Origin: Streptomyces gobiensis
Lineage (GTDB): Bacteria; Actinomycetota; Actinomycetes; Streptomycetales; Streptomycetaceae
Direction of reading: 5' to 3'
Assembly: GCF_021216675.1 (NCBI RefSeq)
Contig: NZ_CP086120.1
Location: 2,338,501 to 2,402,500 of the forward strand
Length of the DNA stretch: 64,000 nt
Shown: piece after piece, positions 1 to 64,000 of the stretch
Layout: each line of letters begins with the position of its first letter
Position numbering within the stretch: position 1 is the stretch's first letter
Notes under the pieces: model-generated
Told to the model about the DNA's origin: nothing
The model's database searches: none
Seen by the model: the letters and a program-made list of their open reading frames with translations, nothing else
Program-made: the position numbers and the translations under genes

Positions 1-716
1 GGATCGTGGCCACCCACGGCCCGGCGCTGCGGCGGTCGGCTCAGCCGCCGGTCGCGGTGGACCTCGGCTATGGCGCGGCGCCGTGGACAGCCGTGGAGCT
101 GCTGGGACGGGTACGCCGGGCCCGCCCCGATATCCGGGTCGTGGGCATCGAGATAGACCAGGACCGGGTGGCCGCCGCGCGGCCGTACGAACGCGAAGGC
201 CTCACGTTCCGCCGGGGCGGCTTTGAGATCCCGCTCCCTGAGCGGCCCCAGCTCATCCGGGCGGCGAACGTGCTGCGGCAGTACGAGGAGGCCGAGGTGT
301 GGCCGGTCTGGCAGCGGCTGTGTGCCCGGCTGGCGCCGGGTGGCCTGCTGGTCGAGGGCACCTGCGATGAGATCGGCCGCCGCCATGTCTGGGTGGCCCT
401 TGGCCCCGAAGGCCCCCGCACGGTCACCTTCGCGGCGCGGCTCAGCGCTCTGGACCGCCCGTCCGACCTGGCTGAACGGCTTCCCAAGGCACTGATCCAC
501 CGCAACATACCCGGCGAGCGGGTGTATGACTTCCTCCGCGATTTTGACCGCGCCTGGGCAGCGGCGGCTCCCTATGCCCCGCTGAGCGCGCGGCAGCGCT
601 GGGTCCGCACCATACGGACCCTCTCCGAGGGGTGGCCGGTGGTGGACGGGGCCACCCGCTGGCGCCAGGGCGAGGTCACCGTCCGGTGGGACGCCCTGGC
701 GCCGGGGCACGGCTAG
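1..716 (+). CDS. Class I SAM-dependent methyltransferase-like protein (5' end outside window)
   Basis: The frame is open to the left edge, so the GTG at 6 is probably internal and the true start lies upstream. About 50 nt in, a glycine-rich segment (AVDLGYGAAPWTAVEL) resembles methyltransferase motif I, and VVGIEIDQDRV resembles motif II with its acidic residue. The middle (RAANVLRQYEEAEVWPVW, then LAPGGLLVEGT) fits motifs IV and VI of a Rossmann-fold methyltransferase. No substrate can be named. It ends convergently 15 nt before the next gene. The fold call is reasonable; the function is open. Confidence 0.7.
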   Translation, partial: IVATHGPALRRSAQPPVAVDLGYGAAPWTAVELLGRVRRARPDIRVVGIEIDQDRVAAARPYEREGLTFRRGGFEIPLPERPQLIRAANVLRQYEEAEVWPVWQRLCARLAPGGLLVEGTCDEIGRRHVWVALGPEGPRTVTFAARLSALDRPSDLAERLPKALIHRNIPGERVYDFLRDFDRAWAAAAPYAPLSARQRWVRTIRTLSEGWPVVDGATRWRQGEVTVRWDALAPGHG

Positions 717-731
717 CGGGTGTCTGGTGGA

Positions 732-1130
732 TCAGGCCGCCTGCGTCAGTTCCGCGCGGCCGAACAGCAGGGCGTAGCCCGGCGGGAGTTCGCCGAGCAT
801 CCGCTCCAGCAGTTCGTCACCGGCCGCGTCGGCCACCACGCTGAGCACCGAGCTGACGTCCCATCGGGCGGTGGCAGCCGTCGTGCCCTCGATACGGGCG
901 GCCACGCTGTCGACAAACTCCGAAGCGGTCAGCTGCCGGGTGGCGGGCACCTGGTCGACCAGTACCCGGGCGGCCTCCCGGGGAAGCCGCTGGGCGAGGT
1001 CCACTCGTTCCCGCCCGACCACATGGCCGCCCAGGGCGGAGAGCACGGTGCGGGTGACCCGCTCGGCCTCCGCGTGGGTGGGGTACTGCCCGTACTGGCG
1101 CACCCGGGCTACACATTCGCTCCAGCGCAT
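732..1130 (-). CDS. DUF2267 family protein
   Basis: A protein of about 132 residues matching the DUF2267 pattern: an N-terminal MRWSECVARVRQYG, a helical middle and VLSVVADAAGDELLERML near the end. The function of the family is unknown; members often sit near stress proteins, as here beside an Hsp20 gene. The frame continues to a GTG at 1157, but I prefer the ATG at 1130 because family members start near this motif and a GGGA-type ribosome site precedes it. It may be co-transcribed with the Hsp20 gene 50 nt upstream. Confidence 0.7.
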   Translation of the reverse strand: MRWSECVARVRQYGQYPTHAEAERVTRTVLSALGGHVVGRERVDLAQRLPREAARVLVDQVPATRQLTASEFVDSVAARIEGTTAATARWDVSSVLSVVADAAGDELLERMLGELPPGYALLFGRAELTQAA

Positions 1131-1180
1131 CGCTGCTTGTCCCTTCCCTTCCCTCACGAGTCCATCGCGCGGCCCCGGAA

Positions 1181-1603
1181 TCAGCCGGTGAGCTGCTTCT
1201 TGGAGCCGCCGCTGATCTGGATCTTGCGCGGCTTGGCCTCCTCGGCCACCGGGATGCGCAGTGTCAGCACACCGGCGTCGTAGGAAGCGCCGATCCGCTC
1301 GGCGTCGAGGGTGTCACCGAGGAAAAGCTGGCGGCTGAACCTGCCGGTCGGCCTCTCCGCCACGATCCGCTCGGCGCCCTCGGGGCCGGGCCAGGTGCGC
1401 TCGGCCTGGACGGTCAGCACGTTCCGCTCGATGTCGAGGTCGATGGTCTCCGGGTCGATGCCCGGCAGATCGAGGTGAACCACGACGTTCTCGCCCGAAC
1501 GGTACGCGTCCATCGGCATTCCGACGGGGCGGGCGGCGGTACCGAAGAGCTGCTCGGTGAGACGGTCGAATTCACGGAACGGGTCAGTACGCATGAGCAT
1601 CAC
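1181..1603 (-). CDS. Hsp20/alpha-crystallin small heat-shock protein
   Basis: A 140-residue ATP-independent holdase chaperone. It has a short N-terminal arm ([15 protein letters not shown]), then an alpha-crystallin domain from about residue 35 to 125 with the A-x-x-x-G-V-L motif ([13 protein letters not shown]) and a C-terminal tail with the I-x-I-like KIQI anchor. Length and layout match Streptomyces Hsp18-type proteins. The GTG start at 1603 follows AAGGAG at good spacing; an ATG comes directly after it. I looked for the RheA-type TGTCATC/GATGACA operator and did not see it, so the regulator is unknown. Confidence 0.9.
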
Positions 1604-1654
1604 GGGTCATCTCCTTCCGTCGCGACGGTGCTGTGTGACGCCCTACGACCATTT

Positions 1655-1683
1655 CTATACAACAGAAGAAGAAAAATTGACAA
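1655..1683 (-). promoter_or_regulatory. Predicted promoter of the Hsp20 gene
   Basis: On the minus strand TTGTCA and GTATAG are separated by 17 nt, in an unusually AT-rich stretch about 50 nt before the Hsp20 start. This fits a vegetative sigma-factor promoter. It is a sequence match only. Confidence 0.5.
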
Positions 1684-1713
1684 GACCCAGCTCAACGTGG
1701 CGGAAAAGCCAGC

Positions 1714-2142
1714 TCAGACCCGGTCCAACGCCGCCAGTGCCGCGTCGATCAGTGGCCGGTCCCGGTCGTGGGTGAGGTGCCGCCGGGCTGCCGACGGCGG
1801 CAGCCACAGCAGCCGGTCGACTTCCTCGTTCGGCTCGAAGGAGCCCCCGGTCGCCTGCGCCGCCCAGTAGTGGACCTCCTTGCGCAGGCCCTTCGCGAGA
1901 TAGTGCGCCGTGGGCAGCCGCGCCCCCAGCACACACTCCATGCCGGTCTCCTCCCGCACCTCCCGCACCGCCGCCCGCGACGGCTCCTCGCCGCCCTTCA
2001 GCTTGCCCTTGGGGTGTGACCAGTCGTCGTACTTCGGCCGGTGCACCAGCGCGATCTCAATCGCGCCGTCGTAGGGCGAGCGCCGCCACAGCACACAGCC
2101 CGCGGCCTGTACCGGCTGCGTCGGCTGTATCGGCTCAGCCAT
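1714..2142 (-). CDS. NUDIX hydrolase
   Basis: A 142-residue NUDIX protein. The Nudix box begins at GKLKGGEEPSRAAVREVREE and continues TGM, matching G-x5-E-x7-REUxEExG-U. It would hydrolyse a nucleoside diphosphate linked to another group. The RPKYDDWSHPKGK start resembles the MutT/Ap(n)A-hydrolase subgroup found beside CHAD and ppk genes in actinomycetes, so a diadenosine polyphosphate or inositol polyphosphate substrate is possible. The ATG at 2142 lies inside the end of the CHAD gene (8-nt overlap) behind GGGAGG, which indicates translational coupling in a ppk-CHAD-NUDIX operon. Confidence 0.88.
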   Translation of the reverse strand: MAEPIQPTQPVQAAGCVLWRRSPYDGAIEIALVHRPKYDDWSHPKGKLKGGEEPSRAAVREVREETGMECVLGARLPTAHYLAKGLRKEVHYWAAQATGGSFEPNEEVDRLLWLPPSAARRHLTHDRDRPLIDAALAALDRV

Positions 2143-3193
2143 GAGCTGCCTCCCCTCTCGGATGCCAGATACGGCAGAAGGCGAGGCGGGCGGCCTCGAC
2201 CTCATGCCGCTGGTCGGCGTGGAGCACGCCGAGCGCATAGGCGGTGGCGGGGGCGATACGGGGCGTACGACCGGCCGCGGCGGCAGCGGCGGCGGCCCCG
2301 GCCGCGTCCCGGTGCCGGTTGAGGTGGTGGCTGGCCAGGACGAGCGCTGTGCTGTCTCCGCCGGCCGCGCCCAGCGCCTCCTGCGCGTAGCGGACCAGCC
2401 GTACCAGGCGACGTACCTGGTGCCAGGCGGTGTCGTGCCCTCCCTCCGTGGTATGCCGCTCCTCCGCTGCGGCGAGGGTGTGGGCCAGCGCGCCGGGTCC
2501 GAGCGGCAGCGCGTCAACGGACTCGATGAGGCAGCGATGGGCGAGCTCGGCCAGCGGCCGCATGACCGCGCTCGCGGGCCGCTCGGCGGCCTTCGCGTCC
2601 ACCGGTGCCTCCGAGGCCAGCACCGCGACGCCATCCGCGACGGCGTGAAAGCGGGCGGAGCCGAGTGCCCGCAGCGCGGCGGAGTGTGCCCGGGTACGGG
2701 AGAGGGTGAGCTGCCGTTCCAGCAGGGCGCCCGCCCGTGCGGCGCCGATCCCGGAGTCCTGTCCGGAGCCGTGCCCGTCGGCGGGCGCGGAGAGCCGGTG
2801 CAGCGCGGCCAGCAGCCGGCTGAGCCGGGCCGCGTAGGCGTACTCCCGGGCGAGGAGCCCGGACAGCCAGCCCAGCTCCGCGCTGAACCGTTCGGCCCAG
2901 TCGGCGTCCAGCAGCGGCCGGAACGTATGCAGAGTCCCGTTGATCCGGCGGGCGGCACGGCGCAGCACCCGGATCGCCTCGGTCGCCTCAGCCGCGGTGT
3001 CCGCGCTGCCCGCGTTCTCGTCATGCAGCCGCAGACTGCGCAGGAGCTCGGCGGCCTGCCCGTTGAGATATCCGGCCAGCGCCTCTCCGGCCGTGACCCG
3101 TGTCATGGCCATCCGCTCCGATCCGGGCCCGGAGGCCAACGGCACGGGCAAGCGGTCGGTGCGACCTGCCGTCAGGTCATGTCGTGGGACCAC
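2135..3193 (-). CDS. CHAD domain protein
   Basis: A 352-residue, almost entirely helical protein, rich in His, Arg and Lys in the pattern of CHAD domains ([53 protein letters not shown]). CHAD domains bind polyphosphate, which fits its position directly after polyphosphate kinase. The start is a GTG inside the end of ppk (17-nt overlap) with AGGAGG seven bases upstream; ATGs at residues 28 and 30 are weaker alternatives. I infer a polyphosphate-binding partner of Ppk; no enzymatic motif is visible. Confidence 0.85.
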
Positions 3194-5414
3194 GTCGGCG
3201 CCTCCTGGCGTCGATGAGCGTTTCCTGAACGTTCCGCAGGGGCTGCCCGTCGGCGTCGACGGAGTGCCGGGTCCAGTCGCCGTCCGGACCGAGGTGCCAG
3301 GAGGCGGTGGAGTCAGACATACCGGTCTCCAGCAGTCTGTCCAGGGCCGCCCGGTGTCCGGGGTCGGCGACCCGTACCAGCGCCTCGATCCGGCGGTCGA
3401 GATTGCGGTGCATCAGGTCGGCGCTGCCGATCCACACCTCCGGATCGCCGCCGCCCCCGAAGGCGAAGATCCGCGAGTGCTCCAGAAAGCGTCCCAGAAT
3501 GCTGCGCACCCGGATGTTCTCGCTGAGCCCCGCGACGCCGGGCCGCACCGCGCAGATGCCGCGCACCCAGATATCGACCGGCACCCCGGCCTGGGAGGCG
3601 CGGTAGAGCGCGTCGATGACGGTCTCGTCGACGATCGAGTTGGCCTTGATACGGATGTAGGCGGGCCGTCCGGCGCGGTGGTGGGTGATCTCCTTGGCGA
3701 TCCGGGAGACCAGACCATCGCGCAGTGACCTGGGGGCGACCAGCAGCCGCCGGTAGGTCGCGCGCCGGGAGTAGCCGGAGAGCCGGTTGAAGAGGTCGGA
3801 GAGGTCCGCGCCGACTTGCTGGTCGGCGGTGAGCAGGCCCAGGTCCTCGTAGAGTCTGGCTGTCTTGGGGTGGTAGTTCCCCGTCCCCACATGGGCGTAG
3901 CGCCGCAGCTGGTCGCCCTCCTGCCGGACCACCAGCGACAGCTTGCAGTGAGTCTTCAGACCGACCAGGCCGTAGACGACATGGCAGCCGGACTCCTCCA
4001 GTTTGCGGGCCCATTTGATGTTGGCCTGCTCATCAAAGCGGGCCTTGATCTCCACCAGGACGAGGACCTGTTTGCCGGACTCGGCGGCGTCTATGAGCGC
4101 GTCGACGATCGGTGAGGTCTCCGAGGTGCGGTAGAGCGTCTGCTTGATCGCCAGCACATCGGGGTCGGCGGCCGCCTGCTCCAGAAAGGCCTGGACGGAG
4201 GTGGAGAAGGAGTCATACGGGTGGTGCAGCAGTACGTCCCGTTCGCGCAGCGCGGCGAACACATCGGGCGCGGAGGCGGATTCCACCTCGGCGAGATCCC
4301 GGTGGGTCCCGGCGACGAATTTCGGATATTTCAGCTCGGGCCGGTCCACCTTGGAGAAGATTCCGGCCAGCCCGCTGAGGTCGAGCGGACCCGGCAGCGG
4401 ATAAACCTCGGAATCGCTGACCTTCAGCTCCCGTACCAGCAGGTCGAGCACATAGGGGTCAATGGTCTCCTCGACCTCAAGCCGCACCGGCGGGCCGAAG
4501 CGGCGCCGCATCAGCTCCTTCTCCAGCGCCTGGAGCAGATTCTCGGCGTCGTCCTCCTCGACCTCCAGGTCCTCATTCCGGGTCACCCGGAACATATGGT
4601 GCGCCAGCACTTCCATCCCGGGGAACAGCTCCTCCAGGTGGGCCGCGATGACGTCCTCCAGCGGCACATACCGTTGCGGGGAAGCCTCCAGAAAGCGGGA
4701 GAGCAGCGGCGGCACCTTCACTCGCGCGAAGTGATTATGACCGCTGACAGGGTTCCGTACGACCACCGCGAGATTGAGCGAGAGACCGGAGATATACGGG
4801 AAGGGGTGTGCCGGATCCACAGCCAGCGGCGTCAGCACCGGGTAGATCTGCTGGCGGAAGAGGGTGAAGAGCCGGGCCTGCTCCTTCTCGGTGAGATCGG
4901 GCCAGCGGATCAAATGAATGCCCTGGTCGGACAGGGCAGGGGCGACGTCCTGCTGATAGCAGGCGGCATGCCGCGCCATCAGCTCGCGGGACCGGGTCCA
5001 GATCAGGTCCAGCATCTCACGGGGCTGCAGCCCGGAGGCCGACCGGGTGGCGACTCCGGTGGCGATTCGGCGCTTGAGCCCGGCGACCCGGACCATGAAG
5101 AACTCATCCAGATTGCTTGCGAAAATTGCCAGGAAATTCGCTCGTTCCAGGAGCGGTGTGGCCGGGTCCTCGGCCAGCTCCAGCACCCGCTCATTAAAGC
5201 CGAGCCAGCTGCGCTCACGGTCCAGGAATCGATCCTGGGGCAGATCGCCCCCGGGCTCCCCCTCGTATGCGTCCGGGTCCGAGTCGAGGTCCGGGTCCAG
5301 GCCGGGCGAGGACACGGCGACGGCCTGTGGCCGGGACGCGGCGATCGATCCCACGGACGGCTGACTGGTCCGGCTCGACCGCGCGGGCTGGAAAGGCTGT
5401 GCGGGCTGGCTCAT
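3177..5414 (-). CDS. ppk: Polyphosphate kinase (RNA degradosome-type Ppk1)
   Basis: Makes inorganic polyphosphate from ATP reversibly, via a phosphohistidine. From the chosen ATG at 5414 it is 745 residues. After a low-complexity N-terminus come the N domain ([19 protein letters not shown]), the head domain and two phospholipase-D-like C domains. The catalytic His region is [13 protein letters not shown], and FLEHSRIF carries the second conserved His. The frame runs on to 5561, but the extra 49 residues are unlike Ppk and the ATG before SQPAQPF is better placed. First gene of the ppk-CHAD-NUDIX operon. PhoP control is known in Streptomyces, but I found no convincing PHO box. Confidence 0.95.
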
Positions 5415-6037
5415 CCCTCTATTCTTCCGCGCTTTCGGCACGGCGGGCTCGTCGACGTTGGGGGCCGCGTGAAGCCGCCGATTCGGCGCGTTTGGCACAG
5501 CGGGCTGCATTCCGCGATATTCGCAATCAAGGTTGAATCGCCGGTTACGCAGACATGGCACCTTCCCTAACGACGCCCCGCGCCCCTTCTTCGGCGCGCC
5601 TGCGCCGCAGCGACATCAGTCGCTGCCGCGACGGGCCGTCCGGCGGAGGGAGTTCCCCTAACCCGGCCCCTTCCCGAAACTGGGGGCTGCCGCCCCCAGG
5701 CCCCCACACCCAGTTGTGGGCACTCGCAGCCCCGCGAGGGGCGTAGGCCCACCCTGCTACGCAACCACCCACCCACACCAGCCACGACGCTCCGGCCAAC
5801 CCCGCAACGGAGCTCGCGACGCTTGGTGGGCACAACCCGGCCACCGGCCCGCACCGGCAAACCCCGGGGCCCCGGGGCGCAAACCCCGGGGCCCGGGGCG
5901 CAAACCCCGGGGCCCCGGGGCGCAAGCCCCGGTTCCGGGAAGGGGCGGGATACGGGGAACCCCACCACGGCACCCCGGCAGCCTGGCGGAGCCCCGCCGC
6001 GCAGCGGGGGCGCGAATCGGCGCGGCCGGGCCAGTCG
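5415..6037. repeat. GC-rich intergenic repeat region (dispersed-repeat copy A)
   Basis: This 623-nt space between the ppk start and the mshD end holds no convincing gene. At 5858-5922 there are three near-identical units of about 22 bp built on CAAACCCCGGGGCCCCGGGG, with a degenerate fourth. Around 5711-5800 it shares the TGGGCACTCGCAGCCCCGCG motif with 13.5 kb and 47.2 kb, and a stretch that reappears inverted near 50.84 kb. The ppk promoter should lie at its left end. Frames here are repeat-derived shadows. Confidence 0.7.
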
Positions 6038-6946
6038 CTAGCCCTCCGTGCGGTACATGAGGTCGACCTCATACGTACGGAAACCAAGCCGCTCGTACAC
6101 ACCCACAGCGGCCCCGTTATCCGCGTCCACGTAAAGCATCGCAGTCGGCACCCCCCGCTCCACGGCCAAGTACCGCAGCCCGATCGTGGTGAGCGCCTTG
6201 CCGAGGCCGCTGCCCTGCGCCTCCGGCGTCACGCCCAGCACATAGACCTCGCCCAGCCCCTCCCGGGCGTGGACCTTCGTCCAGTGGAAGCCGACGATCT
6301 CATCCCGGCGCACCGCGAGGAAGAAGCCCGCCGGGTCGAACCACTCCTCGGCCTTACGGGCGTCCAGGTCACGCTGGACCAGCGAGCCCTGCTCGGGATG
6401 GTGGGCGAACGCGGCGGCATTGGCGGCGAGCCAGGCCGCGTCGTCCTTGCCGGGCACAAAGGTCCGTACGGTCACCCCCTCGGGCAGCACCGGTTCGCCC
6501 AGAGCAGTCGTGGTGTGGCCTTCGGCCAGCCGCATCCGCATCTGCCGCAGCTCCCGGAACAGCGTCATACCCAGCACCTGCGCCAGATGGCGGGCGGCAG
6601 CGTGGCCGCCATGGGCCCACACCCGCAACCGCCTCCCGGAGGTGTCCAGCAGTGCCTGGCCCAGGGCCCGGCCGTACCCCTTGCCGCGGTGCGCGGGGTG
6701 CACCACGAGTTCCCCGGCCGGGGCCTCCACCGGATCGGTGTCCTCCAGCTGGCCGTATCCGACCAGCTCGCCCCCGGACCGTACGAAGCAGTGAGTGACG
6801 CCTTCCCGGCGCCCCCCGCGTAGTTGAAGCCGCCCCTGCTCGGATACGGCGGACTGGCCGTCCACTCGGGCCGCCGACTCGATCAGCGCCAGCGTCTCCT
6901 GGACAACGTCATCCGGCACCTGGTCCACAACCACCACGTCATTCAT
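6038..6946 (-). CDS. mshD: Mycothiol synthase (acetyl-CoA:Cys-GlcN-Ins N-acetyltransferase)
   Basis: Catalyses the last step of mycothiol synthesis by acetylating cysteinyl-glucosaminyl-inositol. At 302 residues it has the two tandem GNAT domains typical of MshD. The N-terminal one carries VVHPAHRGKGYGRALGQALL; the active C-terminal one carries VYVLGVTPEAQGSGLGKAL, with a C-terminal LYVDADNGAAVGVYERLGF. The ATG at 6946 gives the family N-terminus (MNDVVVVDQ); the frame continues seven codons further. It is transcribed divergently from the nucleotidase gene. Confidence 0.93.
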   Translation of the reverse strand: MNDVVVVDQVPDDVVQETLALIESAARVDGQSAVSEQGRLQLRGGRREGVTHCFVRSGGELVGYGQLEDTDPVEAPAGELVVHPAHRGKGYGRALGQALLDTSGRRLRVWAHGGHAAARHLAQVLGMTLFRELRQMRMRLAEGHTTTALGEPVLPEGVTVRTFVPGKDDAAWLAANAAAFAHHPEQGSLVQRDLDARKAEEWFDPAGFFLAVRRDEIVGFHWTKVHAREGLGEVYVLGVTPEAQGSGLGKALTTIGLRYLAVERGVPTAMLYVDADNGAAVGVYERLGFRTYEVDLMYRTEG

Positions 6947-7085
6947 GAAAGCGAGCCTACGACTCACCGAGTCGAAACCGACTGGTTACCTTCGCCCTCC
7001 TGACACGCTACGCGCGTTGACCATAGGCTGCCGTCAGCCTCACCCGTATCAACTCACCGCTCTCATAAGGCATAAGGGGACAGAA

Positions 7086-8894
7086 ATGCCCGCTCGCCGC
7101 ACACGGCGACTGAGCCGCAGACTCGCCGTCGCTACGGCCGGACTGGCGACGGCCGTCGCCCTCGGGGCCGCCGCCATACCCGCAGCTCAGGCCGCGCCGG
7201 AGGCCACGCCAGCAAGCGCCGCTCCCGTCAAGGGCGGGCGGACCGTCGATCTCCAAGTGCTCGCCATCAATGACTTCCACGGCGCCCTGGAGACCCCGGC
7301 CGGCTCCGGCGGCCAGGTGGTCCATGAGCACAAGGACGGCACCACCGAGCGGATCGACGCCGGTGGCGTGGAGTATCTGGCCACCGCACTGCGGCAGGCG
7401 CGGCAGGGCACCAGCCGCTCGGTCACCGTCGCCGCGGGTGACATGGTCGGCGCCAGCCCGCTGCTCTCCGGGCTCTTCCACGATGAGCCCACCATCGAGG
7501 CGCTGAACACCCTCGGCATGGATGTCGTCGGCGTCGGCAACCATGAGTTCGACGAGGGTGCCAAGGAGCTGCTGCGTAAGCAGCGGGGCGGCTGCCACCC
7601 CGAGGACGGCTGCTATGTCGACGGCCGCACCTTCGAGGGCGCCGACTTCCCGATCCTCGCCGCCAATGTGGTGCATGAGCAGACCAGGAAGCCGCTGCTC
7701 GCCCCGTACACCATCAAGAAGATGAAGGGCGTCAAGGTCGGCTTTATCGGGGTGACGCTGGAAGGCACCGCCAATATCGTCGCGCCCGGCGGTGTCAAGG
7801 GGCTGAAGTTCCTCGATGAGAGCAAGACGATCAACAAGTACACCAAGGAGCTCAAGAGGAAGGGCGTCAACGCCGTCATCGCCCTGATCCACGAGGGCGG
7901 TTACCCGGCCTCACAGGCGTACAACCACGACTGCGACGCCGATGGTGCCGGGCTCTCCGGGCCGATCGTGGACATCGCCAGGAAGACCGACGCGGGTGTG
8001 GACGCCCTGATCACCGGGCACACCCACCAGCCGTACGTCTGCACCATCCCGGACCCCAAGGGCAATGACCGCCTGGTCACCTCCGCGGCGTCCAACGGCC
8101 GGCTCTTCACCGAGCTGAACATGGCCTATGACCGCAAGAGCAAGGATGTCGTCCGTACCTCCGTCGAAGGCACCAACCGCGTCGTACACCGCGAGCAGAA
8201 CAAGGCCGCGGATCTCACCGATCTGATCGGCTACTGGGACAAGCTGGCCGCGCCCGTCGCGAAGCGGCCCATCGGCTGGATCGCCGAGGACATCACCACC
8301 GACCGGACCGCTCCCGAGTCACCGCTCGGCGATGTGATCGCCGACGCCCAACTGGCCCACGCCAAGGGCGAGGACGACAGGGCCGAGCTGGCCTTGATGA
8401 ACCCGGGCGGCATCCGCACCGATCTGGTCCACGCGGCCTCGGGGAACGAGGGCGACGGTGTGGTCACCTACGCCGAGGGCTTCTCGGTCCAGCCCTTCTC
8501 CAATACGGTCAATCTCGCCGACCTCACCGGTGCGCAGCTCCTCCAGATCCTGCGCGAACAGGTCAGCGGCGCCAACGCGGACGCCCCGAAGGTCCTCCAG
8601 GTCTCGGCGGGCTTCAGCTACACCCTCGACCTCACCCAGTCCGGTGCCGACCGGATCGTCGCGGACTCCATCGAGCTGAACGGCGAGCCGCTGGACCTTT
8701 CCCGCACATACCGGGTCGCCATGAACTCCTTCCTGGCGGGCGGCGGCGATGGCTTCCCGACCTTCGCCGAGGGCAAGAACCCGCATGTCGGCGGGAACGA
8801 CCTGGCGGCACTGGAGGAGTACCTCACGGCCAACTCCAGCGCGCAGTCCCCGCTGAAGGCCCCGGCGGCAGACCGCATCACGGTCATCCGCTGA
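7086..8894 (+). CDS. Secreted 5'-nucleotidase / bifunctional metallophosphatase
   Basis: Extracellular UshA/YfkN-type enzyme that dephosphorylates nucleotides. The 602-residue protein begins with a twin-arginine-rich signal peptide (RRTRRLSRRLAVATAG, hydrophobic core, A-x-A site near residue 38). A calcineurin-like domain follows with metal motifs NDFHG, GDMVG, GNHEFDEG and GHTHQPY. The C-terminal 5'-nucleotidase domain shows NPGGIRTDL and the substrate loop MNSFLAGGGDGF. The chosen ATG follows AAGGGG; upstream in-frame codons are not needed. Export may be by Sec or Tat. A strong hairpin terminator follows. Confidence 0.92.
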   Translation: MPARRTRRLSRRLAVATAGLATAVALGAAAIPAAQAAPEATPASAAPVKGGRTVDLQVLAINDFHGALETPAGSGGQVVHEHKDGTTERIDAGGVEYLATALRQARQGTSRSVTVAAGDMVGASPLLSGLFHDEPTIEALNTLGMDVVGVGNHEFDEGAKELLRKQRGGCHPEDGCYVDGRTFEGADFPILAANVVHEQTRKPLLAPYTIKKMKGVKVGFIGVTLEGTANIVAPGGVKGLKFLDESKTINKYTKELKRKGVNAVIALIHEGGYPASQAYNHDCDADGAGLSGPIVDIARKTDAGVDALITGHTHQPYVCTIPDPKGNDRLVTSAASNGRLFTELNMAYDRKSKDVVRTSVEGTNRVVHREQNKAADLTDLIGYWDKLAAPVAKRPIGWIAEDITTDRTAPESPLGDVIADAQLAHAKGEDDRAELALMNPGGIRTDLVHAASGNEGDGVVTYAEGFSVQPFSNTVNLADLTGAQLLQILREQVSGANADAPKVLQVSAGFSYTLDLTQSGADRIVADSIELNGEPLDLSRTYRVAMNSFLAGGGDGFPTFAEGKNPHVGGNDLAALEEYLTANSSAQSPLKAPAADRITVIR

Positions 8895-8910
8895 CCGCCC
8901 ACCCAGCGCC

Positions 8911-8942
8911 AGGGGCGCCCCCCACACGTGGGGGGCGCCCCT
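8911..8942 (+). terminator. Rho-independent-type hairpin after the nucleotidase gene
   Basis: A perfect 14-bp stem, AGGGGCGCCCCCCA, closes on a CACG loop and ends 48 nt after the stop codon. No U-tract follows, as is usual in streptomycetes. Confidence 0.8.
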
Positions 8943-8950
8943 GCCCCCTA

Positions 8951-8980
8951 CTTAAACCGGAGTTGAAGTCAAGCTAGTGT
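8951..8980 (+). promoter_or_regulatory. SoxR box and leaderless soxR promoter
   Basis: CTTAAAC-CGGA-GTTGAAG (8951-8968) is an 18-bp near-palindrome of the type bound by SoxR-class MerR regulators. A -10-like TAGTGT lies at 8975-8980, seven bases before the soxR ATG. The box sits in the spacer region where MerR proteins act, so I infer autoregulation and a leaderless transcript. Confidence 0.6.
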
Positions 8981-8987
8981 GGCGCAC

Positions 8988-9440
8988 ATGCCACCTGTCT
9001 CCTGGAAGACCCATGAGCTCACCATCGGTGAACTGGCCGAGCGCAGCGGCGTCGCCACCTCCGCGCTCCGTTTCTACGAACGCAACGAGCTCATTCACAG
9101 CCGCCGCACCTCCGGCAATCAGCGCCGCTTCCCCCGGGACACGCTCCGCCGCGTAGCCTTCATCCGGGCCTCCCAGCGGGTGGGTATCTCGCTGGAGGAC
9201 ATCCGCGCGGTACTGGCCCTGCTCCCGGAGAACCGCACCCCCACCCGGGAGGACTGGGCGCGTGTCTCGGAGTGCTGGCGCTCGGACCTCAACAGCCGTA
9301 TCAAACACCTGGAAGAACTCCGCGACCATCTCACCGACTGCATCGGCTGCGGCTGTCTCTCCCTCGACCGCTGCGCCCTGGCCAACCCCCAGGATGTCGC
9401 CGCCGAACACGGCCCCGGCCCGCTCCGCCTCAACGCCTAG
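8988..9440 (+). CDS. soxR: Redox-sensitive MerR-family regulator SoxR
   Basis: A [2Fe-2S] regulator activated by redox-cycling compounds. The 150-residue protein has the MerR winged helix (LTIGELAERSGVATSALRFYE), a dimerisation helix, and the SoxR iron-sulphur loop CIGCGCLSLDRC (C-x2-C-x-C-x5-C). I chose the ATG at 8988 over the GTG at 8979 because a TANNNT box precedes it by seven bases. The stop codon TAG uses the first base of the adjoining insertion sequence, so the protein is unchanged by the insertion. The target exporters are not in this window. Confidence 0.93.
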   Translation: MPPVSWKTHELTIGELAERSGVATSALRFYERNELIHSRRTSGNQRRFPRDTLRRVAFIRASQRVGISLEDIRAVLALLPENRTPTREDWARVSECWRSDLNSRIKHLEELRDHLTDCIGCGCLSLDRCALANPQDVAAEHGPGPLRLNA

Positions 9441-10338
9441 GCCGTTTCTTTTGGATCACCTCGCTGACCAGATGAAGATGGCGGCGAGGTGGAGTCCGGC
9501 GAGGTAGATGGTGGCGGTCTTGTCGTAGCGGGTGGCCAGGCCGCGCCACTGCTTGAGTCTGTTGATGCAGCGCTCGACCGTGTTGCGCCGCTTGTAGGCG
9601 TCGCGGTCGAAGGCTGGTGGTCTGCCGCCGCGGCTGCCGCGGCGTTTGCGGTTGGCGGCCTGGTCGGCGGGCTGCGGGATCACGGCCCGGATCCCGCGCC
9701 GACGGAGATGGGTCCGGATCGCGCGGGACGAGTAGGCCTTGTCGGCCAGGATCACGTCCGGCGTGATCCTGGGCCGGCCGATTGGCCGGGGCACCCGTAA
9801 GCGGGCCATGACCTCGGGGAATGCGGGTGCGTCACCTGCCTGGCCAGGCGTGATGACGAAGGCCAGGGGCCGGCAGTGGCTGTCCGCGGCGAGGTGGATC
9901 TTGGTGGTCAGTCCGCCGCGGGAGCGTCCGAGGGCATGGTCGTCCGGCTCGCCGGCCGGGGCCCCTTTTGACGGGCCCCGGCGGCGTGCTGGTGGGCTCG
10001 GACGATGGTGGAGTCGACCGCGACGACCCAGTCGAGGTCGCCTTCGGCGTCGGCCTGGGCGAGCAGGGCGGTGAAGACCTTCTCCCAGGTGCCGTCGGCG
10101 GCCCACTTCCGCAGGCGGTTGTGGGCGCCCTTCCACGACCCGAAGTGCTCGGGCAGGTCCATCCACGGTGTCCCGGTGCGGTACTTGAACGCGATCGCGT
10201 CGATCACCTGGCGGTGATCACGCCACCGTCCGCCCCGCTTCGGAGTCCGGTCCGGCAACAACGGCTCGATCCGTGCCCACTGGGCATCAGTCAACGACAC
10301 ACATCAACCAACGATCAGATGATCCGAAGGAAACGGCC
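9440..10338 (-). mobile_element. IS5-family (IS427 group) insertion sequence, 899 bp, complete
   Basis: The ends are imperfect inverted repeats, GGCCGTTTCTTTTGGATCA on the left and GGCCGTTTCCTTCGGATCA reading inward from the right (17 of 19 match). Direct TA duplications flank it at 9438-9439 and 10339-10340. Size, two-frame transposase and TA target match the IS427 group. It lies between soxR and the 3' end of the convergent histidine-kinase gene, and supplies the kinase's present stop codon. All expected parts are present, so it may still be active. Confidence 0.92.
9456..10300 (-). CDS. IS427-type DDE transposase, made by programmed -1 frameshift
   Basis: Two overlapping frames make one protein of about 280 residues. 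Frame one (10300 down to 9908) has the N-terminal DUF4096-like segment (LTDAQWARIEPLLPD) and the first catalytic Asp (VVAVDSTIVRAHQH). Frame two (ending at 9456) has the second Asp (VILADKAYSSR) and the Glu of NTVERCINRLKQWR. At about 9964-9972 the minus strand reads CAAAAGGGG, a slippery A-AAA-GGG site; a -1 shift there joins GARQK to GAPAGEP. The catalytic residues are intact, so I read this as functional rather than broken. Confidence 0.88.
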
Positions 10339-11737
10339 TAGTGCTCTCCGGGAGCTCCGGCGGCGGCGTGGGCGCGCCGGGAAGGCTGAGTACGGCCTCG
10401 GTGCCGCCGCCCGTCGCCGGACGCAGCTCCACCTGGCCGCCCGCCCGCCGCACCGTACGGGCCACGATCGACAGGCCCAGGCCCGAACCGGGCAGGCTCC
10501 GCGCGGCGGGTGAGCGCCAGAAGCGGTCGAAGACATACGGGAGTTCGGCAGCGGGGATGCCGGGACCATGGTCGCGAATCCGCAGCGTGCCCGCCGCCAG
10601 GGTGACCTCGACCGTCCCGCCCGCCGGGCTGAACTTCACCGCGTTGTCCAGCAGATTCACCACGGCGCGCTCCAGCGCCGCCGGTTCGGCCCGTACGTAC
10701 CAGGGGGCCAGCTCCGTCGTGATCGCGATGCCGGTGCCACGCAGCCGGGCCCGCGCCACCGCCCGCTCGGTGGCCTCATGCAGCCCTGTCACCTCCAGCG
10801 GCCCCTGCGCGGGCGCCGCGTCCGGGCGGGACAGCTCCTGCAAGTCCCCGATCAGCGCCGCCAGCTCCGCCAGCTGCGACTTCACCGAGGCCAGCAGCTC
10901 CCGGCGCTCGTCCGGAGGCAGTGCGCGCCCGGTCTCGTCGCTGCGTACCAGCAGATCGATGTTCATCCGCATCGAGGTCAGCGGAGTGCGCAGCTCATGC
11001 CCGGCATCCGCGATCAGCTGCTGCTGCAGCTCCCTGGAGGAGGCAAGCGCCGCCGTCATGGCATTGAACGAGCGCGACAGCCGAGCGATCTCATCATCAC
11101 CCTCAGCCTGAATACGGACCGCCAGGTCCTCCGTGCGGGCGAGGTGCTCCACGGCCTGCGCCAGCCGGTCCACCGGCCGCAGCCCCGCCCGGGCGAGCGC
11201 CACCCCGGCGCCCGCCGCGCCCAGCACGCCCGCCGCAGCCACCAGGCCGAGCACCAGCGCCAGGGTGCTCAGCGATTCATTGACCTCACTCAGCGGCCGG
11301 GCCACCGTCACCGCGGCGTCGGTGTCCTCCAGCCGCCGGGTCAGCGCCCGGTAGGTCACGCCGTCGGCCGCCCGGACATCGTGCACCGCCTCCTCCCGGT
11401 GCCCCAGGGCCACCGCCACATCGTCCGTGCTCACCGCCAGCGGCTGCTGGCCGTAGATGATGCAGCTTCTGCCGTTGCGGTCGACGATCTGCACCGTCGA
11501 CTCAAAGGGGTTGGGGCTGGCCGCCCGTTCCGCCGAGGGCACGGCGGTGCACCGCCCGGCGTCGATCTGCTGGAGCACCACGGCCGTGGGCACCCGGTTC
11601 TTGCGCAGTGCTTCATCCAGCGAGTCAAGCAGCTGCCCACGTACCAGGAACCACGCGGCGGCCGCGCACGCCGCCACCGCCACGGCGACGGCCATCGCCG
11701 TCAGCAGCGCCAGCCGCGCCCGCAGCGGCAGCGTCAC
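10304..11737 (-). CDS. Sensor histidine kinase of an HtrA-linked two-component system
   Basis: A membrane kinase of 477 residues. It has TM1 (about 8-33), an extracytoplasmic sensor of roughly 120 residues, TM2 (about 157-184), a HAMP linker, the H-box with His247 ([12 protein letters not shown]), the N-box [10 protein letters not shown], and G-boxes IRDHGPGIP and GSGLGLSIV. The architecture resembles mycobacterial MprB. Its start overlaps the response-regulator stop by 4 nt. The last residues ([10 protein letters not shown]) are encoded by the insertion sequence; before insertion the protein would have ended about nine residues earlier. The change is distal to the ATPase domain and probably tolerated. 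Confidence 0.9.
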
Positions 11738-12426
11738 GCCTCGCCCCTCAGCACATAGCCGACGCCCCGCACCGTCTGCACCAAGCGCGGCTCGCCACCC
11801 GCCTCGGTCTTGCGGCGCAGATACATCACATACACATCCAGCGAGTTGGACGACGGCTCAAAGTCAAAGCCCCATACCGCCTTGAGGATCTGCTCCCGGG
11901 TCAGCACCTGCCGTGGATGCGCCAGCAACAGCTCCAGCAAGGTGTACTCGGTGCGGGTCAGCTCCACCGGGCGCCCGCCCCTGGTCACCTCGCGGGTGGC
12001 GAGGTCCATCCGCAGATCCGCGAAGGACAGCACATCCGAGCCCGCCTCCCCCGTCCGCTGGGCGTAGGAGCTGCGCCGCAGCAGTGCCCGGACCCGGGCC
12101 AGCAGCTCATCCAGTTCAAAGGGCTTGACGAGGTAGTCGTCCGCGCCCGCGTCCAGCCCGGTGACCCGGTCGCCGACCGTATCCCGGGCGGTCAGCATGA
12201 GGATGGGCACGGTCACGCCCTGCGCCCGCAGCCGCCGGGCGGCGGTGAGGCCGTCCATCCGGGGCATCTGCACATCGAGCACGATCAGCTCGGGCGGCTG
12301 GACGGCCACCTTCGCCAGCGCGTCCACTCCATCGACGGCGACCTCGGTCTCGTATCCCTCGAAACCAAGGCTGCGCCGCAGCGCGTCCCGTACCGCGGGC
12401 TCATCGTCGACGATCAGCACACTCAT
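11734..12426 (-). CDS. OmpR-family response regulator
   Basis: A 230-residue regulator. Its receiver domain has the acidic pair in VLIVDDEP, phospho-acceptor Asp51 in [12 protein letters not shown] and the conserved Lys in [11 protein letters not shown]. The winged-helix output domain ends [10 protein letters not shown]. The start ATG at 12426 gives the canonical N-terminus; the longer frame is non-homologous. It lies 16 nt after the protease gene and overlaps the kinase gene by 4 nt, so protease, regulator and kinase are one operon, similar in content to mycobacterial pepD-mprAB. Confidence 0.93.
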
Positions 12427-12442
12427 GCCCGTGAGTGTGCCA

Positions 12443-13327
12443 TCAGCCTCCGGCACGCAGGTCATCCAGGATCCCCCGCACATCATTGACCGGGATCGCG
12501 AAGCCCAGACCGACGCTTCCCGCATCCCCCTGGGGGCCGGACGAGGAGCCGACCATCGCGGAGTTGATCCCGATGACCTCACCCTTCATATTCACCAGCG
12601 CACCACCGGAGTTGCCGGGGTTCAGAGAGGCATCGGTCTGGATGGCCTGGTACGTGGTCGTCTGCGAGCCCACCTCGCCGTTGTACTGGCCACCGCCGAA
12701 CTCAAACGGCCAGCGGTCGTTCCGCCGCTCGCGTGGGTCCTGCTCCTTCTTGACGGTCACATCGCGGTCCTTGGCCGAGACGATGCCGCTGGTGACCGAG
12801 CCGGTCAGCCCCTCGGGTGAGCCGATAGCGACAACCTGGTCGCCCACCTGCACGGAGTCCGAGTCACCGAGCGTCGCGGGCGTCAGGTCGCCCGCCCCGG
12901 CCACCTTGATCAGCGCCATATCCAGATCGGCGTCCGTCCCCACGATGGCCGCGTTCGCGGTCTTGCCATCGCTGAACCTCACCTGGATCTGGCTGGCTCC
13001 GGCGACGACGTGGTTGTTGGTCAGTATCTCGCCGTCCTTGGAGATCACCACCCCGGATCCGGTAGCGGAACCGGTCTTGACCTCCACCACGCTGGGACTG
13101 ACCGCCTTGGCCACGTCGGCTACGGTGCCGCCGGTGCTGACGTTGGTCCCGGTGGCCCCGGCCACCGCCGAGGTCCCGCTGCCCGGGGCGCCGCCGCCCC
13201 AGGCCTGCCCCACGAGCGTGGCGGTCCCACCGCCGACGGCGGCGGCCGCGATGGCGACGGCGGCGAGCAACGCGACCGGCTTACGCGCCTTGCGCGGCTC
13301 CTGCGGATAAGTGCTGTATTCGCTCAT
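12443..13327 (-). CDS. Membrane-anchored HtrA/DegP-like serine protease lacking a PDZ domain
   Basis: A 294-residue cell-surface protease. After a short cytoplasmic tail comes one membrane segment (about 18-42) and a Gly/Thr linker. The trypsin-like domain has His in [10 protein letters not shown], Asp in [11 protein letters not shown] and nucleophilic Ser in [11 protein letters not shown]. The sequence ends just after [15 protein letters not shown], where other HtrA proteins continue into a PDZ domain, so substrate selection must differ. First gene of the operon with the two-component system; the pair probably senses envelope stress. Confidence 0.9.
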
Positions 13328-13940
13328 GCCACGACTGTCGGTCGCCCGGATGAGAATTCCCTGAGACCCGGCTAAGAGCTGAGTGGTTTCCCCGATACGA
13401 CATGCGGCTCCGCCGCGCGGCGGGACTTCACCCCGGCTGCGGGGTGCCGTGGGTGGGTTCCCCCGTATCCCGCCCCTTCCCAGCTGTACCGATATGCGGC
13501 TCCACCGCGTGGCGGGGCTTCACCCCGGGGCCCGGGGTTGGGCGAGTGCGGGCCGGTGGCCGGGTGTTGTGCCCACCCACAGCCCCTCGCGGGGCTGCGA
13601 GTGCCCACAACACTGGTGTGGGCCGAGTGCCCACACCACGCGACGGCGCGAGTGCCCACAACGGGTGTGAGGGGGTGGGGAGGGGTGGGTTGTTCCGGAC
13701 GCTTGCCCGTGATTTGTGGGCCGACACACACCCCACCGGCCAACTCAACGTAACCGCGCGTCGGGCCGTAAATCATGGGTCCGGAACGGCCCACCCCGGA
13801 CCACCCCCGACCCACCCACCGGCAGAAGGCGGGGCGACGCAACGTCACGCCTCAACGGGTGGGCGGGCGGGCATAAACCACCCACGGCGGGAAAGCCAGC
13901 AACGTAAGGCCGGGCAGCAGCCTGCTCACCCGCAGCCTGC
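13328..13940. repeat. Intergenic dispersed-repeat region (copy B)
   Basis: A gene-free stretch of about 610 nt. It contains two tandem versions of a GATATGCGGCTCC-type unit (13393 and 13490), the TTGTGCCCACCCACAGCCCC / GGGGCTGCGAGTGCCCACAA pair (13565-13613) shared with 47.2 kb, and further short GAGTGCCCACA repeats to 13663. From 13667 it shares about 200 nt with 43.3 kb, including a long inverted repeat listed separately. The promoter of the protease operon must be at its left edge; no other gene is visible. Confidence 0.75.
13692..13787. repeat. 96-bp long inverted repeat, copy 1
   Basis: The arms begin GTTCCGGACGCTTGCCCGTG and end with the complementary CATGGGTCCGGAAC. The inner parts (ATTTGTGGGCCGAC and GTCGGGCCGTAAAT) also pair with few mismatches. 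A loop of about 34 nt separates them. A second copy of the same length is at 43330-43425. It could fold as one long hairpin RNA or be a non-autonomous mobile repeat; no terminal direct repeat was recognised. Confidence 0.7.
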
Positions 13941-14963
13941 TCACCCGCAGCCGCAGGACCGCCGTACCACCAGCGCCGACGGAAACTGCCGCAGCCGCTC
14001 GCGCCGCGAGTTGACGGCCCGCAGCCCATCGTCCAGGACAAGATCCACCGCCGCCCGCGCCATCGCCGACCGGTCCGAGGCGACCGTGGTCAGCGGTGGA
14101 TCGGTGAGCGCCGCTTCCTTCACATCGTCAAAACCGGCCACCGCCAGCTCACCGGGCACATCCACCCGTAGCTCGCGGGCCGCCCGCAGCACACCGATCG
14201 CCTGGTCATCCGTCGCGCAGACGATCGCCGGGGGCCGCTGTGGACCGGCGAGCAGGTCAAGGGCGACCCGGTAGGCGTCATAGCGGTTGTACGGGGCCTG
14301 GAACAGCCGCCCCTCTGTCGACCGCCCGGCTTCCCGCATGGCGCGCCGCCAGCCCTCGACGTGGTCGGTGACCGGGTCGCCGATGACCGGCGTCGACTCC
14401 ACGCCACCGAGGCACGCGACGTACTCATGGCCGTGTTCCAGCAGATGCCGGGTGGCGAGCTGCGCGCCGCCCACGTCATCCGTCACGACGGCGACATCGT
14501 CAATCGCGTCGGGCCGCCGGTGCAGCAGCACCACCCGGGCGTCCCAGGCGTCGATCTCCGCGGCGGCGTGCTCGCTGGGGCCCTGGCTGACCAGGATCAG
14601 TCCCGCGACCCGCATGCCGAGGAAGGCGCGCAGATAGTGCACCTCGCGCTCGTCGATGTAGTCGGAGTTTCCGACGAGCACCATTTTTCCGCGCTCGGCG
14701 GCGGCCTGCTCCACCGCGTGCGCCATCTCGCCGAAGAAGGGCTGCCGGGCATCCGGAACGATCATGCCTATCAGGTCGGTGCGACGTGAGGCCATCGCCT
14801 GCGCCACTCGGTCCGGCCGGTACCCCAGCTCCTTGATCGCGGCGAGCACTCGATCCCGGGTCGCCGGTGCCACCGGCCTGGGGCCGTTGTTGATCACATA
14901 GCTGACTACCGCGGTCGAGGTACCCGCCAGCCTTGCCACATCGTCCCGCGTCACCTTGGCCAC
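13941..14963 (-). CDS. LacI-family transcriptional regulator
   Basis: A 340-residue repressor-type protein. An N-terminal helix-turn-helix ([20 protein letters not shown]) and hinge helix lead to a periplasmic-binding-protein-like effector domain ([51 protein letters not shown]). The ligand is unknown; it is not next to sugar-transport genes. It ends with a Cys-Gly-Cys-Gly tail. It is encoded beside glnR on the same strand with a 24-nt gap. Confidence 0.9.
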
Positions 14964-14987
14964 GCCGGGCAGTCTACGCGGGATGCG

Positions 14988-15788
14988 TCACCTCTTCGCG
15001 GGGCGTGAGGCGTCGGGCCGTACGCCCTCGACCGCATCCTGCGCGAGCCGTTCGGCCGCCTCGGTCACCGCCTTGGCCTCGGCTTTCGCCTTCTTGGCCT
15101 CAGCGGACTTCTCGGGCTTCTCCGGGGTGACGAAGCGGTAACCGACATTACGGACGGTGCCGATCAGCGACTCATGCTCCGGGCCGAGCTTGGCCCGGAG
15201 CCGCCGTACGTGCACATCCACCGTCCGGGTGCCGCCGAAGTAGTCATAGCCCCAGACCTCCTGGAGCAGCTGGGCCCGGGTGAAGACCCGGCCCGGGTGC
15301 TGGGCCAGATACTTCAGCAGCTCGAACTCCTTGAAGGTCAGATCCAGCACCCGGCCCTTGAGCTTGGCGCTGTAGGTGGCCTCGTCCACGGACAGATCAC
15401 CGTTGCGGATCTCCATCGGGCTGTCGTCGACCGAGATCTGCTGCCGCCCCATGGCGAGCCGCAGCCGGGCCTCGACCTCCGCCGGGCCGGCGGTGTCGAG
15501 CATGACGTCGTCCACCCCCCAGTCCGCGGTGACGGCGGCGAGCCCGCCCTCGGTCACAATCAGCACCAGTGGGCAGCCAGGCCCGGTGGAGCGCAGCAGC
15601 TGGCAGAGTGAGCGCACCTGGGGCAGGTCGCGGCGACCGTCGATGAGGATGACATCGGCGCCCGGGGTGTCGACGAGCGCCGGCCCCTCGGCCGGGGCGA
15701 CCCGGACGTTGTGCAGGAGGAGCCCCAGCGCGGGCAGCACCTCGGTCGAAGGCTGGAGGGCGTTGGTCAGGAGGAGTAGCGAGCTCAT
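14988..15788 (-). CDS. glnR: Nitrogen-metabolism regulator GlnR
   Basis: Global regulator of nitrogen assimilation (glutamine synthetases, ammonium transport, nitrate use). The 266-residue protein has an OmpR-like N-terminal receiver ([20 protein letters not shown], with [12 protein letters not shown]) and a C-terminal winged helix ([32 protein letters not shown]). As in other GlnR proteins no partner kinase is adjacent. A charged Lys/Ala/Glu tail follows the DNA-binding domain. The start ATG at 15788 gives the standard N-terminus, with GGAAGG upstream; the long upstream frame is spurious. Confidence 0.95.
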
Positions 15789-16071
15789 GACGGTGAGTTC
15801 CTTCCTCGGTCCCATCGAGGACGAATGGCGGCACTGCTTCGTACGGCGGCCTGAAAGCACAAAAGGACCCGGAGGCGACGCTGCCCGGATCCTTCTTACC
15901 GAGCAGGATAGCCCACTCGGGTACCAAGGGGCAGAGCGAGATGGGTCACGCCCTGCGGATATGAGCCGCACAGGGGGCGCACAGAAGCGCGGAGCAGGGC
16001 GCACCCGGCGATGCAGCGGTGCCTCGACGGGCCATCATGGTGGGGCCACATCACACGGCTGGGAGACATCA
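15789..16071. other. Divergent intergenic region between glnR and moaD
   Basis: This region of 283 nt holds no credible gene. It must carry the promoters of both glnR and the moaD operon. The GlnR regulon motif (gTnAc-n6-GaAAc) was looked for and not found convincingly. Confidence 0.5.
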
Positions 16072-16341
16072 ATGCCCGCACAAGGGACCATCCGCTACTG
16101 GGCCGCGGCCAAGGCCGCGGCCGGCGTCGCGGAGGAGAGCTATGAAGCCGCTACGCTCGCCGAAGCGCTCGACACCGCCCGTGCGCGGCACACCGAACGG
16201 CCGGACTTCGCGCGAGTCCTGCTGCGGTGCTCCTTCCTGGTGGACGGCGACCCGGTCGGCACCCGCCCGCATGACGCGGTCCGGCTGACCGAGGGCGGCA
16301 CGGTCGAGGTGCTCCCGCCGTTCGCAGGAGGATCCCGGTGA
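16072..16341 (+). CDS. MoaD/ThiS-family ubiquitin-like sulphur-carrier protein
   Basis: An 89-residue beta-grasp protein (GTIRYWAAAKAAAGVAEESY near the start, TVEVLPPFAGG near the end). MoaD-type proteins donate sulphur through a C-terminal Gly-Gly thiocarboxylate. Here two residues, Ser-Arg, follow the Gly-Gly, so either a protease must trim it or it is not a carrier. The bases encoding Ala-Gly-Gly (GCAGGAGGA) also form the ribosome-binding site of the next gene, whose GTG overlaps the stop codon by 4 nt. The other molybdopterin genes are absent here. Confidence 0.82.
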   Translation: MPAQGTIRYWAAAKAAAGVAEESYEAATLAEALDTARARHTERPDFARVLLRCSFLVDGDPVGTRPHDAVRLTEGGTVEVLPPFAGGSR

Positions 16342-17234
16342 CGTATCCCAGCAGCCCGTACGACCCCTACGGCCACCGCCGGCCACAGCCACCACCCGCC
16401 CCCACCAGCAGCACCAACAGCCCCGATACGGCCTACCTGCCGCCCCAGCCAGGCGCGGGCACCGGCCGCCGCCGCAAGCCCGCCGCTCCGGCGGCCCGTG
16501 CCGGCAGCCCGATCATCGCGCCCGGCCTCCAGCCCGCCGCCGTCACCGCCGTACTCGCCGCCCTGCTCGCGCTCACCGCACCGCTGGACCGCCTCGCACT
16601 CACCGTGGCTGTCGTCCTGCTTCAGGCGGTCACCGCCGCGGGCTGGTACCGGCTGAACGGCATGTGGCCCGCCCGGCAGGGCATCGCCCTCGCCTTCCTC
16701 GCGGGCGTCACCGCTGATATCGCCCTGCTGACCGCCAGCCGCGCGCACGCCGCCACCGCGGTTCTCGGCTCGCTCGGCATCTGGGTGCTGCTGATCCTCG
16801 TCCTCCAGCTCCGCAACCACAGCTCCCCCGACGAGCGGCTGTACGCGCTCACCGCCGCCGTTGGCTCTACGGTCCTCACGGTGCTCGCCGCTGCCTATCT
16901 GGCGGCCGCCGCCGTCACCACCGACGCGGTGATCACCGGCGTGGCCGCCGTCGCCGTGGCCGCCCTCGCCCGCGCACTGCCGCTGCCGTCGTTCGTCTCC
17001 GCCGCCATCGCCCTGCTGGCCGCCACCGGCGCGGGCATCACCGCAGGCCAGCTCACGGGCCTGGGCACCTCCGGCGCGCTCCTGGGGCTGGCCACCGGCG
17101 GCTGTGCCCTGCTCGGTCTCCGGGTCGCCAGCTATGACTTCCCGTCCCGCTTCGTCCATATGACCGCGGGGGTCGCCCTGCCGCTCGCCGTCGCCGCCCC
17201 GGCCGTGTACGTACTCGGACGCGCGCTCGGCTGA
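16338..17234 (+). CDS. Polytopic membrane protein of unknown function
   Basis: A 298-residue protein. It has a Pro/Ser/Thr-rich cytoplasmic N-terminus of about 50 residues followed by about eight hydrophobic segments rich in Ala, Leu and Val, the first near residue 62 (ILAALLALTAP region) and the last at the C-terminus (VALPLAVAAPAVYVLGRAL). No catalytic motif was recognised. The GTG start overlaps the moaD stop (GTGA), so the two are translationally coupled. It is probably a conserved Streptomyces integral membrane protein; I propose no function. Confidence 0.75.
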   Translation: MTYPSSPYDPYGHRRPQPPPAPTSSTNSPDTAYLPPQPGAGTGRRRKPAAPAARAGSPIIAPGLQPAAVTAVLAALLALTAPLDRLALTVAVVLLQAVTAAGWYRLNGMWPARQGIALAFLAGVTADIALLTASRAHAATAVLGSLGIWVLLILVLQLRNHSSPDERLYALTAAVGSTVLTVLAAAYLAAAAVTTDAVITGVAAVAVAALARALPLPSFVSAAIALLAATGAGITAGQLTGLGTSGALLGLATGGCALLGLRVASYDFPSRFVHMTAGVALPLAVAAPAVYVLGRALG

Positions 17235-17295
17235 GCGTACGCCGATAGATCACGATAGGATTACGGAGCGTCAACCCAGAGGGGACCCGGAACCC

Positions 17296-17997
17296 ATGCG
17301 AGCGCTCCGTATCACGTTGATCGTCCTGCTCGTGCTGGGCGGACTGCTCATCGGCGCCGACCGGCTCGGGGCGAAGCTCACCGAGGACAAGATCGCCGAC
17401 GAGATCAAGTCCTCGCAGAACGCCAGGGATGTGTCGGTCTCCATCCACGGCTTCCCCTTTCTCACCCAGGTCGCGGTCAAGAAGCTGAACTCGGTCGACG
17501 TGGAGCTCACCGGGGTGACCGCCGACAACGGCGAACGCAGCATCCGGGTGTCGGAGTTCGATATCCACGCCAAGGACGTCCGGCTCTCGGACAACTTCTC
17601 CACCGCCGTCGCCGACCGGGCCACCGGCACCGCGCGCCTCTCCTACCCGGACCTCTCGGACGCCGCCGATGAAGGCGTCCGGGTCAGCTACGGCGGCAAG
17701 ACCCAGGCGGGCAAGGGCAAGGTGAAGGTCACCGTAGGGGTGGAGCTGTTCGGTCGCACCCTTGAGCATTCCACCACCAGCACGGTCAGCGTGGAGAAGG
17801 GCGACACGATCCGGCTGCGTGCCGACGTCATCCCAGGTGCCGAGATTCCGGGCCTGGAGGACCTGGTACGGGACAAGATCGACTACACCCGGAAGATCGA
17901 GGGTCTGCCCGAGGGTGTCAGGCTTGAGGGGATCGAGCCGACCAGGGATGGCGTAAACGTGCGCTTCTCGGGTACGAACGTCAAGGTCACCAGCTAA
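17296..17997 (+). CDS. LmeA-like phospholipid-binding protein (DUF2993)
   Basis: A 233-residue exported protein. An N-terminal signal or anchor (ITLIVLLVLGGLLIGADRL) is followed by a DUF2993 domain whose start VSVSIHGFPFLTQV is diagnostic, ending in repeated beta strands (GVNVRFSGTNVKVTS). LmeA in mycobacteria is a periplasmic lipid-binding protein involved in lipomannan elongation; streptomycetes lack that polymer, so the cargo here is unknown. The ATG start follows GGGGACC. Confidence 0.85.
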   Translation: MRALRITLIVLLVLGGLLIGADRLGAKLTEDKIADEIKSSQNARDVSVSIHGFPFLTQVAVKKLNSVDVELTGVTADNGERSIRVSEFDIHAKDVRLSDNFSTAVADRATGTARLSYPDLSDAADEGVRVSYGGKTQAGKGKVKVTVGVELFGRTLEHSTTSTVSVEKGDTIRLRADVIPGAEIPGLEDLVRDKIDYTRKIEGLPEGVRLEGIEPTRDGVNVRFSGTNVKVTS

Positions 17998-18144
17998 GAG
18001 ACGTATGTCCCACGATCCGAGACGCCCAGTCCGCCGGGTCAACGCCACCACCGTGCCACGCCCCCACCACCCCCTGACACATCCGCGCCGCCTCCCCTCG
18101 CATCCCACATGCCAGACGATCTCGTCTCGCCATTCGGAACGCCG

Positions 18145-18174
18145 GTGACACACACCCCGCCCCCTCCTTACGAT
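18145..18174 (+). promoter_or_regulatory. Promoter of the sulphurtransferase leader
   Basis: A GTGACA -35 box (18145) and TACGAT -10 box (18169) are separated by 18 nt. The -10 ends seven bases before the leader-peptide ATG, so the transcript probably starts at that ATG. Confidence 0.6.
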
Positions 18175-18181
18175 CGTCGGT

Positions 18182-18265
18182 ATGAAGCGACAGGCGGATC
18201 TCACGAAGCGACGGGCAGTCGATCTGTGCCGCGTCTCCGCCATGCTCTGTCGCCCCGCCGTCTAA
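18182..18265 (+). CDS. 27-residue cysteine-rich leader peptide (attenuator uORF)
   Basis: The frame reads MKRQADLTKRRAVDLCRV, then SAMLCRPAV and a TAA stop. This closely resembles the short 'putative leader peptides' found before sulphur-assimilation genes in Streptomyces, with two cysteines close together near the end. In mycobacteria similar uORFs sense cysteine by ribosome stalling. It lies 139 nt before the sulphurtransferase gene and starts seven bases after a -10 box. I infer that stalling on Cys codons when cysteine is scarce changes the downstream RNA fold and raises expression. Confidence 0.8.
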   Translation: MKRQADLTKRRAVDLCRVSAMLCRPAV

Positions 18266-18404
18266 CGGCTGGCCGCCAGGCGCATTGCGCGCGCTGAACT
18301 CACAGCCGCCTCATCCCACCTTTCCGCGCCGCACAGCGCTGTGTGTGCGACCACGCGCATCCGCACACACCCCCACCCACCGCATCCGCTCCGGAGGAGA
18401 TTCC
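18266..18404 (+). promoter_or_regulatory. Candidate attenuator between leader peptide and sulphurtransferase gene
   Basis: This 139-nt transcribed spacer holds several short GC-rich inverted sequences (for example GGCGCATTGCGCGCGC and CGCACAGCGCTGTGTGTGCG) that could form alternative hairpins. It ends in the strong site GGAGGAG before the sulphurtransferase ATG. Its role is inferred from its position. Confidence 0.4.
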
Positions 18405-19241
18405 ATGAGCCGCAGTGACGTCCTGGTGGACGCCGACTGGGTCCAGGCCCGTATCGATGACCCGAAGGTGGTCATCGTCGAGGTAGACGAAGACACCTCG
18501 GCATACGACAAGAACCACATCAAGAACGCCATCCGCATTGACTGGAAGCAGGACCTCCAGGACCCGGTCCGCCGCGACTTCGTGGACCAAGAGGGCTTCG
18601 AGAAGCTGCTCTCCGCCAAGGGCATCGCCAACGACGACACCGTCGTCCTCTACGGCGGCAACAACAACTGGTTCGCGGCGTACGCCTACTGGTACTTCAA
18701 GCTCTACGGCCACCAGGACGTCAAGCTCCTGGACGGCGGCCGCAAGAAGTGGGAGCTCGACTCCCGCGACCTGGTCGCCGAGATCCCGTCCCGCCCGGCC
18801 ACCGAGTACAAGGCCAAGCCGCAGGACACCTCCATCCGCGCCTTCCGCGACGACGTCGTCAAGGCGATCGGCGACCAGAACCTGGTCGACGTCCGCTCCC
18901 CCGACGAGTTCAGCGGCAAGCTGCTCGCCCCGGCGCACCTCCCGCAGGAGCAGTCGCAGCGCCCCGGCCATGTGCCGACCGCCCGCAACATCCCCTGGTC
19001 CAAGTCGGCCAACGACGACGGCACCTTCAAGTCGGACGACGACCTCAAGGATCTCTACGAGGAGGAGGGCGTCGACCTCGGCAAGGACACCATCGCCTAC
19101 TGCCGCATCGGCGAGCGCTCCGCCCACACCTGGTTCGTCCTGCACGAGCTGCTGGGTCAGCAGAACGTCAAGAACTACGACGGCTCCTGGACCGAGTACG
19201 GCTCCCTCGTAGGCGTCCCGATCGAGCTCGGCTCCAACTGA
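18405..19241 (+). CDS. cysA: Thiosulfate sulfurtransferase (rhodanese), two domains
   Basis: Transfers sulphane sulphur from thiosulphate to an acceptor. The 278-residue protein has an inactive N-terminal rhodanese domain (residues about 5-125) and a catalytic C-terminal one with the active Cys in AYCRIGERS, the C-R-I-G-E-R loop of actinobacterial CysA-type enzymes. LVDVRSPDEFSGK marks the second domain's substrate loop. The ATG at 18405 follows GGAGGAG. It forms an operon with the DUF1416 gene 31 nt downstream, behind the cysteine leader peptide. Confidence 0.93.
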   Translation: MSRSDVLVDADWVQARIDDPKVVIVEVDEDTSAYDKNHIKNAIRIDWKQDLQDPVRRDFVDQEGFEKLLSAKGIANDDTVVLYGGNNNWFAAYAYWYFKLYGHQDVKLLDGGRKKWELDSRDLVAEIPSRPATEYKAKPQDTSIRAFRDDVVKAIGDQNLVDVRSPDEFSGKLLAPAHLPQEQSQRPGHVPTARNIPWSKSANDDGTFKSDDDLKDLYEEEGVDLGKDTIAYCRIGERSAHTWFVLHELLGQQNVKNYDGSWTEYGSLVGVPIELGSN

Positions 19242-19272
19242 CCGCCTGACCTACCCGAAAGGAAATCCCCTC

Positions 19273-19560
19273 ATGTGCGGAGCACAGGCAGGCGGCCCCG
19301 ACGCCTCCACCATCAAGCCCGGTGAGACCACCATCCAGGGCAGCGTGACCCGCGACGGCGAGCCCGTCACCGGCTACGTCCGCCTCCTGGACTCCACCGG
19401 CGAGTTCACCGCCGAGGTGCCGACCTCTGCGACCGGCCAGTTCCGCTTCTACGCGGCCGAGGGCACCTGGACCGTCCGTGCCCTCGTCCCGGGCGGCACA
19501 GCGGACCGCACGGTCGTCGCCCAGCAGGGCGGCCTGGCCGAGATCGCCATCGCCGTATAG
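19273..19560 (+). CDS. DUF1416 protein
   Basis: A 95-residue protein that nearly always follows the CysA-type sulphurtransferase in actinobacteria. It has a small beta-sandwich pattern (TTIQGSVTRDGEPVTGYVRL, GQFRFYAAEGTWTVRALVPG), a conserved N-terminal MCGAQ and no catalytic motif. A role as a partner or substrate-presenting protein of the sulphurtransferase is likely from gene order only. A ribosome site, GAAAGGAAA, precedes the ATG. Confidence 0.88.
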   Translation: MCGAQAGGPDASTIKPGETTIQGSVTRDGEPVTGYVRLLDSTGEFTAEVPTSATGQFRFYAAEGTWTVRALVPGGTADRTVVAQQGGLAEIAIAV

Positions 19561-19578
19561 GCGGAAACGCATACGGCC

Positions 19579-19624
19579 GGAGGGCCGCACCCCACGGGTT
19601 GGACGCCAGGGGGTGCGGCCCTCC
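19579..19624 (+). terminator. Terminator of the sulphurtransferase operon
   Basis: A perfect 15-bp stem GGAGGGCCGCACCCC and its complement enclose a 16-nt loop and are followed by CGCGCTTTT. It lies between convergent genes, so it may work for both strands. Confidence 0.85.
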
Positions 19625-19641
19625 GCGCTTTTCGGACCCGC

Positions 19642-20013
19642 TCAGTACACGAGCGCCTGAGCGCCGTCCGCCATGGCCTCGCTCAGAAACACCTGCGCCC
19701 CCGCGATACGCACGCCCTCGAGCACATCCTTCTCCTCGATCTCCCGGCGCGCCGCGCACTGGGTGCACAGGGTGATCCGCCCGCCCGCCTGGATCCCCTC
19801 GATCAGCTCCGGCAGCGGCGCCGCGTGCGGCAGCTCAAACTCCGCCGCCTTCCCCGGCAGCGCGAACCACGCCGACTCCCCGGTGAGCCAGAGCGACACC
19901 TCCACCCCGCTCGCGGCCGCCACCGCCGCCACCGTGAACGCCTGGGAGCACCGCTCCGGGGCATCCGCCCCCGCCGTCACCTTGATCACAAGCTTCTTCG
20001 CGCTGTCAGCCAT
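19642..20013 (-). CDS. DsrE/DsrF-family sulphur-relay-like protein
   Basis: A 123-residue DsrE-fold protein (KLVIKVTAGADAPERCSQAF at the start; LIEGIQAGGRITLCTQCAA in the middle). Cysteines sit at residue 22 and in the C-T-Q-C motif near 83-86, positions used for persulphide transfer in some family members. The neighbouring sulphurtransferase on the opposite strand supports a sulphur-handling role. The ATG start at 20013 gives a compact domain; the longer upstream frame is not homologous. Confidence 0.8.
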   Translation of the reverse strand: MADSAKKLVIKVTAGADAPERCSQAFTVAAVAAASGVEVSLWLTGESAWFALPGKAAEFELPHAAPLPELIEGIQAGGRITLCTQCAARREIEEKDVLEGVRIAGAQVFLSEAMADGAQALVY

Positions 20014-20172
20014 ACGCCCACAGTAGTGCGGGCCCGCACCGAAACCCGATTGTGATCGCCACGGCCCACAAGGCGCACAGACGGGGGCGGCGGACCTCAC
20101 AGCGCCGCCCCCTCCGGGGGCGACTAGACTCTCCAGCGGTCCACACATCGAATCTGCGCTAAGGAGCGCCCC

Positions 20173-20274
20173 GTGCTTGAGGCATTCTTCATCACCCTGA
20201 TGGTCCTGGTCGCCGTCGGCACCGCGGCGTTCGCGGGCCTGACCGTGAAGAAGCTCTACCAGGGCCAGCGCTGA
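20173..20274 (+). CDS. 33-residue single-pass membrane microprotein
   Basis: A short frame starting with GTG behind AAGGAG (six-base spacing) reads MLEAFFITLMVLVAVGTAAF, AGLTVKKLYQGQR. One hydrophobic helix of about 22 residues is followed by a basic tail, so the protein would sit in the membrane with its C-terminus inside. The good ribosome site and codon use support it. It stands 35 nt before the nitrobindin gene and may be co-transcribed. Function unknown. Confidence 0.7.
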   Translation: MLEAFFITLMVLVAVGTAAFAGLTVKKLYQGQR

Positions 20275-20309
20275 CCCAGCCCCCACCACTACAGATCGTC
20301 TGAGCTCCC

Positions 20310-20873
20310 ATGATCGAGATCCCGTCCGACCTGCACCCGGACCTCGTCCCCCTCGCCTTCCTCCTCGGCAACTGGGCCGGTGCGGGTGTCGCGGACTTCC
20401 CCGACTCGCAGAAGTGCAACTTCGGCCAGGAAGTCACCTTCAGCCATGACGGCCGGGACTTCCTGGAGTACGTCTCACACAGCTGGGAGCTCGACAGCGA
20501 GGGCAAGAAGGTCCGCCCGCTGGAGACCGAGTCCGGCTACTGGCGTATCGACAAGAACCGCAAGGTCGAGACCGTGATGGTCCGCGATCAGGGCATCGTG
20601 GAGGTCTGGTACGGCGAGCTGGCCGACCAGAAGCCGCAGATCGATCTCGCCACGGACGCCATCGCCCGCGTCTCCTCGGCAGGCGAGTACAGCGGCGGCA
20701 AGCGGCTCTACGGCTACGTCAAGGGCGACCTGATGTGGGTCGGCGAAAAGTCCACCCCCGAGGTCCCCCTCCGCCCCTATATGTCGGCCCACCTGAAGAA
20801 GGTCGTCGACCCCAGCGAGTGGGCAAAGGACCTGACCGACCTCCCCGACGACGGCATCGCCTTCTTCAAGTAA
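20310..20873 (+). CDS. Nitrobindin-like heme-binding beta-barrel protein
   Basis: A 187-residue FABP-like/DUF1794 protein. The motif LLGNWAGAG opens the barrel (G-x-W-x-G-x-G), and MSAHLKKV near residue 160 holds the conserved His that binds heme iron in nitrobindins. Such proteins bind heme and nitric oxide and can isomerise peroxynitrite. Start ATG at 20310. The last 8 nt overlap the end of a small gene on the opposite strand. Confidence 0.85.
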   Translation: MIEIPSDLHPDLVPLAFLLGNWAGAGVADFPDSQKCNFGQEVTFSHDGRDFLEYVSHSWELDSEGKKVRPLETESGYWRIDKNRKVETVMVRDQGIVEVWYGELADQKPQIDLATDAIARVSSAGEYSGGKRLYGYVKGDLMWVGEKSTPEVPLRPYMSAHLKKVVDPSEWAKDLTDLPDDGIAFFK

Positions 20874-21036
20874 CACGCCTCCCCTCCGCCGCACGGGCAA
20901 CCGCACGGGCAGCCCTCCACGCCTGCCAGAGGGCGCGCCCATGGGGACACTGCCCGGCAGTCCGGCAGCGCTGACAGGCGGCAGCATGGTCCAGCCACCG
21001 CCCCCACCGCGAGCGTTCCAGCGCCTCGCCGCTCAT
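20866..21036 (-). CDS. 56-residue Cys/Trp-rich protein of unknown function
   Basis: The frame reads MSGEALERSRWGRWLDH and contains CQRCRTAGQCPHGRALW, a C-x2-C...C-x-H cluster that could bind zinc, followed by an Ala/Arg-rich tail. The start ATG overlaps the stop of the upstream zinc-ribbon gene (TGATG), which argues that both are real and translationally coupled. Not recognised beyond that. Confidence 0.55.
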   Translation of the reverse strand: MSGEALERSRWGRWLDHAAACQRCRTAGQCPHGRALWQAWRAARAVARAAEGRRVT

Positions 21037-21281
21037 CACCGACCCTCCTTACGGCGCCGCTCCGCCGCGTCCAGAAGGTCGAGGACATCGGGGACGGGCG
21101 GATAGTGCGGGGCACAGGCTCGGCAGGCCCACACGGTGTAGCCGGGCCCGGTGCCCGCGTGGATCTCCCGCACCACGACTGGACTCAGGGTGGACCGCTG
21201 ACAGCGGTCACAGAACCGGGGCAGCGGCGCAGAGCTCACCGGGCTGCCACGCCCGCGAACCAGGCCCCACATCGCAGCCAT
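21036..21281 (-). CDS. Zinc-ribbon-like small protein
   Basis: About 81 residues from the ATG at 21281 (an ATG at 21272 is possible). The body is FCDRCQRST, then VVREIHAGTGPGYTVWACRA and CAPHYPP: two C-x2-C pairs about 30 residues apart, typical of a zinc ribbon. It ends in a charged helix (LDLLDAAERRRKEGR). The frame is open further upstream, but that part is low-complexity and Arg/Ser-rich, so I exclude it. Coupled to the 56-residue gene downstream. Function unknown. Confidence 0.55.
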   Translation of the reverse strand: MAAMWGLVRGRGSPVSSAPLPRFCDRCQRSTLSPVVVREIHAGTGPGYTVWACRACAPHYPPVPDVLDLLDAAERRRKEGR

Positions 21282-21553
21282 CCGCCAGCGCGGCCTGCCG
21301 CTCCGCCCGCTCGTGCGCAACGAGAAAGGGGCGAACGAGGACGGTCGCGTCGCCATCAATAGGTTCCGAATGCTTCGGCCGTCCAGAACGGCCGACAGGG
21401 AAGTACGGCGGGTTCCACGGCTGGACGACGCTCCGGCGGGCGGGAGCCTGCGGCTGAGGCGACTCAGTTGACCACGTTGGATGACGACTGACGGTATGGC
21501 CGATGGACGCGGGCGACAGGTAGAAGTCCTACCCCCTTGTAAAGGGGTACAAG

Positions 21554-21847
21554 TCATACCCCTGACGCGGCGGTTGGCACGCCCAGCTTGTTCCTGAGGT
21601 AGAGCACGTCATCGCGAATCGCCGCGTTGTCCGACTCTGCGAGCTCCGCGACCGTCCCGCGGGCGAACAGGTTGAACCGCGCGGTTTCCGGCGAGATCTC
21701 CAGCGCTTTCTTCAGCAGATGCACCACGGCAACCTGCTCGCCCTGCAAGCTGTAGGCACGAGCCGACTCGATCATGTGGAAAGAACGGCGCGTGGCAGAC
21801 GGCATCGATGTGGATGGTGCGAGCCCGCCGCGATGCGGTGTTGTCAT
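21554..21847 (-). pseudogene. C-terminal remnant of an XRE-family regulator
   Basis: From about 21790 downward the frame encodes FHMIESARAYSLQGEQVAVV, HLLKKALEISPETARFNLF and AIRDDVLYLRNKLGV. This is the TPR-like C-terminus of the roughly 400-residue helix-turn-helix regulators common in Streptomyces. The helix-turn-helix and more than three quarters of the protein are missing, and the upstream bases encode unrelated sequence. It lies at the left border of the accessory island. Confidence 0.65.
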
Positions 21848-21862
21848 GCGCGAGTGCGGGTG

Positions 21863-21882
21863 CCGCCGCGGTCACGCGGCGG
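21863..21882 (-). terminator. Hairpin after surE
   Basis: CCGCCGCG-GTCA-CGCGGCGG is a perfect 8-bp stem with a 4-nt loop, 25 nt beyond the surE stop codon on the minus strand. Confidence 0.55.
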
Positions 21883-21906
21883 GTGTGCCGACCGTCGCGC
21901 GGCCTG

Positions 21907-22812
21907 TCAGGGCCGCAGGCCCCTGAGGAGTGCGGCGGTCTTACCGAAGTCGGCGGGGCCGGTGTTCCAATTGGGGGCGATCGGCGTGAGGGACACCTTG
22001 TCGGCGATCAGCGCTTCCAGATCGCCACCCTTCTGGGCGGGTCGCATGGCCACATTGGTGGTCACCTTCCAGGTGTCGTCGCCAGCGTGGGTGAAGTGTG
22101 GCCGGATGACGGGCTGGGGGTCCTGGGTGGTGAGGGAGGTTCCGCGTGCGGTGCCGGTGCCATCGGCGCCGATGACGGGGTGGTTGACGTTCAGGCCCGT
22201 GCCCTCGGGCAGCAGGGGGCCGGACTTCGCCCGGGACCGCAGCCGGTCGATGAGCTTGACCGTGTAGTCGCTGGTGGGCTTCATGGCGGCCAGAGTGGGT
22301 TCGAGTTCCGGGGCGGAGAGGGGGCCGGTGCTGACCGCGATCGTGGGCACGCCGTATTCCAGGGCGGCCACGGCGCCGCCGACCGTCCCGGAGTGGGTGG
22401 CCAGACCGGCGACGTTGAGTCCGAAGTTGGCGCCGGAGATCACCAAGTCGGGCGCCTGGTCGGTGAATACCGCGGAGAAGCCGAAGGCCACTGAGTCGCC
22501 GGGAGTGCCGTCCACGGCCCATATGTGAGGCTCGGGGTGCTTGACCGTCATCGTGGGGGCGTTTGTGATCTTCGTTCCCGTGCCGCTCTGGTCGGTCAGG
22601 GGGGCGACGATGGTGACGTTGTGTCCAGCGGCGGTCAGATGCCGGAACATGGTCTGGATGCCGGGTGCATCGTATCCGTCGTCGTTGGTGAGCAGGATCC
22701 GCAGCGGGCTGGCCGGCGCGGCCTGCGGGGAGGCGGCCGCGGGGGCCGTCCCGGCAAGGGTGGGCGTACACAGCACCAGGGCGGCCAGCGACAGGACGCG
22801 TTTGCGTCTCAC
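21907..22812 (-). CDS. Secreted SurE-family nucleotidase/acid phosphatase
   Basis: A 301-residue SurE-fold metal-dependent phosphatase (nucleoside 5'-monophosphates, short polyphosphate). The metal site is ILLTNDDGYDAPG with the Asp-Asp pair, plus Ser/Thr in DQSGTGTKI and SGANFGLNV. Unlike housekeeping SurE it starts with a signal peptide (RRKRVLSLAALVLCTPTLAG, cleavage near ASPQA), so it acts outside the cell. The GTG at 22812 follows AAGGAG; the longer frame belongs to the upstream gene's shadow. It lies 89 nt after the MFS gene on the same strand, so the two are probably one operon. Confidence 0.85.
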   Translation of the reverse strand: MRRKRVLSLAALVLCTPTLAGTAPAAASPQAAPASPLRILLTNDDGYDAPGIQTMFRHLTAAGHNVTIVAPLTDQSGTGTKITNAPTMTVKHPEPHIWAVDGTPGDSVAFGFSAVFTDQAPDLVISGANFGLNVAGLATHSGTVGGAVAALEYGVPTIAVSTGPLSAPELEPTLAAMKPTSDYTVKLIDRLRSRAKSGPLLPEGTGLNVNHPVIGADGTGTARGTSLTTQDPQPVIRPHFTHAGDDTWKVTTNVAMRPAQKGGDLEALIADKVSLTPIAPNWNTGPADFGKTAALLRGLRP

Positions 22813-22901
22813 AATTACTCCTTCGAGAACGGCGGAAAGGGTGGAACCGGCGGGCGCACGACCCTCGACGCGTGCCCGCCGGGGCTGAGGAGGAGGACAG
22901 G

Positions 22902-24146
22902 TCAGCGCACGCTGCGGATCGGGAGGATGGCCAGCGCACCCAGCAGCGCCAGGGTGCCGCCGACCAGGAACAGCGGGGTGTACCCGCCCAGAGTGGTCAC
23001 GACCGCGGAGGCGACGAATGGAGCGACGATCTGCGGGCCGGCGTTGGCGATGTTGACCACGCCCATGTCGCGTGCGGCATTCTCGGCCTTGGGCAGGACA
23101 AGGGTGACCAGGGCGGTGTCCACCGCCATGAAGCAGCCGAAGGCCAGGCCGTTGAGCGCCATGAAAACGATCATCCCGGGCCAGGTGGGACTGATCACGG
23201 GGACCAGTGTGACGAGCCCAGCGAGTGCGGCCGAGACGCCGACGAACACCTTGCGCCGGCCCAAGCGGTCTGACAGCAGCCCGCCGACCACGGTCGACAG
23301 GGCCATCGTGGCCATCGTCACCGGGGTCAGAATCGCGATCGCCTGGGCCGGCTGCAGGCCGGCGGGCAGCGCGATGTGGTCGTCCAGGATGAACAGTTGG
23401 TAGCCGGTGACGGAGAAGTAGCCGAGGACCATCAGCGCCCGGCCGATGAACGCCCATCGGAAGTCATGATGGGACAGTGCCGACAGGAAAGCGGCGATCT
23501 GTTCGCGCCGGGACACGGCCGGTGCGGGCGCACGCCGGGGCAGATCGCGGCAGAAGGTGGCCATCAGGAGGGCCGCGCCGACGACCACGGCGCCGAAGAC
23601 GAGGTAGCCCGTGCGCAGGTCCCCTGCCGTCTGCGAGGCAATCAGCACTCCGACGGTGCCGCCGATCGGCAGCGCCAGCCCGACCAGCGCGGAGGCGGTG
23701 CCGCGGCGGGCCGGCGGGATCCGGTCGGGCACCACCGCGGTGACCGCGGCCTGGTAGACGTTCATCGTCGCCTGCACCAGGCACCATCCGATGCCCACCA
23801 GCAGTACGGTGTGCACATTCCCGAGAAACGCCAGCCCGCCCAGCGAGGCAAGGGCGCCGCCCAGGATCCAGGGGTTTCGTCGGCCGGTCCGGTCTGACAG
23901 GGCGCCGGCGATCGGGTTGAACGCGGTCGCGAAGACCGCGCTCACCCCGCCCACCACGCCGAGAAGGACGACCTTGTTCGCGGGATCGATCGACGCGATC
24001 TGCGTGGGCAGCAGGACCGCGCCGATGCCCATGTAGACCGCCAGCATCGATGAGTTGGCCACCAGCAGCAGGAACATGAGTCCGCGCTGGCGCGAGCCTG
24101 TCGCCGTAGCGTGCGCCGGCGGTTCGGTCAGTTTGTCGGTGGTCAT
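22902..24146 (-). CDS. MFS transporter, SLC45/glycoside-carrier-like
   Basis: A 414-residue carrier with 12 predicted membrane segments. Loop 2-3 has GALSDRTGRRNPWI and loop 8-9 has GGLLSDRLGRRKVFV, the paired MFS motif A. The N-terminal part (LLPTQIASIDPANKVVLLG) recalls the sugar-carrier-like SLC45 branch. With a GH3 glycosidase under the same predicted operator, uptake of a glycoside is the best inference. The chosen ATG at 24146 removes a Pro-rich non-homologous extension. A LacI-type operator lies 162 nt upstream. Confidence 0.8.
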   Translation of the reverse strand: MTTDKLTEPPAHATATGSRQRGLMFLLLVANSSMLAVYMGIGAVLLPTQIASIDPANKVVLLGVVGGVSAVFATAFNPIAGALSDRTGRRNPWILGGALASLGGLAFLGNVHTVLLVGIGWCLVQATMNVYQAAVTAVVPDRIPPARRGTASALVGLALPIGGTVGVLIASQTAGDLRTGYLVFGAVVVGAALLMATFCRDLPRRAPAPAVSRREQIAAFLSALSHHDFRWAFIGRALMVLGYFSVTGYQLFILDDHIALPAGLQPAQAIAILTPVTMATMALSTVVGGLLSDRLGRRKVFVGVSAALAGLVTLVPVISPTWPGMIVFMALNGLAFGCFMAVDTALVTLVLPKAENAARDMGVVNIANAGPQIVAPFVASAVVTTLGGYTPLFLVGGTLALLGALAILPIRSVR

Positions 24147-24253
24147 GTCTACCGCCGGAATATGCGGGCCGCGCTCACCGCGCGACGGTGGGTGGGGAAG
24201 GGCATGTGAAGTCCTCGGGGGACGGAGCGGAGGTGGGGAAGGTGGAGAGGGGG

Positions 24254-24300
24254 CCGCAGAATCGATCTGCGGCGGCGAGACGTCTGGATATCGTCCAGAC
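24254..24300. promoter_or_regulatory. Two adjacent perfect 7-N5-7 palindromes upstream of the MFS gene
   Basis: CCGCAGA-ATCGA-TCTGCGG (24254-24272) and GTCTGGA-TATCG-TCCAGAC (24282-24300) lie side by side, eight bases from the LacI-type operator. They may be binding sites for another dimeric regulator or hairpins in the leader RNA. Confidence 0.5.
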
Positions 24301-24307
24301 TTCATGA

Positions 24308-24321
24308 GTTACACGTGTTAA
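24308..24321. promoter_or_regulatory. LacI-type operator O1 (MFS-surE)
   Basis: GTTACACGTGTTAA matches 12 of 14 bases of the perfect site GTTACACGTGTAAC at 32609. Predicted binding site of the LacI regulator encoded at 29628-30635. Confidence 0.7.
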
Positions 24322-24418
24322 TAGCGTGCGTAGACCCTTGTGTAGCACCCATCACGGCTGTCCGCTAGAGGTAAGGGCTCGCCATGAGGTGATCGTGATG
24401 ACCAGAGCGCGCCTCTCC

Positions 24419-24432
24419 ACATCACGTGTAAC
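24419..24432. promoter_or_regulatory. Partial LacI-type operator O2
   Basis: ACATCACGTGTAAC keeps the right half-site and centre (10 of 14). Lying about 110 bp from O1, it could allow looping or serve the PAP2 gene. Confidence 0.5.
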
Positions 24433-24810
24433 CACGCCCGAGGACTGATGGGAGCACCTTGTCCGGACGGGTTGGCAGGCGATGTAGCGCTTTGGCGGTG
24501 ACGACGCACGTATCGCTCTTGTGCCGGTGGACACAAATGCGCCATGCTCGGCGTGAAACTGCGCCTGCGGCGACACACCACGCTGCAAGACGCCCCGCGT
24601 GGCCGCATCGGACCTGGGCGCCGCCTCATTTCAGCGCCCGTACCGCACACCGCCCCGAAGCGCCCGCGCCCAGCTGCGGGAATCGTCGCCCCCTGCCGTG
24701 CGCAGCCCGCCGACCGGTTCACCTGCCGCCAAGAGCCGGGCCGCACAGGCGCCTCTCCCTCGCCCCGCTCTCCGAGTCCTGCCGTTCCGGGACGTCACGA
24801 AAGGCCAGCC

Positions 24811-25530
24811 ATGCTCAACACGAATCCCGTCGCAGACCCGCCGCCGCGACCGTCCGCACCCCCTCGCCACCCCGCCCCGGCCGCTCCGCCGCGCGGAGCG
24901 CTCGCGACCGGATCCGTGCTCCTGCTGACCGCCATAGCGGTCGGGCTCACGCTCCGAGGCGATGGACAGCCGTTCTTTCAGGATCTCGATGACCGCTGGA
25001 TGGGGTGGATGAGCGGATCGCGCCATGACGCGGCAACCGACCTGGCCCATGTCCTGGACGGGATAGGAGGACCCCTGGGCCTGATCGCCCCCCTTGCCCT
25101 GGCGGGCTGTCTCAGCGTCTACGGGCGGTGGAGGTCCGCGGTGTTCGTGTTCACCACCAGCGTCCTCGCGAACATACTCGTGGTTCTGCCGATGAAGCAG
25201 ATCGTCGACCGCGCACGACCGCCACAGCCCTGGGTCCTGGTAAACCAAGGCTCCTTTCCCTCGGGGCAGGTCTTCATGACGACCACCCTCGTGGTCGCGG
25301 TCGGGGTGGTGCTGTTCCCTCCCGTCGCGCGGCGCTGGTGGTGGCTCTTCGCCGCCGTGTTCGTCGCCGCGATGATGTGGAGCCGCACATGGCTCCACAC
25401 CCAGTGGCTGAGCGACACCGTCGCGGCGGTGGCCGCCGGGGCCGGGTCCGCACTGCTGCTGTGGCTCGCCTTCGCTCCGCTCCTGGAGCGGGAGGCGGTG
25501 CGGGCGGCGGCCGGCCGCCTGTTTGACTGA
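24811..25530 (+). CDS. PAP2-family membrane phosphatase (copy 1)
   Basis: A 239-residue integral membrane lipid-phosphate or pyrophosphate phosphatase. The three PAP2 signature parts are KQIVDRARP, PSGQ with a Gln where His is usual, and SRTWLHTQWLSD. Six hydrophobic segments follow a Pro-rich N-terminus. The motif-2 His is replaced (PSGQVF rather than PSGH), a change at the catalytic acid, so activity is uncertain. It is a close relative of the gene at 30689-31420. Start ATG at 24811 behind GAAAGG. Confidence 0.85.
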   Translation: MLNTNPVADPPPRPSAPPRHPAPAAPPRGALATGSVLLLTAIAVGLTLRGDGQPFFQDLDDRWMGWMSGSRHDAATDLAHVLDGIGGPLGLIAPLALAGCLSVYGRWRSAVFVFTTSVLANILVVLPMKQIVDRARPPQPWVLVNQGSFPSGQVFMTTTLVVAVGVVLFPPVARRWWWLFAAVFVAAMMWSRTWLHTQWLSDTVAAVAAGAGSALLLWLAFAPLLEREAVRAAAGRLFD

Positions 25531-25571
25531 CCGCACAGCGGGGCCGGATCACTCCAGGGAGAGCGGTATAG

Positions 25572-25608
25572 TTCTTTATTGACGATCGCAAGAAATAAAG
25601 AATACTCT
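25572..25608 (+). promoter_or_regulatory. Promoter with palindrome before the carboxylesterase gene
   Basis: TTGACG (25579) and TACTCT (25603) are 18 nt apart. They overlap the inverted repeat TTCTTTATT / AATAAAGAA (25572-25602), which would let a dimeric regulator block the promoter. The AT content is far above the surroundings. The -35 and -10 spacing equals that of the two aromatic-cluster promoters. Confidence 0.6.
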
Positions 25609-25726
25609 CGCTCCAGATGACTGTCCGGCGCGTGCGAAGACCATGAGGCCGACGCCCGTCAGGCGCCCCCGCCGAGAGCGGCGGCATCGCTCCGCCCGGT
25701 GAGGCGCTGACCGAGGAAGGGAAATC

Positions 25727-27271
25727 ATGGCCGTTACGCAAGGTCGGGTCCCGCCCACCGTGGAGCTGACCGCCGGTCGGCTGCGAGGTGACACTGAGGG
25801 CGGTGTCGCCGTGTTTAAGGGAGTGCCCTACGCCGCACCCCCGGTCGGTGCACTGAGGTGGCGCCCGGCGCAGACCCACGCGGGCTGGAGCGGCACGCGG
25901 GACGCGACCGCCGCCGGGCCGAGTGCACCGCAGATGTTCATGGAGGGCGGCGACCCCGTACTCGGCGGCCACGGCTTCCCGCCCTTCGACGAAGACTGTC
26001 TGACGCTCAATGTGTGGACACCGGCCGTCGACGCCGCCAAGCGGCCGGTGATGGTCTGGATCCATGGCGGTGGCTTCGTCTCCGGGTCCGGCTCGCTCCC
26101 CAACTACTCCGGTGAGACCTTCGCTCGCAACGGTGACCTGGTCGTCGTCACCATCAACTACCGCATCGGCCCGCTCGGTTACCTCTGCTTCGGTGAAGAA
26201 GGCGGCGGGGAAGCGGCAACAGGAAACCTCTGGCTCACCGACCAGCTCGCGGCGCTGCGCTGGGTATACGACAACATCGCGCACTTTGGCGGAGATCCGC
26301 ACAGCGTTACGGTCGCCGGCCAGTCGGGCGGCGCCATATCCACCGCGGCGCTGGCCGGGCACCCCGAAGCCCAAGGGCTGTTCCAGCGCGCCATCCTGCA
26401 GAGCCCGCCCTTCGGCCTGGACATCCCGACCCGCGCCAAGTATCTCCAGCGGACCGCCGCCTATCTGGAGATCACCGGCGCGAAGGACCTCGATGAACTC
26501 CGCGGCCTGCCCTGGTCACGGTTGACCGAGGCGGCCGGAGAGCTGTTCGGCCACACCATGCGATGGGGTTACTGGCCCACACCGTTCCTCCCGGTACGCG
26601 ACGACATCACGCTGCTCCGCCACCCCGCCGACACACTCCTCCACGGCGCCGCGACCGATATAGACGTCCTGATCGGCTGGACCCGTGAGGAAGCCAACTT
26701 CGGCTTCGCCCTGGACAAGGGATACGCGGCGGCGACCAGGGATCAAGTGATCAACAGGATCGCGGACACCTTCAAGGCCGATGCCGTCGACGTGTACGCC
26801 GCGTACGAGCGGACCCGGCCCGGCGCCCGGCCCGCGGACGTGCTCATGGACCTGATCACGGATGAACTGTTCCGCGTGCCCAGCCTGGAGCTGGCCGAGT
26901 CCCGGGCAGCTCTCGGACGTCCGGTCTGGGCCTACCAGTTTGACTTCCCCACACCTGCGCTGGGCGGCAGGCTCGCCGCCGCCCACTGCCTGGAACTGCC
27001 CTTCGTCTTCGACAACTTCGACAACTGGTCGCACGCACCCTTCCTCGAAGGAATCGAGTCCACCGCCCGGGACGGCCTTGCACAGGCCATGCACCGGGCA
27101 TGGATCTCCTTCGTCCGCACCGGCGATCCCAACCACCATGCCCTGCCGATCTGGGAGCGGTACGACGGGAAGACCCGCGCCACCATGCGCTTCGACTCCG
27201 TCACCACCACCGTCAGCGACCTCGCCGGGCATTCACGCCGACTGCACCACCGGGCATCCAAGCAGGCATAG
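25727..27271 (+). CDS. Type-B carboxylesterase (p-nitrobenzyl-esterase-like)
   Basis: A 514-residue alpha/beta hydrolase that cleaves carboxylic esters. The oxyanion hole is WIHGGGFVSGSG, the nucleophile Ser lies in VAGQSGGAISTAAL, and the acid and His are expected in DVLIGWTREEANFG and AAHCLELPFVFDN. No signal peptide is visible, so it is intracellular. The ATG at 25727 follows GGAAGGGAAATC. The gene stands between PAP2 and GH3 and has its own promoter-operator. An aryl or acyl ester of a glycoside is a reasonable substrate guess. Confidence 0.9.
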   Translation: MAVTQGRVPPTVELTAGRLRGDTEGGVAVFKGVPYAAPPVGALRWRPAQTHAGWSGTRDATAAGPSAPQMFMEGGDPVLGGHGFPPFDEDCLTLNVWTPAVDAAKRPVMVWIHGGGFVSGSGSLPNYSGETFARNGDLVVVTINYRIGPLGYLCFGEEGGGEAATGNLWLTDQLAALRWVYDNIAHFGGDPHSVTVAGQSGGAISTAALAGHPEAQGLFQRAILQSPPFGLDIPTRAKYLQRTAAYLEITGAKDLDELRGLPWSRLTEAAGELFGHTMRWGYWPTPFLPVRDDITLLRHPADTLLHGAATDIDVLIGWTREEANFGFALDKGYAAATRDQVINRIADTFKADAVDVYAAYERTRPGARPADVLMDLITDELFRVPSLELAESRAALGRPVWAYQFDFPTPALGGRLAAAHCLELPFVFDNFDNWSHAPFLEGIESTARDGLAQAMHRAWISFVRTGDPNHHALPIWERYDGKTRATMRFDSVTTTVSDLAGHSRRLHHRASKQA

Positions 27272-27322
27272 ACCAGGCATAGAGACAGCCCAGAGCAAGT
27301 CCGCGAAGCAATAATCTCGCTA

Positions 27323-27336
27323 GTTACACGTGCAAT
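27323..27336. promoter_or_regulatory. LacI-type operator O3 (GH3 gene)
   Basis: GTTACACGTGCAAT matches 12 of 14 bases of the perfect palindrome and lies 68 nt before the GH3 start codon. Confidence 0.7.
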
Positions 27337-27404
27337 GTGCTCCAACAATCCTCCGGCCCGCTGCGAGCGGGAGCCGACCTACGCTACGGAATGGAACGAA
27401 CCCC

Positions 27405-29282
27405 ATGACCAAGACCCCGGCGGCCCGGCCGCGCACGCTCACCGCCCCCGACGGCACCGCCTTCCGTGACCTGAACGGCAACGGCGTCATGGAGCCCTAC
27501 GAGAACCCCCGACTGCCGGTCGGCGAGCGCGTCGCCGACCTCCTGCGGCGCATGACGCTGGAAGAGAAAACGGGTCTGCTCTTCCAAACCATGATCACCA
27601 TCAACGCCGATGGCTCCCTGGTCGAGCCGGAGCCGGGAGCCCCGGACGACGACCCGATGTGTGCCTCCACCTCCGCCATGGTGACGGGCAAGCTCATGAA
27701 CCACTTCAACCTGTTCGGAGCCGCCGCCCCGCGCCGCATGGCCGAGTGGAACAACCGCCTGCAGGACCTGGCCGCAACGACCCGCCTGGGCATTCCGGTG
27801 ACCATCTCGACCGATCCCCGCCACGGCTTCGTGGACAACCTGGCCGCCAGCGTGCACACCGAAGGCTTCTCACTCTGGCCCGAACCACCGGGCCTGGCCG
27901 CCATCGGCGACGAGGAACTCGTGCGCCGGCACGCCGACATCGTCCGCCGCGAATATCTCGCCGTCGGTATCCGCCTGGCCCTTCATCCCATGGCCGATCT
28001 GGCCACCGAGCCCCGCTGGCCGCGCGTGCTGGGCACCTTCGGCTCCGACGCCGAAGTAGCCGCCCGCATGGTCGGCGCGTACATCCGCGGCCTCCAGGGC
28101 GAGATCCTCGGGACCAGCAGCATCTCGGCGATGACCAAGCACTTCCCCGGCGCCGGCCCACAGCTGGGGGGCGAGGACGCCCACTTCCCCTACGGCCGCG
28201 AACAGGTCTACCCCGGCGATAACTTCGACTATCACCTGATCCCCTTCGAAGCCGCGTTCGCGGCGGGGACCTCGCAGATCATGCCCTACTACGCCATGCC
28301 CGTCGGCACGCCCTACGAAGAGATCGGCTTCGGCTTCAACAAGGGAATCATCACCGGGCTGCTGCGGGAGAAATACGGCTTCGACGGCATCGTCTGCACC
28401 GACTGGGGCCTGGTCACCGACGCGCAGATCTTCGGGGCGCCCTTCCCCGCACGCGCCTGGGGAGCCGAGGAACTGGACCGGCTCACCCGCGTGGAACGCA
28501 TCATCGACGCCGGCGCCGACCAGCTCGGCGGCGAGGCGGCGCCCGAGCTCATCGTGGAACTCGTACGCAGCGGCAGGGTGACGACCGAGCGCATCGACGC
28601 CTCGGTGGCACGCCTGCTGCGGGAGAAGTTCATCCTCGGTCTGTTCGACAATCCGTATGTGGACCCCGACGCCGCCGCACGGATCTGCGGCAACCGCGAG
28701 TTCACCGCGGCCGGACTCGCCGCGCAGAGCCGCTCGATCACCATCCTCAAGGACCGCCCTCAGGACGCGCCGACGCCCGTGCTGCCCCTCGCGTCCGGCA
28801 TTCGGGTCTATGTCCAGGGCATCGATCCCGGTATCGCCGGGCAGTACGCCACCGTGGTGGCCACCCCCGAGGAGGCCGATGTCGCGCTGGTCCGCGTCGC
28901 CGCACCCTGCGACGAGCGGACCGAGGGCATCGAGACCTTCTTCCGTGCCGGCCGGCTCCACTTCACCGAGGACGAACTGCGCCCCGTCCTCGATACAGCC
29001 GCGGCCGTCCCCACCGTGGTCGACATCTTCCTCGACCGTCCCGCGGTCATACCGGAGATCGCTGAGCATTCGGCGGTGCTGGTGGCCAACTACGGTGCCT
29101 CGGACACCGCGTTGCTGGACGTGCTCTTCGGCCGGGCGGAGGCCGAAGGGCGTCTGCCCTTTGAACTCTCCCGTTCGACAGAGAGCGTCGCCGCCGGTCA
29201 TGAGGACGTGCCCAACGACTCGGGTGACCCCCTCTTCCCCTACGGCCACGGCCTGCGTCTGACATCACTCACTCAGCGCTGA
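27405..29282 (+). CDS. Glycoside hydrolase family 3 enzyme (beta-glucosidase type)
   Basis: A 625-residue GH3 protein with an N-terminal TIM barrel (RMTLEEKTGLLFQTM, TISTDPRHGF, AMTKHFPGAGPQ) and the catalytic nucleophile Asp in GIVCTDWGLVTDA. The C-terminal alpha/beta sandwich ends PFELSRSTESV and FPYGHGL. It has no signal peptide, so it acts on imported glycosides. The terminal fibronectin-III domain of larger GH3 enzymes is missing. The start ATG at 27405 follows GGAACGAACCCC. A LacI-type operator precedes it and a strong terminator follows. Substrate unknown. Confidence 0.9.
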   Translation: MTKTPAARPRTLTAPDGTAFRDLNGNGVMEPYENPRLPVGERVADLLRRMTLEEKTGLLFQTMITINADGSLVEPEPGAPDDDPMCASTSAMVTGKLMNHFNLFGAAAPRRMAEWNNRLQDLAATTRLGIPVTISTDPRHGFVDNLAASVHTEGFSLWPEPPGLAAIGDEELVRRHADIVRREYLAVGIRLALHPMADLATEPRWPRVLGTFGSDAEVAARMVGAYIRGLQGEILGTSSISAMTKHFPGAGPQLGGEDAHFPYGREQVYPGDNFDYHLIPFEAAFAAGTSQIMPYYAMPVGTPYEEIGFGFNKGIITGLLREKYGFDGIVCTDWGLVTDAQIFGAPFPARAWGAEELDRLTRVERIIDAGADQLGGEAAPELIVELVRSGRVTTERIDASVARLLREKFILGLFDNPYVDPDAAARICGNREFTAAGLAAQSRSITILKDRPQDAPTPVLPLASGIRVYVQGIDPGIAGQYATVVATPEEADVALVRVAAPCDERTEGIETFFRAGRLHFTEDELRPVLDTAAAVPTVVDIFLDRPAVIPEIAEHSAVLVANYGASDTALLDVLFGRAEAEGRLPFELSRSTESVAAGHEDVPNDSGDPLFPYGHGLRLTSLTQR

Positions 29283-29296
29283 GGGACCGGCTTCCA

Positions 29297-29329
29297 GGGA
29301 GCGCCGCCGATGGTTTCGGCGGCGCTCCC
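29297..29329 (+). terminator. Terminator after the GH3 gene
   Basis: A perfect 14-bp stem GGGAGCGCCGCCGA and its complement close on a TGGTT loop, 15 nt after the stop codon. Confidence 0.8.
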
Positions 29330-29564
29330 GCGTCCCCGGCCCTCCCGCAGTTGCGGCGCGCTACCAGCCGGTCATGGAATCCCACAGCCGTTTCGGTGAT
29401 CAGCGGGCCGCGTCCTTGGCAGGGCAGCCGTGGCCACCGGTGCCCCAGGCAAGGTGCGCCCGAAAGGCGCGTGCGCCGTGGACGTCAAAATTACGATGGC
29501 CAATGCATGGCGATACCGGTTTTCGCGGCGCCCCGACGGACGGCGCCGAGATGCCTCCGATGAG
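29330..29564. other. Spacer between GH3 terminator and lacI operator
   Basis: I see no gene or clear repeat in these 235 nt. Confidence 0.4.
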
Positions 29565-29578
29565 ATAACGCGTGTAAC
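29565..29578. promoter_or_regulatory. LacI-type operator O4 (lacI autoregulation)
   Basis: ATAACGCGTGTAAC matches 11 of 14 bases, keeping the whole right half-site, 50 nt before the lacI start codon. It suggests autoregulation. Confidence 0.6.
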
Positions 29579-29627
29579 GTAAAGGGTGGAACCGGTCGCA
29601 TGACCGTAGGGCTCGATTAAGGACGTC

Positions 29628-30635
29628 ATGGTCAAAGATCCAACCGCCCCGGCGTCGATCACCAGCGCGGACGTGGCCCGCCTGGCAGGGGTGTCACGGG
29701 CCACCGTGTCCTTCGTGCTCAACGACACCCAGTCGCACCGGGTCAGCGCGAGTACGCGTGCGCGCGTGCTGGCCGCGGCCGAACAGTTGGGTTACGTCCC
29801 GCACGCCGCCGCCCGGTCTCTGCGAGCCGGCCACAGCAACCTGGTGCTGATGCCCACATCCGTCTCGGCGATCGGCCGTCTGCTCAGCGGCTGGCTGGAC
29901 GATCTGCACAGCGAGCTTGAGCGCCACGGATACACCACCGTGCTGCATGCCGGCCGGTTCCCCGACCCGGTCACCGCCGCCCGGGCCTGGGCCGAGCTCC
30001 GGCCCGCGGCGGTGTTTGTCCTGGAGAGCGATGGCTTCACCGCGCAGGCGGGCGATGTCCTGCGGCGTGCGGGTGTCCGTGGCCTGCTTGCCTTCGCCGC
30101 CCGGCCGGTGGAGGGCGTCCACACCATCGCACTCGACCACTCACGCATCGGCGCGGTCGCCATGGAACACCTCATCTCCCGTGGGCGGCGCAGCATCGGC
30201 GTGGTCATGCCGCGAGAGCGCGGCCTCGATGTTTTTGCCCAGCCGCGTCTGGCCGGCGCGCAGGGTGTCGCCGCACGCAGCATGGCGACCGTCACCGCGG
30301 TGGAGATGGCGTACACCCAGGAGTCCGCTGTTGAGTTGGCCAAGCGCTGGTCGAGCCTGGGCCTGGACGGGGTATTCGCCTACAACGACGAGTACGCGGC
30401 CCTGCTGCTGCACGCGCTTCAGGACGAGGGCATCTCCGTCCCGGACGAGGTGGCCATTGTCGGCTCTGATGACCTTGTGCTGTCCGCTGTGCAGCGGCCC
30501 TCGCTCACGACCATCAGTCTGGACCTGCCCTCCCCCGCACACATCGCTGACACCCTGCACGAGTTGATCGAGCGTGGCGCAGCGCCCGCGGTGCCCGGTA
30601 TGGAACCCGTTCTCGTCCACCGGCAGTCCTCTTGA
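29628..30635 (+). CDS. LacI-family regulator of the glycoside/ester module
   Basis: A 335-residue regulator with an N-terminal helix-turn-helix (ITSADVARLAGVSRATVSFV), a hinge helix (VLAAAEQLGYVPHAAARSLR) and a C-terminal effector domain (FAYNDEYAALLLHAL, VGSDDLVLSAVQRPSLTTI). It is the only DNA-binding regulator inside the module whose family recognises CG-centred palindromes like GTTACACGTGTAAC, so I assign it as the binder of O1-O5. The ATG follows AAGGA at good distance. The inducer is probably a glycoside or its sugar. Confidence 0.9.
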   Translation: MVKDPTAPASITSADVARLAGVSRATVSFVLNDTQSHRVSASTRARVLAAAEQLGYVPHAAARSLRAGHSNLVLMPTSVSAIGRLLSGWLDDLHSELERHGYTTVLHAGRFPDPVTAARAWAELRPAAVFVLESDGFTAQAGDVLRRAGVRGLLAFAARPVEGVHTIALDHSRIGAVAMEHLISRGRRSIGVVMPRERGLDVFAQPRLAGAQGVAARSMATVTAVEMAYTQESAVELAKRWSSLGLDGVFAYNDEYAALLLHALQDEGISVPDEVAIVGSDDLVLSAVQRPSLTTISLDLPSPAHIADTLHELIERGAAPAVPGMEPVLVHRQSS

Positions 30636-30688
30636 GCGATCTTTCTGAGCCGGATCATGGTCACTCAACGATCTGCGGGTGCCTGCGG

Positions 30689-31420
30689 TTAGTCCGCAGG
30701 GGGCGTGGCCTCGGACGATGTTGTCGGTCGGCTGCCTTCTCTCGTCAGCCGGTGAGCGAAGACCCACCACAGAACTAGCGCGGTGCCCGCGCCGACCATG
30801 GCGCCCGCCAGCGTGTCGCTGAGCCAGTGCGCATGGAGCCAGCTTCGGCTCCACATCATCGCCAAGGTGATCAGCGTGCCGAACAGCCACCAGGCCCGTC
30901 GGCGCGCTGCCGGAATGAGCAGAGCGCCGACGATCACCACGAGGAGCGCCGTTCCGGCAACGTGTCCGGAGGGGAAGGAGCCGTGGTCCACCCGGACCAG
31001 TGGGTTCTCCGGGCGAGGCCGGTCGACAAGGTGCTTGAGGGCCAGTACGACGAGCACGTTCCCCGCCAGGTATGTGGTGAGCAGGTAGAGCAGAGACCAC
31101 CAGCGCTTCCGCGTGATGAAGAAGATCAGCAGGGCGACGGGAACCACCGCTCCGGGAGGCCCGCCGACCCAGTTGAGTATGGCGGCCATGGCCGCGTAGA
31201 GACCGTCGTGCGGGCCTCCCATCCAGAGCAGCCAGCGCTCGTCCAGGTCTTGGAAGGGCGGTCGCTCGGGACGGGCATGGACGACGAGGGCCAGCACAGC
31301 GGTGGCCAGGACGAAGACCAGTCCGAGGGGAAGCATCCCCGATCGCGGTGGAGCGGGGGTGGTACGGCGGTGCCGAGGGGGCGCCGGGGTGTTGGGAACA
31401 GCGGCCGAATTGCCGGTCAT
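30689..31420 (-). CDS. PAP2-family membrane phosphatase (copy 2)
   Basis: A 243-residue membrane phosphatase with a complete PAP2 signature: KHLVDRPRP, FPSGHVAG, and SRSWLHAHWLSD. Six transmembrane segments follow a Pro-rich start. It resembles the gene at 24811-25530 along its whole length (FQDLDERW, WLHAHWLSDT, MMWSR), but keeps the catalytic His of motif 2 that copy 1 has lost. Start ATG at 31420 with AGAGG upstream. It faces the lacI gene, with stop codons 54 nt apart. Confidence 0.88.
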   Translation of the reverse strand: MTGNSAAVPNTPAPPRHRRTTPAPPRSGMLPLGLVFVLATAVLALVVHARPERPPFQDLDERWLLWMGGPHDGLYAAMAAILNWVGGPPGAVVPVALLIFFITRKRWWSLLYLLTTYLAGNVLVVLALKHLVDRPRPENPLVRVDHGSFPSGHVAGTALLVVIVGALLIPAARRRAWWLFGTLITLAMMWSRSWLHAHWLSDTLAGAMVGAGTALVLWWVFAHRLTREGSRPTTSSEATPPAD

Positions 31421-31558
31421 AAGGACCTCTCACGGTCAGGCGCTCGCCGGGCCAGTGTGATGAGCAGGGCGGCGGACTCGCCGGTGCGAGGCCGACTAGG
31501 GGCACGGGGCGCCATCGACAGCACCCCGTGCGGGGGAGGGTCAGCGGTGTGGCGCCGG

Positions 31559-32497
31559 TCAGACGCGCAGGTGGCGGGCGAGGAAGGCGACGCTCTCGGC
31601 CACGATAGGTGTCACGTCCGGGACGCCGAGGAAGATGTGGTCGGCGCCGTCCACGGGCTGCAGCGTGACCTCGCCGCCGACGCGCTCGAGTGCTTCGGCG
31701 AGGACTTCGCTCTGGCTGTACGGCACGAGGCTGTCCGACGTTCCGTGAATCAGCAGGAACGGGGGCGGAGTCGCGGTGCCCGCGTAAGTGACGGGACTGG
31801 CGGCCCGGGCCAGTTCCGGCTGCTGGTCGGCGGTGCCGCCCAGCAGTGCGGTAAACGGATTGGGGTACTCCATCCCCGACGGAGGCGGGGGCAGAGCATG
31901 TGAGAGCAGCGAGCTCAGCTCGGACACCCCGTACCAGTCGACGACGGCCTGGACGGTGCTGTCCTCGTCACATATCCCTACGCCGCCTTCCAGGGCCGGG
32001 CCCTCGGGGCCGTCAGGGCTGACGAGTCCCGCGAGTGCGGCCAGGTGGCCGCCGGCTGACTCGCCCCAGACGCCGATCCGGTCCTTGTCGATGCCGAAGC
32101 TGTCGGCGAATCGCCGCAGGTAGCGGAGTGCGGCTTTCACGTCGTGCAGCTGAGCCGGGAACGGCGCCTCAAGGCTGTGCCGGTAGTCGACGCAGACGAG
32201 GGCGAGTCCGGCCTGCAGGACCGAGCCGTGCAGCAGATCGACGGGAATGGTCGGCGGGGGATAACGCCGGTCGCCCTCCAGCCAGCCCCCGCCGTGGATC
32301 CACACGACGACCGGCACTGGTCCGTCGGCCGCCGGTACATGGACGTCGAGCAGACGAGGCCGGTACCCGGGTGTGGTCGCGTACGTGGCCCCGTCGAAGC
32401 GGCGCACACCGTCCGGGCTGACCAGGGGTGGCGGGGGAGCAAGGAAGGGCGGCGGCGGCCACCCCAAGTCGAGCTGGGCCGGAAGCGATTGCGTCAT
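31559..32497 (-). CDS. Alpha/beta hydrolase (acyl esterase, lipase/BD-FAE-like)
   Basis: A 312-residue esterase. The HGGG oxyanion motif is WIHGGGWLEGDRRY, the nucleophile Ser lies in VWGESAGGHLAAL, the acid in LIHGTSDSLVPYS and the His in VDGADHIFLG. It has no signal peptide. The ATG at 32497 follows a GGCGG-type site; the upstream extension is Cys-rich and non-homologous. The perfect LacI-type palindrome O5 is 112 nt upstream, making this a regulon member. Probably removes acyl groups from the imported compound. Confidence 0.88.
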   Translation of the reverse strand: MTQSLPAQLDLGWPPPPFLAPPPPLVSPDGVRRFDGATYATTPGYRPRLLDVHVPAADGPVPVVVWIHGGGWLEGDRRYPPPTIPVDLLHGSVLQAGLALVCVDYRHSLEAPFPAQLHDVKAALRYLRRFADSFGIDKDRIGVWGESAGGHLAALAGLVSPDGPEGPALEGGVGICDEDSTVQAVVDWYGVSELSSLLSHALPPPPSGMEYPNPFTALLGGTADQQPELARAASPVTYAGTATPPPFLLIHGTSDSLVPYSQSEVLAEALERVGGEVTLQPVDGADHIFLGVPDVTPIVAESVAFLARHLRV

Positions 32498-32608
32498 GTC
32501 CGCCTCTTTCTGATCGGCGTAGATCCGGTGATGGGTGACGGCGTGGCTCCGGAACCTCGCAACGTATGTCCGAAATGCCTTGCACTCACCCGGGGAGGTG
32601 CCTAGGAT

Positions 32609-32622
32609 GTTACACGTGTAAC
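32609..32622. promoter_or_regulatory. LacI-type operator O5 (perfect palindrome)
   Basis: GTTACACGTGTAAC is a perfect 14-bp palindrome between the hydrolase gene and the ATPase-like regulator gene. It is the best site of the family and defines the consensus. Confidence 0.75.
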
Positions 32623-32733
32623 AATCACCCCGCGACACAATGTGCGCTGAATATAGGGACTCTGCACAGCTGGTCTTCCGACTGGTTACACGAGGATCTA
32701 GGCGTCGTCGCCTTCCCCTGCCGGGAGCCCGTC

Positions 32734-33216
32734 ATGCTCACCGCCACCCCTTCCTCAGTCCAGCCCGCCTCCGCCTCCCGTACCTGGACACCCCCGCAGT
32801 CCGCCCCGACCCACGACCGCTCCTTCGTCCACTGGACACTCAGGCCGACCGTCGCCGCGGTCCCGAACATCCGAGCGCGTGTGCGTGCCGTTCTTGAGGA
32901 CTGGCAGATCGCCCCCACCCTCACGGACATGCTGCTCCTGGCCATCAGCGAACTGGTCTCCAATGCTGTGCGGCACGCCGGAGCCGTCACCGACCGACTG
33001 CGTACCACCGTCACCCTCGGTGGAGGGTGGCTACAGCTTGAGGTCGCTGACGGCGATCCCTCCCTGCCTCGCGTCTGCCTAAAGGCCGGCCCGGAGGCGG
33101 AAAGCGGTCGCGGCCTGATGATCATCGGTGTCCTGGCCGCCGAGCTGAGCGGCGAGATGGTCGCGGTCCCGCGCGGCTCCGGCAAGGTCGTCAAGGTCCG
33201 CGTTCCCGCAGCCTGA
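32734..33216 (+). CDS. RsbW-like ATP-binding regulatory protein
   Basis: A 160-residue HATPase_c protein of the small serine-kinase/anti-sigma type abundant in Streptomyces. The N-box is LAISELVSNAVRHAG and the G-boxes are LEVADGDPSLP and GRGLMIIGVLA. An N-terminal Ser/Thr/Pro stretch of about 35 residues is non-conserved. No sigma factor or anti-sigma antagonist gene is adjacent, so the partner is unknown. ATG at 32734 follows CGGGAG. Confidence 0.85.
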   Translation: MLTATPSSVQPASASRTWTPPQSAPTHDRSFVHWTLRPTVAAVPNIRARVRAVLEDWQIAPTLTDMLLLAISELVSNAVRHAGAVTDRLRTTVTLGGGWLQLEVADGDPSLPRVCLKAGPEAESGRGLMIIGVLAAELSGEMVAVPRGSGKVVKVRVPAA

Positions 33217-33341
33217 ACGGCCTTTCTCGCCGCCCGGCTCCGCCGAAAGCCGACCGTACCCACAGGGACCCGGCCGTACCGGCCCATGCCCGCACACCCT
33301 CGCCGTGGTGCACCGTCAACAAAGATTCGTATCGCGAAATA

Positions 33342-33370
33342 TTGACCGTCGTCAGATAAACGAGATACTT
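33342..33370 (+). promoter_or_regulatory. Aromatic-cluster promoter P1 with TCGT-N7-ACGA operator
   Basis: TTGACC (33342) and the -10-like ATACTT region are separated by about 18 nt that hold TCGTCAGATAAACGA (33349-33363). The arrangement is nearly identical to P2 at 35646. It is the likely target of the PaaX-family repressor encoded at the end of the cluster. Confidence 0.6.
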
Positions 33371-33409
33371 ACCCCACTCTCCTGCTGCCCCGAGATTGAG
33401 GTGCGTCCC

Positions 33410-35035
33410 ATGGAGCTCTCCCCGTCCGCACATGTGGACACGTTCTGTCGTGACCGGCTCCCACCCTTCCCCCTCTGGCCCGAACTGCACTTCGAACTGC
33501 CGGAGTTGGACTATCCGGATCGGCTCAACTGCGCCCAGCGGCTACTCGATGACGCCGTCGAGCGCTGGGGCGCGGACCGCCCCTGTCTGTTGACCCCCAC
33601 GGAGCGGTGGACCTACGGCGAACTGCTGCACCGCGCCAACCAAGTGGCTCAGGTGATCACCGAGGACTTCGGCATCCAGCCCGGGAACCGCGTCCTGCTG
33701 CGGGGCCCCAACAACCCCTGGCTGGTCGCCGCCTGGTTCGGTGTGCTCAAGGCCGGCGGCGTGGCCGTCACCACGATGCCGCTGCTGCGTGCCGCGGAAC
33801 TCGCGCAACTGCACGACGCCAGCCTCCCGGTCGTCGCAGTGTGCGATCACCGCTACACGGACGAACTCGAAGCCGCGGACACCCCCGGCCTGGCCGTGCT
33901 GACCTACGGCGGTCACGGTGCGCAGGACCTGACGCGGCGCTGCGCGGTCAAGGACGGCAGGTTCTCCAACGTCACCACGGCCGCCGACGACGTCGCCCTG
34001 ATCGCGTTCACCTCCGGCACGACAGGGCGCCCCAAGGCGACCATGCACTTCCACCGGGACGTACTGGCCAACGCCGACACCTTCTCCCGGTATGTCCTCA
34101 AGCCCCGGCAGGACGACGTATTCACCGGCACGCCGCCGCTCGCCTTCACCTTCGGGCTCGGTGGTCTGGTGGTCTTCCCGCTGCACACCGGGGCGGCGAC
34201 CCTGCTGATCGAGCAGGCCCCGCCGGAGCAACTGGCCGACCTCGTCGCGGAACACGGCGTCACCGTGCTGTTCACCGCTCCCACGGGCTACCGGGCGATC
34301 ATGGCTGCCGGAGCGGTGGACCGCCTGGCGGGCCTGCGCCGGTGCGTGTCCGCCGGAGAGGCGCTCCCCGCGCAGGTGTGGGAGGAATTCCACGCGGCCA
34401 CCGGGCTGCGCATCATCGACGGCATCGGTGCCACCGAGATGCTCCATGTGTTCATCTCCGCCGCCGACGACGACATACGTCCGGGGTCCACCGGCAAACC
34501 TGTCCCCGGATACCGGGCGATGGTGGTGAACGAGGCGGGCGAGTCCGTCCCCGACGGGGAGCCGGGCCTCCTTGCCGTCACCGGTCCCACCGGCTGCCGC
34601 TATCTGGCGGATCCGCGCCAGACGACGTATGTCAAGGACGGCTGGAACATCACAGGCGACACCTATATACGCGACCAGGACGGCTACTTCTGGTACGTGG
34701 CCCGCAGCGACGACATGATCGTCTCCTCCGGGTACAACATCGCCGGCCCCGAGGTCGAGAAGGCGCTCGTCACCCACCCCTATGTCGCGGACTGCGGCGT
34801 CGTCGGTGCGCCGGACGACAAGCGCGGAATGCTCGTCAAGGCGTACGTGGTACTGCGCGCCGACGTCGCGCCCGACGAGACGACCGTCAAGGAACTCCAG
34901 AATCACGTCAAGCAGACCATCGCGCCCTACAAGTACCCCCGCGCCGTCGAGTTCGTCACCGAGCTGCCGCGCACCAGCAACGGAAAGCTCCAGCGCGGCG
35001 AACTGCGCAAGCGAGCCCACGGCGCGGCCGAGTAG
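33410..35035 (+). CDS. Aryl-CoA ligase (salicylate/benzoate-CoA-ligase type)
   Basis: Activates an aromatic acid to its CoA thioester with ATP. The 541-residue adenylate-forming enzyme has the P-loop-like FTSGTTGRPKATMHFHRD, the substrate-domain GATEMLHVF, the hinge motif WYVARSDDMIVSSGYNIAGP and the C-terminal catalytic Lys in SNGKLQRGEL. It is of the benzoate/2-aminobenzoate-CoA-ligase group. Because the cluster goes on to gentisate, salicylate is the most likely substrate. The ATG at 33410 lies 73 nt after a regulated promoter. Confidence 0.88.
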   Translation: MELSPSAHVDTFCRDRLPPFPLWPELHFELPELDYPDRLNCAQRLLDDAVERWGADRPCLLTPTERWTYGELLHRANQVAQVITEDFGIQPGNRVLLRGPNNPWLVAAWFGVLKAGGVAVTTMPLLRAAELAQLHDASLPVVAVCDHRYTDELEAADTPGLAVLTYGGHGAQDLTRRCAVKDGRFSNVTTAADDVALIAFTSGTTGRPKATMHFHRDVLANADTFSRYVLKPRQDDVFTGTPPLAFTFGLGGLVVFPLHTGAATLLIEQAPPEQLADLVAEHGVTVLFTAPTGYRAIMAAGAVDRLAGLRRCVSAGEALPAQVWEEFHAATGLRIIDGIGATEMLHVFISAADDDIRPGSTGKPVPGYRAMVVNEAGESVPDGEPGLLAVTGPTGCRYLADPRQTTYVKDGWNITGDTYIRDQDGYFWYVARSDDMIVSSGYNIAGPEVEKALVTHPYVADCGVVGAPDDKRGMLVKAYVVLRADVAPDETTVKELQNHVKQTIAPYKYPRAVEFVTELPRTSNGKLQRGELRKRAHGAAE

Positions 35036-35108
35036 ATCCGCTGCCGCACCGGCCTCACCACCACCCATCCCGCGTCGGCAGCTACCCGGCCGGACGAAAG
35101 GCGCCACC

Positions 35109-35603
35109 ATGGACACTCCCAGCCCGCAGCGGGCATCCTCCCCGACGGGCAGCTGCGCCGCCGGATGCGCGGAAGCCCTCGCGCAGAGCCTGCCCAGCGT
35201 CGTCATCGAGCGTCGGGTCGAGTGGCCCGACACCGACGCCGCCGGTCACTACCACCACTCCACCGTGGTGCGCTGGGTCGAGGCGGCCGAGGCCGTCCTG
35301 CTGCGGCGCCTGGGACTGGCGCATCTTTTCGGAAGCATCCCGCGCGTCCACTTCGAGGCCGACTATCGCGAGCGGCTGTGGTTCGGGGAGATCGTTCGCA
35401 CCGAACTGCGCGTCACCAAGGTCGGGACCGCTTCCCTTCACTACGCCTTCACCGTCCGCGGTCAGGGCGGCGAGGCCGCGGCCACCGGCCGTATGACGAT
35501 CGCCCACTCCGCCGCCCGCGCCACCGGCTCCACGCCTTGGCCCGACGAGGTGCGCGAAGTTCTGGCCAAGGCGGGCCCACAGGCGCCCGAACTCTTCGCC
35601 TGA
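35109..35603 (+). CDS. Hotdog-fold acyl-CoA thioesterase (4-HBT family)
   Basis: A 164-residue hotdog protein. The 4-hydroxybenzoyl-CoA-thioesterase-type motif VEWPDTDAAGHYHHSTVVRW supplies the catalytic Asp, and VHFEADYRERLWFGE is the typical second strand and helix. Placed between the ligase and the CoA-ester hydroxylase, it most likely releases gentisate from gentisyl-CoA. It lies 73 nt after the ligase gene and before the second promoter. ATG at 35109 behind GAAAGG. Confidence 0.85.
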   Translation: MDTPSPQRASSPTGSCAAGCAEALAQSLPSVVIERRVEWPDTDAAGHYHHSTVVRWVEAAEAVLLRRLGLAHLFGSIPRVHFEADYRERLWFGEIVRTELRVTKVGTASLHYAFTVRGQGGEAAATGRMTIAHSAARATGSTPWPDEVREVLAKAGPQAPELFA

Positions 35604-35645
35604 TCTGGCGCGTCGATGCACATCAGCCTTGCATATATTGTTTTC

Positions 35646-35675
35646 TTGACGGTCGTAGAATTTACGACATACATT
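35646..35675 (+). promoter_or_regulatory. Aromatic-cluster promoter P2 with TCGT-N7-ACGA operator
   Basis: TTGACG (35646) and TACATT (35670) are 18 nt apart, and the spacer holds GTCGTA-GAATT-TACGAC, a perfect palindrome. The shared backbone with P1 suggests common control. It drives the monooxygenase-to-PaaX genes. Confidence 0.65.
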
Positions 35676-35701
35676 GTCCCAGGAACCACTAGGAGGACGC
35701 C

Positions 35702-38098
35702 GTGCGCGTAGCAGTCATCGGAGGAGGGCCTGGCGGGCTGTACTTCGCGGCCCTGGCCAAGCAGCTCTCCCCGCGATGGGACATCACCGTCTGGGAACGC
35801 AACGCGGCCGACGACACCTTCGGATTCGGTGTGGTGTTCTCCGACGAGACGCTCGACGGCATCGCGCAGGCCGACCCGGAGATCTTCGACGCGATGTCGG
35901 CGGAATTCGCCCGCTGGAGCGACATCGACGTCTGCTACAAGGGCCAGGTTCTCACCTCCGGCGGCCACGGCTTCGCAGCCCTGGGACGCAAGCGCCTGCT
36001 GCGGATCCTGCAGGACCGCTGCGCCGCTCTGGACGTGGACGTCCGCTACCGCACCCAGGCACCACCGGTCGGTCAACTCGCTGCCGAATACGACCTGGTG
36101 GTGGCCGGTGACGGGGTACGGTCGGCAGCCCGGGACACCTACGCCGACACCTTCGTGCCGGACCTCGACGAACGGCACTGCCGTTACATGTGGCTCGCCA
36201 CGGACAAGGTCTTCGAAGCCTTCACCTTCATCGTCGCCGAGCGGGACTTCGGCACCCTTCAGGTCCACGCCTACCCGTTCGACGACACACGCAGCACCTT
36301 CATCGTGGAGATCGACGAGGGCTCCTGGCGGCGCGCGGGCTTCGACACGTTCGCGGCCCGCGACTACCCGCCCGGGACCAGCGACGAGGACAGCATCCGG
36401 CTGTGCGAGGAGATACTCGCCGACCACCTCGACGGCCACCGTCTGATCCCCAACGGCTCCAAGTGGATCCGCTTCACCACCGTGCGCAACCAGACCTGGC
36501 GCCACGACAATGTGGTGCTGCTGGGGGACGCCGCCCACACCGCCCACTTCTCCATCGGCTCCGGCACCAAGCTCGCCATGGAGGACGCACTCGCCCTGGC
36601 CGCCTGCCTCCACGAACATCCCGACCTCCGCACCGCGCTCGCCGCTTACGAGGCCGAACGCAAGCCGGTCGTCGAATCCACCCAGCGTGCCGCCCAGGCC
36701 AGCCTCGAATGGTTCGAGCACATCGGCTGCTACACCGGGCAGGAACCCCTCCAGTTCGCGTTCAACCTCCTCACCCGCAGTCGGCGCGTCACCTACGACA
36801 ACCTACGGGTCCGCGACAAGGAGTTCACAGGCGCGGTCGACACCTGGCACGCGGCGGCGGAGACATCGATCGTCCCGCCCGCCAGTGCCGCCGTACCGCC
36901 GATGTTCCGCCCCTTCCAGCTCGGCGGACTGCTTCTGCGCAACCGTGTCGTCGTGCCGCCCACCGCGCTGTACGCCGCACGCGACGGTGTCCCCGGAGAC
37001 TTCGAACTCGTGCACCTGAGCACCCAGGCCCTCGGCGGCTCCGGACTGGTCTTCGCCGGTATGACGGCCATCAGCCCCGATGCGCGCGCCACCTCCGGCT
37101 GCCCCGGCCTGTACACCGACGAGCAGGAGACCGTATGGCGGCGGATCACCGACTTCATCCACCGTCAGTCGGACACCTGTCTGGGCATCCAGCTCACCCA
37201 TGCCGGCCGCCGCGCGGCGACCAGCACGCCCTGCGCGGACGGCGAATGCGTTCCGCTCGGCGAGGGAGGATGGCCTGTGGTCGCCGCCTCCGCCCTCGCC
37301 TGGGACCCCACCAGCACGCCACCGCGCGAAGCCACCCGCGGGGACATGGACGACATCGCACAGGACTTCGTCACCGCGGCCCGCCGTGCCCACCGCGCTG
37401 GATTCGACGCGCTGGAACTGCAGTATGCCCATGGCCACTTGATGTCCGGCTTCCTGTCGCCGCTGACCAATCTGCGCACCGACTCCTACGGCGGCACCCT
37501 CGCGGGCCGGCTGCGCTTCCCGCTGGAAGTGCTGCGGGCGGTGCGTGACGTCTGGCCCTCGGGCAAGGCGCTGGTCGTCCGGATCTCGGCTACCGACTGG
37601 GCCGAGGGAGGCACCAGCGAAGCCGACGTCATCGAGATCTGCCGCGCACTCGCGGACGCCGGAGCGGACGCCGTCGACGTCTCCACCGGTGAGGTCGTCT
37701 CCCACGAGCGGCCCCGTTACGGCCGCAGTTACCAGACGCCCTACGCCGACCTGATCCGTAACGCCACCGGCATACCCACCATCGCGGTGGGCGCCATCTC
37801 CACCTACGACGACGTGAACTCGATCATCCTGGCCGGCCGGGCCGACCTGTGCGCCGTCGGCCGCGCCCAGCTGTACGACCCTCTGTGGACCCTGCATGCC
37901 GCGGCCGCCCAGAACTACACCGGGCCCGGAGCACCGTGGCCCCCGTCCTGGAAGGCGGGCAGCGGCAGGCCCCCCGGCTCCCGCACCGACCGTATCCCGC
38001 CCCGTCTCCAGCTGCTTCGCAAACCTCCCGTCCAGGTGCACCAGCGATGGCTTCCGCCCGCCGAAGGCGCTGTCCCCGCGGCGACGGCCGTCCGCTGA
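35702..38098 (+). CDS. Bifunctional salicylyl-CoA 5-hydroxylase/oxidoreductase-type flavoenzyme
   Basis: A 798-residue fusion. Residues 1-385 are an FAD monooxygenase (AVIGGGPGGLYFAALAKQL, DLVVAGDGVRSAARD, LLGDAAHTAHFSIGSGTK). Residues about 405-745 are an Old Yellow Enzyme-type FMN domain (RPFQLGGLLLRNRVVVPP, QLTHAGRRA, ALELQYAHGHLMSGFLSP, AVGAISTYDD). This layout is that of 2-aminobenzoyl-CoA monooxygenase/reductase and of SdgC, the salicylyl-CoA 5-hydroxylase of Streptomyces sp. WA46. The gentisate dioxygenase nearby favours the salicylyl-CoA assignment. The GTG at 35702 follows AGGAGG. The Pro/Arg-rich last 60 residues look dispensable. Confidence 0.88.
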   Translation: MRVAVIGGGPGGLYFAALAKQLSPRWDITVWERNAADDTFGFGVVFSDETLDGIAQADPEIFDAMSAEFARWSDIDVCYKGQVLTSGGHGFAALGRKRLLRILQDRCAALDVDVRYRTQAPPVGQLAAEYDLVVAGDGVRSAARDTYADTFVPDLDERHCRYMWLATDKVFEAFTFIVAERDFGTLQVHAYPFDDTRSTFIVEIDEGSWRRAGFDTFAARDYPPGTSDEDSIRLCEEILADHLDGHRLIPNGSKWIRFTTVRNQTWRHDNVVLLGDAAHTAHFSIGSGTKLAMEDALALAACLHEHPDLRTALAAYEAERKPVVESTQRAAQASLEWFEHIGCYTGQEPLQFAFNLLTRSRRVTYDNLRVRDKEFTGAVDTWHAAAETSIVPPASAAVPPMFRPFQLGGLLLRNRVVVPPTALYAARDGVPGDFELVHLSTQALGGSGLVFAGMTAISPDARATSGCPGLYTDEQETVWRRITDFIHRQSDTCLGIQLTHAGRRAATSTPCADGECVPLGEGGWPVVAASALAWDPTSTPPREATRGDMDDIAQDFVTAARRAHRAGFDALELQYAHGHLMSGFLSPLTNLRTDSYGGTLAGRLRFPLEVLRAVRDVWPSGKALVVRISATDWAEGGTSEADVIEICRALADAGADAVDVSTGEVVSHERPRYGRSYQTPYADLIRNATGIPTIAVGAISTYDDVNSIILAGRADLCAVGRAQLYDPLWTLHAAAAQNYTGPGAPWPPSWKAGSGRPPGSRTDRIPPRLQLLRKPPVQVHQRWLPPAEGAVPAATAVR

Positions 38099-38133
38099 CA
38101 CCGCCTGCCTGTTCCGTGTCCGAGGAGGACCTG

Positions 38134-39174
38134 ATGGAGACTCTGCCCCGCTTCACCGCCGCCGCCGTGCAAGCGGCCCCCGTCTACCTTGACGCGGCGG
38201 CAACCGTCGACAAGGCCATCGCGCTCATCCAGGAGGCGGCCGGTAACGGCGCCTCGCTGGTCGTCCTTCCTGAGGTGTTCGTCCCCGGCTATCCGTACTG
38301 GAACTGGACGATGAACCCGGTCCAGGGCTCCCCGTGGTTCGAGCGCCTTCACCGCTCGTCCATCGACGTCCCCGGACCGCACGTGGACGCGCTGCGCGCC
38401 GCGGCCCGCCAGCACGGTGTCGTCGTCGTCATCGGCGTCAACGAGCGCGCCCCGCACAGCCTCGGCGTCCTCTACAACACGCTTCTCACCATCGGCCCGG
38501 ATGGAGAACTACTCGGACTGCACCGCAAGTTGGTGCCCACATGGGCCGAAAAGCTCACCTGGACCGGCGGCGACGGCAGCTCCCTGCGCGTCCACCAGAC
38601 GCCCATCGGACCGCTCGGCGCACTCGCCTGCGGAGAGAACACCAACACGCTGGCCCGCTTCACCCTCCTCGCCCAGGGCGAACTGATCCACGCCGCAAGC
38701 TACATCGCCCTGCCGGTAGCCCCCGAGGACTACGACATGGCGGACGCCATCGCGGTCCGTACCGCCGCCCACAGCTTCGAGGGAAAGGTCTTCTCCATCG
38801 TGGCCTGTTCCACGATCTCCCCCGAGATCGTGGACACCGTCGCCGGGGACGACGAGGACGTACGACGCATGCTCGCCCGCCCCCGCAGCGCGCTGTCCGG
38901 GATCTTCGGGCCCGACGGCCGTCCTGTCACCGAACCACTGATCGACGACGAGGGCATCGTCTACGCCGAGATCGACCTGGCCAAGTGCATCCAGCCCAAG
39001 CAGATGCACGACATCGTCGGCCACTACAACCGCTTCGACGTCTTCCAGCTCCACGTCGACAACACCCCACGCGCCCCGGTGACCTTCACAGCCGACCCCA
39101 CTCTCCACCCCGCCGCCCCCACCACCGCACCCCTCTCAACCGAAAAGACCGGCACCACGAAGGAGGACACATGA
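38134..39174 (+). CDS. Nitrilase (aryl/aliphatic, C-N hydrolase branch 1)
   Basis: Hydrolyses a nitrile to the acid and ammonia. The 346-residue protein has the catalytic triad Glu in LVVLPEVFVPGYPYW, Lys in GLHRKLVPTWAEK and Cys in GALACGENTNTLA; the C-G-E-N-T-N loop marks true nitrilases rather than amidases. It starts 36 nt after the flavoenzyme gene behind GAGGAGG, and its stop overlaps the dioxygenase start (ATGA), so it is a full member of the aromatic operon. An ortho-hydroxybenzonitrile or similar aryl nitrile feeding salicylate is the obvious proposal. Confidence 0.9.
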   Translation: METLPRFTAAAVQAAPVYLDAAATVDKAIALIQEAAGNGASLVVLPEVFVPGYPYWNWTMNPVQGSPWFERLHRSSIDVPGPHVDALRAAARQHGVVVVIGVNERAPHSLGVLYNTLLTIGPDGELLGLHRKLVPTWAEKLTWTGGDGSSLRVHQTPIGPLGALACGENTNTLARFTLLAQGELIHAASYIALPVAPEDYDMADAIAVRTAAHSFEGKVFSIVACSTISPEIVDTVAGDDEDVRRMLARPRSALSGIFGPDGRPVTEPLIDDEGIVYAEIDLAKCIQPKQMHDIVGHYNRFDVFQLHVDNTPRAPVTFTADPTLHPAAPTTAPLSTEKTGTTKEDT

Positions 39175-40283
39175 CCATCGAGTACGACGACACGATCCTG
39201 GGGCGGGCCCGGGTGTCCGAAACCCCCGAACTCACCGCCTACTACGGCGAACTCACCGAACTCGAGGCCGGTGCGCTGTGGACTGTCGCCAACGACATCG
39301 AACCCTGGTATCCACAGCCGAAGTCCGTGCCGGTCCTGTGGCGCTACAACGAACTGCGGCCCCTGGTCCGCAAGGCGCTCGGTCTGGTCAAGGCAGACGA
39401 CGCCGGCCGGCGCGTGGTCATGCTCGTCAACCCCGGCCGCAAGGACGTCAGCGCCGCCGCCGGACTCCTCTACACCGGCCTGCAGATCATGGGCCCCGGC
39501 GAAGCCATGACCGCCCACCGCCACCAAGCCGCGGCCCTGCGCTTCGTCCACGAAGGCACCGGCGCCTGGACCATCGTGGACGGCCAGAAACTCAAGGTCG
39601 GCCCCCGGGACTTCGCCATCACGCCCAACGGGACCTGGCACGAACACGGCAACGAATCCGACGACGCCCCCGTCATCTGGCAGGACGGCCTCGACATCCC
39701 TCTGGTCAACGCCCTCGACGCCGGTTTCTACGAGGTCCACCCCGATCTGCACCAGACACCGGGCAAGATCATCAATTCCTCGGTCCTCACCTATGGCGCG
39801 AACCTCCTGCCCTATGGCGTGGAGAAGTGGACCAGGCCCTACTCGCCACTGCTCGCCTACCCGTGGGAGACCACCTACGAGTCCCTGCGCAACCTGGCGA
39901 AGGCCACCGAGGGATCCCCCTATGACGGCGTGATCGCGGAATACACCAACCCGGTCACCGGCGGCTCGGTCATGCCCACCATGGGCGCGCACATGCAGCT
40001 CCTGCGGCCCGGCCAAGCCACTCAGGCGCACCGCCACACCGGCTCGGTCATCTACACCGCCGCCAAGGGCCATGGCGTCTCGGTGATCGCCGGACAGCGC
40101 TTCGAATGGAAGCAGGGCGACGTCTTCTGCGTCCCGTCCTGGGCCTGGCACGAGCACCACAACCTCGCCCCGTCCGAGGACGCCTGTCTCTTCTCCTTCA
40201 ACGACTTCCCCGTGATGCGCTCGCTCGGCTTCTACCGGGAAGAGGCTTACACCGACAACGGCGGGCACCAGCCCACCGCCTAA
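39171..40283 (+). CDS. Gentisate 1,2-dioxygenase
   Basis: Cleaves gentisate (2,5-dihydroxybenzoate) between C1 and C2 to maleylpyruvate using Fe(II) and oxygen. The 370-residue bicupin has iron ligands in its first cupin (MTAHRHQAAALRFVHEG, WHEHGNE) and a second cupin with TQAHRHTGSVIY and WHEHHNL. Length and double-cupin layout fit the family. ATG at 39171, AAGGAGG upstream, 4-nt overlap with the nitrilase. Confidence 0.93.
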   Translation: MTIEYDDTILGRARVSETPELTAYYGELTELEAGALWTVANDIEPWYPQPKSVPVLWRYNELRPLVRKALGLVKADDAGRRVVMLVNPGRKDVSAAAGLLYTGLQIMGPGEAMTAHRHQAAALRFVHEGTGAWTIVDGQKLKVGPRDFAITPNGTWHEHGNESDDAPVIWQDGLDIPLVNALDAGFYEVHPDLHQTPGKIINSSVLTYGANLLPYGVEKWTRPYSPLLAYPWETTYESLRNLAKATEGSPYDGVIAEYTNPVTGGSVMPTMGAHMQLLRPGQATQAHRHTGSVIYTAAKGHGVSVIAGQRFEWKQGDVFCVPSWAWHEHHNLAPSEDACLFSFNDFPVMRSLGFYREEAYTDNGGHQPTA

Positions 40284-40415
40284 ACCGCGCCGCCGCGACG
40301 GAACGGCCGGCCCTGACACCGGTACCGGCGCGGCGGCGCATCAGCCGGGGACGGCCTCGCGCCCCGCACCGCCCCCGGCTGCCCTTCCTGCCTGCCCCAC
40401 CCACAAGGAGCACCC

Positions 40416-41321
40416 ATGCGACTGCTCACATACACCCACGACGACTCGCTCAACCGCCTGGGTGCCGAGGTCGACGGCTCGGTCGTCGACCTCGCCGCGC
40501 TCGCGGCCCACGCCGACGTCGAACTACCCAGCGACCTGCTGTCCTTCATCCAGGCAGGCACCACCGCCCATGGCACCGCGCTACGCCTGCTGGGCAGCGA
40601 CTCCGACGCCTGGCCGGACGAGGCCGTCCACCAGCTCGACGAGGTGTCGCTGCGTGCCCCGTTGCGCCCCGGGAAGATCATCGGCGTCGGGCTGAACTAC
40701 GTGGAACATGTCGAAGAGTCCAGCCGCAGCCTGGACACCGACAAGGAACTGCCCCCGCGCCCCGTGCTCTTCAGCAAGCCCGCCACCGCCGTCACCGGCC
40801 CCGGGCAGCCGATCCTGCACAACGCCGACCTGACGGCGCAGCTGGACTGGGAATGCGAACTCGCCGTCATCATCGGACGCACCGCTTTCCGCGTCACGGA
40901 GGAGGACGCCTTCGACCACGTCTTCGGCTACAGCATCATCAACGACATCAGCGCCCGCGACCAGCGCCGCTCCGGCCAGTGGTTCTTCTCCAAGGGCCAG
41001 GACTCCTACGCCCCCTTCGGCCCCGCCGTGGTCACCGCGGACGACGTACCCGACCCGATGGCGCTGGACCTGTCGCTGCGCGTCAACGGCGTGACCAAGC
41101 AGAAGTCGAACACCCGCCACATGCTCTTCCCCATCGCCCGCCTCATCGCCGACATCACCTCGGGCGTGACCCTCGAGCCCGGCGACATCATCGCCACCGG
41201 CTCTCCCTCGGGCGTCGGCGCGGGCATGGTCCCACCGGAATTCCTCACCCCCGGGGACACCGTCGAAGCCACCGTCCAAGGCATCGGCACTCTGACCAAC
41301 CCCGTGATCGACGCCCGCTGA
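40416..41321 (+). CDS. Fumarylacetoacetate-hydrolase-family maleylpyruvate/fumarylpyruvate hydrolase
   Basis: A 301-residue FAH-fold enzyme that splits the ring-cleavage product to pyruvate and a C4 diacid. Metal-binding acidic residues are in LDWECELAVIIG and YSIINDISARD, and the catalytic region KIIGVGLNYVEHVEES is typical. No glutathione- or mycothiol-dependent maleylpyruvate isomerase is encoded nearby, while a maleate isomerase follows, so direct hydrolysis of maleylpyruvate to maleate is likely. ATG behind AAGGAG. The 132 nt before it hold nothing recognisable. Confidence 0.88.
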   Translation: MRLLTYTHDDSLNRLGAEVDGSVVDLAALAAHADVELPSDLLSFIQAGTTAHGTALRLLGSDSDAWPDEAVHQLDEVSLRAPLRPGKIIGVGLNYVEHVEESSRSLDTDKELPPRPVLFSKPATAVTGPGQPILHNADLTAQLDWECELAVIIGRTAFRVTEEDAFDHVFGYSIINDISARDQRRSGQWFFSKGQDSYAPFGPAVVTADDVPDPMALDLSLRVNGVTKQKSNTRHMLFPIARLIADITSGVTLEPGDIIATGSPSGVGAGMVPPEFLTPGDTVEATVQGIGTLTNPVIDAR

Positions 41322-41370
41322 CCCCGCCCGGCCCCCAGGCCGGGCGCCCCCTAACGCAACGAGGACCCCT

Positions 41371-42147
41371 GTGTCGCACCGTACCTACCGCATCGGCCAG
41401 ATCGTGCCGAGCTCCAACGTCACCATGGAAACCGAAGTACCGGCCATCCTGCGCGCCAGGCACTCCATCGCGCCGGAACGCTTCACCTTCCACTCAAGCC
41501 GTATGCGCATGACCCACGTCACGCCCGAGCAGCTCAAGGCCATGGACGCCGACTCCGACCGGTGCGCCGTGGAACTCTCCGACGCCCACGTCGATGTGCT
41601 CGGCTACGCCTGCCTGGTGGCCATCATGAGCATGGGCCTCGGTTACCACCGCGTCTCCGAGCAACGCCTCCATACCCGAACCGTGGAGAACGGCGCCCCG
41701 GCCCCCGTCGTCACCAGCGCCGGCGCACTGGTCCACGGACTGCGCACCCTCGGCGCCAAGAAAATCGCCCTGATCGCCCCCTATATCCGCCCGCTCACCC
41801 AGACCGTCGTGGGGTACCTCACCCACGAAGGAATCGAAGTCCTCGACTACCAGGCACTGGAAATCCCCAACAACCTCGATGTCGCCGCGCACGACCCCGG
41901 CAACCTGCCCGGCCTCGCCCGCGCCCTCGACTACGCCGACGCCGACGCCGTCGTGCTCTCCGCATGCGTCCAGATGCCCTCCCTGGGAGCCATCGAAGAA
42001 GCCGAACAGCTCCTGGGCAAGCCGGTGGTATCCGCAGCTGTCTGCACCGCCCACCACATGCTGCGGGCCCTCGGCCTCCCGGCGCTGGCCCCCGGCGCCG
42101 GCCATCTGCTGTCCGGCGCGTACGCGGAGGCATCCCCCGCAACGTAG
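41371..42147 (+). CDS. Maleate cis-trans isomerase (Asp/Glu racemase superfamily)
   Basis: Converts maleate to fumarate without a cofactor. The 258-residue protein shows the family hallmarks: QIVPSSNVTMETEVP at the start, the nucleophilic Cys in VLGYACLVAIMSMG, the second Cys in VVLSACVQMPSL, and HHMLRALG at the end. Two opposing cysteines are those used by maleate isomerases. GTG start behind GAGGA. It completes a path from gentisate to fumarate and pyruvate. Confidence 0.88.
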   Translation: MSHRTYRIGQIVPSSNVTMETEVPAILRARHSIAPERFTFHSSRMRMTHVTPEQLKAMDADSDRCAVELSDAHVDVLGYACLVAIMSMGLGYHRVSEQRLHTRTVENGAPAPVVTSAGALVHGLRTLGAKKIALIAPYIRPLTQTVVGYLTHEGIEVLDYQALEIPNNLDVAAHDPGNLPGLARALDYADADAVVLSACVQMPSLGAIEEAEQLLGKPVVSAAVCTAHHMLRALGLPALAPGAGHLLSGAYAEASPAT

Positions 42148-42246
42148 CGTCGCCGGCCGGATGACTGGGACCCGGCCGAGAACCCGAGTCCCTGGCACGC
42201 ACGTACGGCTCGGTAGGATCGCCACTGCACGCTACGGAAGGCGATC

Positions 42247-43086
42247 ATGTCGGACAGCGCAACCCGGCCCAGCTCCTTGATCAACACGATCTACGGGGCA
42301 TTCGTCCGACGCCTCGGCGGGTGGATCTCCATTGCCGATCTGATCGTCCTGATGGCCGAGCTGGACGTGGAGAGCCCTGCGGTGCGGTCAGCGATCTCCC
42401 GGCTGAAGAAGCGTGGCATCCTCGAACCCGAGCGGCGGGGCGCGACGGGATACCGGCTCAGCCCGGCCGTGCACGCCGTCTTCGATGAGGGCGACCGGCG
42501 CATCTTCGGCAACCTGGAACCCGCGAACCTGAGCGACGGCTGGGTGATGGCCGTCTTCTCGGTGCCGGAGTCAGAGCGCTCCCACCGCTACCAACTGCGA
42601 ACCCGGCTGACCTGGCTGGGGTTCGGGAACATCTCGCCAGGAGTGTGGATGGCGCCCCGCCGGCTCCTGGACGATGCCCGAAGCACTCTCGACCGCCTCG
42701 GCCTGAGCGATTACGTGCACCTCTTCACCGCCGACTACGCCGCCTTCAGCGATCTGCGCACGGCCGTCAGCACCTGGTGGGATTTCCCGGCCATCCAGGC
42801 CCAGTACGCGTCGTTCACCGACACCTACGCACCCATCGCTGAGCGATTGGCACGGCAACCCGAGATCGACCCCACCGAAGCCTTCCGTTGCTACGTGCCG
42901 ATGCTCACGCAATGGCGCCGTCTTCCTTACCTCGACCCCGGCCTCCCCGCCGACTTGCTCCCCGAGGACTGGAACGCGGTCGCAGCCCGCCGCCTCTTCC
43001 AGCAACTGCACAACCTGCTCGCCGGACCGAGCCTGCACCACGTACAGACAGTGACCAGCCTGGAGAAGCAGAAATCCATGGCCTGA
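42247..43086 (+). CDS. PaaX-family transcriptional repressor
   Basis: A 279-residue winged-helix regulator: N-terminal PaaX domain (INTIYGAFVRRLGGWISIAD, VRSAISRLKKRGILEPERR), a middle ferredoxin-like domain (WVMAVFSVPESERSHRYQLR) and a C-terminal helical domain. PaaX of E. coli represses phenylacetate catabolism and responds to an aryl-CoA ester. As the last gene of this CoA-ester pathway it very likely represses P1 and P2 and responds to salicylyl-CoA or a related thioester. ATG follows GGAAGG. Confidence 0.9.
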   Translation: MSDSATRPSSLINTIYGAFVRRLGGWISIADLIVLMAELDVESPAVRSAISRLKKRGILEPERRGATGYRLSPAVHAVFDEGDRRIFGNLEPANLSDGWVMAVFSVPESERSHRYQLRTRLTWLGFGNISPGVWMAPRRLLDDARSTLDRLGLSDYVHLFTADYAAFSDLRTAVSTWWDFPAIQAQYASFTDTYAPIAERLARQPEIDPTEAFRCYVPMLTQWRRLPYLDPGLPADLLPEDWNAVAARRLFQQLHNLLAGPSLHHVQTVTSLEKQKSMA

Positions 43087-43566
43087 CGAAGCCTGCCCCG
43101 GGTGGAGTTCCCCCGATACCCTCCCCTTCCCGGAAACCGGGGCTGTGCCCCGGGCCCCGGGGTTGGCCGGGTGCGGGCCGGTGGCCGGTGTTGTGCCCAC
43201 CCTCCCCCATAGCCTTAAGGGCATGGGGGGACCCCCATCGCCCCTCTGGGGGTCCCCCCGGACGAAGTCTGGGGGAGGCCCGAGTGCCCACAACACTCGA
43301 CGGCGTGAGGGGGTGGGGAGGGGTGGGTTGTTCCGGACGCTTGCCCGTGATTTGTGGCCCGACACACACTCAACCGCCCAACACAACGCCACCGCGCGTC
43401 GGGCCGTAAATCATGGGTCCGGAACGTTCCACCCCGGACCGCCCCCGACCGACCCATCCACAGCAGCCATGGGTGAGCGCACGCATCACCGCAACGGGTG
43501 GGTGGGCGGGGAAAAACCCACCCACGGCGGGAAAGCCGAACCGACCACCCGCAGGGGCGGGCGGAA
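43087..43566. repeat. Intergenic dispersed-repeat region (copy C)
   Basis: A gene-free stretch between the convergent PaaX and ilvD genes. It begins with the CCCGATACCCTCCCCTTCCC motif seen in the other copies and continues with the GTGCGGGCCGGTGGCCGG block. At 43196-43285 it has an insert of nested hairpins (GGGGGACCCCCATCGCCCC, then CTCTGGGGGTCCCCCC). From 43301 it matches copy B at 13667 for about 200 nt, including the long inverted repeat. Transcription from both sides probably ends here. Confidence 0.75.
43330..43425. repeat. 96-bp long inverted repeat, copy 2
   Basis: It has the same length as the copy at 13692 and nearly the same sequence. The inner arms GGCCCGAC and GTCGGGCC pair perfectly here where copy 1 has a mismatch, so the change keeps base pairing. 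The outer arms are GTTCCGGAC and GTCCGGAAC. Confidence 0.75.
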
Positions 43567-45408
43567 TCAGGCGAGCCGGGAGATGTCGCGGACCGCGCCC
43601 TTGTCGGCCGACGTAGCCATCGCCGCGTAGGCGCGCAGCGCCTGGGAGACCTTGCGGTCACGGGCGACGGGCGCGTAGCGCCCGCCCCGCGCCTCGCGGC
43701 GAGCGGAAAGCTCCTCGGCGGAGACCTTCAGCTCGATCGAGCGGTTCGGGATGTCGATCGCGATCAGGTCACCGTCCTCGACCAAGGCGATCGTGCCGCC
43801 CGCCGCCGCCTCCGGCGACGCGTGGCCGATGGACAGCCCCGAGGTCCCGCCGGAGAAGCGGCCGTCGGTGACCAGGGCGCACTTGGCGCCCAGTCCCCGG
43901 CCCTTGAGGAAGGCCGTCGGGTACAGCATCTCCTGCATACCGGGGCCGCCCTTGGGGCCCTCGTAGCGGACGACGACCACGTCGCCTTCCTTGACCCGCT
44001 TGTTGAGGATGGCGTCGACCGCGTCCTCCTGGGACTCGACGACCACCGCCGGGCCCTCGAAGGTCCAGATGGACTCGTCGACGCCCGCCGTCTTCACGAC
44101 ACAGCCGTCCTCGGCCAGGTTGCCGTAGAGGACCGCCAGACCGCCGTCGGCGGAGTAGGCGTGTGCGGCGTCGCGGATGCAGCCACCGGCCGCGTCCACA
44201 TCGAGCGTGTCCCAGCGCTCGGACTGGGAGAAGGCCGTGGAAGACCGCACGCACCCAGGCGCCGCGTAGAACATCTCCGTGGCCTCCGCCGAGGGCGAGC
44301 CGCCGCGGATGTCCCACTTCTTCAGCCAGTCGGCCAGCGACGGCGAGTGAACGGCGTGCACATCCTCGTGCAGGTGGCCCGCGCGCTGGAGCTCGCCCAG
44401 GATGGCGGGGATGCCACCCGCCCGGTGGACGTCCTCCATGTGGTACGAGCCGTTCGGCGCGACCTTGCAGACGCAGGGCACCCGGCGCGACACCGCGTCG
44501 ATGTCGGCCATGGAGAAGGTGAGCTCGGCCTCCTGGGCCGCGGCCAGCAGATGGAGGACCGTATTGGTCGAGCCGCCCATGGCGACGTCCAGGGCCATGG
44601 CGTTCTCGAAGGCCTGACGGCTGGCGACGTTCCGCGGCAGGACCGTCTCGTCGTCATGCTCGTAGTACCGCTTGGTGATCTCCACGATCGTGCGGCCCGC
44701 GGCCTCGTACAGCTCCTTGCGGGCCGTGTGCGTGGCCAGCACCGAGCCGTTCCCAGGCAGGGCCAGGCCCAGCGCCTCGGCCAGGCAGTTCATGGAGTTC
44801 GCGGTGAACATGCCGGAACAGGAGCCGCAGGTCGGGCAGGCGGCTTCCTCGATCCGCTCCAGGTCCTCATCCGACGTGGTGTCGCTCACCGCCTCCGACA
44901 TCGCGTGGACCAGGTCCAGGTTCGACCGGACCGTGCCGTCCACCAGCGTGGTCTTGCCCGCCTCCATCGGCCCGCCGGAGACAAAGACGACCGGGATGTT
45001 GAGCCGCAGGGCGGCCATCAGCATGCCCGGGGTGATCTTGTCGCAGTTGGAGATGCAGATCAGCGCGTCGGCGCAGTGCGCCTCGGTCATGTACTCGACG
45101 GAGTCCGCGATCAGATCCCGCGACGGCAGGGAGTAGAGCATCCCGCCATGGCCCATGGCGATGCCGTCATCGACCGCGATGGTGTTGAACTCACGCGGGA
45201 TGCCGCCGGCCGCCTTGACCGCGTCGGAGACGATCCGCCCCACCGGCTGGAGGTGGGTGTGCCCCGGCACAAACTCCGTGAAGCTGTTGGCCACGGCGAT
45301 AATCGGCTTGCCGAAGTCCTCGCGCTCTACGCCCGCGGCGCGGAGGAGGGCTCGGGCGCCCGCCATATTGCGGCCATGGGTGACGGTGCGGGACCTCAGC
45401 TCGGGCAT
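43567..45408 (-). CDS. ilvD: Dihydroxy-acid dehydratase
   Basis: Third common step of valine, leucine and isoleucine synthesis: dehydrates 2,3-dihydroxy acids to 2-keto acids with an iron-sulphur cluster. At 613 residues it is full length, with cluster cysteines in [11 protein letters not shown] and [16 protein letters not shown], and the conserved [12 protein letters not shown] and [10 protein letters not shown] near the C-terminus. ATG at 45408 behind GGGAGAG. No other ilv gene is adjacent, as usual in streptomycetes. Confidence 0.96.
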
Positions 45409-45513
45409 GGTGCGACTCTCCCTGCGGGTGACTCGGTAGTGACCACCGAGGGTACGCCTCTACATCCATGATCTGGACTGGTTTGCCGGATAGTGAGACG
45501 GGGAGCTCAGTTT

Positions 45514-45565
45514 CCGGCCAGTCCCCGGCCAGTCCCCGGCCAGTCCCCGGTCAGTCCCCGGTCAG
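45514..45565. repeat. 11-bp tandem repeat (about 4.7 units)
   Basis: Units of CCGGCCAGTCC, the later ones CCGGTCAGTCC, run from the ilvD upstream region into the last codons of the TetR gene. The TetR stop codon lies within a unit, so unit gain or loss could alter its C-terminus. Confidence 0.8.
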
Positions 45566-46165
45566 ATGGTGCTGCACCACCGGGGCCAGCCGGGCGATCA
45601 GCACCTCCCGGTCCTCCGAGGCCAGCGGCTCCACCTTGATCACATACCGCAGCATCGCCGTCCCCACCAGCTGTGCCACCGCCAGCTCGACCCGTAGCTC
45701 ACGGTCCGGCGCGGACAGCTCACCGACCAGCCGGGTCAGCAGCAGCCGGGTCACCATCGTGCGGAAGATCCGGGCCGCGGTCTCATTGTTCACCGCGGAC
45801 CGCACCACGGCCAGCATCGGCGCCCGGGTGGCCGGGTTCTCCCAGATGCCGAAGATGAAGCGGGTGATCTGCGCGCCCAGCTCATCGGCCCCCACCTGCG
45901 GCAACGCTTCCAGTCCGCGCCGGGCCGGGGCGATCGCGGCCTCGATCGCCGCCGCGAAGACCTGCTCCTTGGTGCCGAAGTAGTGGTGGACCAGCGCAGG
46001 GTCCACCTCCGCGCCCCGCGCGATGGCGCGGATCGACGTCTTGTCGTAGCCGCGCTCGGCGAACTCCGTACGGGCCGAGACGAGGATCCGGGACTTTGTG
46101 TCCGGCCCCTCGGCCGCACCCGTACGAGGGCGGCCACGGCGGCGCGGGCTCGGCGCCCCGCTCAT
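45551..46165 (-). CDS. TetR-family transcriptional regulator
   Basis: A 204-residue regulator with a Pro/Arg-rich N-terminal tail and a TetR helix-turn-helix ([37 protein letters not shown]). The ligand domain is of the TetR_C_17-like type ([20 protein letters not shown]). The ATG overlaps the stop of the upstream isomerase gene by 4 nt, so they are one unit. Target and ligand unknown. Confidence 0.9.
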
Positions 46166-46986
46166 GGCTCTGCCGTCCGGGCCGCGGCGGCCAGATGCAG
46201 CCGGGTGAAGGCCAGCGCCTCGGCGAGGTCCACCTCACGCTCCGCGGCGGACATCGCACGGCGTGTGTTGACCTCGACGACGACATGGCCGTCGAAGCCG
46301 TTCAGGGCGAGACGTTCCAGCACCTCCGCGCAGGGCTGGGTGCCACGGCCCGGCACCAGGTGCTCATCCTTGTTGGAACCGTTCCCATCGGCGATATGGA
46401 CATGGCCGAGACGGTCACCCATCCGGTCCAGCATCGCGAGAGTGTCGGTACGGGCCGTCGACGTATGGGACAGGTCGATGGTGAAGTGACGGTAGTCATC
46501 GTCGCTGGGGTCCCAGTTGGGCGCGTACGCGAGCATCTCGCGGTCGCGGTAGCGCCAGGGGTACATGTTCTCGACCGCGAACCGGACGTCGGTCTCACCG
46601 GCCATCCGCCAGATTCCGCGGACAAACTCCCTGGCGTACGACCGCTGCCACCGGAAGGGCGGATGGACGACGACGGTCGAGGCGCCCAGCCGCTCGGCGG
46701 CCGAGCGGGCCCGCTGCAGCTTCGTCCAGGGGTCGGTGGACCAGACCCGCTGGGTGATCAGGAGACACGGTGCGTGTACGGCGAGGACCGGGACGCCGTG
46801 GTGGTCGGAGAGGCGGCGCAACGCGTCGATGTCCTGGCTGACCGGGTCGGTCCAGACCATGATCTCGACTCCGTCGTAGCCCAGGCGCGCGGCGATCTCG
46901 AAGGCCGTCGCTGTGGACTCCGGATACACGGAGGCCGTGGACAGGGCGACCTTCACGTCCGGGGTGCGCGCCGAATCTTGAGCCAC
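46162..46986 (-). CDS. Sugar-phosphate isomerase/epimerase-like TIM-barrel protein
   Basis: A 274-residue AP-endonuclease-2/xylose-isomerase-like barrel ([78 protein letters not shown]). Metal ligands Glu, Asp and His are in place. The reaction is unknown; the family acts on sugars, inositols or hydroxypyruvate. First gene of a two-gene operon with the TetR regulator. Confidence 0.82.
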
Positions 46987-47218
46987 GGGGCAAGCCTACG
47001 GTGAGCTTGCCTGCGGGGTTTCCCAGGCCCGGCGCTTCCTGGGCGGGCTCCGCGGGGTGGGTGGGTGTCCCCCTATTCCCGCCCCTTCCCGGCTGTACCG
47101 ATATGCGGCTCCGCCGCGTGGCGGGGCTTCGCCCCGGGCCCCGCCGGGTTGCGGGCCGGTGGCCGGGGGGTTGTGCCCACCCACAGCCCCTCGCGGGGCT
47201 GCGAGTGCCCACAACGCG
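46987..47218. repeat. Intergenic dispersed-repeat region (copy D)
   Basis: It shares TACCGATATGCGGCTCC (47097-47113) and the paired CCCACCCACAGCCCC / GGGGCTGCGAGTGCCCACAA motif (47178-47215) with copy B at 13.5 kb. No gene is seen. It lies between the isomerase start and the Ppx/GppA gene end. Confidence 0.7.
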
Positions 47219-48151
47219 CTACGCGGAGCGTAGGTGGTCCAGGCGGCGGAGGATTACGCCCTCGCGTAGGGCCCAGGGGCAGATCTCCAGGGTTTCCACG
47301 CCGAACAGATCCATCGCGCCCTCGGCGACCAGCGCGCCCGCCAGCAGCTGGCGGGCGCGGCCCTCGGAGACCCCGGGGAGCTCGGCGCGCTGCTGGGCCG
47401 GCATCGCGGCCAGCTTCGGGACCCACTCCTCCAGTGACTTACGGCCCAGATCCCGCTGTACGTACAGCCCCTCGGCGGAGCGAGCGGCCCCGCCGAGGCG
47501 GGCGAGCTGTTTGAAGGTCTTGGAGGTGGCCACCACATGATCCGGCGCCCCGAGGCGGCTGAACTCGCCCACGATACGGGCGATTTCCGCCCGTACATGG
47601 CGGCGCAGCGACCGTACGTCCGCCGGGTCGGGCGGATCGCCGGGCAGCCAGGAGCCGGTGAGCCGCCCCGCGCCCAGGGGCAGTGACACCGCGGCGTCCG
47701 GCTCCTCGTCGATCCCGTAGGCGATCTCCAGGGAGCCGCCGCCGATGTCCAGCACGAGGAGCCGCCCGGCCGACCAGCCGAACCAGCGGCGGGCGGCGAG
47801 GAAGGTGAGCCGCGCCTCCTCCGAACCGGACAGCACCTGCAGCTCCACGCCGGTGTCGACGGTGACACGGGCCAGGACGTGCTGATGGTTGCTGGCTTCC
47901 CGTACCGCCGAGGTGGCGAACGGGAGTACATCCTCGACGCCCTTGTCCTCGGCGATCTCCAGGGCTTCCTTGATCGTGCTGGCCAGCCGGTCGATGCCGT
48001 CCGGACTGATCGCGCCGCCGTCATCGAGGAGTTCGGCCAGGCGCAGTTCCGCCTTGTGCGAGTAGGCGGGCAGCGGGCGCGCGCCCGGGTGTGCGTCCAC
48101 CACCAGGAGGTGAACGGTATTCGAACCCACATCGAGGACACCGAGTCTCAT
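47219..48151 (-). CDS. Ppx/GppA-family exopolyphosphatase
   Basis: A 310-residue sugar-kinase/actin-fold phosphatase that degrades polyphosphate or pppGpp. The P-loop region [15 protein letters not shown] and the second phosphate motif [15 protein letters not shown] are clear, and the catalytic Glu is in [13 protein letters not shown]. It is shorter than E. coli Ppx (no C-terminal HD domain), as usual in actinobacteria. The ATG has no Shine-Dalgarno site, but TAGCGT lies eight bases upstream, suggesting a leaderless message. Confidence 0.9.
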
Positions 48152-48159
48152 AGGAGAGA

Positions 48160-48207
48160 ACGCTACTGCGCCGACCGGGGTGCCGGTCCCCCATGGGCCC
48201 GTACCCT
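48160..48207. promoter_or_regulatory. Divergent leaderless promoters
   Basis: The minus strand has TAGCGT at 48165-48160, eight bases before the Ppx/GppA ATG. The plus strand has TACCCT at 48202-48207, six bases before the GTG of the next gene. Both genes lack a ribosome-binding site. Confidence 0.5.
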
Positions 48208-48213
48208 GGACGC

Positions 48214-49032
48214 GTGGTGAAGACGAACAAGGCGAAGGCGGACAAAAGTCAGAACGTGGGTGGGAAGAAGCGGCGGGCCGCCGGGGAGGAAGTCGATCTG
48301 GATCACGCACGGGCGTGGGTCGAGTTCCCGGATCCGGCGGATGACGAGCAGATCTTCCGCTGCGATCTGACCTGGCTGACCTCGCGGTGGAACTGCATCT
48401 TCGGCCAGGGGTGCCAGGGCATCCAGGCCGGACAGGCGAGCGATGGCTGCTGCACGCTGGGTGCGCACTTCTCGGATGAGGACGATGAGAGGCGGGTCGC
48501 CGGGCACGCGGCCCGGCTGACGCCGCAGACCTGGCAGTTTCACGATGTCGCCATGGAGTCGGGCTGGACCGAGACCGATGAGGACGGTGAGCGGAAGACC
48601 CGGCGCTACGAGGGGGCGTGCATCTTCAACAACCGGCCGGGCTTCCCGGGCGGCGCCGGGTGCGCACTGCACATACTGGCGCTGCGGGAGGAGCGCGAGC
48701 CGCTGGAGACCAAGCCGGATGTGTGCTGGCAGCTGCCGGTCCGGCGGACCTATGAGTGGGTGGAGCGGCCGGACGGCGAGCAGAAGCTGTATGTGTCGAT
48801 CGGTGAGTACGACCGGCGTGGCTGGGGCTCCGGTGGCCATGATCTGCACTGGTGGTGCACGGGGGCAACGGCCGCGCATGGTGCGGGTGAGCCGGTGTAT
48901 GTCTCGTACCGCCCGGAGCTGACCGAGCTGATGGGCAAGGAGGGCTACGACCGTCTCGCCGAGCTCTGCGAACAGCGTCTGGCCTCCCAGCTCCCGCTGC
49001 TGGCCCCGCACCCGGCGGATCCGGCCGCCTAG
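48214..49032 (+). CDS. Cys-rich protein of unknown function
   Basis: A 272-residue soluble protein. After a Lys-rich start it carries many cysteines: [53 protein letters not shown] and WWCTGA. The spacing suggests a metal or iron-sulphur site like those of YkgJ/DUF3109-type proteins, but I do not recognise the exact family. The C-terminus is helical. Start GTG at 48214 (or 48217) by a leaderless -10 box. Its stop overlaps that of the opposite gene. Confidence 0.7.
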
Positions 49033-50717
49033 GACGAGGGCGAGGACGACGAGGACGACGAGGACGACGAGGGGGACGACTCCTCGGGTGGGTCAGAGGG
49101 GGACGGGCTGGGGTCGGACGGCTCCGGGTCGGAGGGCGATGGGCTGCCCGGGTCCGAGGGGCCGGGGTCCGGGTCCTTGCCACGGCCCTGGAGCGTGATC
49201 ACCGTGTTCGCGGGGGCGATCTGGATACGGGCCGACCACTCACCCTGCGGTTCGCGGGCACGGTCGATGGTCACCGTGATCGTCGTGGACTCACCGGGCT
49301 GTAGCGTGCCGGACGTATGGCTGAGCCGTAGCCAGCTGGCGTCAGTCGACGCGGACCAGTGCACCGGTGATCCGCCGGATGCCGTCAGGGTGATCTGCGT
49401 AACGTCGCCGGATGGCTGGGCGTCGACCGTCAGCCGTCCCGGCCCGGGCTGTGCGGGGGCGCCGCTGGGGCTGCCGACGGCGCCGGTGCCGCCACCGTGG
49501 GAGTACCGGGTGGCGGGGTCGCTGGACCCGTCGCCGTCCGGGGAGCCGGAGGAGCCGTCCGCCTCAGCGGACACCTTGGCCCCGCGCCGCCCGCGCGGGT
49601 TCTTGGCCGGGTCGCCGGTGGGGTCGCCCGTACGGTCGGCGCGGCCGGCGTTCTCATAAGGGTGGCCGTTCAGACCCTGCTGCTCATCCGGCTCGGTCGC
49701 CGAGGCTGAGGTCACATCCCGGCCCTCCCCGGTGAACGGCGCCGCGCGATACGCCGCCCAGAGGGCGACCACCGGTGCCGCGACCACGGTGGCGACCACC
49801 GTGGTGGTCACCGCCCGGCTGCGCAGCCGGCCCCGGCGGGCGCCCCGGTCCCTGAGCTCGACCGGGAAGCCCCGCCGGTCAAGGCGCGGTGTCGGCAGCA
49901 CCCTGGCCCGCAGCGCGGCACGCATCGCGGCGTGCACGGCGGCCCGCGGCGCCTCCAGCACGGTGAGGGTGCTGGTGCCGAGGGCCACGGTGCCGGGCCA
50001 GGACGCCCCGGCCATCACCCGCTCAGCGGTCCGGCGGCAGTTGGCGCACGCGTCGACATGCCGCACCAACTCCCGGCGCAGCGCGGTGCCGAGAAGCACC
50101 TCGTGGTCCCCGGCGAGCCGGGCGACGGCCGGACAGCCACCGGTCTCCACAACGGCCAGCGCCGCCCGGGTCCGCTCGACCTCGCAGGCACCGCTGGAGA
50201 GCAGCAGCCGGGTGGCGTCGCTGTCCATGCTGAGGATGGCGGCGACCTCATGGACGGGCAGCTGATGGCGCACGGCCAGCTCAAGCGCCTCGCGCTGCTC
50301 GGGGGTGGTTCCGGCGGCCTCCGGCCAGGCGAGGGCGGCGAGTTCACGGCGGCGCTGGGTGGCGGCGGCACCGGAGAGCTTGGGCCGCTCGGGCTGGCCG
50401 TGGGCGGCGAGACGGCGCAGACAGGCCCACCGGGTCAACGCGTAGAGCCAGGGGCGGTACAGCGCGGTATCGGCGGGGCGGCGGCCGCGACGCTGGGCCC
50501 GTTCGCGCTGCCGCTCGGCGAGTGCGAGCGCCTCACCGAGGGCCGCGGTGGCGGCCTCGTGCTCGCACATGACGGAGAGGCAATACGTGAACAGCCCGTC
50601 GAGATGCGGGTCGTAGTGCATGGGCGGCCAGGTCTCCACCGGATCAGCGCGCATCGCGCCACGGCGCGCCACGTCTGCGCCAGTGGTGTGCGGAGGGTGC
50701 TCGCGCCTGCTCATCAT
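49029..50717 (-). CDS. Sigma-like/zinc-finger membrane protein with C-terminal BACON domain
   Basis: A 562-residue chimera. Residues about 35-190 look like a degenerate ECF sigma factor ([40 protein letters not shown]). Next is a zinc-finger anti-sigma-like segment ([13 protein letters not shown]), one membrane span (about 300-325) and a linker rich in Gly/Asp/Ser. The outside BACON domain spans about 430-500 ([20 protein letters not shown]). The tail is Pro/Ser-rich and ends in a run of ten Ser residues. This joins a cytoplasmic sigma-like part to a surface domain in one chain. ATG start at 50717; a later Met at residue 22 is possible. Confidence 0.75.
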
Positions 50718-50799
50718 CCGGTGACCGTAGGCCTCAATTGGGTATGAACTCTCGCCGGTTGCGCAGGTTTAACCCTTACGGGTGACAATCTCGCTCGAA

Positions 50800-50890
50800 A
50801 GAGCACATGGGGTGGGCCTGCTACGGGGTGGGGCGGAGCGTCGTGGCTGGGGTGGGTGGTGGGTTGCGTAGAGGGGCCGGGCCCACCTGT
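50800..50890. repeat. Dispersed repeat, inverted relative to copy A
   Basis: CGGAGCGTCGTGGCTGG, then GGGTTGCGTAG, matches the complement of 5750-5795. It lies in the 277-nt spacer before radA, which shows no gene. TACGGT at 50982-50987 is seven bases before the radA ATG and suggests a leaderless promoter. Confidence 0.6.
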
Positions 50891-50994
50891 CCACCCTTCT
50901 ATGCCGGAGTGTGGGGCGTCAGGCCGCCCCTCTGCAGCCGCCAGTCAACCCCTCTACGGGTGGGCTGTCACTGCACCCCGTTACGGTGAGGCGC

Positions 50995-52398
50995 ATGGCC
51001 GCCCGTAAATCGTCCGCCAAGGACCGCCCCTCCTACCGTTGCACCGAGTGCGGCTGGACCACCGCCAAGTGGCTCGGCCGCTGCCCGGAGTGCCACGCCT
51101 GGGGCACCGTCGAGGAAACCGGCGCCGCGCCCGCCGTGCGGACGACCGCGCCCGGCCGGGTCTCCACCGCCGCACTGCCCATCGGGCAGGTGGACGGCTC
51201 CCTGGCCGCCGCCCGCTCCACCGGGGTGCCGGAGCTGGACCGGGTGCTCGGCGGCGGTCTGGTGCCGGGCGCGGTGGTGCTGTTCGCCGGGGAGCCGGGG
51301 GTCGGCAAGTCGACGCTGCTCCTCGATGTCGCCGCCAAGGCGGCCAGCGCGGAGGAGCGCACGCTGTATGTGACCGGCGAGGAGTCGGCGGGGCAGGTCC
51401 GGATGCGGGCGGACCGTATCGGCGCGCTGGACGACCACCTCTATCTGGCGGCCGAGACCGATCTCTCCGCCGTCCTCGGGCATCTGGACGAGGTCAAGCC
51501 CTCCCTGCTGGTGCTGGACTCGGTACAGACCGTGGCCTCCCCCGAGATCGACGGGGCGCCGGGCGGTATGGCACAGGTACGTGAGGTGGCCGGGGCGCTG
51601 ATCCGGGCGTCCAAGGAGCGCGGCATGTCCACGCTGCTGGTCGGCCATGTCACCAAGGACGGCGCCATCGCGGGCCCCCGGCTGCTGGAGCATCTGGTGG
51701 ACGTGGTGCTGCACTTCGAGGGTGACCGGCACGCCCGGCTGCGGCTCGTACGCGGGGTGAAGAACCGCTACGGCGCCACCGATGAGGTCGGCTGCTTCGA
51801 GCTGCACGACGAGGGGATCACCGGCCTGACCGACCCCTCCGGGCTCTTTCTCACCCGGCGCGATGAGCCCGTCCCCGGCACCTGTCTGACCGTAACCCTG
51901 GAGGGACGGCGGCCCCTGGTCGCCGAGGTGCAGTCGCTGACGGTCGACTCCCAGATCCCCTCGCCACGTCGCACCACCTCCGGCCTGGAGACCTCCCGGG
52001 TTTCGATGATGCTCGCCGTACTGGAGCAGCGCGGACGGATCAACGCCCTGGGCAAAAGGGACATCTACAGCGCCACGGTAGGAGGCGTGAAGCTCTCCGA
52101 GCCCGCTGCCGATCTGGCCGTCACCCTTGCCCTGGCAAGCGCGGCCATCGACACCCCGTTGCCGAAGAACCTGGTGGCGATCGGTGAGGTCGGGCTCGCG
52201 GGCGAGGTCCGCCGGGTCACCGGAGTGCAGCGGCGGCTGGCCGAGGCGGCCCGGCTCGGCTTCACCCACGCACTGGTCCCCGTCGACCCCGGGAAGGTGC
52301 CGGACGGCATGCGCGTCAGGGAGGTCGCGGACATAGGCGAGGCGCTGCGCGTGCTGCCCGCACGGAGCGCTGGGCCGGACGCTGACGGCCGCCGGTAG
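50995..52398 (+). CDS. radA: DNA repair protein RadA (Sms)
   Basis: A RecA-like ATPase that promotes branch migration in homologous recombination. The 467-residue protein has the zinc finger YRCTECGWTTAKWLGRCPEC, Walker A GEPGVGKST, the RadA-specific KNRYG motif (VKNRYGATDEVG) and a C-terminal Lon-protease-like domain (GEVGLAGEVRRV). The ATG at 50995 is preceded by a -10 box rather than a ribosome site. disA follows after 47 nt, the usual radA-disA pair. Confidence 0.95.
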   Translation: MAARKSSAKDRPSYRCTECGWTTAKWLGRCPECHAWGTVEETGAAPAVRTTAPGRVSTAALPIGQVDGSLAAARSTGVPELDRVLGGGLVPGAVVLFAGEPGVGKSTLLLDVAAKAASAEERTLYVTGEESAGQVRMRADRIGALDDHLYLAAETDLSAVLGHLDEVKPSLLVLDSVQTVASPEIDGAPGGMAQVREVAGALIRASKERGMSTLLVGHVTKDGAIAGPRLLEHLVDVVLHFEGDRHARLRLVRGVKNRYGATDEVGCFELHDEGITGLTDPSGLFLTRRDEPVPGTCLTVTLEGRRPLVAEVQSLTVDSQIPSPRRTTSGLETSRVSMMLAVLEQRGRINALGKRDIYSATVGGVKLSEPAADLAVTLALASAAIDTPLPKNLVAIGEVGLAGEVRRVTGVQRRLAEAARLGFTHALVPVDPGKVPDGMRVREVADIGEALRVLPARSAGPDADGRR

Positions 52399-52445
52399 AC
52401 TTTGCCCTGGTCTCGCCCGTACGTACGCACGACCGAAGGAGTGCC

Positions 52446-53543
52446 GTGGCAGCCAACGACCGGGCAGGAGCCTCTGACCGCCTGATGCGCGCCTCACTGA
52501 GCGCGGTCGCGCCTGGCACCGCTCTGCGCGATGGCCTGGAGCGGGTCCTGCGCGGCAACACCGGCGGACTCATCGTCCTCGGCATGGACAAAACGGTCGA
52601 AACGCTGTGCACCGGTGGCTTCGTACTGGATGTGGAGTTCTCCGCGACCCGGCTGCGGGAGCTGTGCAAGCTCGACGGCGCGCTGATCCTCGACAAGGAC
52701 ATCACCAAGATTGTGCGGGCCGGGGTGCAGCTCGTCCCGGACGCGGCGATCGCCACCGAGGAGACCGGCACCCGGCACCGTACGGCGCAGCGGGTCTCCA
52801 TCCAGACCGGCTTCCCGGTCGTCTCCGTCAGCCAGTCGATGCGGCTGATCGCCCTGTATGTGGACGGCCAGCGGCGGGTCCTGGAGGACTCGGCGGCGAT
52901 TCTGTCCAGGGCCAACCAGGCGCTGGCCACGCTGGAGCGGTACAAGCTCAGACTCGACGAAGTCGCGGGCACGCTCTCCGCTCTGGAGATCGAGGACCTG
53001 GTGACCGTCCGCGATGTGTCGGCGGTGGGACAGCGGCTGGAGATGGTGCGCCGGATCGCCACCGAGATCGCCGAGTATGTGGTGGAGCTCGGCACGGACG
53101 GCCGGCTGCTGTCGCTCCAGCTGGATGAGCTGATCGCGGGCGTCGAGCCGGAGCGGGAGCTGGTCGCCCGGGACTATGTGCCGGAGCCGGGCGGCAAACG
53201 GTCCCGTACGGTCAGCACCGCCCTGGCCGAGCTGAACCGGCTCACCCATACGGAACTGCTCGAACTCCCCACGGTGGCCCGTGCGCTGGGATACAGCGGC
53301 GCACCGGAAACGCTGGACTCGGCGGTGTCGCCGCGCGGTTACCGGCTGCTGGCGAAGGTGCCGCGGCTGCCGAACACGGTGATCGAGCGGCTGGTGGAGC
53401 ACTTTGGGGGGCTCCAGAAGCTGCTGGCTGCGAGCGTCGACGATCTGCAGACCGTCGATGGCGTCGGCGAAGCGCGGGCCCGCTCCGTCCGCGAGGGCCT
53501 CTCGCGGCTGGCGGAGTCCTCAATCCTCGAGCGCTACGTCTAG
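52446..53543 (+). CDS. disA: DNA integrity scanning protein DisA (diadenylate cyclase)
   Basis: Makes the second messenger c-di-AMP from two ATP. The 365-residue protein has the DAC domain motifs LDGALILDKD (D-G-A) and TRHRTAQRVS (R-H-R-T), a central helical linker, and a C-terminal RuvA-like helix-hairpin-helix (TVDGVGEARARSVREGL) that binds branched DNA. The GTG at 52446 follows GAAGGAG. Pairing with RadA, which restrains DisA in Bacillus, supports the call. In Streptomyces c-di-AMP controls turgor and development. Confidence 0.96.
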   Translation: MAANDRAGASDRLMRASLSAVAPGTALRDGLERVLRGNTGGLIVLGMDKTVETLCTGGFVLDVEFSATRLRELCKLDGALILDKDITKIVRAGVQLVPDAAIATEETGTRHRTAQRVSIQTGFPVVSVSQSMRLIALYVDGQRRVLEDSAAILSRANQALATLERYKLRLDEVAGTLSALEIEDLVTVRDVSAVGQRLEMVRRIATEIAEYVVELGTDGRLLSLQLDELIAGVEPERELVARDYVPEPGGKRSRTVSTALAELNRLTHTELLELPTVARALGYSGAPETLDSAVSPRGYRLLAKVPRLPNTVIERLVEHFGGLQKLLAASVDDLQTVDGVGEARARSVREGLSRLAESSILERYV

Positions 53544-53616
53544 CGGCTCGGGCTCGATTTTCGAGCCCGTCCGGCGGACTGGGGTCCGGGGCGAAGCCCC
53601 CCGCGCAGGGCGGCGC

Positions 53617-54435
53617 CTAGTCCTTCGTCAGGACGAAAGACGTCTGGGCCGTGCCCAGGCCCGGGACCGCTGCCTCGGCGAGATACGTGCCGGTCTTCGC
53701 CGACCCCCCGGAAGGCGTCGCACACTCAGCCGCACTGCGCTTACGGTCCCATTCGACCGTGTGAGTAACCTCACCCCGCGCCGGAACCCGCAGCAGCGCC
53801 GAGCCGCTCCCGGCCGGGCAGTGGTCGGAGGCCCAGACCGTGTCGTCGTTGGTGTCCGAGATGGTGATGACGGCCTTCTTCGGTCCGAAGTCGACCTTGC
53901 AGGCGTCGCCCCCACCGTTCTCCGCGATGAGCTTGAACTTGGGCTTCTCCCCCGGCGCGTACTCATTCTCGACGCTGACCAGGCGCAGCTTGACCGGACC
54001 CGACGTGCACGTCGGCAGATCCGCCGCCGGTACCCCGCCGCCGCCCGCCGTACCGCCCGTACGCGCGGAGCCGGCGGACCCGCCGGATCCCCCCGTACCG
54101 TTGGAACCGTCGTCGCCGGAGCCACCGCCCGTACCCGCGGAGTCACCGGTACCGCCGTGGTCGCCGTCCGCGCCGCCGTCCTCCTCATCGCGCCCCCCGG
54201 GGCGCTCGCTGATCACCGGCTCCGAGCTGGTGGGCCCGGGCGTAATCGCGCTGGCGGCGCCGTCGCCACGGTTGTCCGAGCCGCCACCCGCCTGCTTACC
54301 GCCGCTGCCGGCACCGGAGTTGAGCGCCCAGACGACCAGCACAAGGAGCAAAGCGACCAGGGACAGCGCAACTGCCCTCCGTCGCCAGTAGATGGAGGAG
54401 GGAAGCGGCCCGATCGGATTGCGCAGAGATCCCAC
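53617..54435 (-). CDS. Membrane-anchored exported protein of unknown function
   Basis: A 272-residue protein with a short cytoplasmic start, one membrane segment (about 20-40: VALSLVALLLVLVVWAL) and a long Gly/Ser/Thr/Asp-rich disordered linker to about residue 145. A folded external domain follows with two or three cysteines (LPTCTSGPVKL, GGDACKVDFG, AAECATPSG). The external part has an Ig-like strand pattern ending in TSFVLTKD. No enzyme motif. Divergent from mutY. Confidence 0.75.
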   Translation of the reverse strand: MGSLRNPIGPLPSSIYWRRRAVALSLVALLLVLVVWALNSGAGSGGKQAGGGSDNRGDGAASAITPGPTSSEPVISERPGGRDEEDGGADGDHGGTGDSAGTGGGSGDDGSNGTGGSGGSAGSARTGGTAGGGGVPAADLPTCTSGPVKLRLVSVENEYAPGEKPKFKLIAENGGGDACKVDFGPKKAVITISDTNDDTVWASDHCPAGSGSALLRVPARGEVTHTVEWDRKRSAAECATPSGGSAKTGTYLAEAAVPGLGTAQTSFVLTKD

Positions 54436-54592
54436 GCGGAAACCTTACGAGACATCAGGCGCCACACAGCCCCGTACCCGCCACACGAGGGACATCTTTT
54501 CGTATCAGCGGCACTCAACGCCCCAGACCACGCAGGCGCGCGGCGCGGAGCGTTTCTCCCTCGCCACACACCGTGCCAGGATCTAAGGCGCC

Positions 54593-55504
54593 ATGACTGC
54601 TACGACTGAGCACAACGCGCCCGAGCACAGCGCGACCGATCTCCACGCACCCGTCATCGACTGGTTCGACGCTCACGCCCGCGATCTGCCCTGGCGCCGC
54701 CCCGAGGCGGGGGCCTGGGGTGTGATGGTCAGCGAGTTCATGCTGCAGCAGACCCCGGTGAACCGGGTGCTGCCGGTGTACGAGCAGTGGCTGGCGCGCT
54801 GGCCACGCCCCGCCGACCTGGCCGCCGAGCCGCCCGGCGAGGCGGTACGCGCCTGGGGCCGCCTCGGCTATCCGCGGCGGGCTCTGCGACTGCACGGGGC
54901 GGCGGCGGCCATAGCGGAGCGGCACGGCGGCGAAGTACCCAAGGAGCACGCCCAGCTCCTCGCGCTGCCCGGGGTCGGCGAGTACACGGCTGCGGCAGTG
55001 GCCTCGTTCGCCTACGGTCAGCGGCATCCGGTGCTGGACACCAATGTGCGCCGGGTCTTCGCCCGCGCGCTGGGCGGCCAGCAGTATCCGCCGAACGCCA
55101 CCACCGCCGCCGAGCGCAAGCTGGCCCGGTCCGCGCTCCCCGAGGCCGAGGCGCAGGCGGCACGCTGGGCCGCGGCCACCATGGAGCTGGGCGCCCTGGT
55201 GTGCACGGCCCGCACCCCCGGCTGCGCCCGCTGCCCGATCGCCGACCGGTGCGCCTGGCGGCTCGCGGGATCGCCTCCGCATGAGGGCCCGCCCCGCCGT
55301 GGCCAGACCTACGCCGGTACGGACCGCCAGGTCCGCGGCAAGCTGCTGGCCGTACTGCGTGAAGCGGTTTCGCCGGTGCCGCAGGAGGTGCTGGATCAGG
55401 TGTGGGACGAGCCGACGCAGCGGGCCCGGGCGCTTGACGGGCTGGTCGCGGACGGTCTCGTCGAACCGTTGGCGGGCGGGGTCTACCGCCTGCCGCTCAG
55501 CTGA
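54593..55504 (+). CDS. mutY: A/G-specific adenine glycosylase
   Basis: Removes adenine mispaired with 8-oxoguanine. The 303-residue protein has the catalytic Glu in FMLQQTPVNRV, the helix-hairpin-helix LPGVGEYTAAAVASFAY, the catalytic Asp in VLDTNVRRVF and an iron-sulphur loop CTARTPGCARCPIADRC. It is shorter than E. coli MutY: the C-terminal 8-oxoG-recognising NUDIX-like domain is replaced by a small winged-helix-like region. ATG at 54593. Confidence 0.94.
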   Translation: MTATTEHNAPEHSATDLHAPVIDWFDAHARDLPWRRPEAGAWGVMVSEFMLQQTPVNRVLPVYEQWLARWPRPADLAAEPPGEAVRAWGRLGYPRRALRLHGAAAAIAERHGGEVPKEHAQLLALPGVGEYTAAAVASFAYGQRHPVLDTNVRRVFARALGGQQYPPNATTAAERKLARSALPEAEAQAARWAAATMELGALVCTARTPGCARCPIADRCAWRLAGSPPHEGPPRRGQTYAGTDRQVRGKLLAVLREAVSPVPQEVLDQVWDEPTQRARALDGLVADGLVEPLAGGVYRLPLS

Positions 55505-55666
55505 CAGCTCTGTTGCACAGCCCTGTTACACAACCGACGGGTACTCGTGCGGCCGTTGTGCGCTCGCCATGGGCACGCCGCAACACCGGCTCCGTAGCTT
55601 CTTCCTCATCAGACCGACCGGCCCCGACTGACCAAACGGGGACCGGCGAGCCACGAGGAGGCGGGC

Positions 55667-56218
55667 ATGACGGGGACGGCACAGGTGCTGGACTTTGAGG
55701 ATTACGTACGGACGCGGCAGGATGCCCTTCTGCGCAGCGCCCGCCGCCTCGTGCCGGACCCGATCGACGCCCAGGACCTGCTCCAGACCGCGCTGGTCCG
55801 GACCTACGGAAAGTGGGACGGTATAGCCGACAAGTCGCTGGCCGACGCCTATCTGCGCCGGGTGATGATCAATACTCGTACCGAGTGGTGGCGCTCCCGG
55901 CGACTCCACGAGGTGCCGACCGAAGCGCTTCCCGATGTGGCGAGCGTCGACGACGGTTCCGAGCAGCACGCCGACCGGGCGCTGCTGATCGACATCCTCG
56001 GGGTGCTGGCGCCCAAGCAGCGCAGCGTGGTCGTACTGCGCCACTGGGAGCAGATGACCACGGAGGAGACGGCGGAGGCGCTGGGGATGTCCGCCGGGAC
56101 GGTGAAGAGCACACTGCACCGGGCGCTGGCCCGGCTGCGTGCGGAGCTGGAGAGCAGGGAGCTGCGTTGGGAGCAGGAGCGGACCCAGGAGCGGGAACGC
56201 GCGGCGTGCGCTGCCTGA
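55667..56218 (+). CDS. sigE: ECF sigma factor SigE (cell-envelope stress)
   Basis: Directs transcription of cell-wall and envelope-stress genes. The 183-residue protein has sigma region 2 (YVRTRQDALLRSARRL, DLLQTALVRTYGKWD) and region 4 (LAPKQRSVVVLRHWEQMTTE, MSAGTVKSTLHRALARL). Identity rests on the following genes cseA, cseB and cseC in the known order. ATG at 55667 behind ACGAGGAGG. In S. coelicolor the operon answers to wall-acting antibiotics through CseC-CseB. Confidence 0.93.
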   Translation: MTGTAQVLDFEDYVRTRQDALLRSARRLVPDPIDAQDLLQTALVRTYGKWDGIADKSLADAYLRRVMINTRTEWWRSRRLHEVPTEALPDVASVDDGSEQHADRALLIDILGVLAPKQRSVVVLRHWEQMTTEETAEALGMSAGTVKSTLHRALARLRAELESRELRWEQERTQERERAACAA

Positions 56219-56955
56219 AGGCGGCTCCCACGGTGGCCGCTGCCTCGACGGTCTCGGTGCTGCTGGCCACCGCCTTGACCGCGTGCGGCAGCGGCGGCGG
56301 CATCCGGGTCGAGCAGTCCGCGGCCGCCTCCGACAGCCCCCACTCCAAGATCACTCAGCTGCCCGCCTCCCCGCTGCCCACCGACAGCGGCGCGGAGGCC
56401 GGCTCGCCCAAGCCGTCCGCCACTCCCTCGGGCGGCGCCCAGGACTCACCGGAAGAGCCGCCGCTGCCGACCGCGGCGGTCCCGGTGTCCCCGCCCGGCG
56501 CGGACCGGGAGCTGGATATCGTCGCGCTGCTGAAGGCCGATCCGGCGGTCGGCGCCGCCGTCAAGCGGGATCTGCACCCCTGCACCCGGAAGGCATGGCC
56601 GATCGATCTGGCCTACGGTCGGCTGACTCGCGCTGCCGCGTCCGATGTTGTGGTCAATGTCTCGACCTGTGCTGATGGCAAGGGTGTGGGCAGCTATGTC
56701 TACCGGCAGAATCGTGCCGGTGAGTATGTGAACGTCTTCGCCGATGAGGAACCGGCCGTATACGCCGAGATCGACAAGGGCGCGTTGCAGGTGTACCAGC
56801 AGATCTACTTCAACGACGACCCGGTCTGCTGCCCGTCCGGCGAGGATGTCGTCACCTATGTGTGGCGGGACGGCAAGTTCGCCGAGCTGGACCGCGCGTA
56901 CAAGGAGTATCCGAAGACCACGGCCGGTGCGGGCGAAACCGGTGGAGAGGGCTGA
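56206..56955 (+). CDS. cseA: CseA lipoprotein, negative modulator of the SigE system
   Basis: A 249-residue lipoprotein with a signal sequence (RCLKAAPTVAAASTVSVLLA) and a lipobox LTAC at about residue 27. A Pro/Ser-rich linker leads to a folded domain with six cysteines in part (LHPCTRKAWP, NVSTCADGKG, DPVCCPSGEDV). The best start is the GTG at 56206 inside the sigE end (13-nt overlap), which implies translational coupling. CseA of S. coelicolor lies outside the membrane and dampens the CseC signal. Confidence 0.88.
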   Translation: MRCLKAAPTVAAASTVSVLLATALTACGSGGGIRVEQSAAASDSPHSKITQLPASPLPTDSGAEAGSPKPSATPSGGAQDSPEEPPLPTAAVPVSPPGADRELDIVALLKADPAVGAAVKRDLHPCTRKAWPIDLAYGRLTRAAASDVVVNVSTCADGKGVGSYVYRQNRAGEYVNVFADEEPAVYAEIDKGALQVYQQIYFNDDPVCCPSGEDVVTYVWRDGKFAELDRAYKEYPKTTAGAGETGGEG

Positions 56956-56963
56956 GACAAGCG

Positions 56964-57680
56964 GTGGCCGACACGCATGTGCTGTTCGTGGAGGACGACG
57001 ACGTCATCCGGGAGGCACTTCAGCTGACCCTGGAGCGGGACGGCTTCACGGTGACGGCGGTCGCCGACGGACTGGCCGGTCTGGAGGCGTTCCGGGCCGA
57101 CCGGCCCGATGTGGCACTGCTCGATGTGATGGTGCCGGGGCTCGACGGGGTGAGCCTGTGCCGCCGTATCCGGGATGAGTCGACGGTCCCGGTGATCATG
57201 CTGTCCGCGCGGGCGGACTCCATCGATGTGGTCCTCGGCCTGGAGGCCGGGGCCGACGACTATGTGACCAAGCCCTTTGACGGCGCGGTGCTGGTGGCCC
57301 GGATCCGCGCGGTGCTGCGCCGCTTCGAGCACTCCCGGGTAGCGAGTCCGGCGGCGGACGCGGACGGGCACGGGGACGCTCCCGGCTGCCGGGACACGCT
57401 GCTGCGGTTCGGCGATCTGGAGGTCGACACGGAGGGGATGGAGGTCCGCCGGGACGGCGAGCCGGTGCCGCTGACGCCGACCGAGATGCGGCTGCTGCTG
57501 GAGTTCTCCGCCGCACCCGGTGCGGTGCTGTCCCGGGACCGGCTGCTGGAACGGGTGTGGGACTACGGCTGGGGCGGGGACACCCGGGTCGTCGATGTCC
57601 ATGTGCAGCGGTTGCGGGCGAAGATCGGACAGAACCGGATCGAAACCGTCCGGGGCTTCGGCTACAAGCTGAAGGGCTGA
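56964..57680 (+). CDS. cseB: Response regulator CseB
   Basis: Activates sigE transcription when phosphorylated by CseC. The 238-residue OmpR-type protein has the acidic pair in VLFVEDDDVIRE, phospho-acceptor Asp in VALLDVMVPGLDG and the Lys in DDYVTKPFDG; the winged helix ends RGFGYKLKG. GTG at 56964, 8 nt after cseA; the earlier in-frame codons belong to cseA shadow sequence. An unusual Ala/Asp/Gly linker separates the two domains. Confidence 0.93.
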   Translation: MADTHVLFVEDDDVIREALQLTLERDGFTVTAVADGLAGLEAFRADRPDVALLDVMVPGLDGVSLCRRIRDESTVPVIMLSARADSIDVVLGLEAGADDYVTKPFDGAVLVARIRAVLRRFEHSRVASPAADADGHGDAPGCRDTLLRFGDLEVDTEGMEVRRDGEPVPLTPTEMRLLLEFSAAPGAVLSRDRLLERVWDYGWGGDTRVVDVHVQRLRAKIGQNRIETVRGFGYKLKG

Positions 57681-57692
57681 GGTGCCTGCCCC

Positions 57693-58949
57693 GTGTACCG
57701 ACTGACCCTCCGCGTCGGCCTGCGCTGGAAGCTGAGCATCGCCATCGCAGCCGTCAGCGCGCTGGTCGCGCTGGTGCTGAGTCTGCTCGTACACAACGCC
57801 GCCCGCATCTCAATGATCAACAACAGCCGTGATCTTCAGGATGAACGGCTGCAGTCCGCGCAGCGGATCTACGAGTCCAATGAGCGGCTGGCCTTCGGCG
57901 CGATGCTCAACGATCCCGACCTGCCGGAGCCGCTGCTGGATGCCCTCGCCCGTGGCGAACGCGCCACATATGTCAGTGAGGGCGGCAGCAGCAGCCCGGA
58001 TGTCTGGGCGGCGACCCCGCTCCCGGACGGCGGTGTGCTCTCGCTGCACACCCGCTTCACCGACCGCTACTCGGTCCTGGGCGAGCTGGACCGGACCCTG
58101 GTGATCGGTTCGTTGACGGTCGTGCTCGGCAGCACCGCGCTCGGGGTGCTGATCGGCGGCAAGCTCTCCCGGCGGCTGCGCAAGGCGGCCGTCGCGGCGG
58201 GCCGGGTCGCCGAGGGCGACGCCGATGTACGGGTACGGGAGGCGATCGGCGGCCGGGCCCAGGACGAGACTGATGAACTGGCCCGCGCCATCGACGCCAT
58301 GACCGACGCCCTGCAAGCCCGGCTGGAGGCCGAGCGCCGAGTCACCGCCGATATCGCCCATGAGCTGCGTACCCCGGTGACCGGCCTGCTCACCGCAGCC
58401 GAGCTGCTCCCCGCGGGGCGGCCCACGGAGATGGTGCGGGACCGGGCACAGGTGCTGCGTACCCTCGTCGAGGACATCCTGGAGGTGGCCCGGCTGGACG
58501 GCGCCGCCGAACGGGCCGAGCTGCAGGAGGTCGCGCTCGGCGAGTTCGTCACCCGCCGGGTGCGGACCCTGGCGCCGGACGCGGAAGTTGAGGTCGTACG
58601 GGACGCGATCGTCACCACCGACCCGCGCCGGCTGGAACGGATCCTGGGCAACCTGCTGGTCAACGCCGCCCGCCATGGCGCACCGCCGGTCGAGGTCACC
58701 GTCGAGGACCGGCTGATCCGGGTCCGCGACCACGGCCCCGGCTTCCCCCCGGCCCTGCTGGCCGACGGCCCCAGCCGCTTCCGCACCGGCAGCACCGACC
58801 GCGCCGGTACGGGGCACGGCCTGGGCCTGACCATCGCAACCGGCCAGGCCCGGGTGCTGGGCGCCCGGCTGACCTTCCGCAACACCACACCGGGCGCGGT
58901 AGCGACCCTCCGTCTCCCAGAGGCTCCCCCGGACCCAGTCGGCTCCTAG
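57693..58949 (+). CDS. cseC: Sensor histidine kinase CseC
   Basis: A 418-residue membrane kinase: TM1 about 15-35, a short external loop of about 90 residues, TM2 about 133-152, HAMP, H-box with TADIAHELRTPVTG, N-box NLLVNAARHGA, and G-boxes VRDHGPGFPP and GTGHGLGLTIA. It is the sensor of the SigE pathway. GTG at 57693, 12 nt after cseB; fourth gene of the operon. Confidence 0.92.
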   Translation: MYRLTLRVGLRWKLSIAIAAVSALVALVLSLLVHNAARISMINNSRDLQDERLQSAQRIYESNERLAFGAMLNDPDLPEPLLDALARGERATYVSEGGSSSPDVWAATPLPDGGVLSLHTRFTDRYSVLGELDRTLVIGSLTVVLGSTALGVLIGGKLSRRLRKAAVAAGRVAEGDADVRVREAIGGRAQDETDELARAIDAMTDALQARLEAERRVTADIAHELRTPVTGLLTAAELLPAGRPTEMVRDRAQVLRTLVEDILEVARLDGAAERAELQEVALGEFVTRRVRTLAPDAEVEVVRDAIVTTDPRRLERILGNLLVNAARHGAPPVEVTVEDRLIRVRDHGPGFPPALLADGPSRFRTGSTDRAGTGHGLGLTIATGQARVLGARLTFRNTTPGAVATLRLPEAPPDPVGS

Positions 58950-58997
58950 CCCCAGGGTTTGCCGTTGTTGAGAATTCCTCGAATCGCCCCAGCGGAA

Positions 58998-59027
58998 CAT
59001 ATACATAGGTGTACAGTAGATATATGT
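58998..59027 (+). promoter_or_regulatory. Operator over the antitoxin start
   Basis: ACATATA and TATATGT form a perfect palindrome around a central GTGTAC, covering the -10-like TACAGT (59012) and the ATG at 59024. This is the arrangement of an autorepressed toxin-antitoxin operon with a leaderless or near-leaderless message. Confidence 0.6.
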
Positions 59028-59287
59028 CCGCTACATATCCGATCGCCGAGGCGCGAGGCAAGCTCGGTGACCTCGCGCGCCGCGCCGCCCAGCACGAGCA
59101 CATCACCTTGACAGACCGCGGCGTCCCAGCAGCGGTCCTCATCTCCCCCGCCGAGCTCGAAGATCTTGAGGACGCCCTCGCCCTCGCTCGCCTTGAGCGT
59201 GATCGGGCGCTCGGCCGCACCGAGAGCCCGATTCCTCACGACGAAGCACGTCGCGCCCTCCTCGACGCCGCGGGGAGGGGCGCGTGA
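59024..59287 (+). CDS. Phd/YefM-type antitoxin
   Basis: An 87-residue antitoxin. The Phd/YefM DNA-binding domain is ATYPIAEARGKLGDLARRAA, then HITLTDRGVPAAVLISPAEL; the C-terminal part (LARLERDRALGRTESPIPHD) should wrap the toxin. The ATG at 59024 fits the family N-terminus. The stop overlaps the toxin start (GTGA). Confidence 0.88.
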   Translation: MSATYPIAEARGKLGDLARRAAQHEHITLTDRGVPAAVLISPAELEDLEDALALARLERDRALGRTESPIPHDEARRALLDAAGRGA

Positions 59288-59532
59288 CATGGCAGGTTCT
59301 GTGGGAACCAGCTGCCCTCGACACCGCCACCGGTCACCTCAAGGATGACCCCCGCAGTGTTGATGCCCTCCTCCAGGCCACCGATCAGCTTGCCGAGGAC
59401 TCCCGGCCTGAAGGATCCCGCCCCTGGGGCACCCACCACCGTCGTCTTCGCCACGGCGCCTGGCGCATCCTCTACCGCGTCGATCCGGAAGCCCACACCA
59501 TCCACATCGAGCACATCGCACGTACCAGCTGA
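59284..59532 (+). CDS. RelE/ParE-superfamily toxin
   Basis: An 82-residue toxin. RelE-type features are the N-terminal WQVLWEPAALDTA, PWGTHHRRLRHGAWRILYRV and HTIHIEHIARTS, with Arg and His residues placed as in mRNA interferases. It is shorter than typical RelE by a few residues but complete. GTG overlaps the antitoxin stop. It lies between cseC and the convergent clpC gene. Confidence 0.85.
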   Translation: MTWQVLWEPAALDTATGHLKDDPRSVDALLQATDQLAEDSRPEGSRPWGTHHRRLRHGAWRILYRVDPEAHTIHIEHIARTS

Positions 59533-59660
59533 ACCGCTCCGAGCTGGATCCATCACAGCTGACGCTGTACCTGCCGCTGTACGCAGCGCAGTTATGGGGC
59601 CGTGTGCGGGCCCGGCCCGCACCGGGCCGGGCGCGTATGGATACGGCTCACGGACATACG

Positions 59661-59694
59661 TCGGCCCCGGAACCTTCCTCGGTTCCGGGGCCGA
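59661..59694. terminator. Bidirectional terminator between toxin and clpC
   Basis: A perfect 14-bp stem TCGGCCCCGGAACC and its complement enclose TTCCTC, 27 nt past the clpC stop codon on the minus strand and downstream of the toxin gene. Confidence 0.8.
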
Positions 59695-59720
59695 TATGGG
59701 TCTTGGCCTCAGGAGACCTG

Positions 59721-62246
<2,526 letters not shown>

Positions 62247-62697
62247 CGTTAATCGCTCCTCAGAGCGGTCAGTCAGTTAGGGGTAGGTCCCCTCCCTGTC
62301 CTTCCGCAGCTTAGTCCCGCAACGGGGGACCGCTCATTCCAACTGCTGTCACCCATCCACGGGCACCTGCCCCGAACAGCCGACAACAGTTCCAACCCGA
62401 TGGTGCGAGACGATGTTCCCGCAGGCCAGGCGTATCCACCTGCATTCAGTACGCCCATGGCGAACGCGCCGCTGCCGACACGCTCCGCCATAGCGTCATC
62501 GCCTTCCGCACCCCCGTACCACTAGGGATTCCTTACCCGCTGGAACCTGCACTCCATGCGGAGCACCCAGGGGTCATCCGCTACCGGCGAACACCCTTGC
62601 GCCGTCGGCGGCGACCCCACGCTCCCCGCATAAGCACACGACGTGATCACGGACCAACTCTACGTAACTTACTGGGGTTTTGGCAGTTGCTCCGGGC
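62247..62697. other. Spacer upstream of clpC
   Basis: 450 nt without a convincing gene. Besides the ClgR-like box it contains AGGGGTAGGTCCCCT at 62279, a small inverted repeat in the clpC leader, and a GCAACGGGGGACCGC segment. The remaining bases show nothing recognisable. Confidence 0.5.
62449..62465. promoter_or_regulatory. ClgR-like operator upstream of clpC
   Basis: On the minus strand GTTCGC-CATGG-GCGTAC carries the CGC-N5-GCG core recognised by ClgR, the activator of clp genes in actinobacteria. Its position, about 200 nt before the clpC ATG, suits an activator. Confidence 0.55.
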
Positions 62698-63276
62698 ATG
62701 ACCTTCACCCTCCCACGCCCACGGACCACCGCGGAGGACGCGGCCAGTGATCCACCTGTCCGGGCGAACCATGAAGACGCCAGAAACGCAGAGAACGCTG
62801 AGAACGCTGAGAACCACGACTATCTGGAGATGCCCGCCGATGCTGGGTTCGCGCTGCTGCGGCGCGGGGTGCGGACCGGCCCCATGGAGTACGACCCGGA
62901 GACCGGTCGCGTCCGGCTGATGGTGCCGGAGGGCAGCGCGGAAGAGTTTCCGGGGCTGCTGGAGTGGCTTGAGTGGGGCGGCGTCGAGCTGGATCTGACC
63001 GCCCGGGAAGGTCCGCGGTGTGGGGGGTGCGCGGAAACAGAAACCACCGAAACCACGGAAACCACAGAAACCGGCTCGCGGGAGGCCGCGGTTTGGCTAC
63101 GGCCTCCCGAACCGGGGTGCGAGGTGGATCTCGTACGACTGGTCAGCGCGGCAGCCACGGAATGCCACCGCGCTCGGCTGCGGCGGAATGCTGGCGCCCA
63201 AGGCGCTCAGGCGTTGGCCTTCTCGTATGCCTCGCGGATTTCGGCGGGGACCCGGCCGCGGTCATTGACCTCGTAA
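62698..63276 (+). CDS. Acidic protein with 9-nt coding repeats, function unknown
   Basis: About 192 residues from the ATG at 62698. The core (YLEMPADAGFALLRRGVRTG, RVRLMVPEGSAEEFPGLLEW) is a compact domain. Two runs come from 9-nt DNA repeats: NAENAENAEN near residue 30 and ETTETTETTET near 122. The last 70 nt overlap the 3' end of lsr2 on the opposite strand, an unusually long convergent overlap; an earlier end is not possible in this frame. Not recognised beyond being conserved beside lsr2. Confidence 0.65.
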   Translation: MTFTLPRPRTTAEDAASDPPVRANHEDARNAENAENAENHDYLEMPADAGFALLRRGVRTGPMEYDPETGRVRLMVPEGSAEEFPGLLEWLEWGGVELDLTAREGPRCGGCAETETTETTETTETGSREAAVWLRPPEPGCEVDLVRLVSAAATECHRARLRRNAGAQGAQALAFSYASRISAGTRPRSLTS

Positions 63277-63539
63277 CCGTTCTCCCGCGCCCAAGCGCGG
63301 ATCTTGGCGGTGTCCTGGCTGCCACCGCTCGCCGCTGCGGCGCGGCCCTTGCCGCGCGAAACGCGACCGGTGCGGCGGCCTGCCTTCACGAAGTCAGCCA
63401 GAGCCTCGCGCAGCTTGTCCGCATTGGCGGTGGTGAGGTCGATCTCGTAGGACTTGCCGTCCAGCGCGAACGTCACCGTCTCGTCCGCCTCGCCGCCATC
63501 GAGGTCGTCTACAAGAAGGACCTGAACCTTCTGTGCCAC
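63207..63539 (-). CDS. lsr2: Nucleoid-associated protein Lsr2
   Basis: AT-rich-DNA-binding silencer of horizontally acquired and antibiotic genes. The 110-residue protein has the N-terminal dimerisation domain (QKVQVLLVDDLDGGEADETV) and the C-terminal DNA-binding domain with the R-G-R hook (ENGYEVNDRGRVPAEI). I chose the GTG at 63539, preceded by GGGAG at five bases, over the ATG at 63551; MAQKVQV is the usual N-terminus. Confidence 0.95.
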   Translation of the reverse strand: MAQKVQVLLVDDLDGGEADETVTFALDGKSYEIDLTTANADKLREALADFVKAGRRTGRVSRGKGRAAAASGGSQDTAKIRAWARENGYEVNDRGRVPAEIREAYEKANA

Positions 63540-63740
63540 GGCTACTCCCATTCACTGTCGCCGTCCTGCCATTGGGACAGCGATAACCGATTACTGATAT
63601 TGACGACGCCAGCAAACCTCTTTTCCCCGGAAAACACAAACCCTGTGGGATGTTTGTCTAGCGACCCGACAGGGATTGGCGGGATGTTTCGGACATAGGC
63701 CACGCAGATGTGATGACTCCGTGATGAGACATAGGCGCCC

Positions 63741-64000
63741 TCATAGGTGCAGCAGCATCCGGCTGTTGCCCAAGGTGTTGGGCTTCACTCGTTCGAGACC
63801 GAGGAACTCGGCCACACCCTCGTCATAGGAACGAAGCAGCTCACTGTAGACATCGCCGTCTACCGGTGTCTCACCGATCTCAGTGAAGCCATGCTTGGCG
63901 AAGAAGTCCACTTCGAAGGTGAGACAGAAAATGCGCCGGACACCGAGCCAGCGCGCGGTCTGGAGCAGCTTCTCCAGCACCTGATGTCCCACACCGGTGC
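63741..64000 (-). CDS. Amino-acid N-acetyltransferase (arginine pathway), C-terminal part
   Basis: The reading frame is open past the right edge; the gene starts outside. The visible 85 residues are the C-terminal half of a GNAT domain: the acetyl-CoA loop and helix (GVGHQVLEKLLQTARWLGV) and FCLTFEVDFFAKHGFTEIG, ending YSELLRSYDEGVAEFLGL. This resembles the short actinobacterial N-acetylglutamate synthase. The first arginine-pathway step is therefore probable but rests on half a protein. The 201 nt between it and lsr2 hold no gene. Confidence 0.75.
   Translation of the reverse strand, partial: TGVGHQVLEKLLQTARWLGVRRIFCLTFEVDFFAKHGFTEIGETPVDGDVYSELLRSYDEGVAEFLGLERVKPNTLGNSRMLLHL

Follow-up and report, generated by a model that had tools for sequence, protein, structure and literature searches.

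The window, the whole stretch of 64,000 nucleotides of Streptomyces gobiensis DNA that was analysed, belongs to a genome of 5.69 Mb held in one contig and carries a gene cluster that probably directs salicylate degradation through salicylyl-CoA and gentisate. The genes of the cluster, all on the forward strand, are the following:

33410 to 35035, +: aryl-CoA ligase, the first gene after promoter P1 (best match TIGR02262, 366.7 bits against a cut-off of 375.25)
35109 to 35603, +: 4HBT-type thioesterase
35702 to 38098, +: bifunctional salicylyl-CoA 5-hydroxylase/oxidoreductase, the first gene after promoter P2 (NF006101, 1099 bits against a cut-off of 1078)
38134 to 39174, +: nitrilase-family carbon-nitrogen hydrolase
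39171 to 40283, +: gentisate 1,2-dioxygenase-like cupin (TIGR02272, below cut-off)
40416 to 41321, +: FAA-hydrolase family protein, probably fumarylpyruvate hydrolase
41371 to 42147, +: Asp/Glu racemase or arylmalonate decarboxylase family protein, probably for maleylpyruvate or maleate isomerisation
42247 to 43086, +: PaaX-family regulator, predicted binder of the element described below (PF07848, PF20803, PF08223)

The hydroxylase is the sole cluster assignment above a curated equivalog cut-off, and the salicylate/gentisate route is assigned because of this match and the company of the other genes. Each of the 12 mapped co-linear orthologues of the cluster includes the nitrilase-family gene. 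The PaaX, PaaX_M and PaaX_C domains of the regulator all score above the gathering threshold, and its best PDB match is 8a39, an E. coli-type PaaX entry (E 1.1e-23). Since it reaches 177.1 bits with TIGR02277, below the cut-off of 264.55, it is classed as a PaaX-family member and not as PaaX proper, the phenylacetate repressor. Directly 3′ of its gene, positions 43100 to 43350 are very rich in G+C and contain inverted repeats, perhaps forming a terminator.

The promoters of the ligase and hydroxylase genes share a 38-bp element, a third and weaker copy of which precedes a carboxylesterase gene further upstream:

33330 to 33367, +: operator-promoter element P1, TATCGCGAAATATTGACCGTCGTCAGATAAACGAGATA, predicted operator
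33330 to 33336 and 33361 to 33367, +: outer arms of P1
33342 to 33347 and 33364 to 33369, +: promoter boxes of P1, −35 TTGACC and −10-like GATACT
35634 to 35671, +: operator-promoter element P2, TATATTGTTTTCTTGACGGTCGTAGAATTTACGACATA, 5′ of the salicylyl-CoA 5-hydroxylase gene, predicted operator
35646 to 35651 and 35670 to 35675, +: promoter boxes of P2, −35 TTGACG and −10-like TACATT
25567 to 25604, +: third copy, with two mismatches to the search pattern, 5′ of the carboxylesterase gene
25727 to 27271, +: carboxylesterase (PF00135), predicted regulon member
29628 to 30635, +: LacI-family regulator, a rival binder, between the esterase and ligase operons

In positions 30000 to 46000, P1 and P2 were the only sigma-70-like sites found, where 1.0 was expected. 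An earlier sequence-only reading of this DNA had pointed out that TTGAC, GTCGT, ACGA and ATAC recur at the two promoters in the same register, with TTGAC starting at 33342 and 35646, and this was reproduced. The 38-mers at 33330 to 33367 and 35634 to 35671 have 24 of their 38 bases in common; when P1 was compared with a single strand of 40 random sequences of 64 kb (first-order Markov), the best match reached 22. The consensus of the element, TRT-N3-G-N5-TTGAC-N3-CG-N9-C-N3-ATA, spans both the −35 and the −10 box at P1 and at P2, in keeping with the earlier suggestion that a protein placed there would block RNA polymerase. The third copy and the LacI-family gene had no place in that reading, and the search for more sites which it proposed brought up the third copy in the window as well as exact matches elsewhere in the genus. 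The third copy also has a 9-bp inverted repeat, TTCTTTATT/AATAAAGAA. The esterase gene adjoins a family-3 glycoside hydrolase gene (27330 to 29282) and the LacI-family gene; in Streptomyces the latter accompanies the cluster, a hint that salicylate glycosides or esters are used.

Conservation was followed across the genus in a set of 295 genomes. Of these, 19 (S. gobiensis included) encode a PaaX-family protein with at least 76% identity, the next match having at most 55%. A full co-linear cluster lies near the PaaX-family gene in 12 of the 18 other genomes. Lack of conservation in orthologous clusters had been named in the sequence-only reading as grounds for giving up the idea of an operator; the element stands 5′ of the ligase gene in 12/12 of these clusters and 5′ of the hydroxylase gene in 6/12, being absent from the latter position in six because the gap between the thioesterase and hydroxylase genes (24–30 bp) is too short.

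The exact pattern TRTNNNGNNNNNTTGACNNNCGNNNNNNNNNCNNNATA, sought in the 295 genomes, occurred at 39 places (36 distinct sequences) in 18 genomes, while a reversed-pattern control gave 0 matches. All 18 are among the 19 genomes with the orthologous PaaX-family gene, against 0 of the 276 others (Fisher's exact p 7e-28, for genomes that are related and thus not independent events), which supports the proposed tie to the PaaX-family gene that closes the cluster. Every one of the 39 places lies 5′ of a ligase, hydroxylase or carboxylesterase gene or between the two genes of a divergent esterase/ABC pair, BLAST placing of the 36 distinct sequences giving 18, 5, 13 and 3 places, respectively. The sites at orthologous carboxylesterase genes thus match the pattern exactly in 13 genomes of the genus. 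The exception, G268, has the orthologous PaaX-family gene and the isomerase-like gene (87%) and no exact element; neither the ligase orthologue nor the LacI-family gene was found in it. A ligase orthologue is present in 18/19 PaaX genomes and is preceded by the element in 18/18, in a comparison of genomes that had been chosen by PaaX.

The ligase-promoter element is kept even in the five genomes where the PaaX-family gene is remote from the ligase gene (G012, G039, G042, G198 and G226). Further elements lie near the remote PaaX-family gene in G039 and G198 (loci L036 and L040), and none near the PaaX-family gene of G042, G226 and G268 (L037, L044 and L047) or of G012 (L038). In L036, L040, L177 and L185, one or two elements lie between divergent genes for an esterase and an ABC substrate-binding protein (the ABC gene being named from its translated sequence only), possibly an uptake branch of the regulon.

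A wider comparison took in 80 named loci, 55 of which (L082–L136, from Streptomyces, Kitasatospora, Yinghuangia, Embleya and Streptacidiphilus) have a PaaX-family protein with at least 63% identity. The ligase gene is present together with its upstream DNA in 46 of the 55, and a site there scored at least 8.8 with the search matrix in 46/46 and at least 15 in 41/46. Seven of these loci (L086, L092, L093, L106, L109, L115 and L125) apparently come from genomes already represented in the matrix set. Elsewhere, a score of 10 was attained by 6 of 3959 stretches of 261 bp. The element sits 64–73 bp 5′ of the ligase start with one exception at 39 bp, and a second element scoring at least 20 precedes the hydroxylase gene in 26 of 45 loci. 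In the 55 loci, no element was seen 5′ of the nitrilase, dioxygenase, FAA hydrolase, isomerase-like or PaaX-family gene (highest score 2.4). Autoregulation through an element directly 5′ of the PaaX-family gene was hence discarded, such an element being absent in 55/55; as it has none of its own, this gene may be transcribed with the operon. Yinghuangia loci carry further sites starting ACGTTAGCGCG and then TTGAC (L114 at 827 and 18821, L117 at 1678 and L122 at 12650).

The symmetry of the element was read from 70 distinct sequences, comprising the sites scoring at least 15, both window sites and the sites at remote ligase genes. One two-fold axis, the best of all, relates the outer arms (TRT-N3-G / C-N3-AYA) as well as the inner arms (TTGAC / CGYCA). 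It lies 7.5 bases into TTGAC and has a complementarity of 0.533, where the axes average 0.254 (sd 0.052); in the first 20 sites, from the genus clusters, it stands at 0.562 against 0.305 for axis 15. Of the 53 sites in a set meant as held-out, six had also gone into the matrix (the two window sites, L106, L109, L115 and L125). The left arm, which was outside the search matrix, is conserved as well (T−11 in 68/70, T−9 in 70/70 and G−5 in 69/70), and the outer arms span 38 bp in the alignment. In a Kitasatospora-type group the left arm lies 2 bp further in, the outer arms span 36 bp and the two axes do not coincide. The symmetry shows only in the aligned set. Single sites are not significantly symmetric: in P1 and in P2, 10 of the 19 pairs are complementary, a level that 2.8% of all 38-mers of the window attain.

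Taken together, the PaaX-family protein from the gene at 42247 to 43086 is likely to have its operator in the 38-bp element of P1, of P2 and, in weaker form, of 25567 to 25604, and to act through repression by occlusion and release by an aryl-CoA. We infer the PaaX-family protein as binder, its repressing role and its effector from sequence comparison. E. coli PaaX is described in the accessible text of PMC9493321 as repressing by steric hindrance of RNA polymerase, with phenylacetyl-CoA as the inducer. Occlusion is proposed here because the element overlaps the promoter and because of this precedent: when substrate is lacking, the regulator would occupy the element and deny RNA polymerase access to the promoters of the ligase, hydroxylase and esterase genes. 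Once salicylate had been converted to its CoA thioester, that aryl-CoA, probably salicylyl-CoA, would release the regulator, a step suggested by analogy with phenylacetyl-CoA and by the aryl-CoA ligase gene in the cluster. Such a scheme would give the salicylate pathway of Streptomyces and relatives a predicted operator and a predicted regulon comprising uptake or ester cleavage, CoA activation and 5-hydroxylation.

The strongest competitor is the LacI-family protein encoded at 29628 to 30635, which instead of PaaX could bind the element and control the esterase, ligase and hydroxylase promoters. Its orthologues (69–78% identity) occur in 18/18 element-bearing Streptomyces genomes, in 0/20 controls (six of which have relatives with 51–53%) and not in G268, and its gene adjoins the ligase and esterase operons even where the PaaX-family gene is remote; on Streptomyces alone, LacI fits as well as PaaX. 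The inner palindrome TTGAC-N4-GTCAA taken alone has a length that a LacI dimer could use. LacI operators are usually one palindrome of less than 20 bp, and the outer arms would be left unexplained. Outside that set, however, the LacI-family gene does not constantly accompany the element: 16 genomes with a PaaX-family protein of 63–74% identity keep the ligase-promoter element (scores 8.8–29.4) and have no LacI-family protein above 55%, with no match at E 1e-60 in 12 and 42–55% identity in four. Five of these 16 elements score below 15 (L117, L126, L127, L128 and L131, the last at an odd distance). Among the 19 more distant genomes with PaaX of 49–74% (20 loci) to which these 16 belong, LacI above 55% was found in 0/19 and no match at E 1e-60 in 14/19. 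Moreover, L036 and L040 have further elements near the PaaX-family gene and no LacI orthologue in the locus, and the PaaX systems with 48% identity have a LacI-family match nearby in 0/11 loci. Because the 16 related genomes keep the element without a LacI orthologue, LacI is disfavoured and regarded as an unlikely binder, and the comparison favours PaaX rather than LacI as the common factor.

The shared bases might also be nothing but a strong housekeeping promoter consensus, kept for expression and serving no operator, as TTGAC and ATA at −35/−10 distance are the most conserved columns and P1 and P2 both score as promoters. Yet the arm 5′ of the −35 box equals the promoter boxes in conservation and is a mirror image of the −10 side. 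Further operons show these non-promoter bases again, and the pattern is missing from all 276 genomes without this PaaX, where very many promoters must exist. The conservation of the upstream arm and the restriction of the pattern, genome-wide, to genomes with this PaaX led to the rejection of this very improbable explanation.

Scarcely credible is an operator consisting of the 15-bp spacer palindrome TCGT-N7-ACGA, as put forward in the sequence-only reading: CG at positions 9–10 and 20–21 is indeed nearly invariant in the 70-site alignment, but the motif's centre, axis 15, reaches 0.306 against 0.533 for axis 7.5, of 12 orthologous full clusters a single one (L031) has the exact 15-mer at its ligase promoter, and the three matches of the motif in the window, against 1.17 expected, are within chance (12 of 100 shuffles reach three). 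The P2 spacer GTCGTAGAATTTACGAC, described there as a perfect palindrome, has 7 of 8 complementary pairs. The third match, at 63820, was dropped, since the matched sequence has no TTGAC frame. What survives of that proposal is an operator over both promoters, in the form of a conserved 38-bp element spanning −35 and −10; its exact motif and its centre were wrong.

In favour of the PaaX-family protein as binder, related elements also accompany two further clades of the family, with identities of about 48% and 50%, whose genes stand beside paralogous ligase/hydroxylase genes. A search of 12 genomes at up to two mismatches gave chance matches in every genome and similar numbers with the reversed control, so only matches adjoining ligase or hydroxylase paralogues were used; these are supportive only, because the search patterns already name TAT, TGAC and ATA. 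In nine loci of the 48% clade, the ligase-side outer arms are 36 bp apart around a different inner axis (mean complementarity 0.346), six hydroxylase-side 38-bp elements have a complementarity of 0.596, and six elements of the 50% clade have 0.474. The paralogous PaaX-ligase system is widespread in Streptomyces; it occurs in S. gobiensis itself (L196, 4690000–4709500) and in L194 and L197–L204, with related elements and mostly with a hydroxylase paralogue. As this paralogous PaaX-ligase-hydroxylase system appears to use a related element, one code may predict several aromatic-acid regulons.

A frame of four boxes, TNNCG / CGNNA, 11 bp apart on each side, can be read off the alignment columns of the 70 sites. 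It is conceivable, though rather doubtful, that the operator has the form TNNCG-N6-TNNCG-N2-CGNNA-N6-CGNNA, its boxes one helical turn apart per side and occupied by a pair of PaaX dimers or by a tetramer, and that several actinobacterial PaaX clades use this frame, each with boxes of its own. If so, a specificity code for aryl-CoA repressors would be readable from sequence.

Salicylate degradation by Streptomyces sp. WA46 (sdg genes) reportedly proceeds, as here, through a salicylyl-CoA 5-hydroxylase and the gentisate route; a literature search found nothing on the regulation of these genes. The same search found no paper on PaaX control of a salicylate/gentisate pathway, which is weak evidence as most subscription papers were outside its coverage. 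PMC13186573 discusses the distribution of PaaX and PaaR, and the term 'operator' does not occur in its accessible text. PaaR, a repressor of an aryl-CoA pathway with a palindromic operator in B. cenocepacia according to the accessible text of PMC9493321, resembles the system proposed here in these respects and differs in its TetR fold, 15-bp operator and phenylacetate pathway, whereas the gene here matches PaaX domains only.

The closest known counterpart is E. coli PaaX (operators Pa, Pz and Px), which belongs to the same protein family with three Pfam domains and whose gene likewise ends the cluster of an aromatic pathway proceeding through CoA thioesters. Its site is given in the accessible text of PMC9493321 as TGATTC(N27)GAATCA, and the K-12 sites are TGATTC-N27-GAATCG at Pa and TGTTTC-N28-GAATCA on the Pz side, with an outer span of 39–40 bp. 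The statement that the Streptomyces site differs from that of E. coli therefore applies to the sequence of the arms alone (TATCGCG, generalised as TRT-N3-G / C-N3-AYA, versus TGATTC / GAATCA), the layout of two inverted arms with an outer span of about 38–40 bp, here 38 bp, being the same. Further differences are the added inner pair TTGAC/CGYCA and the salicylyl-CoA/gentisate pathway, together with a TIGR02277 score below the true-PaaX cut-off. The long two-arm operator layout would thus appear to be kept by PaaX-family regulators outside the phenylacetate pathway.
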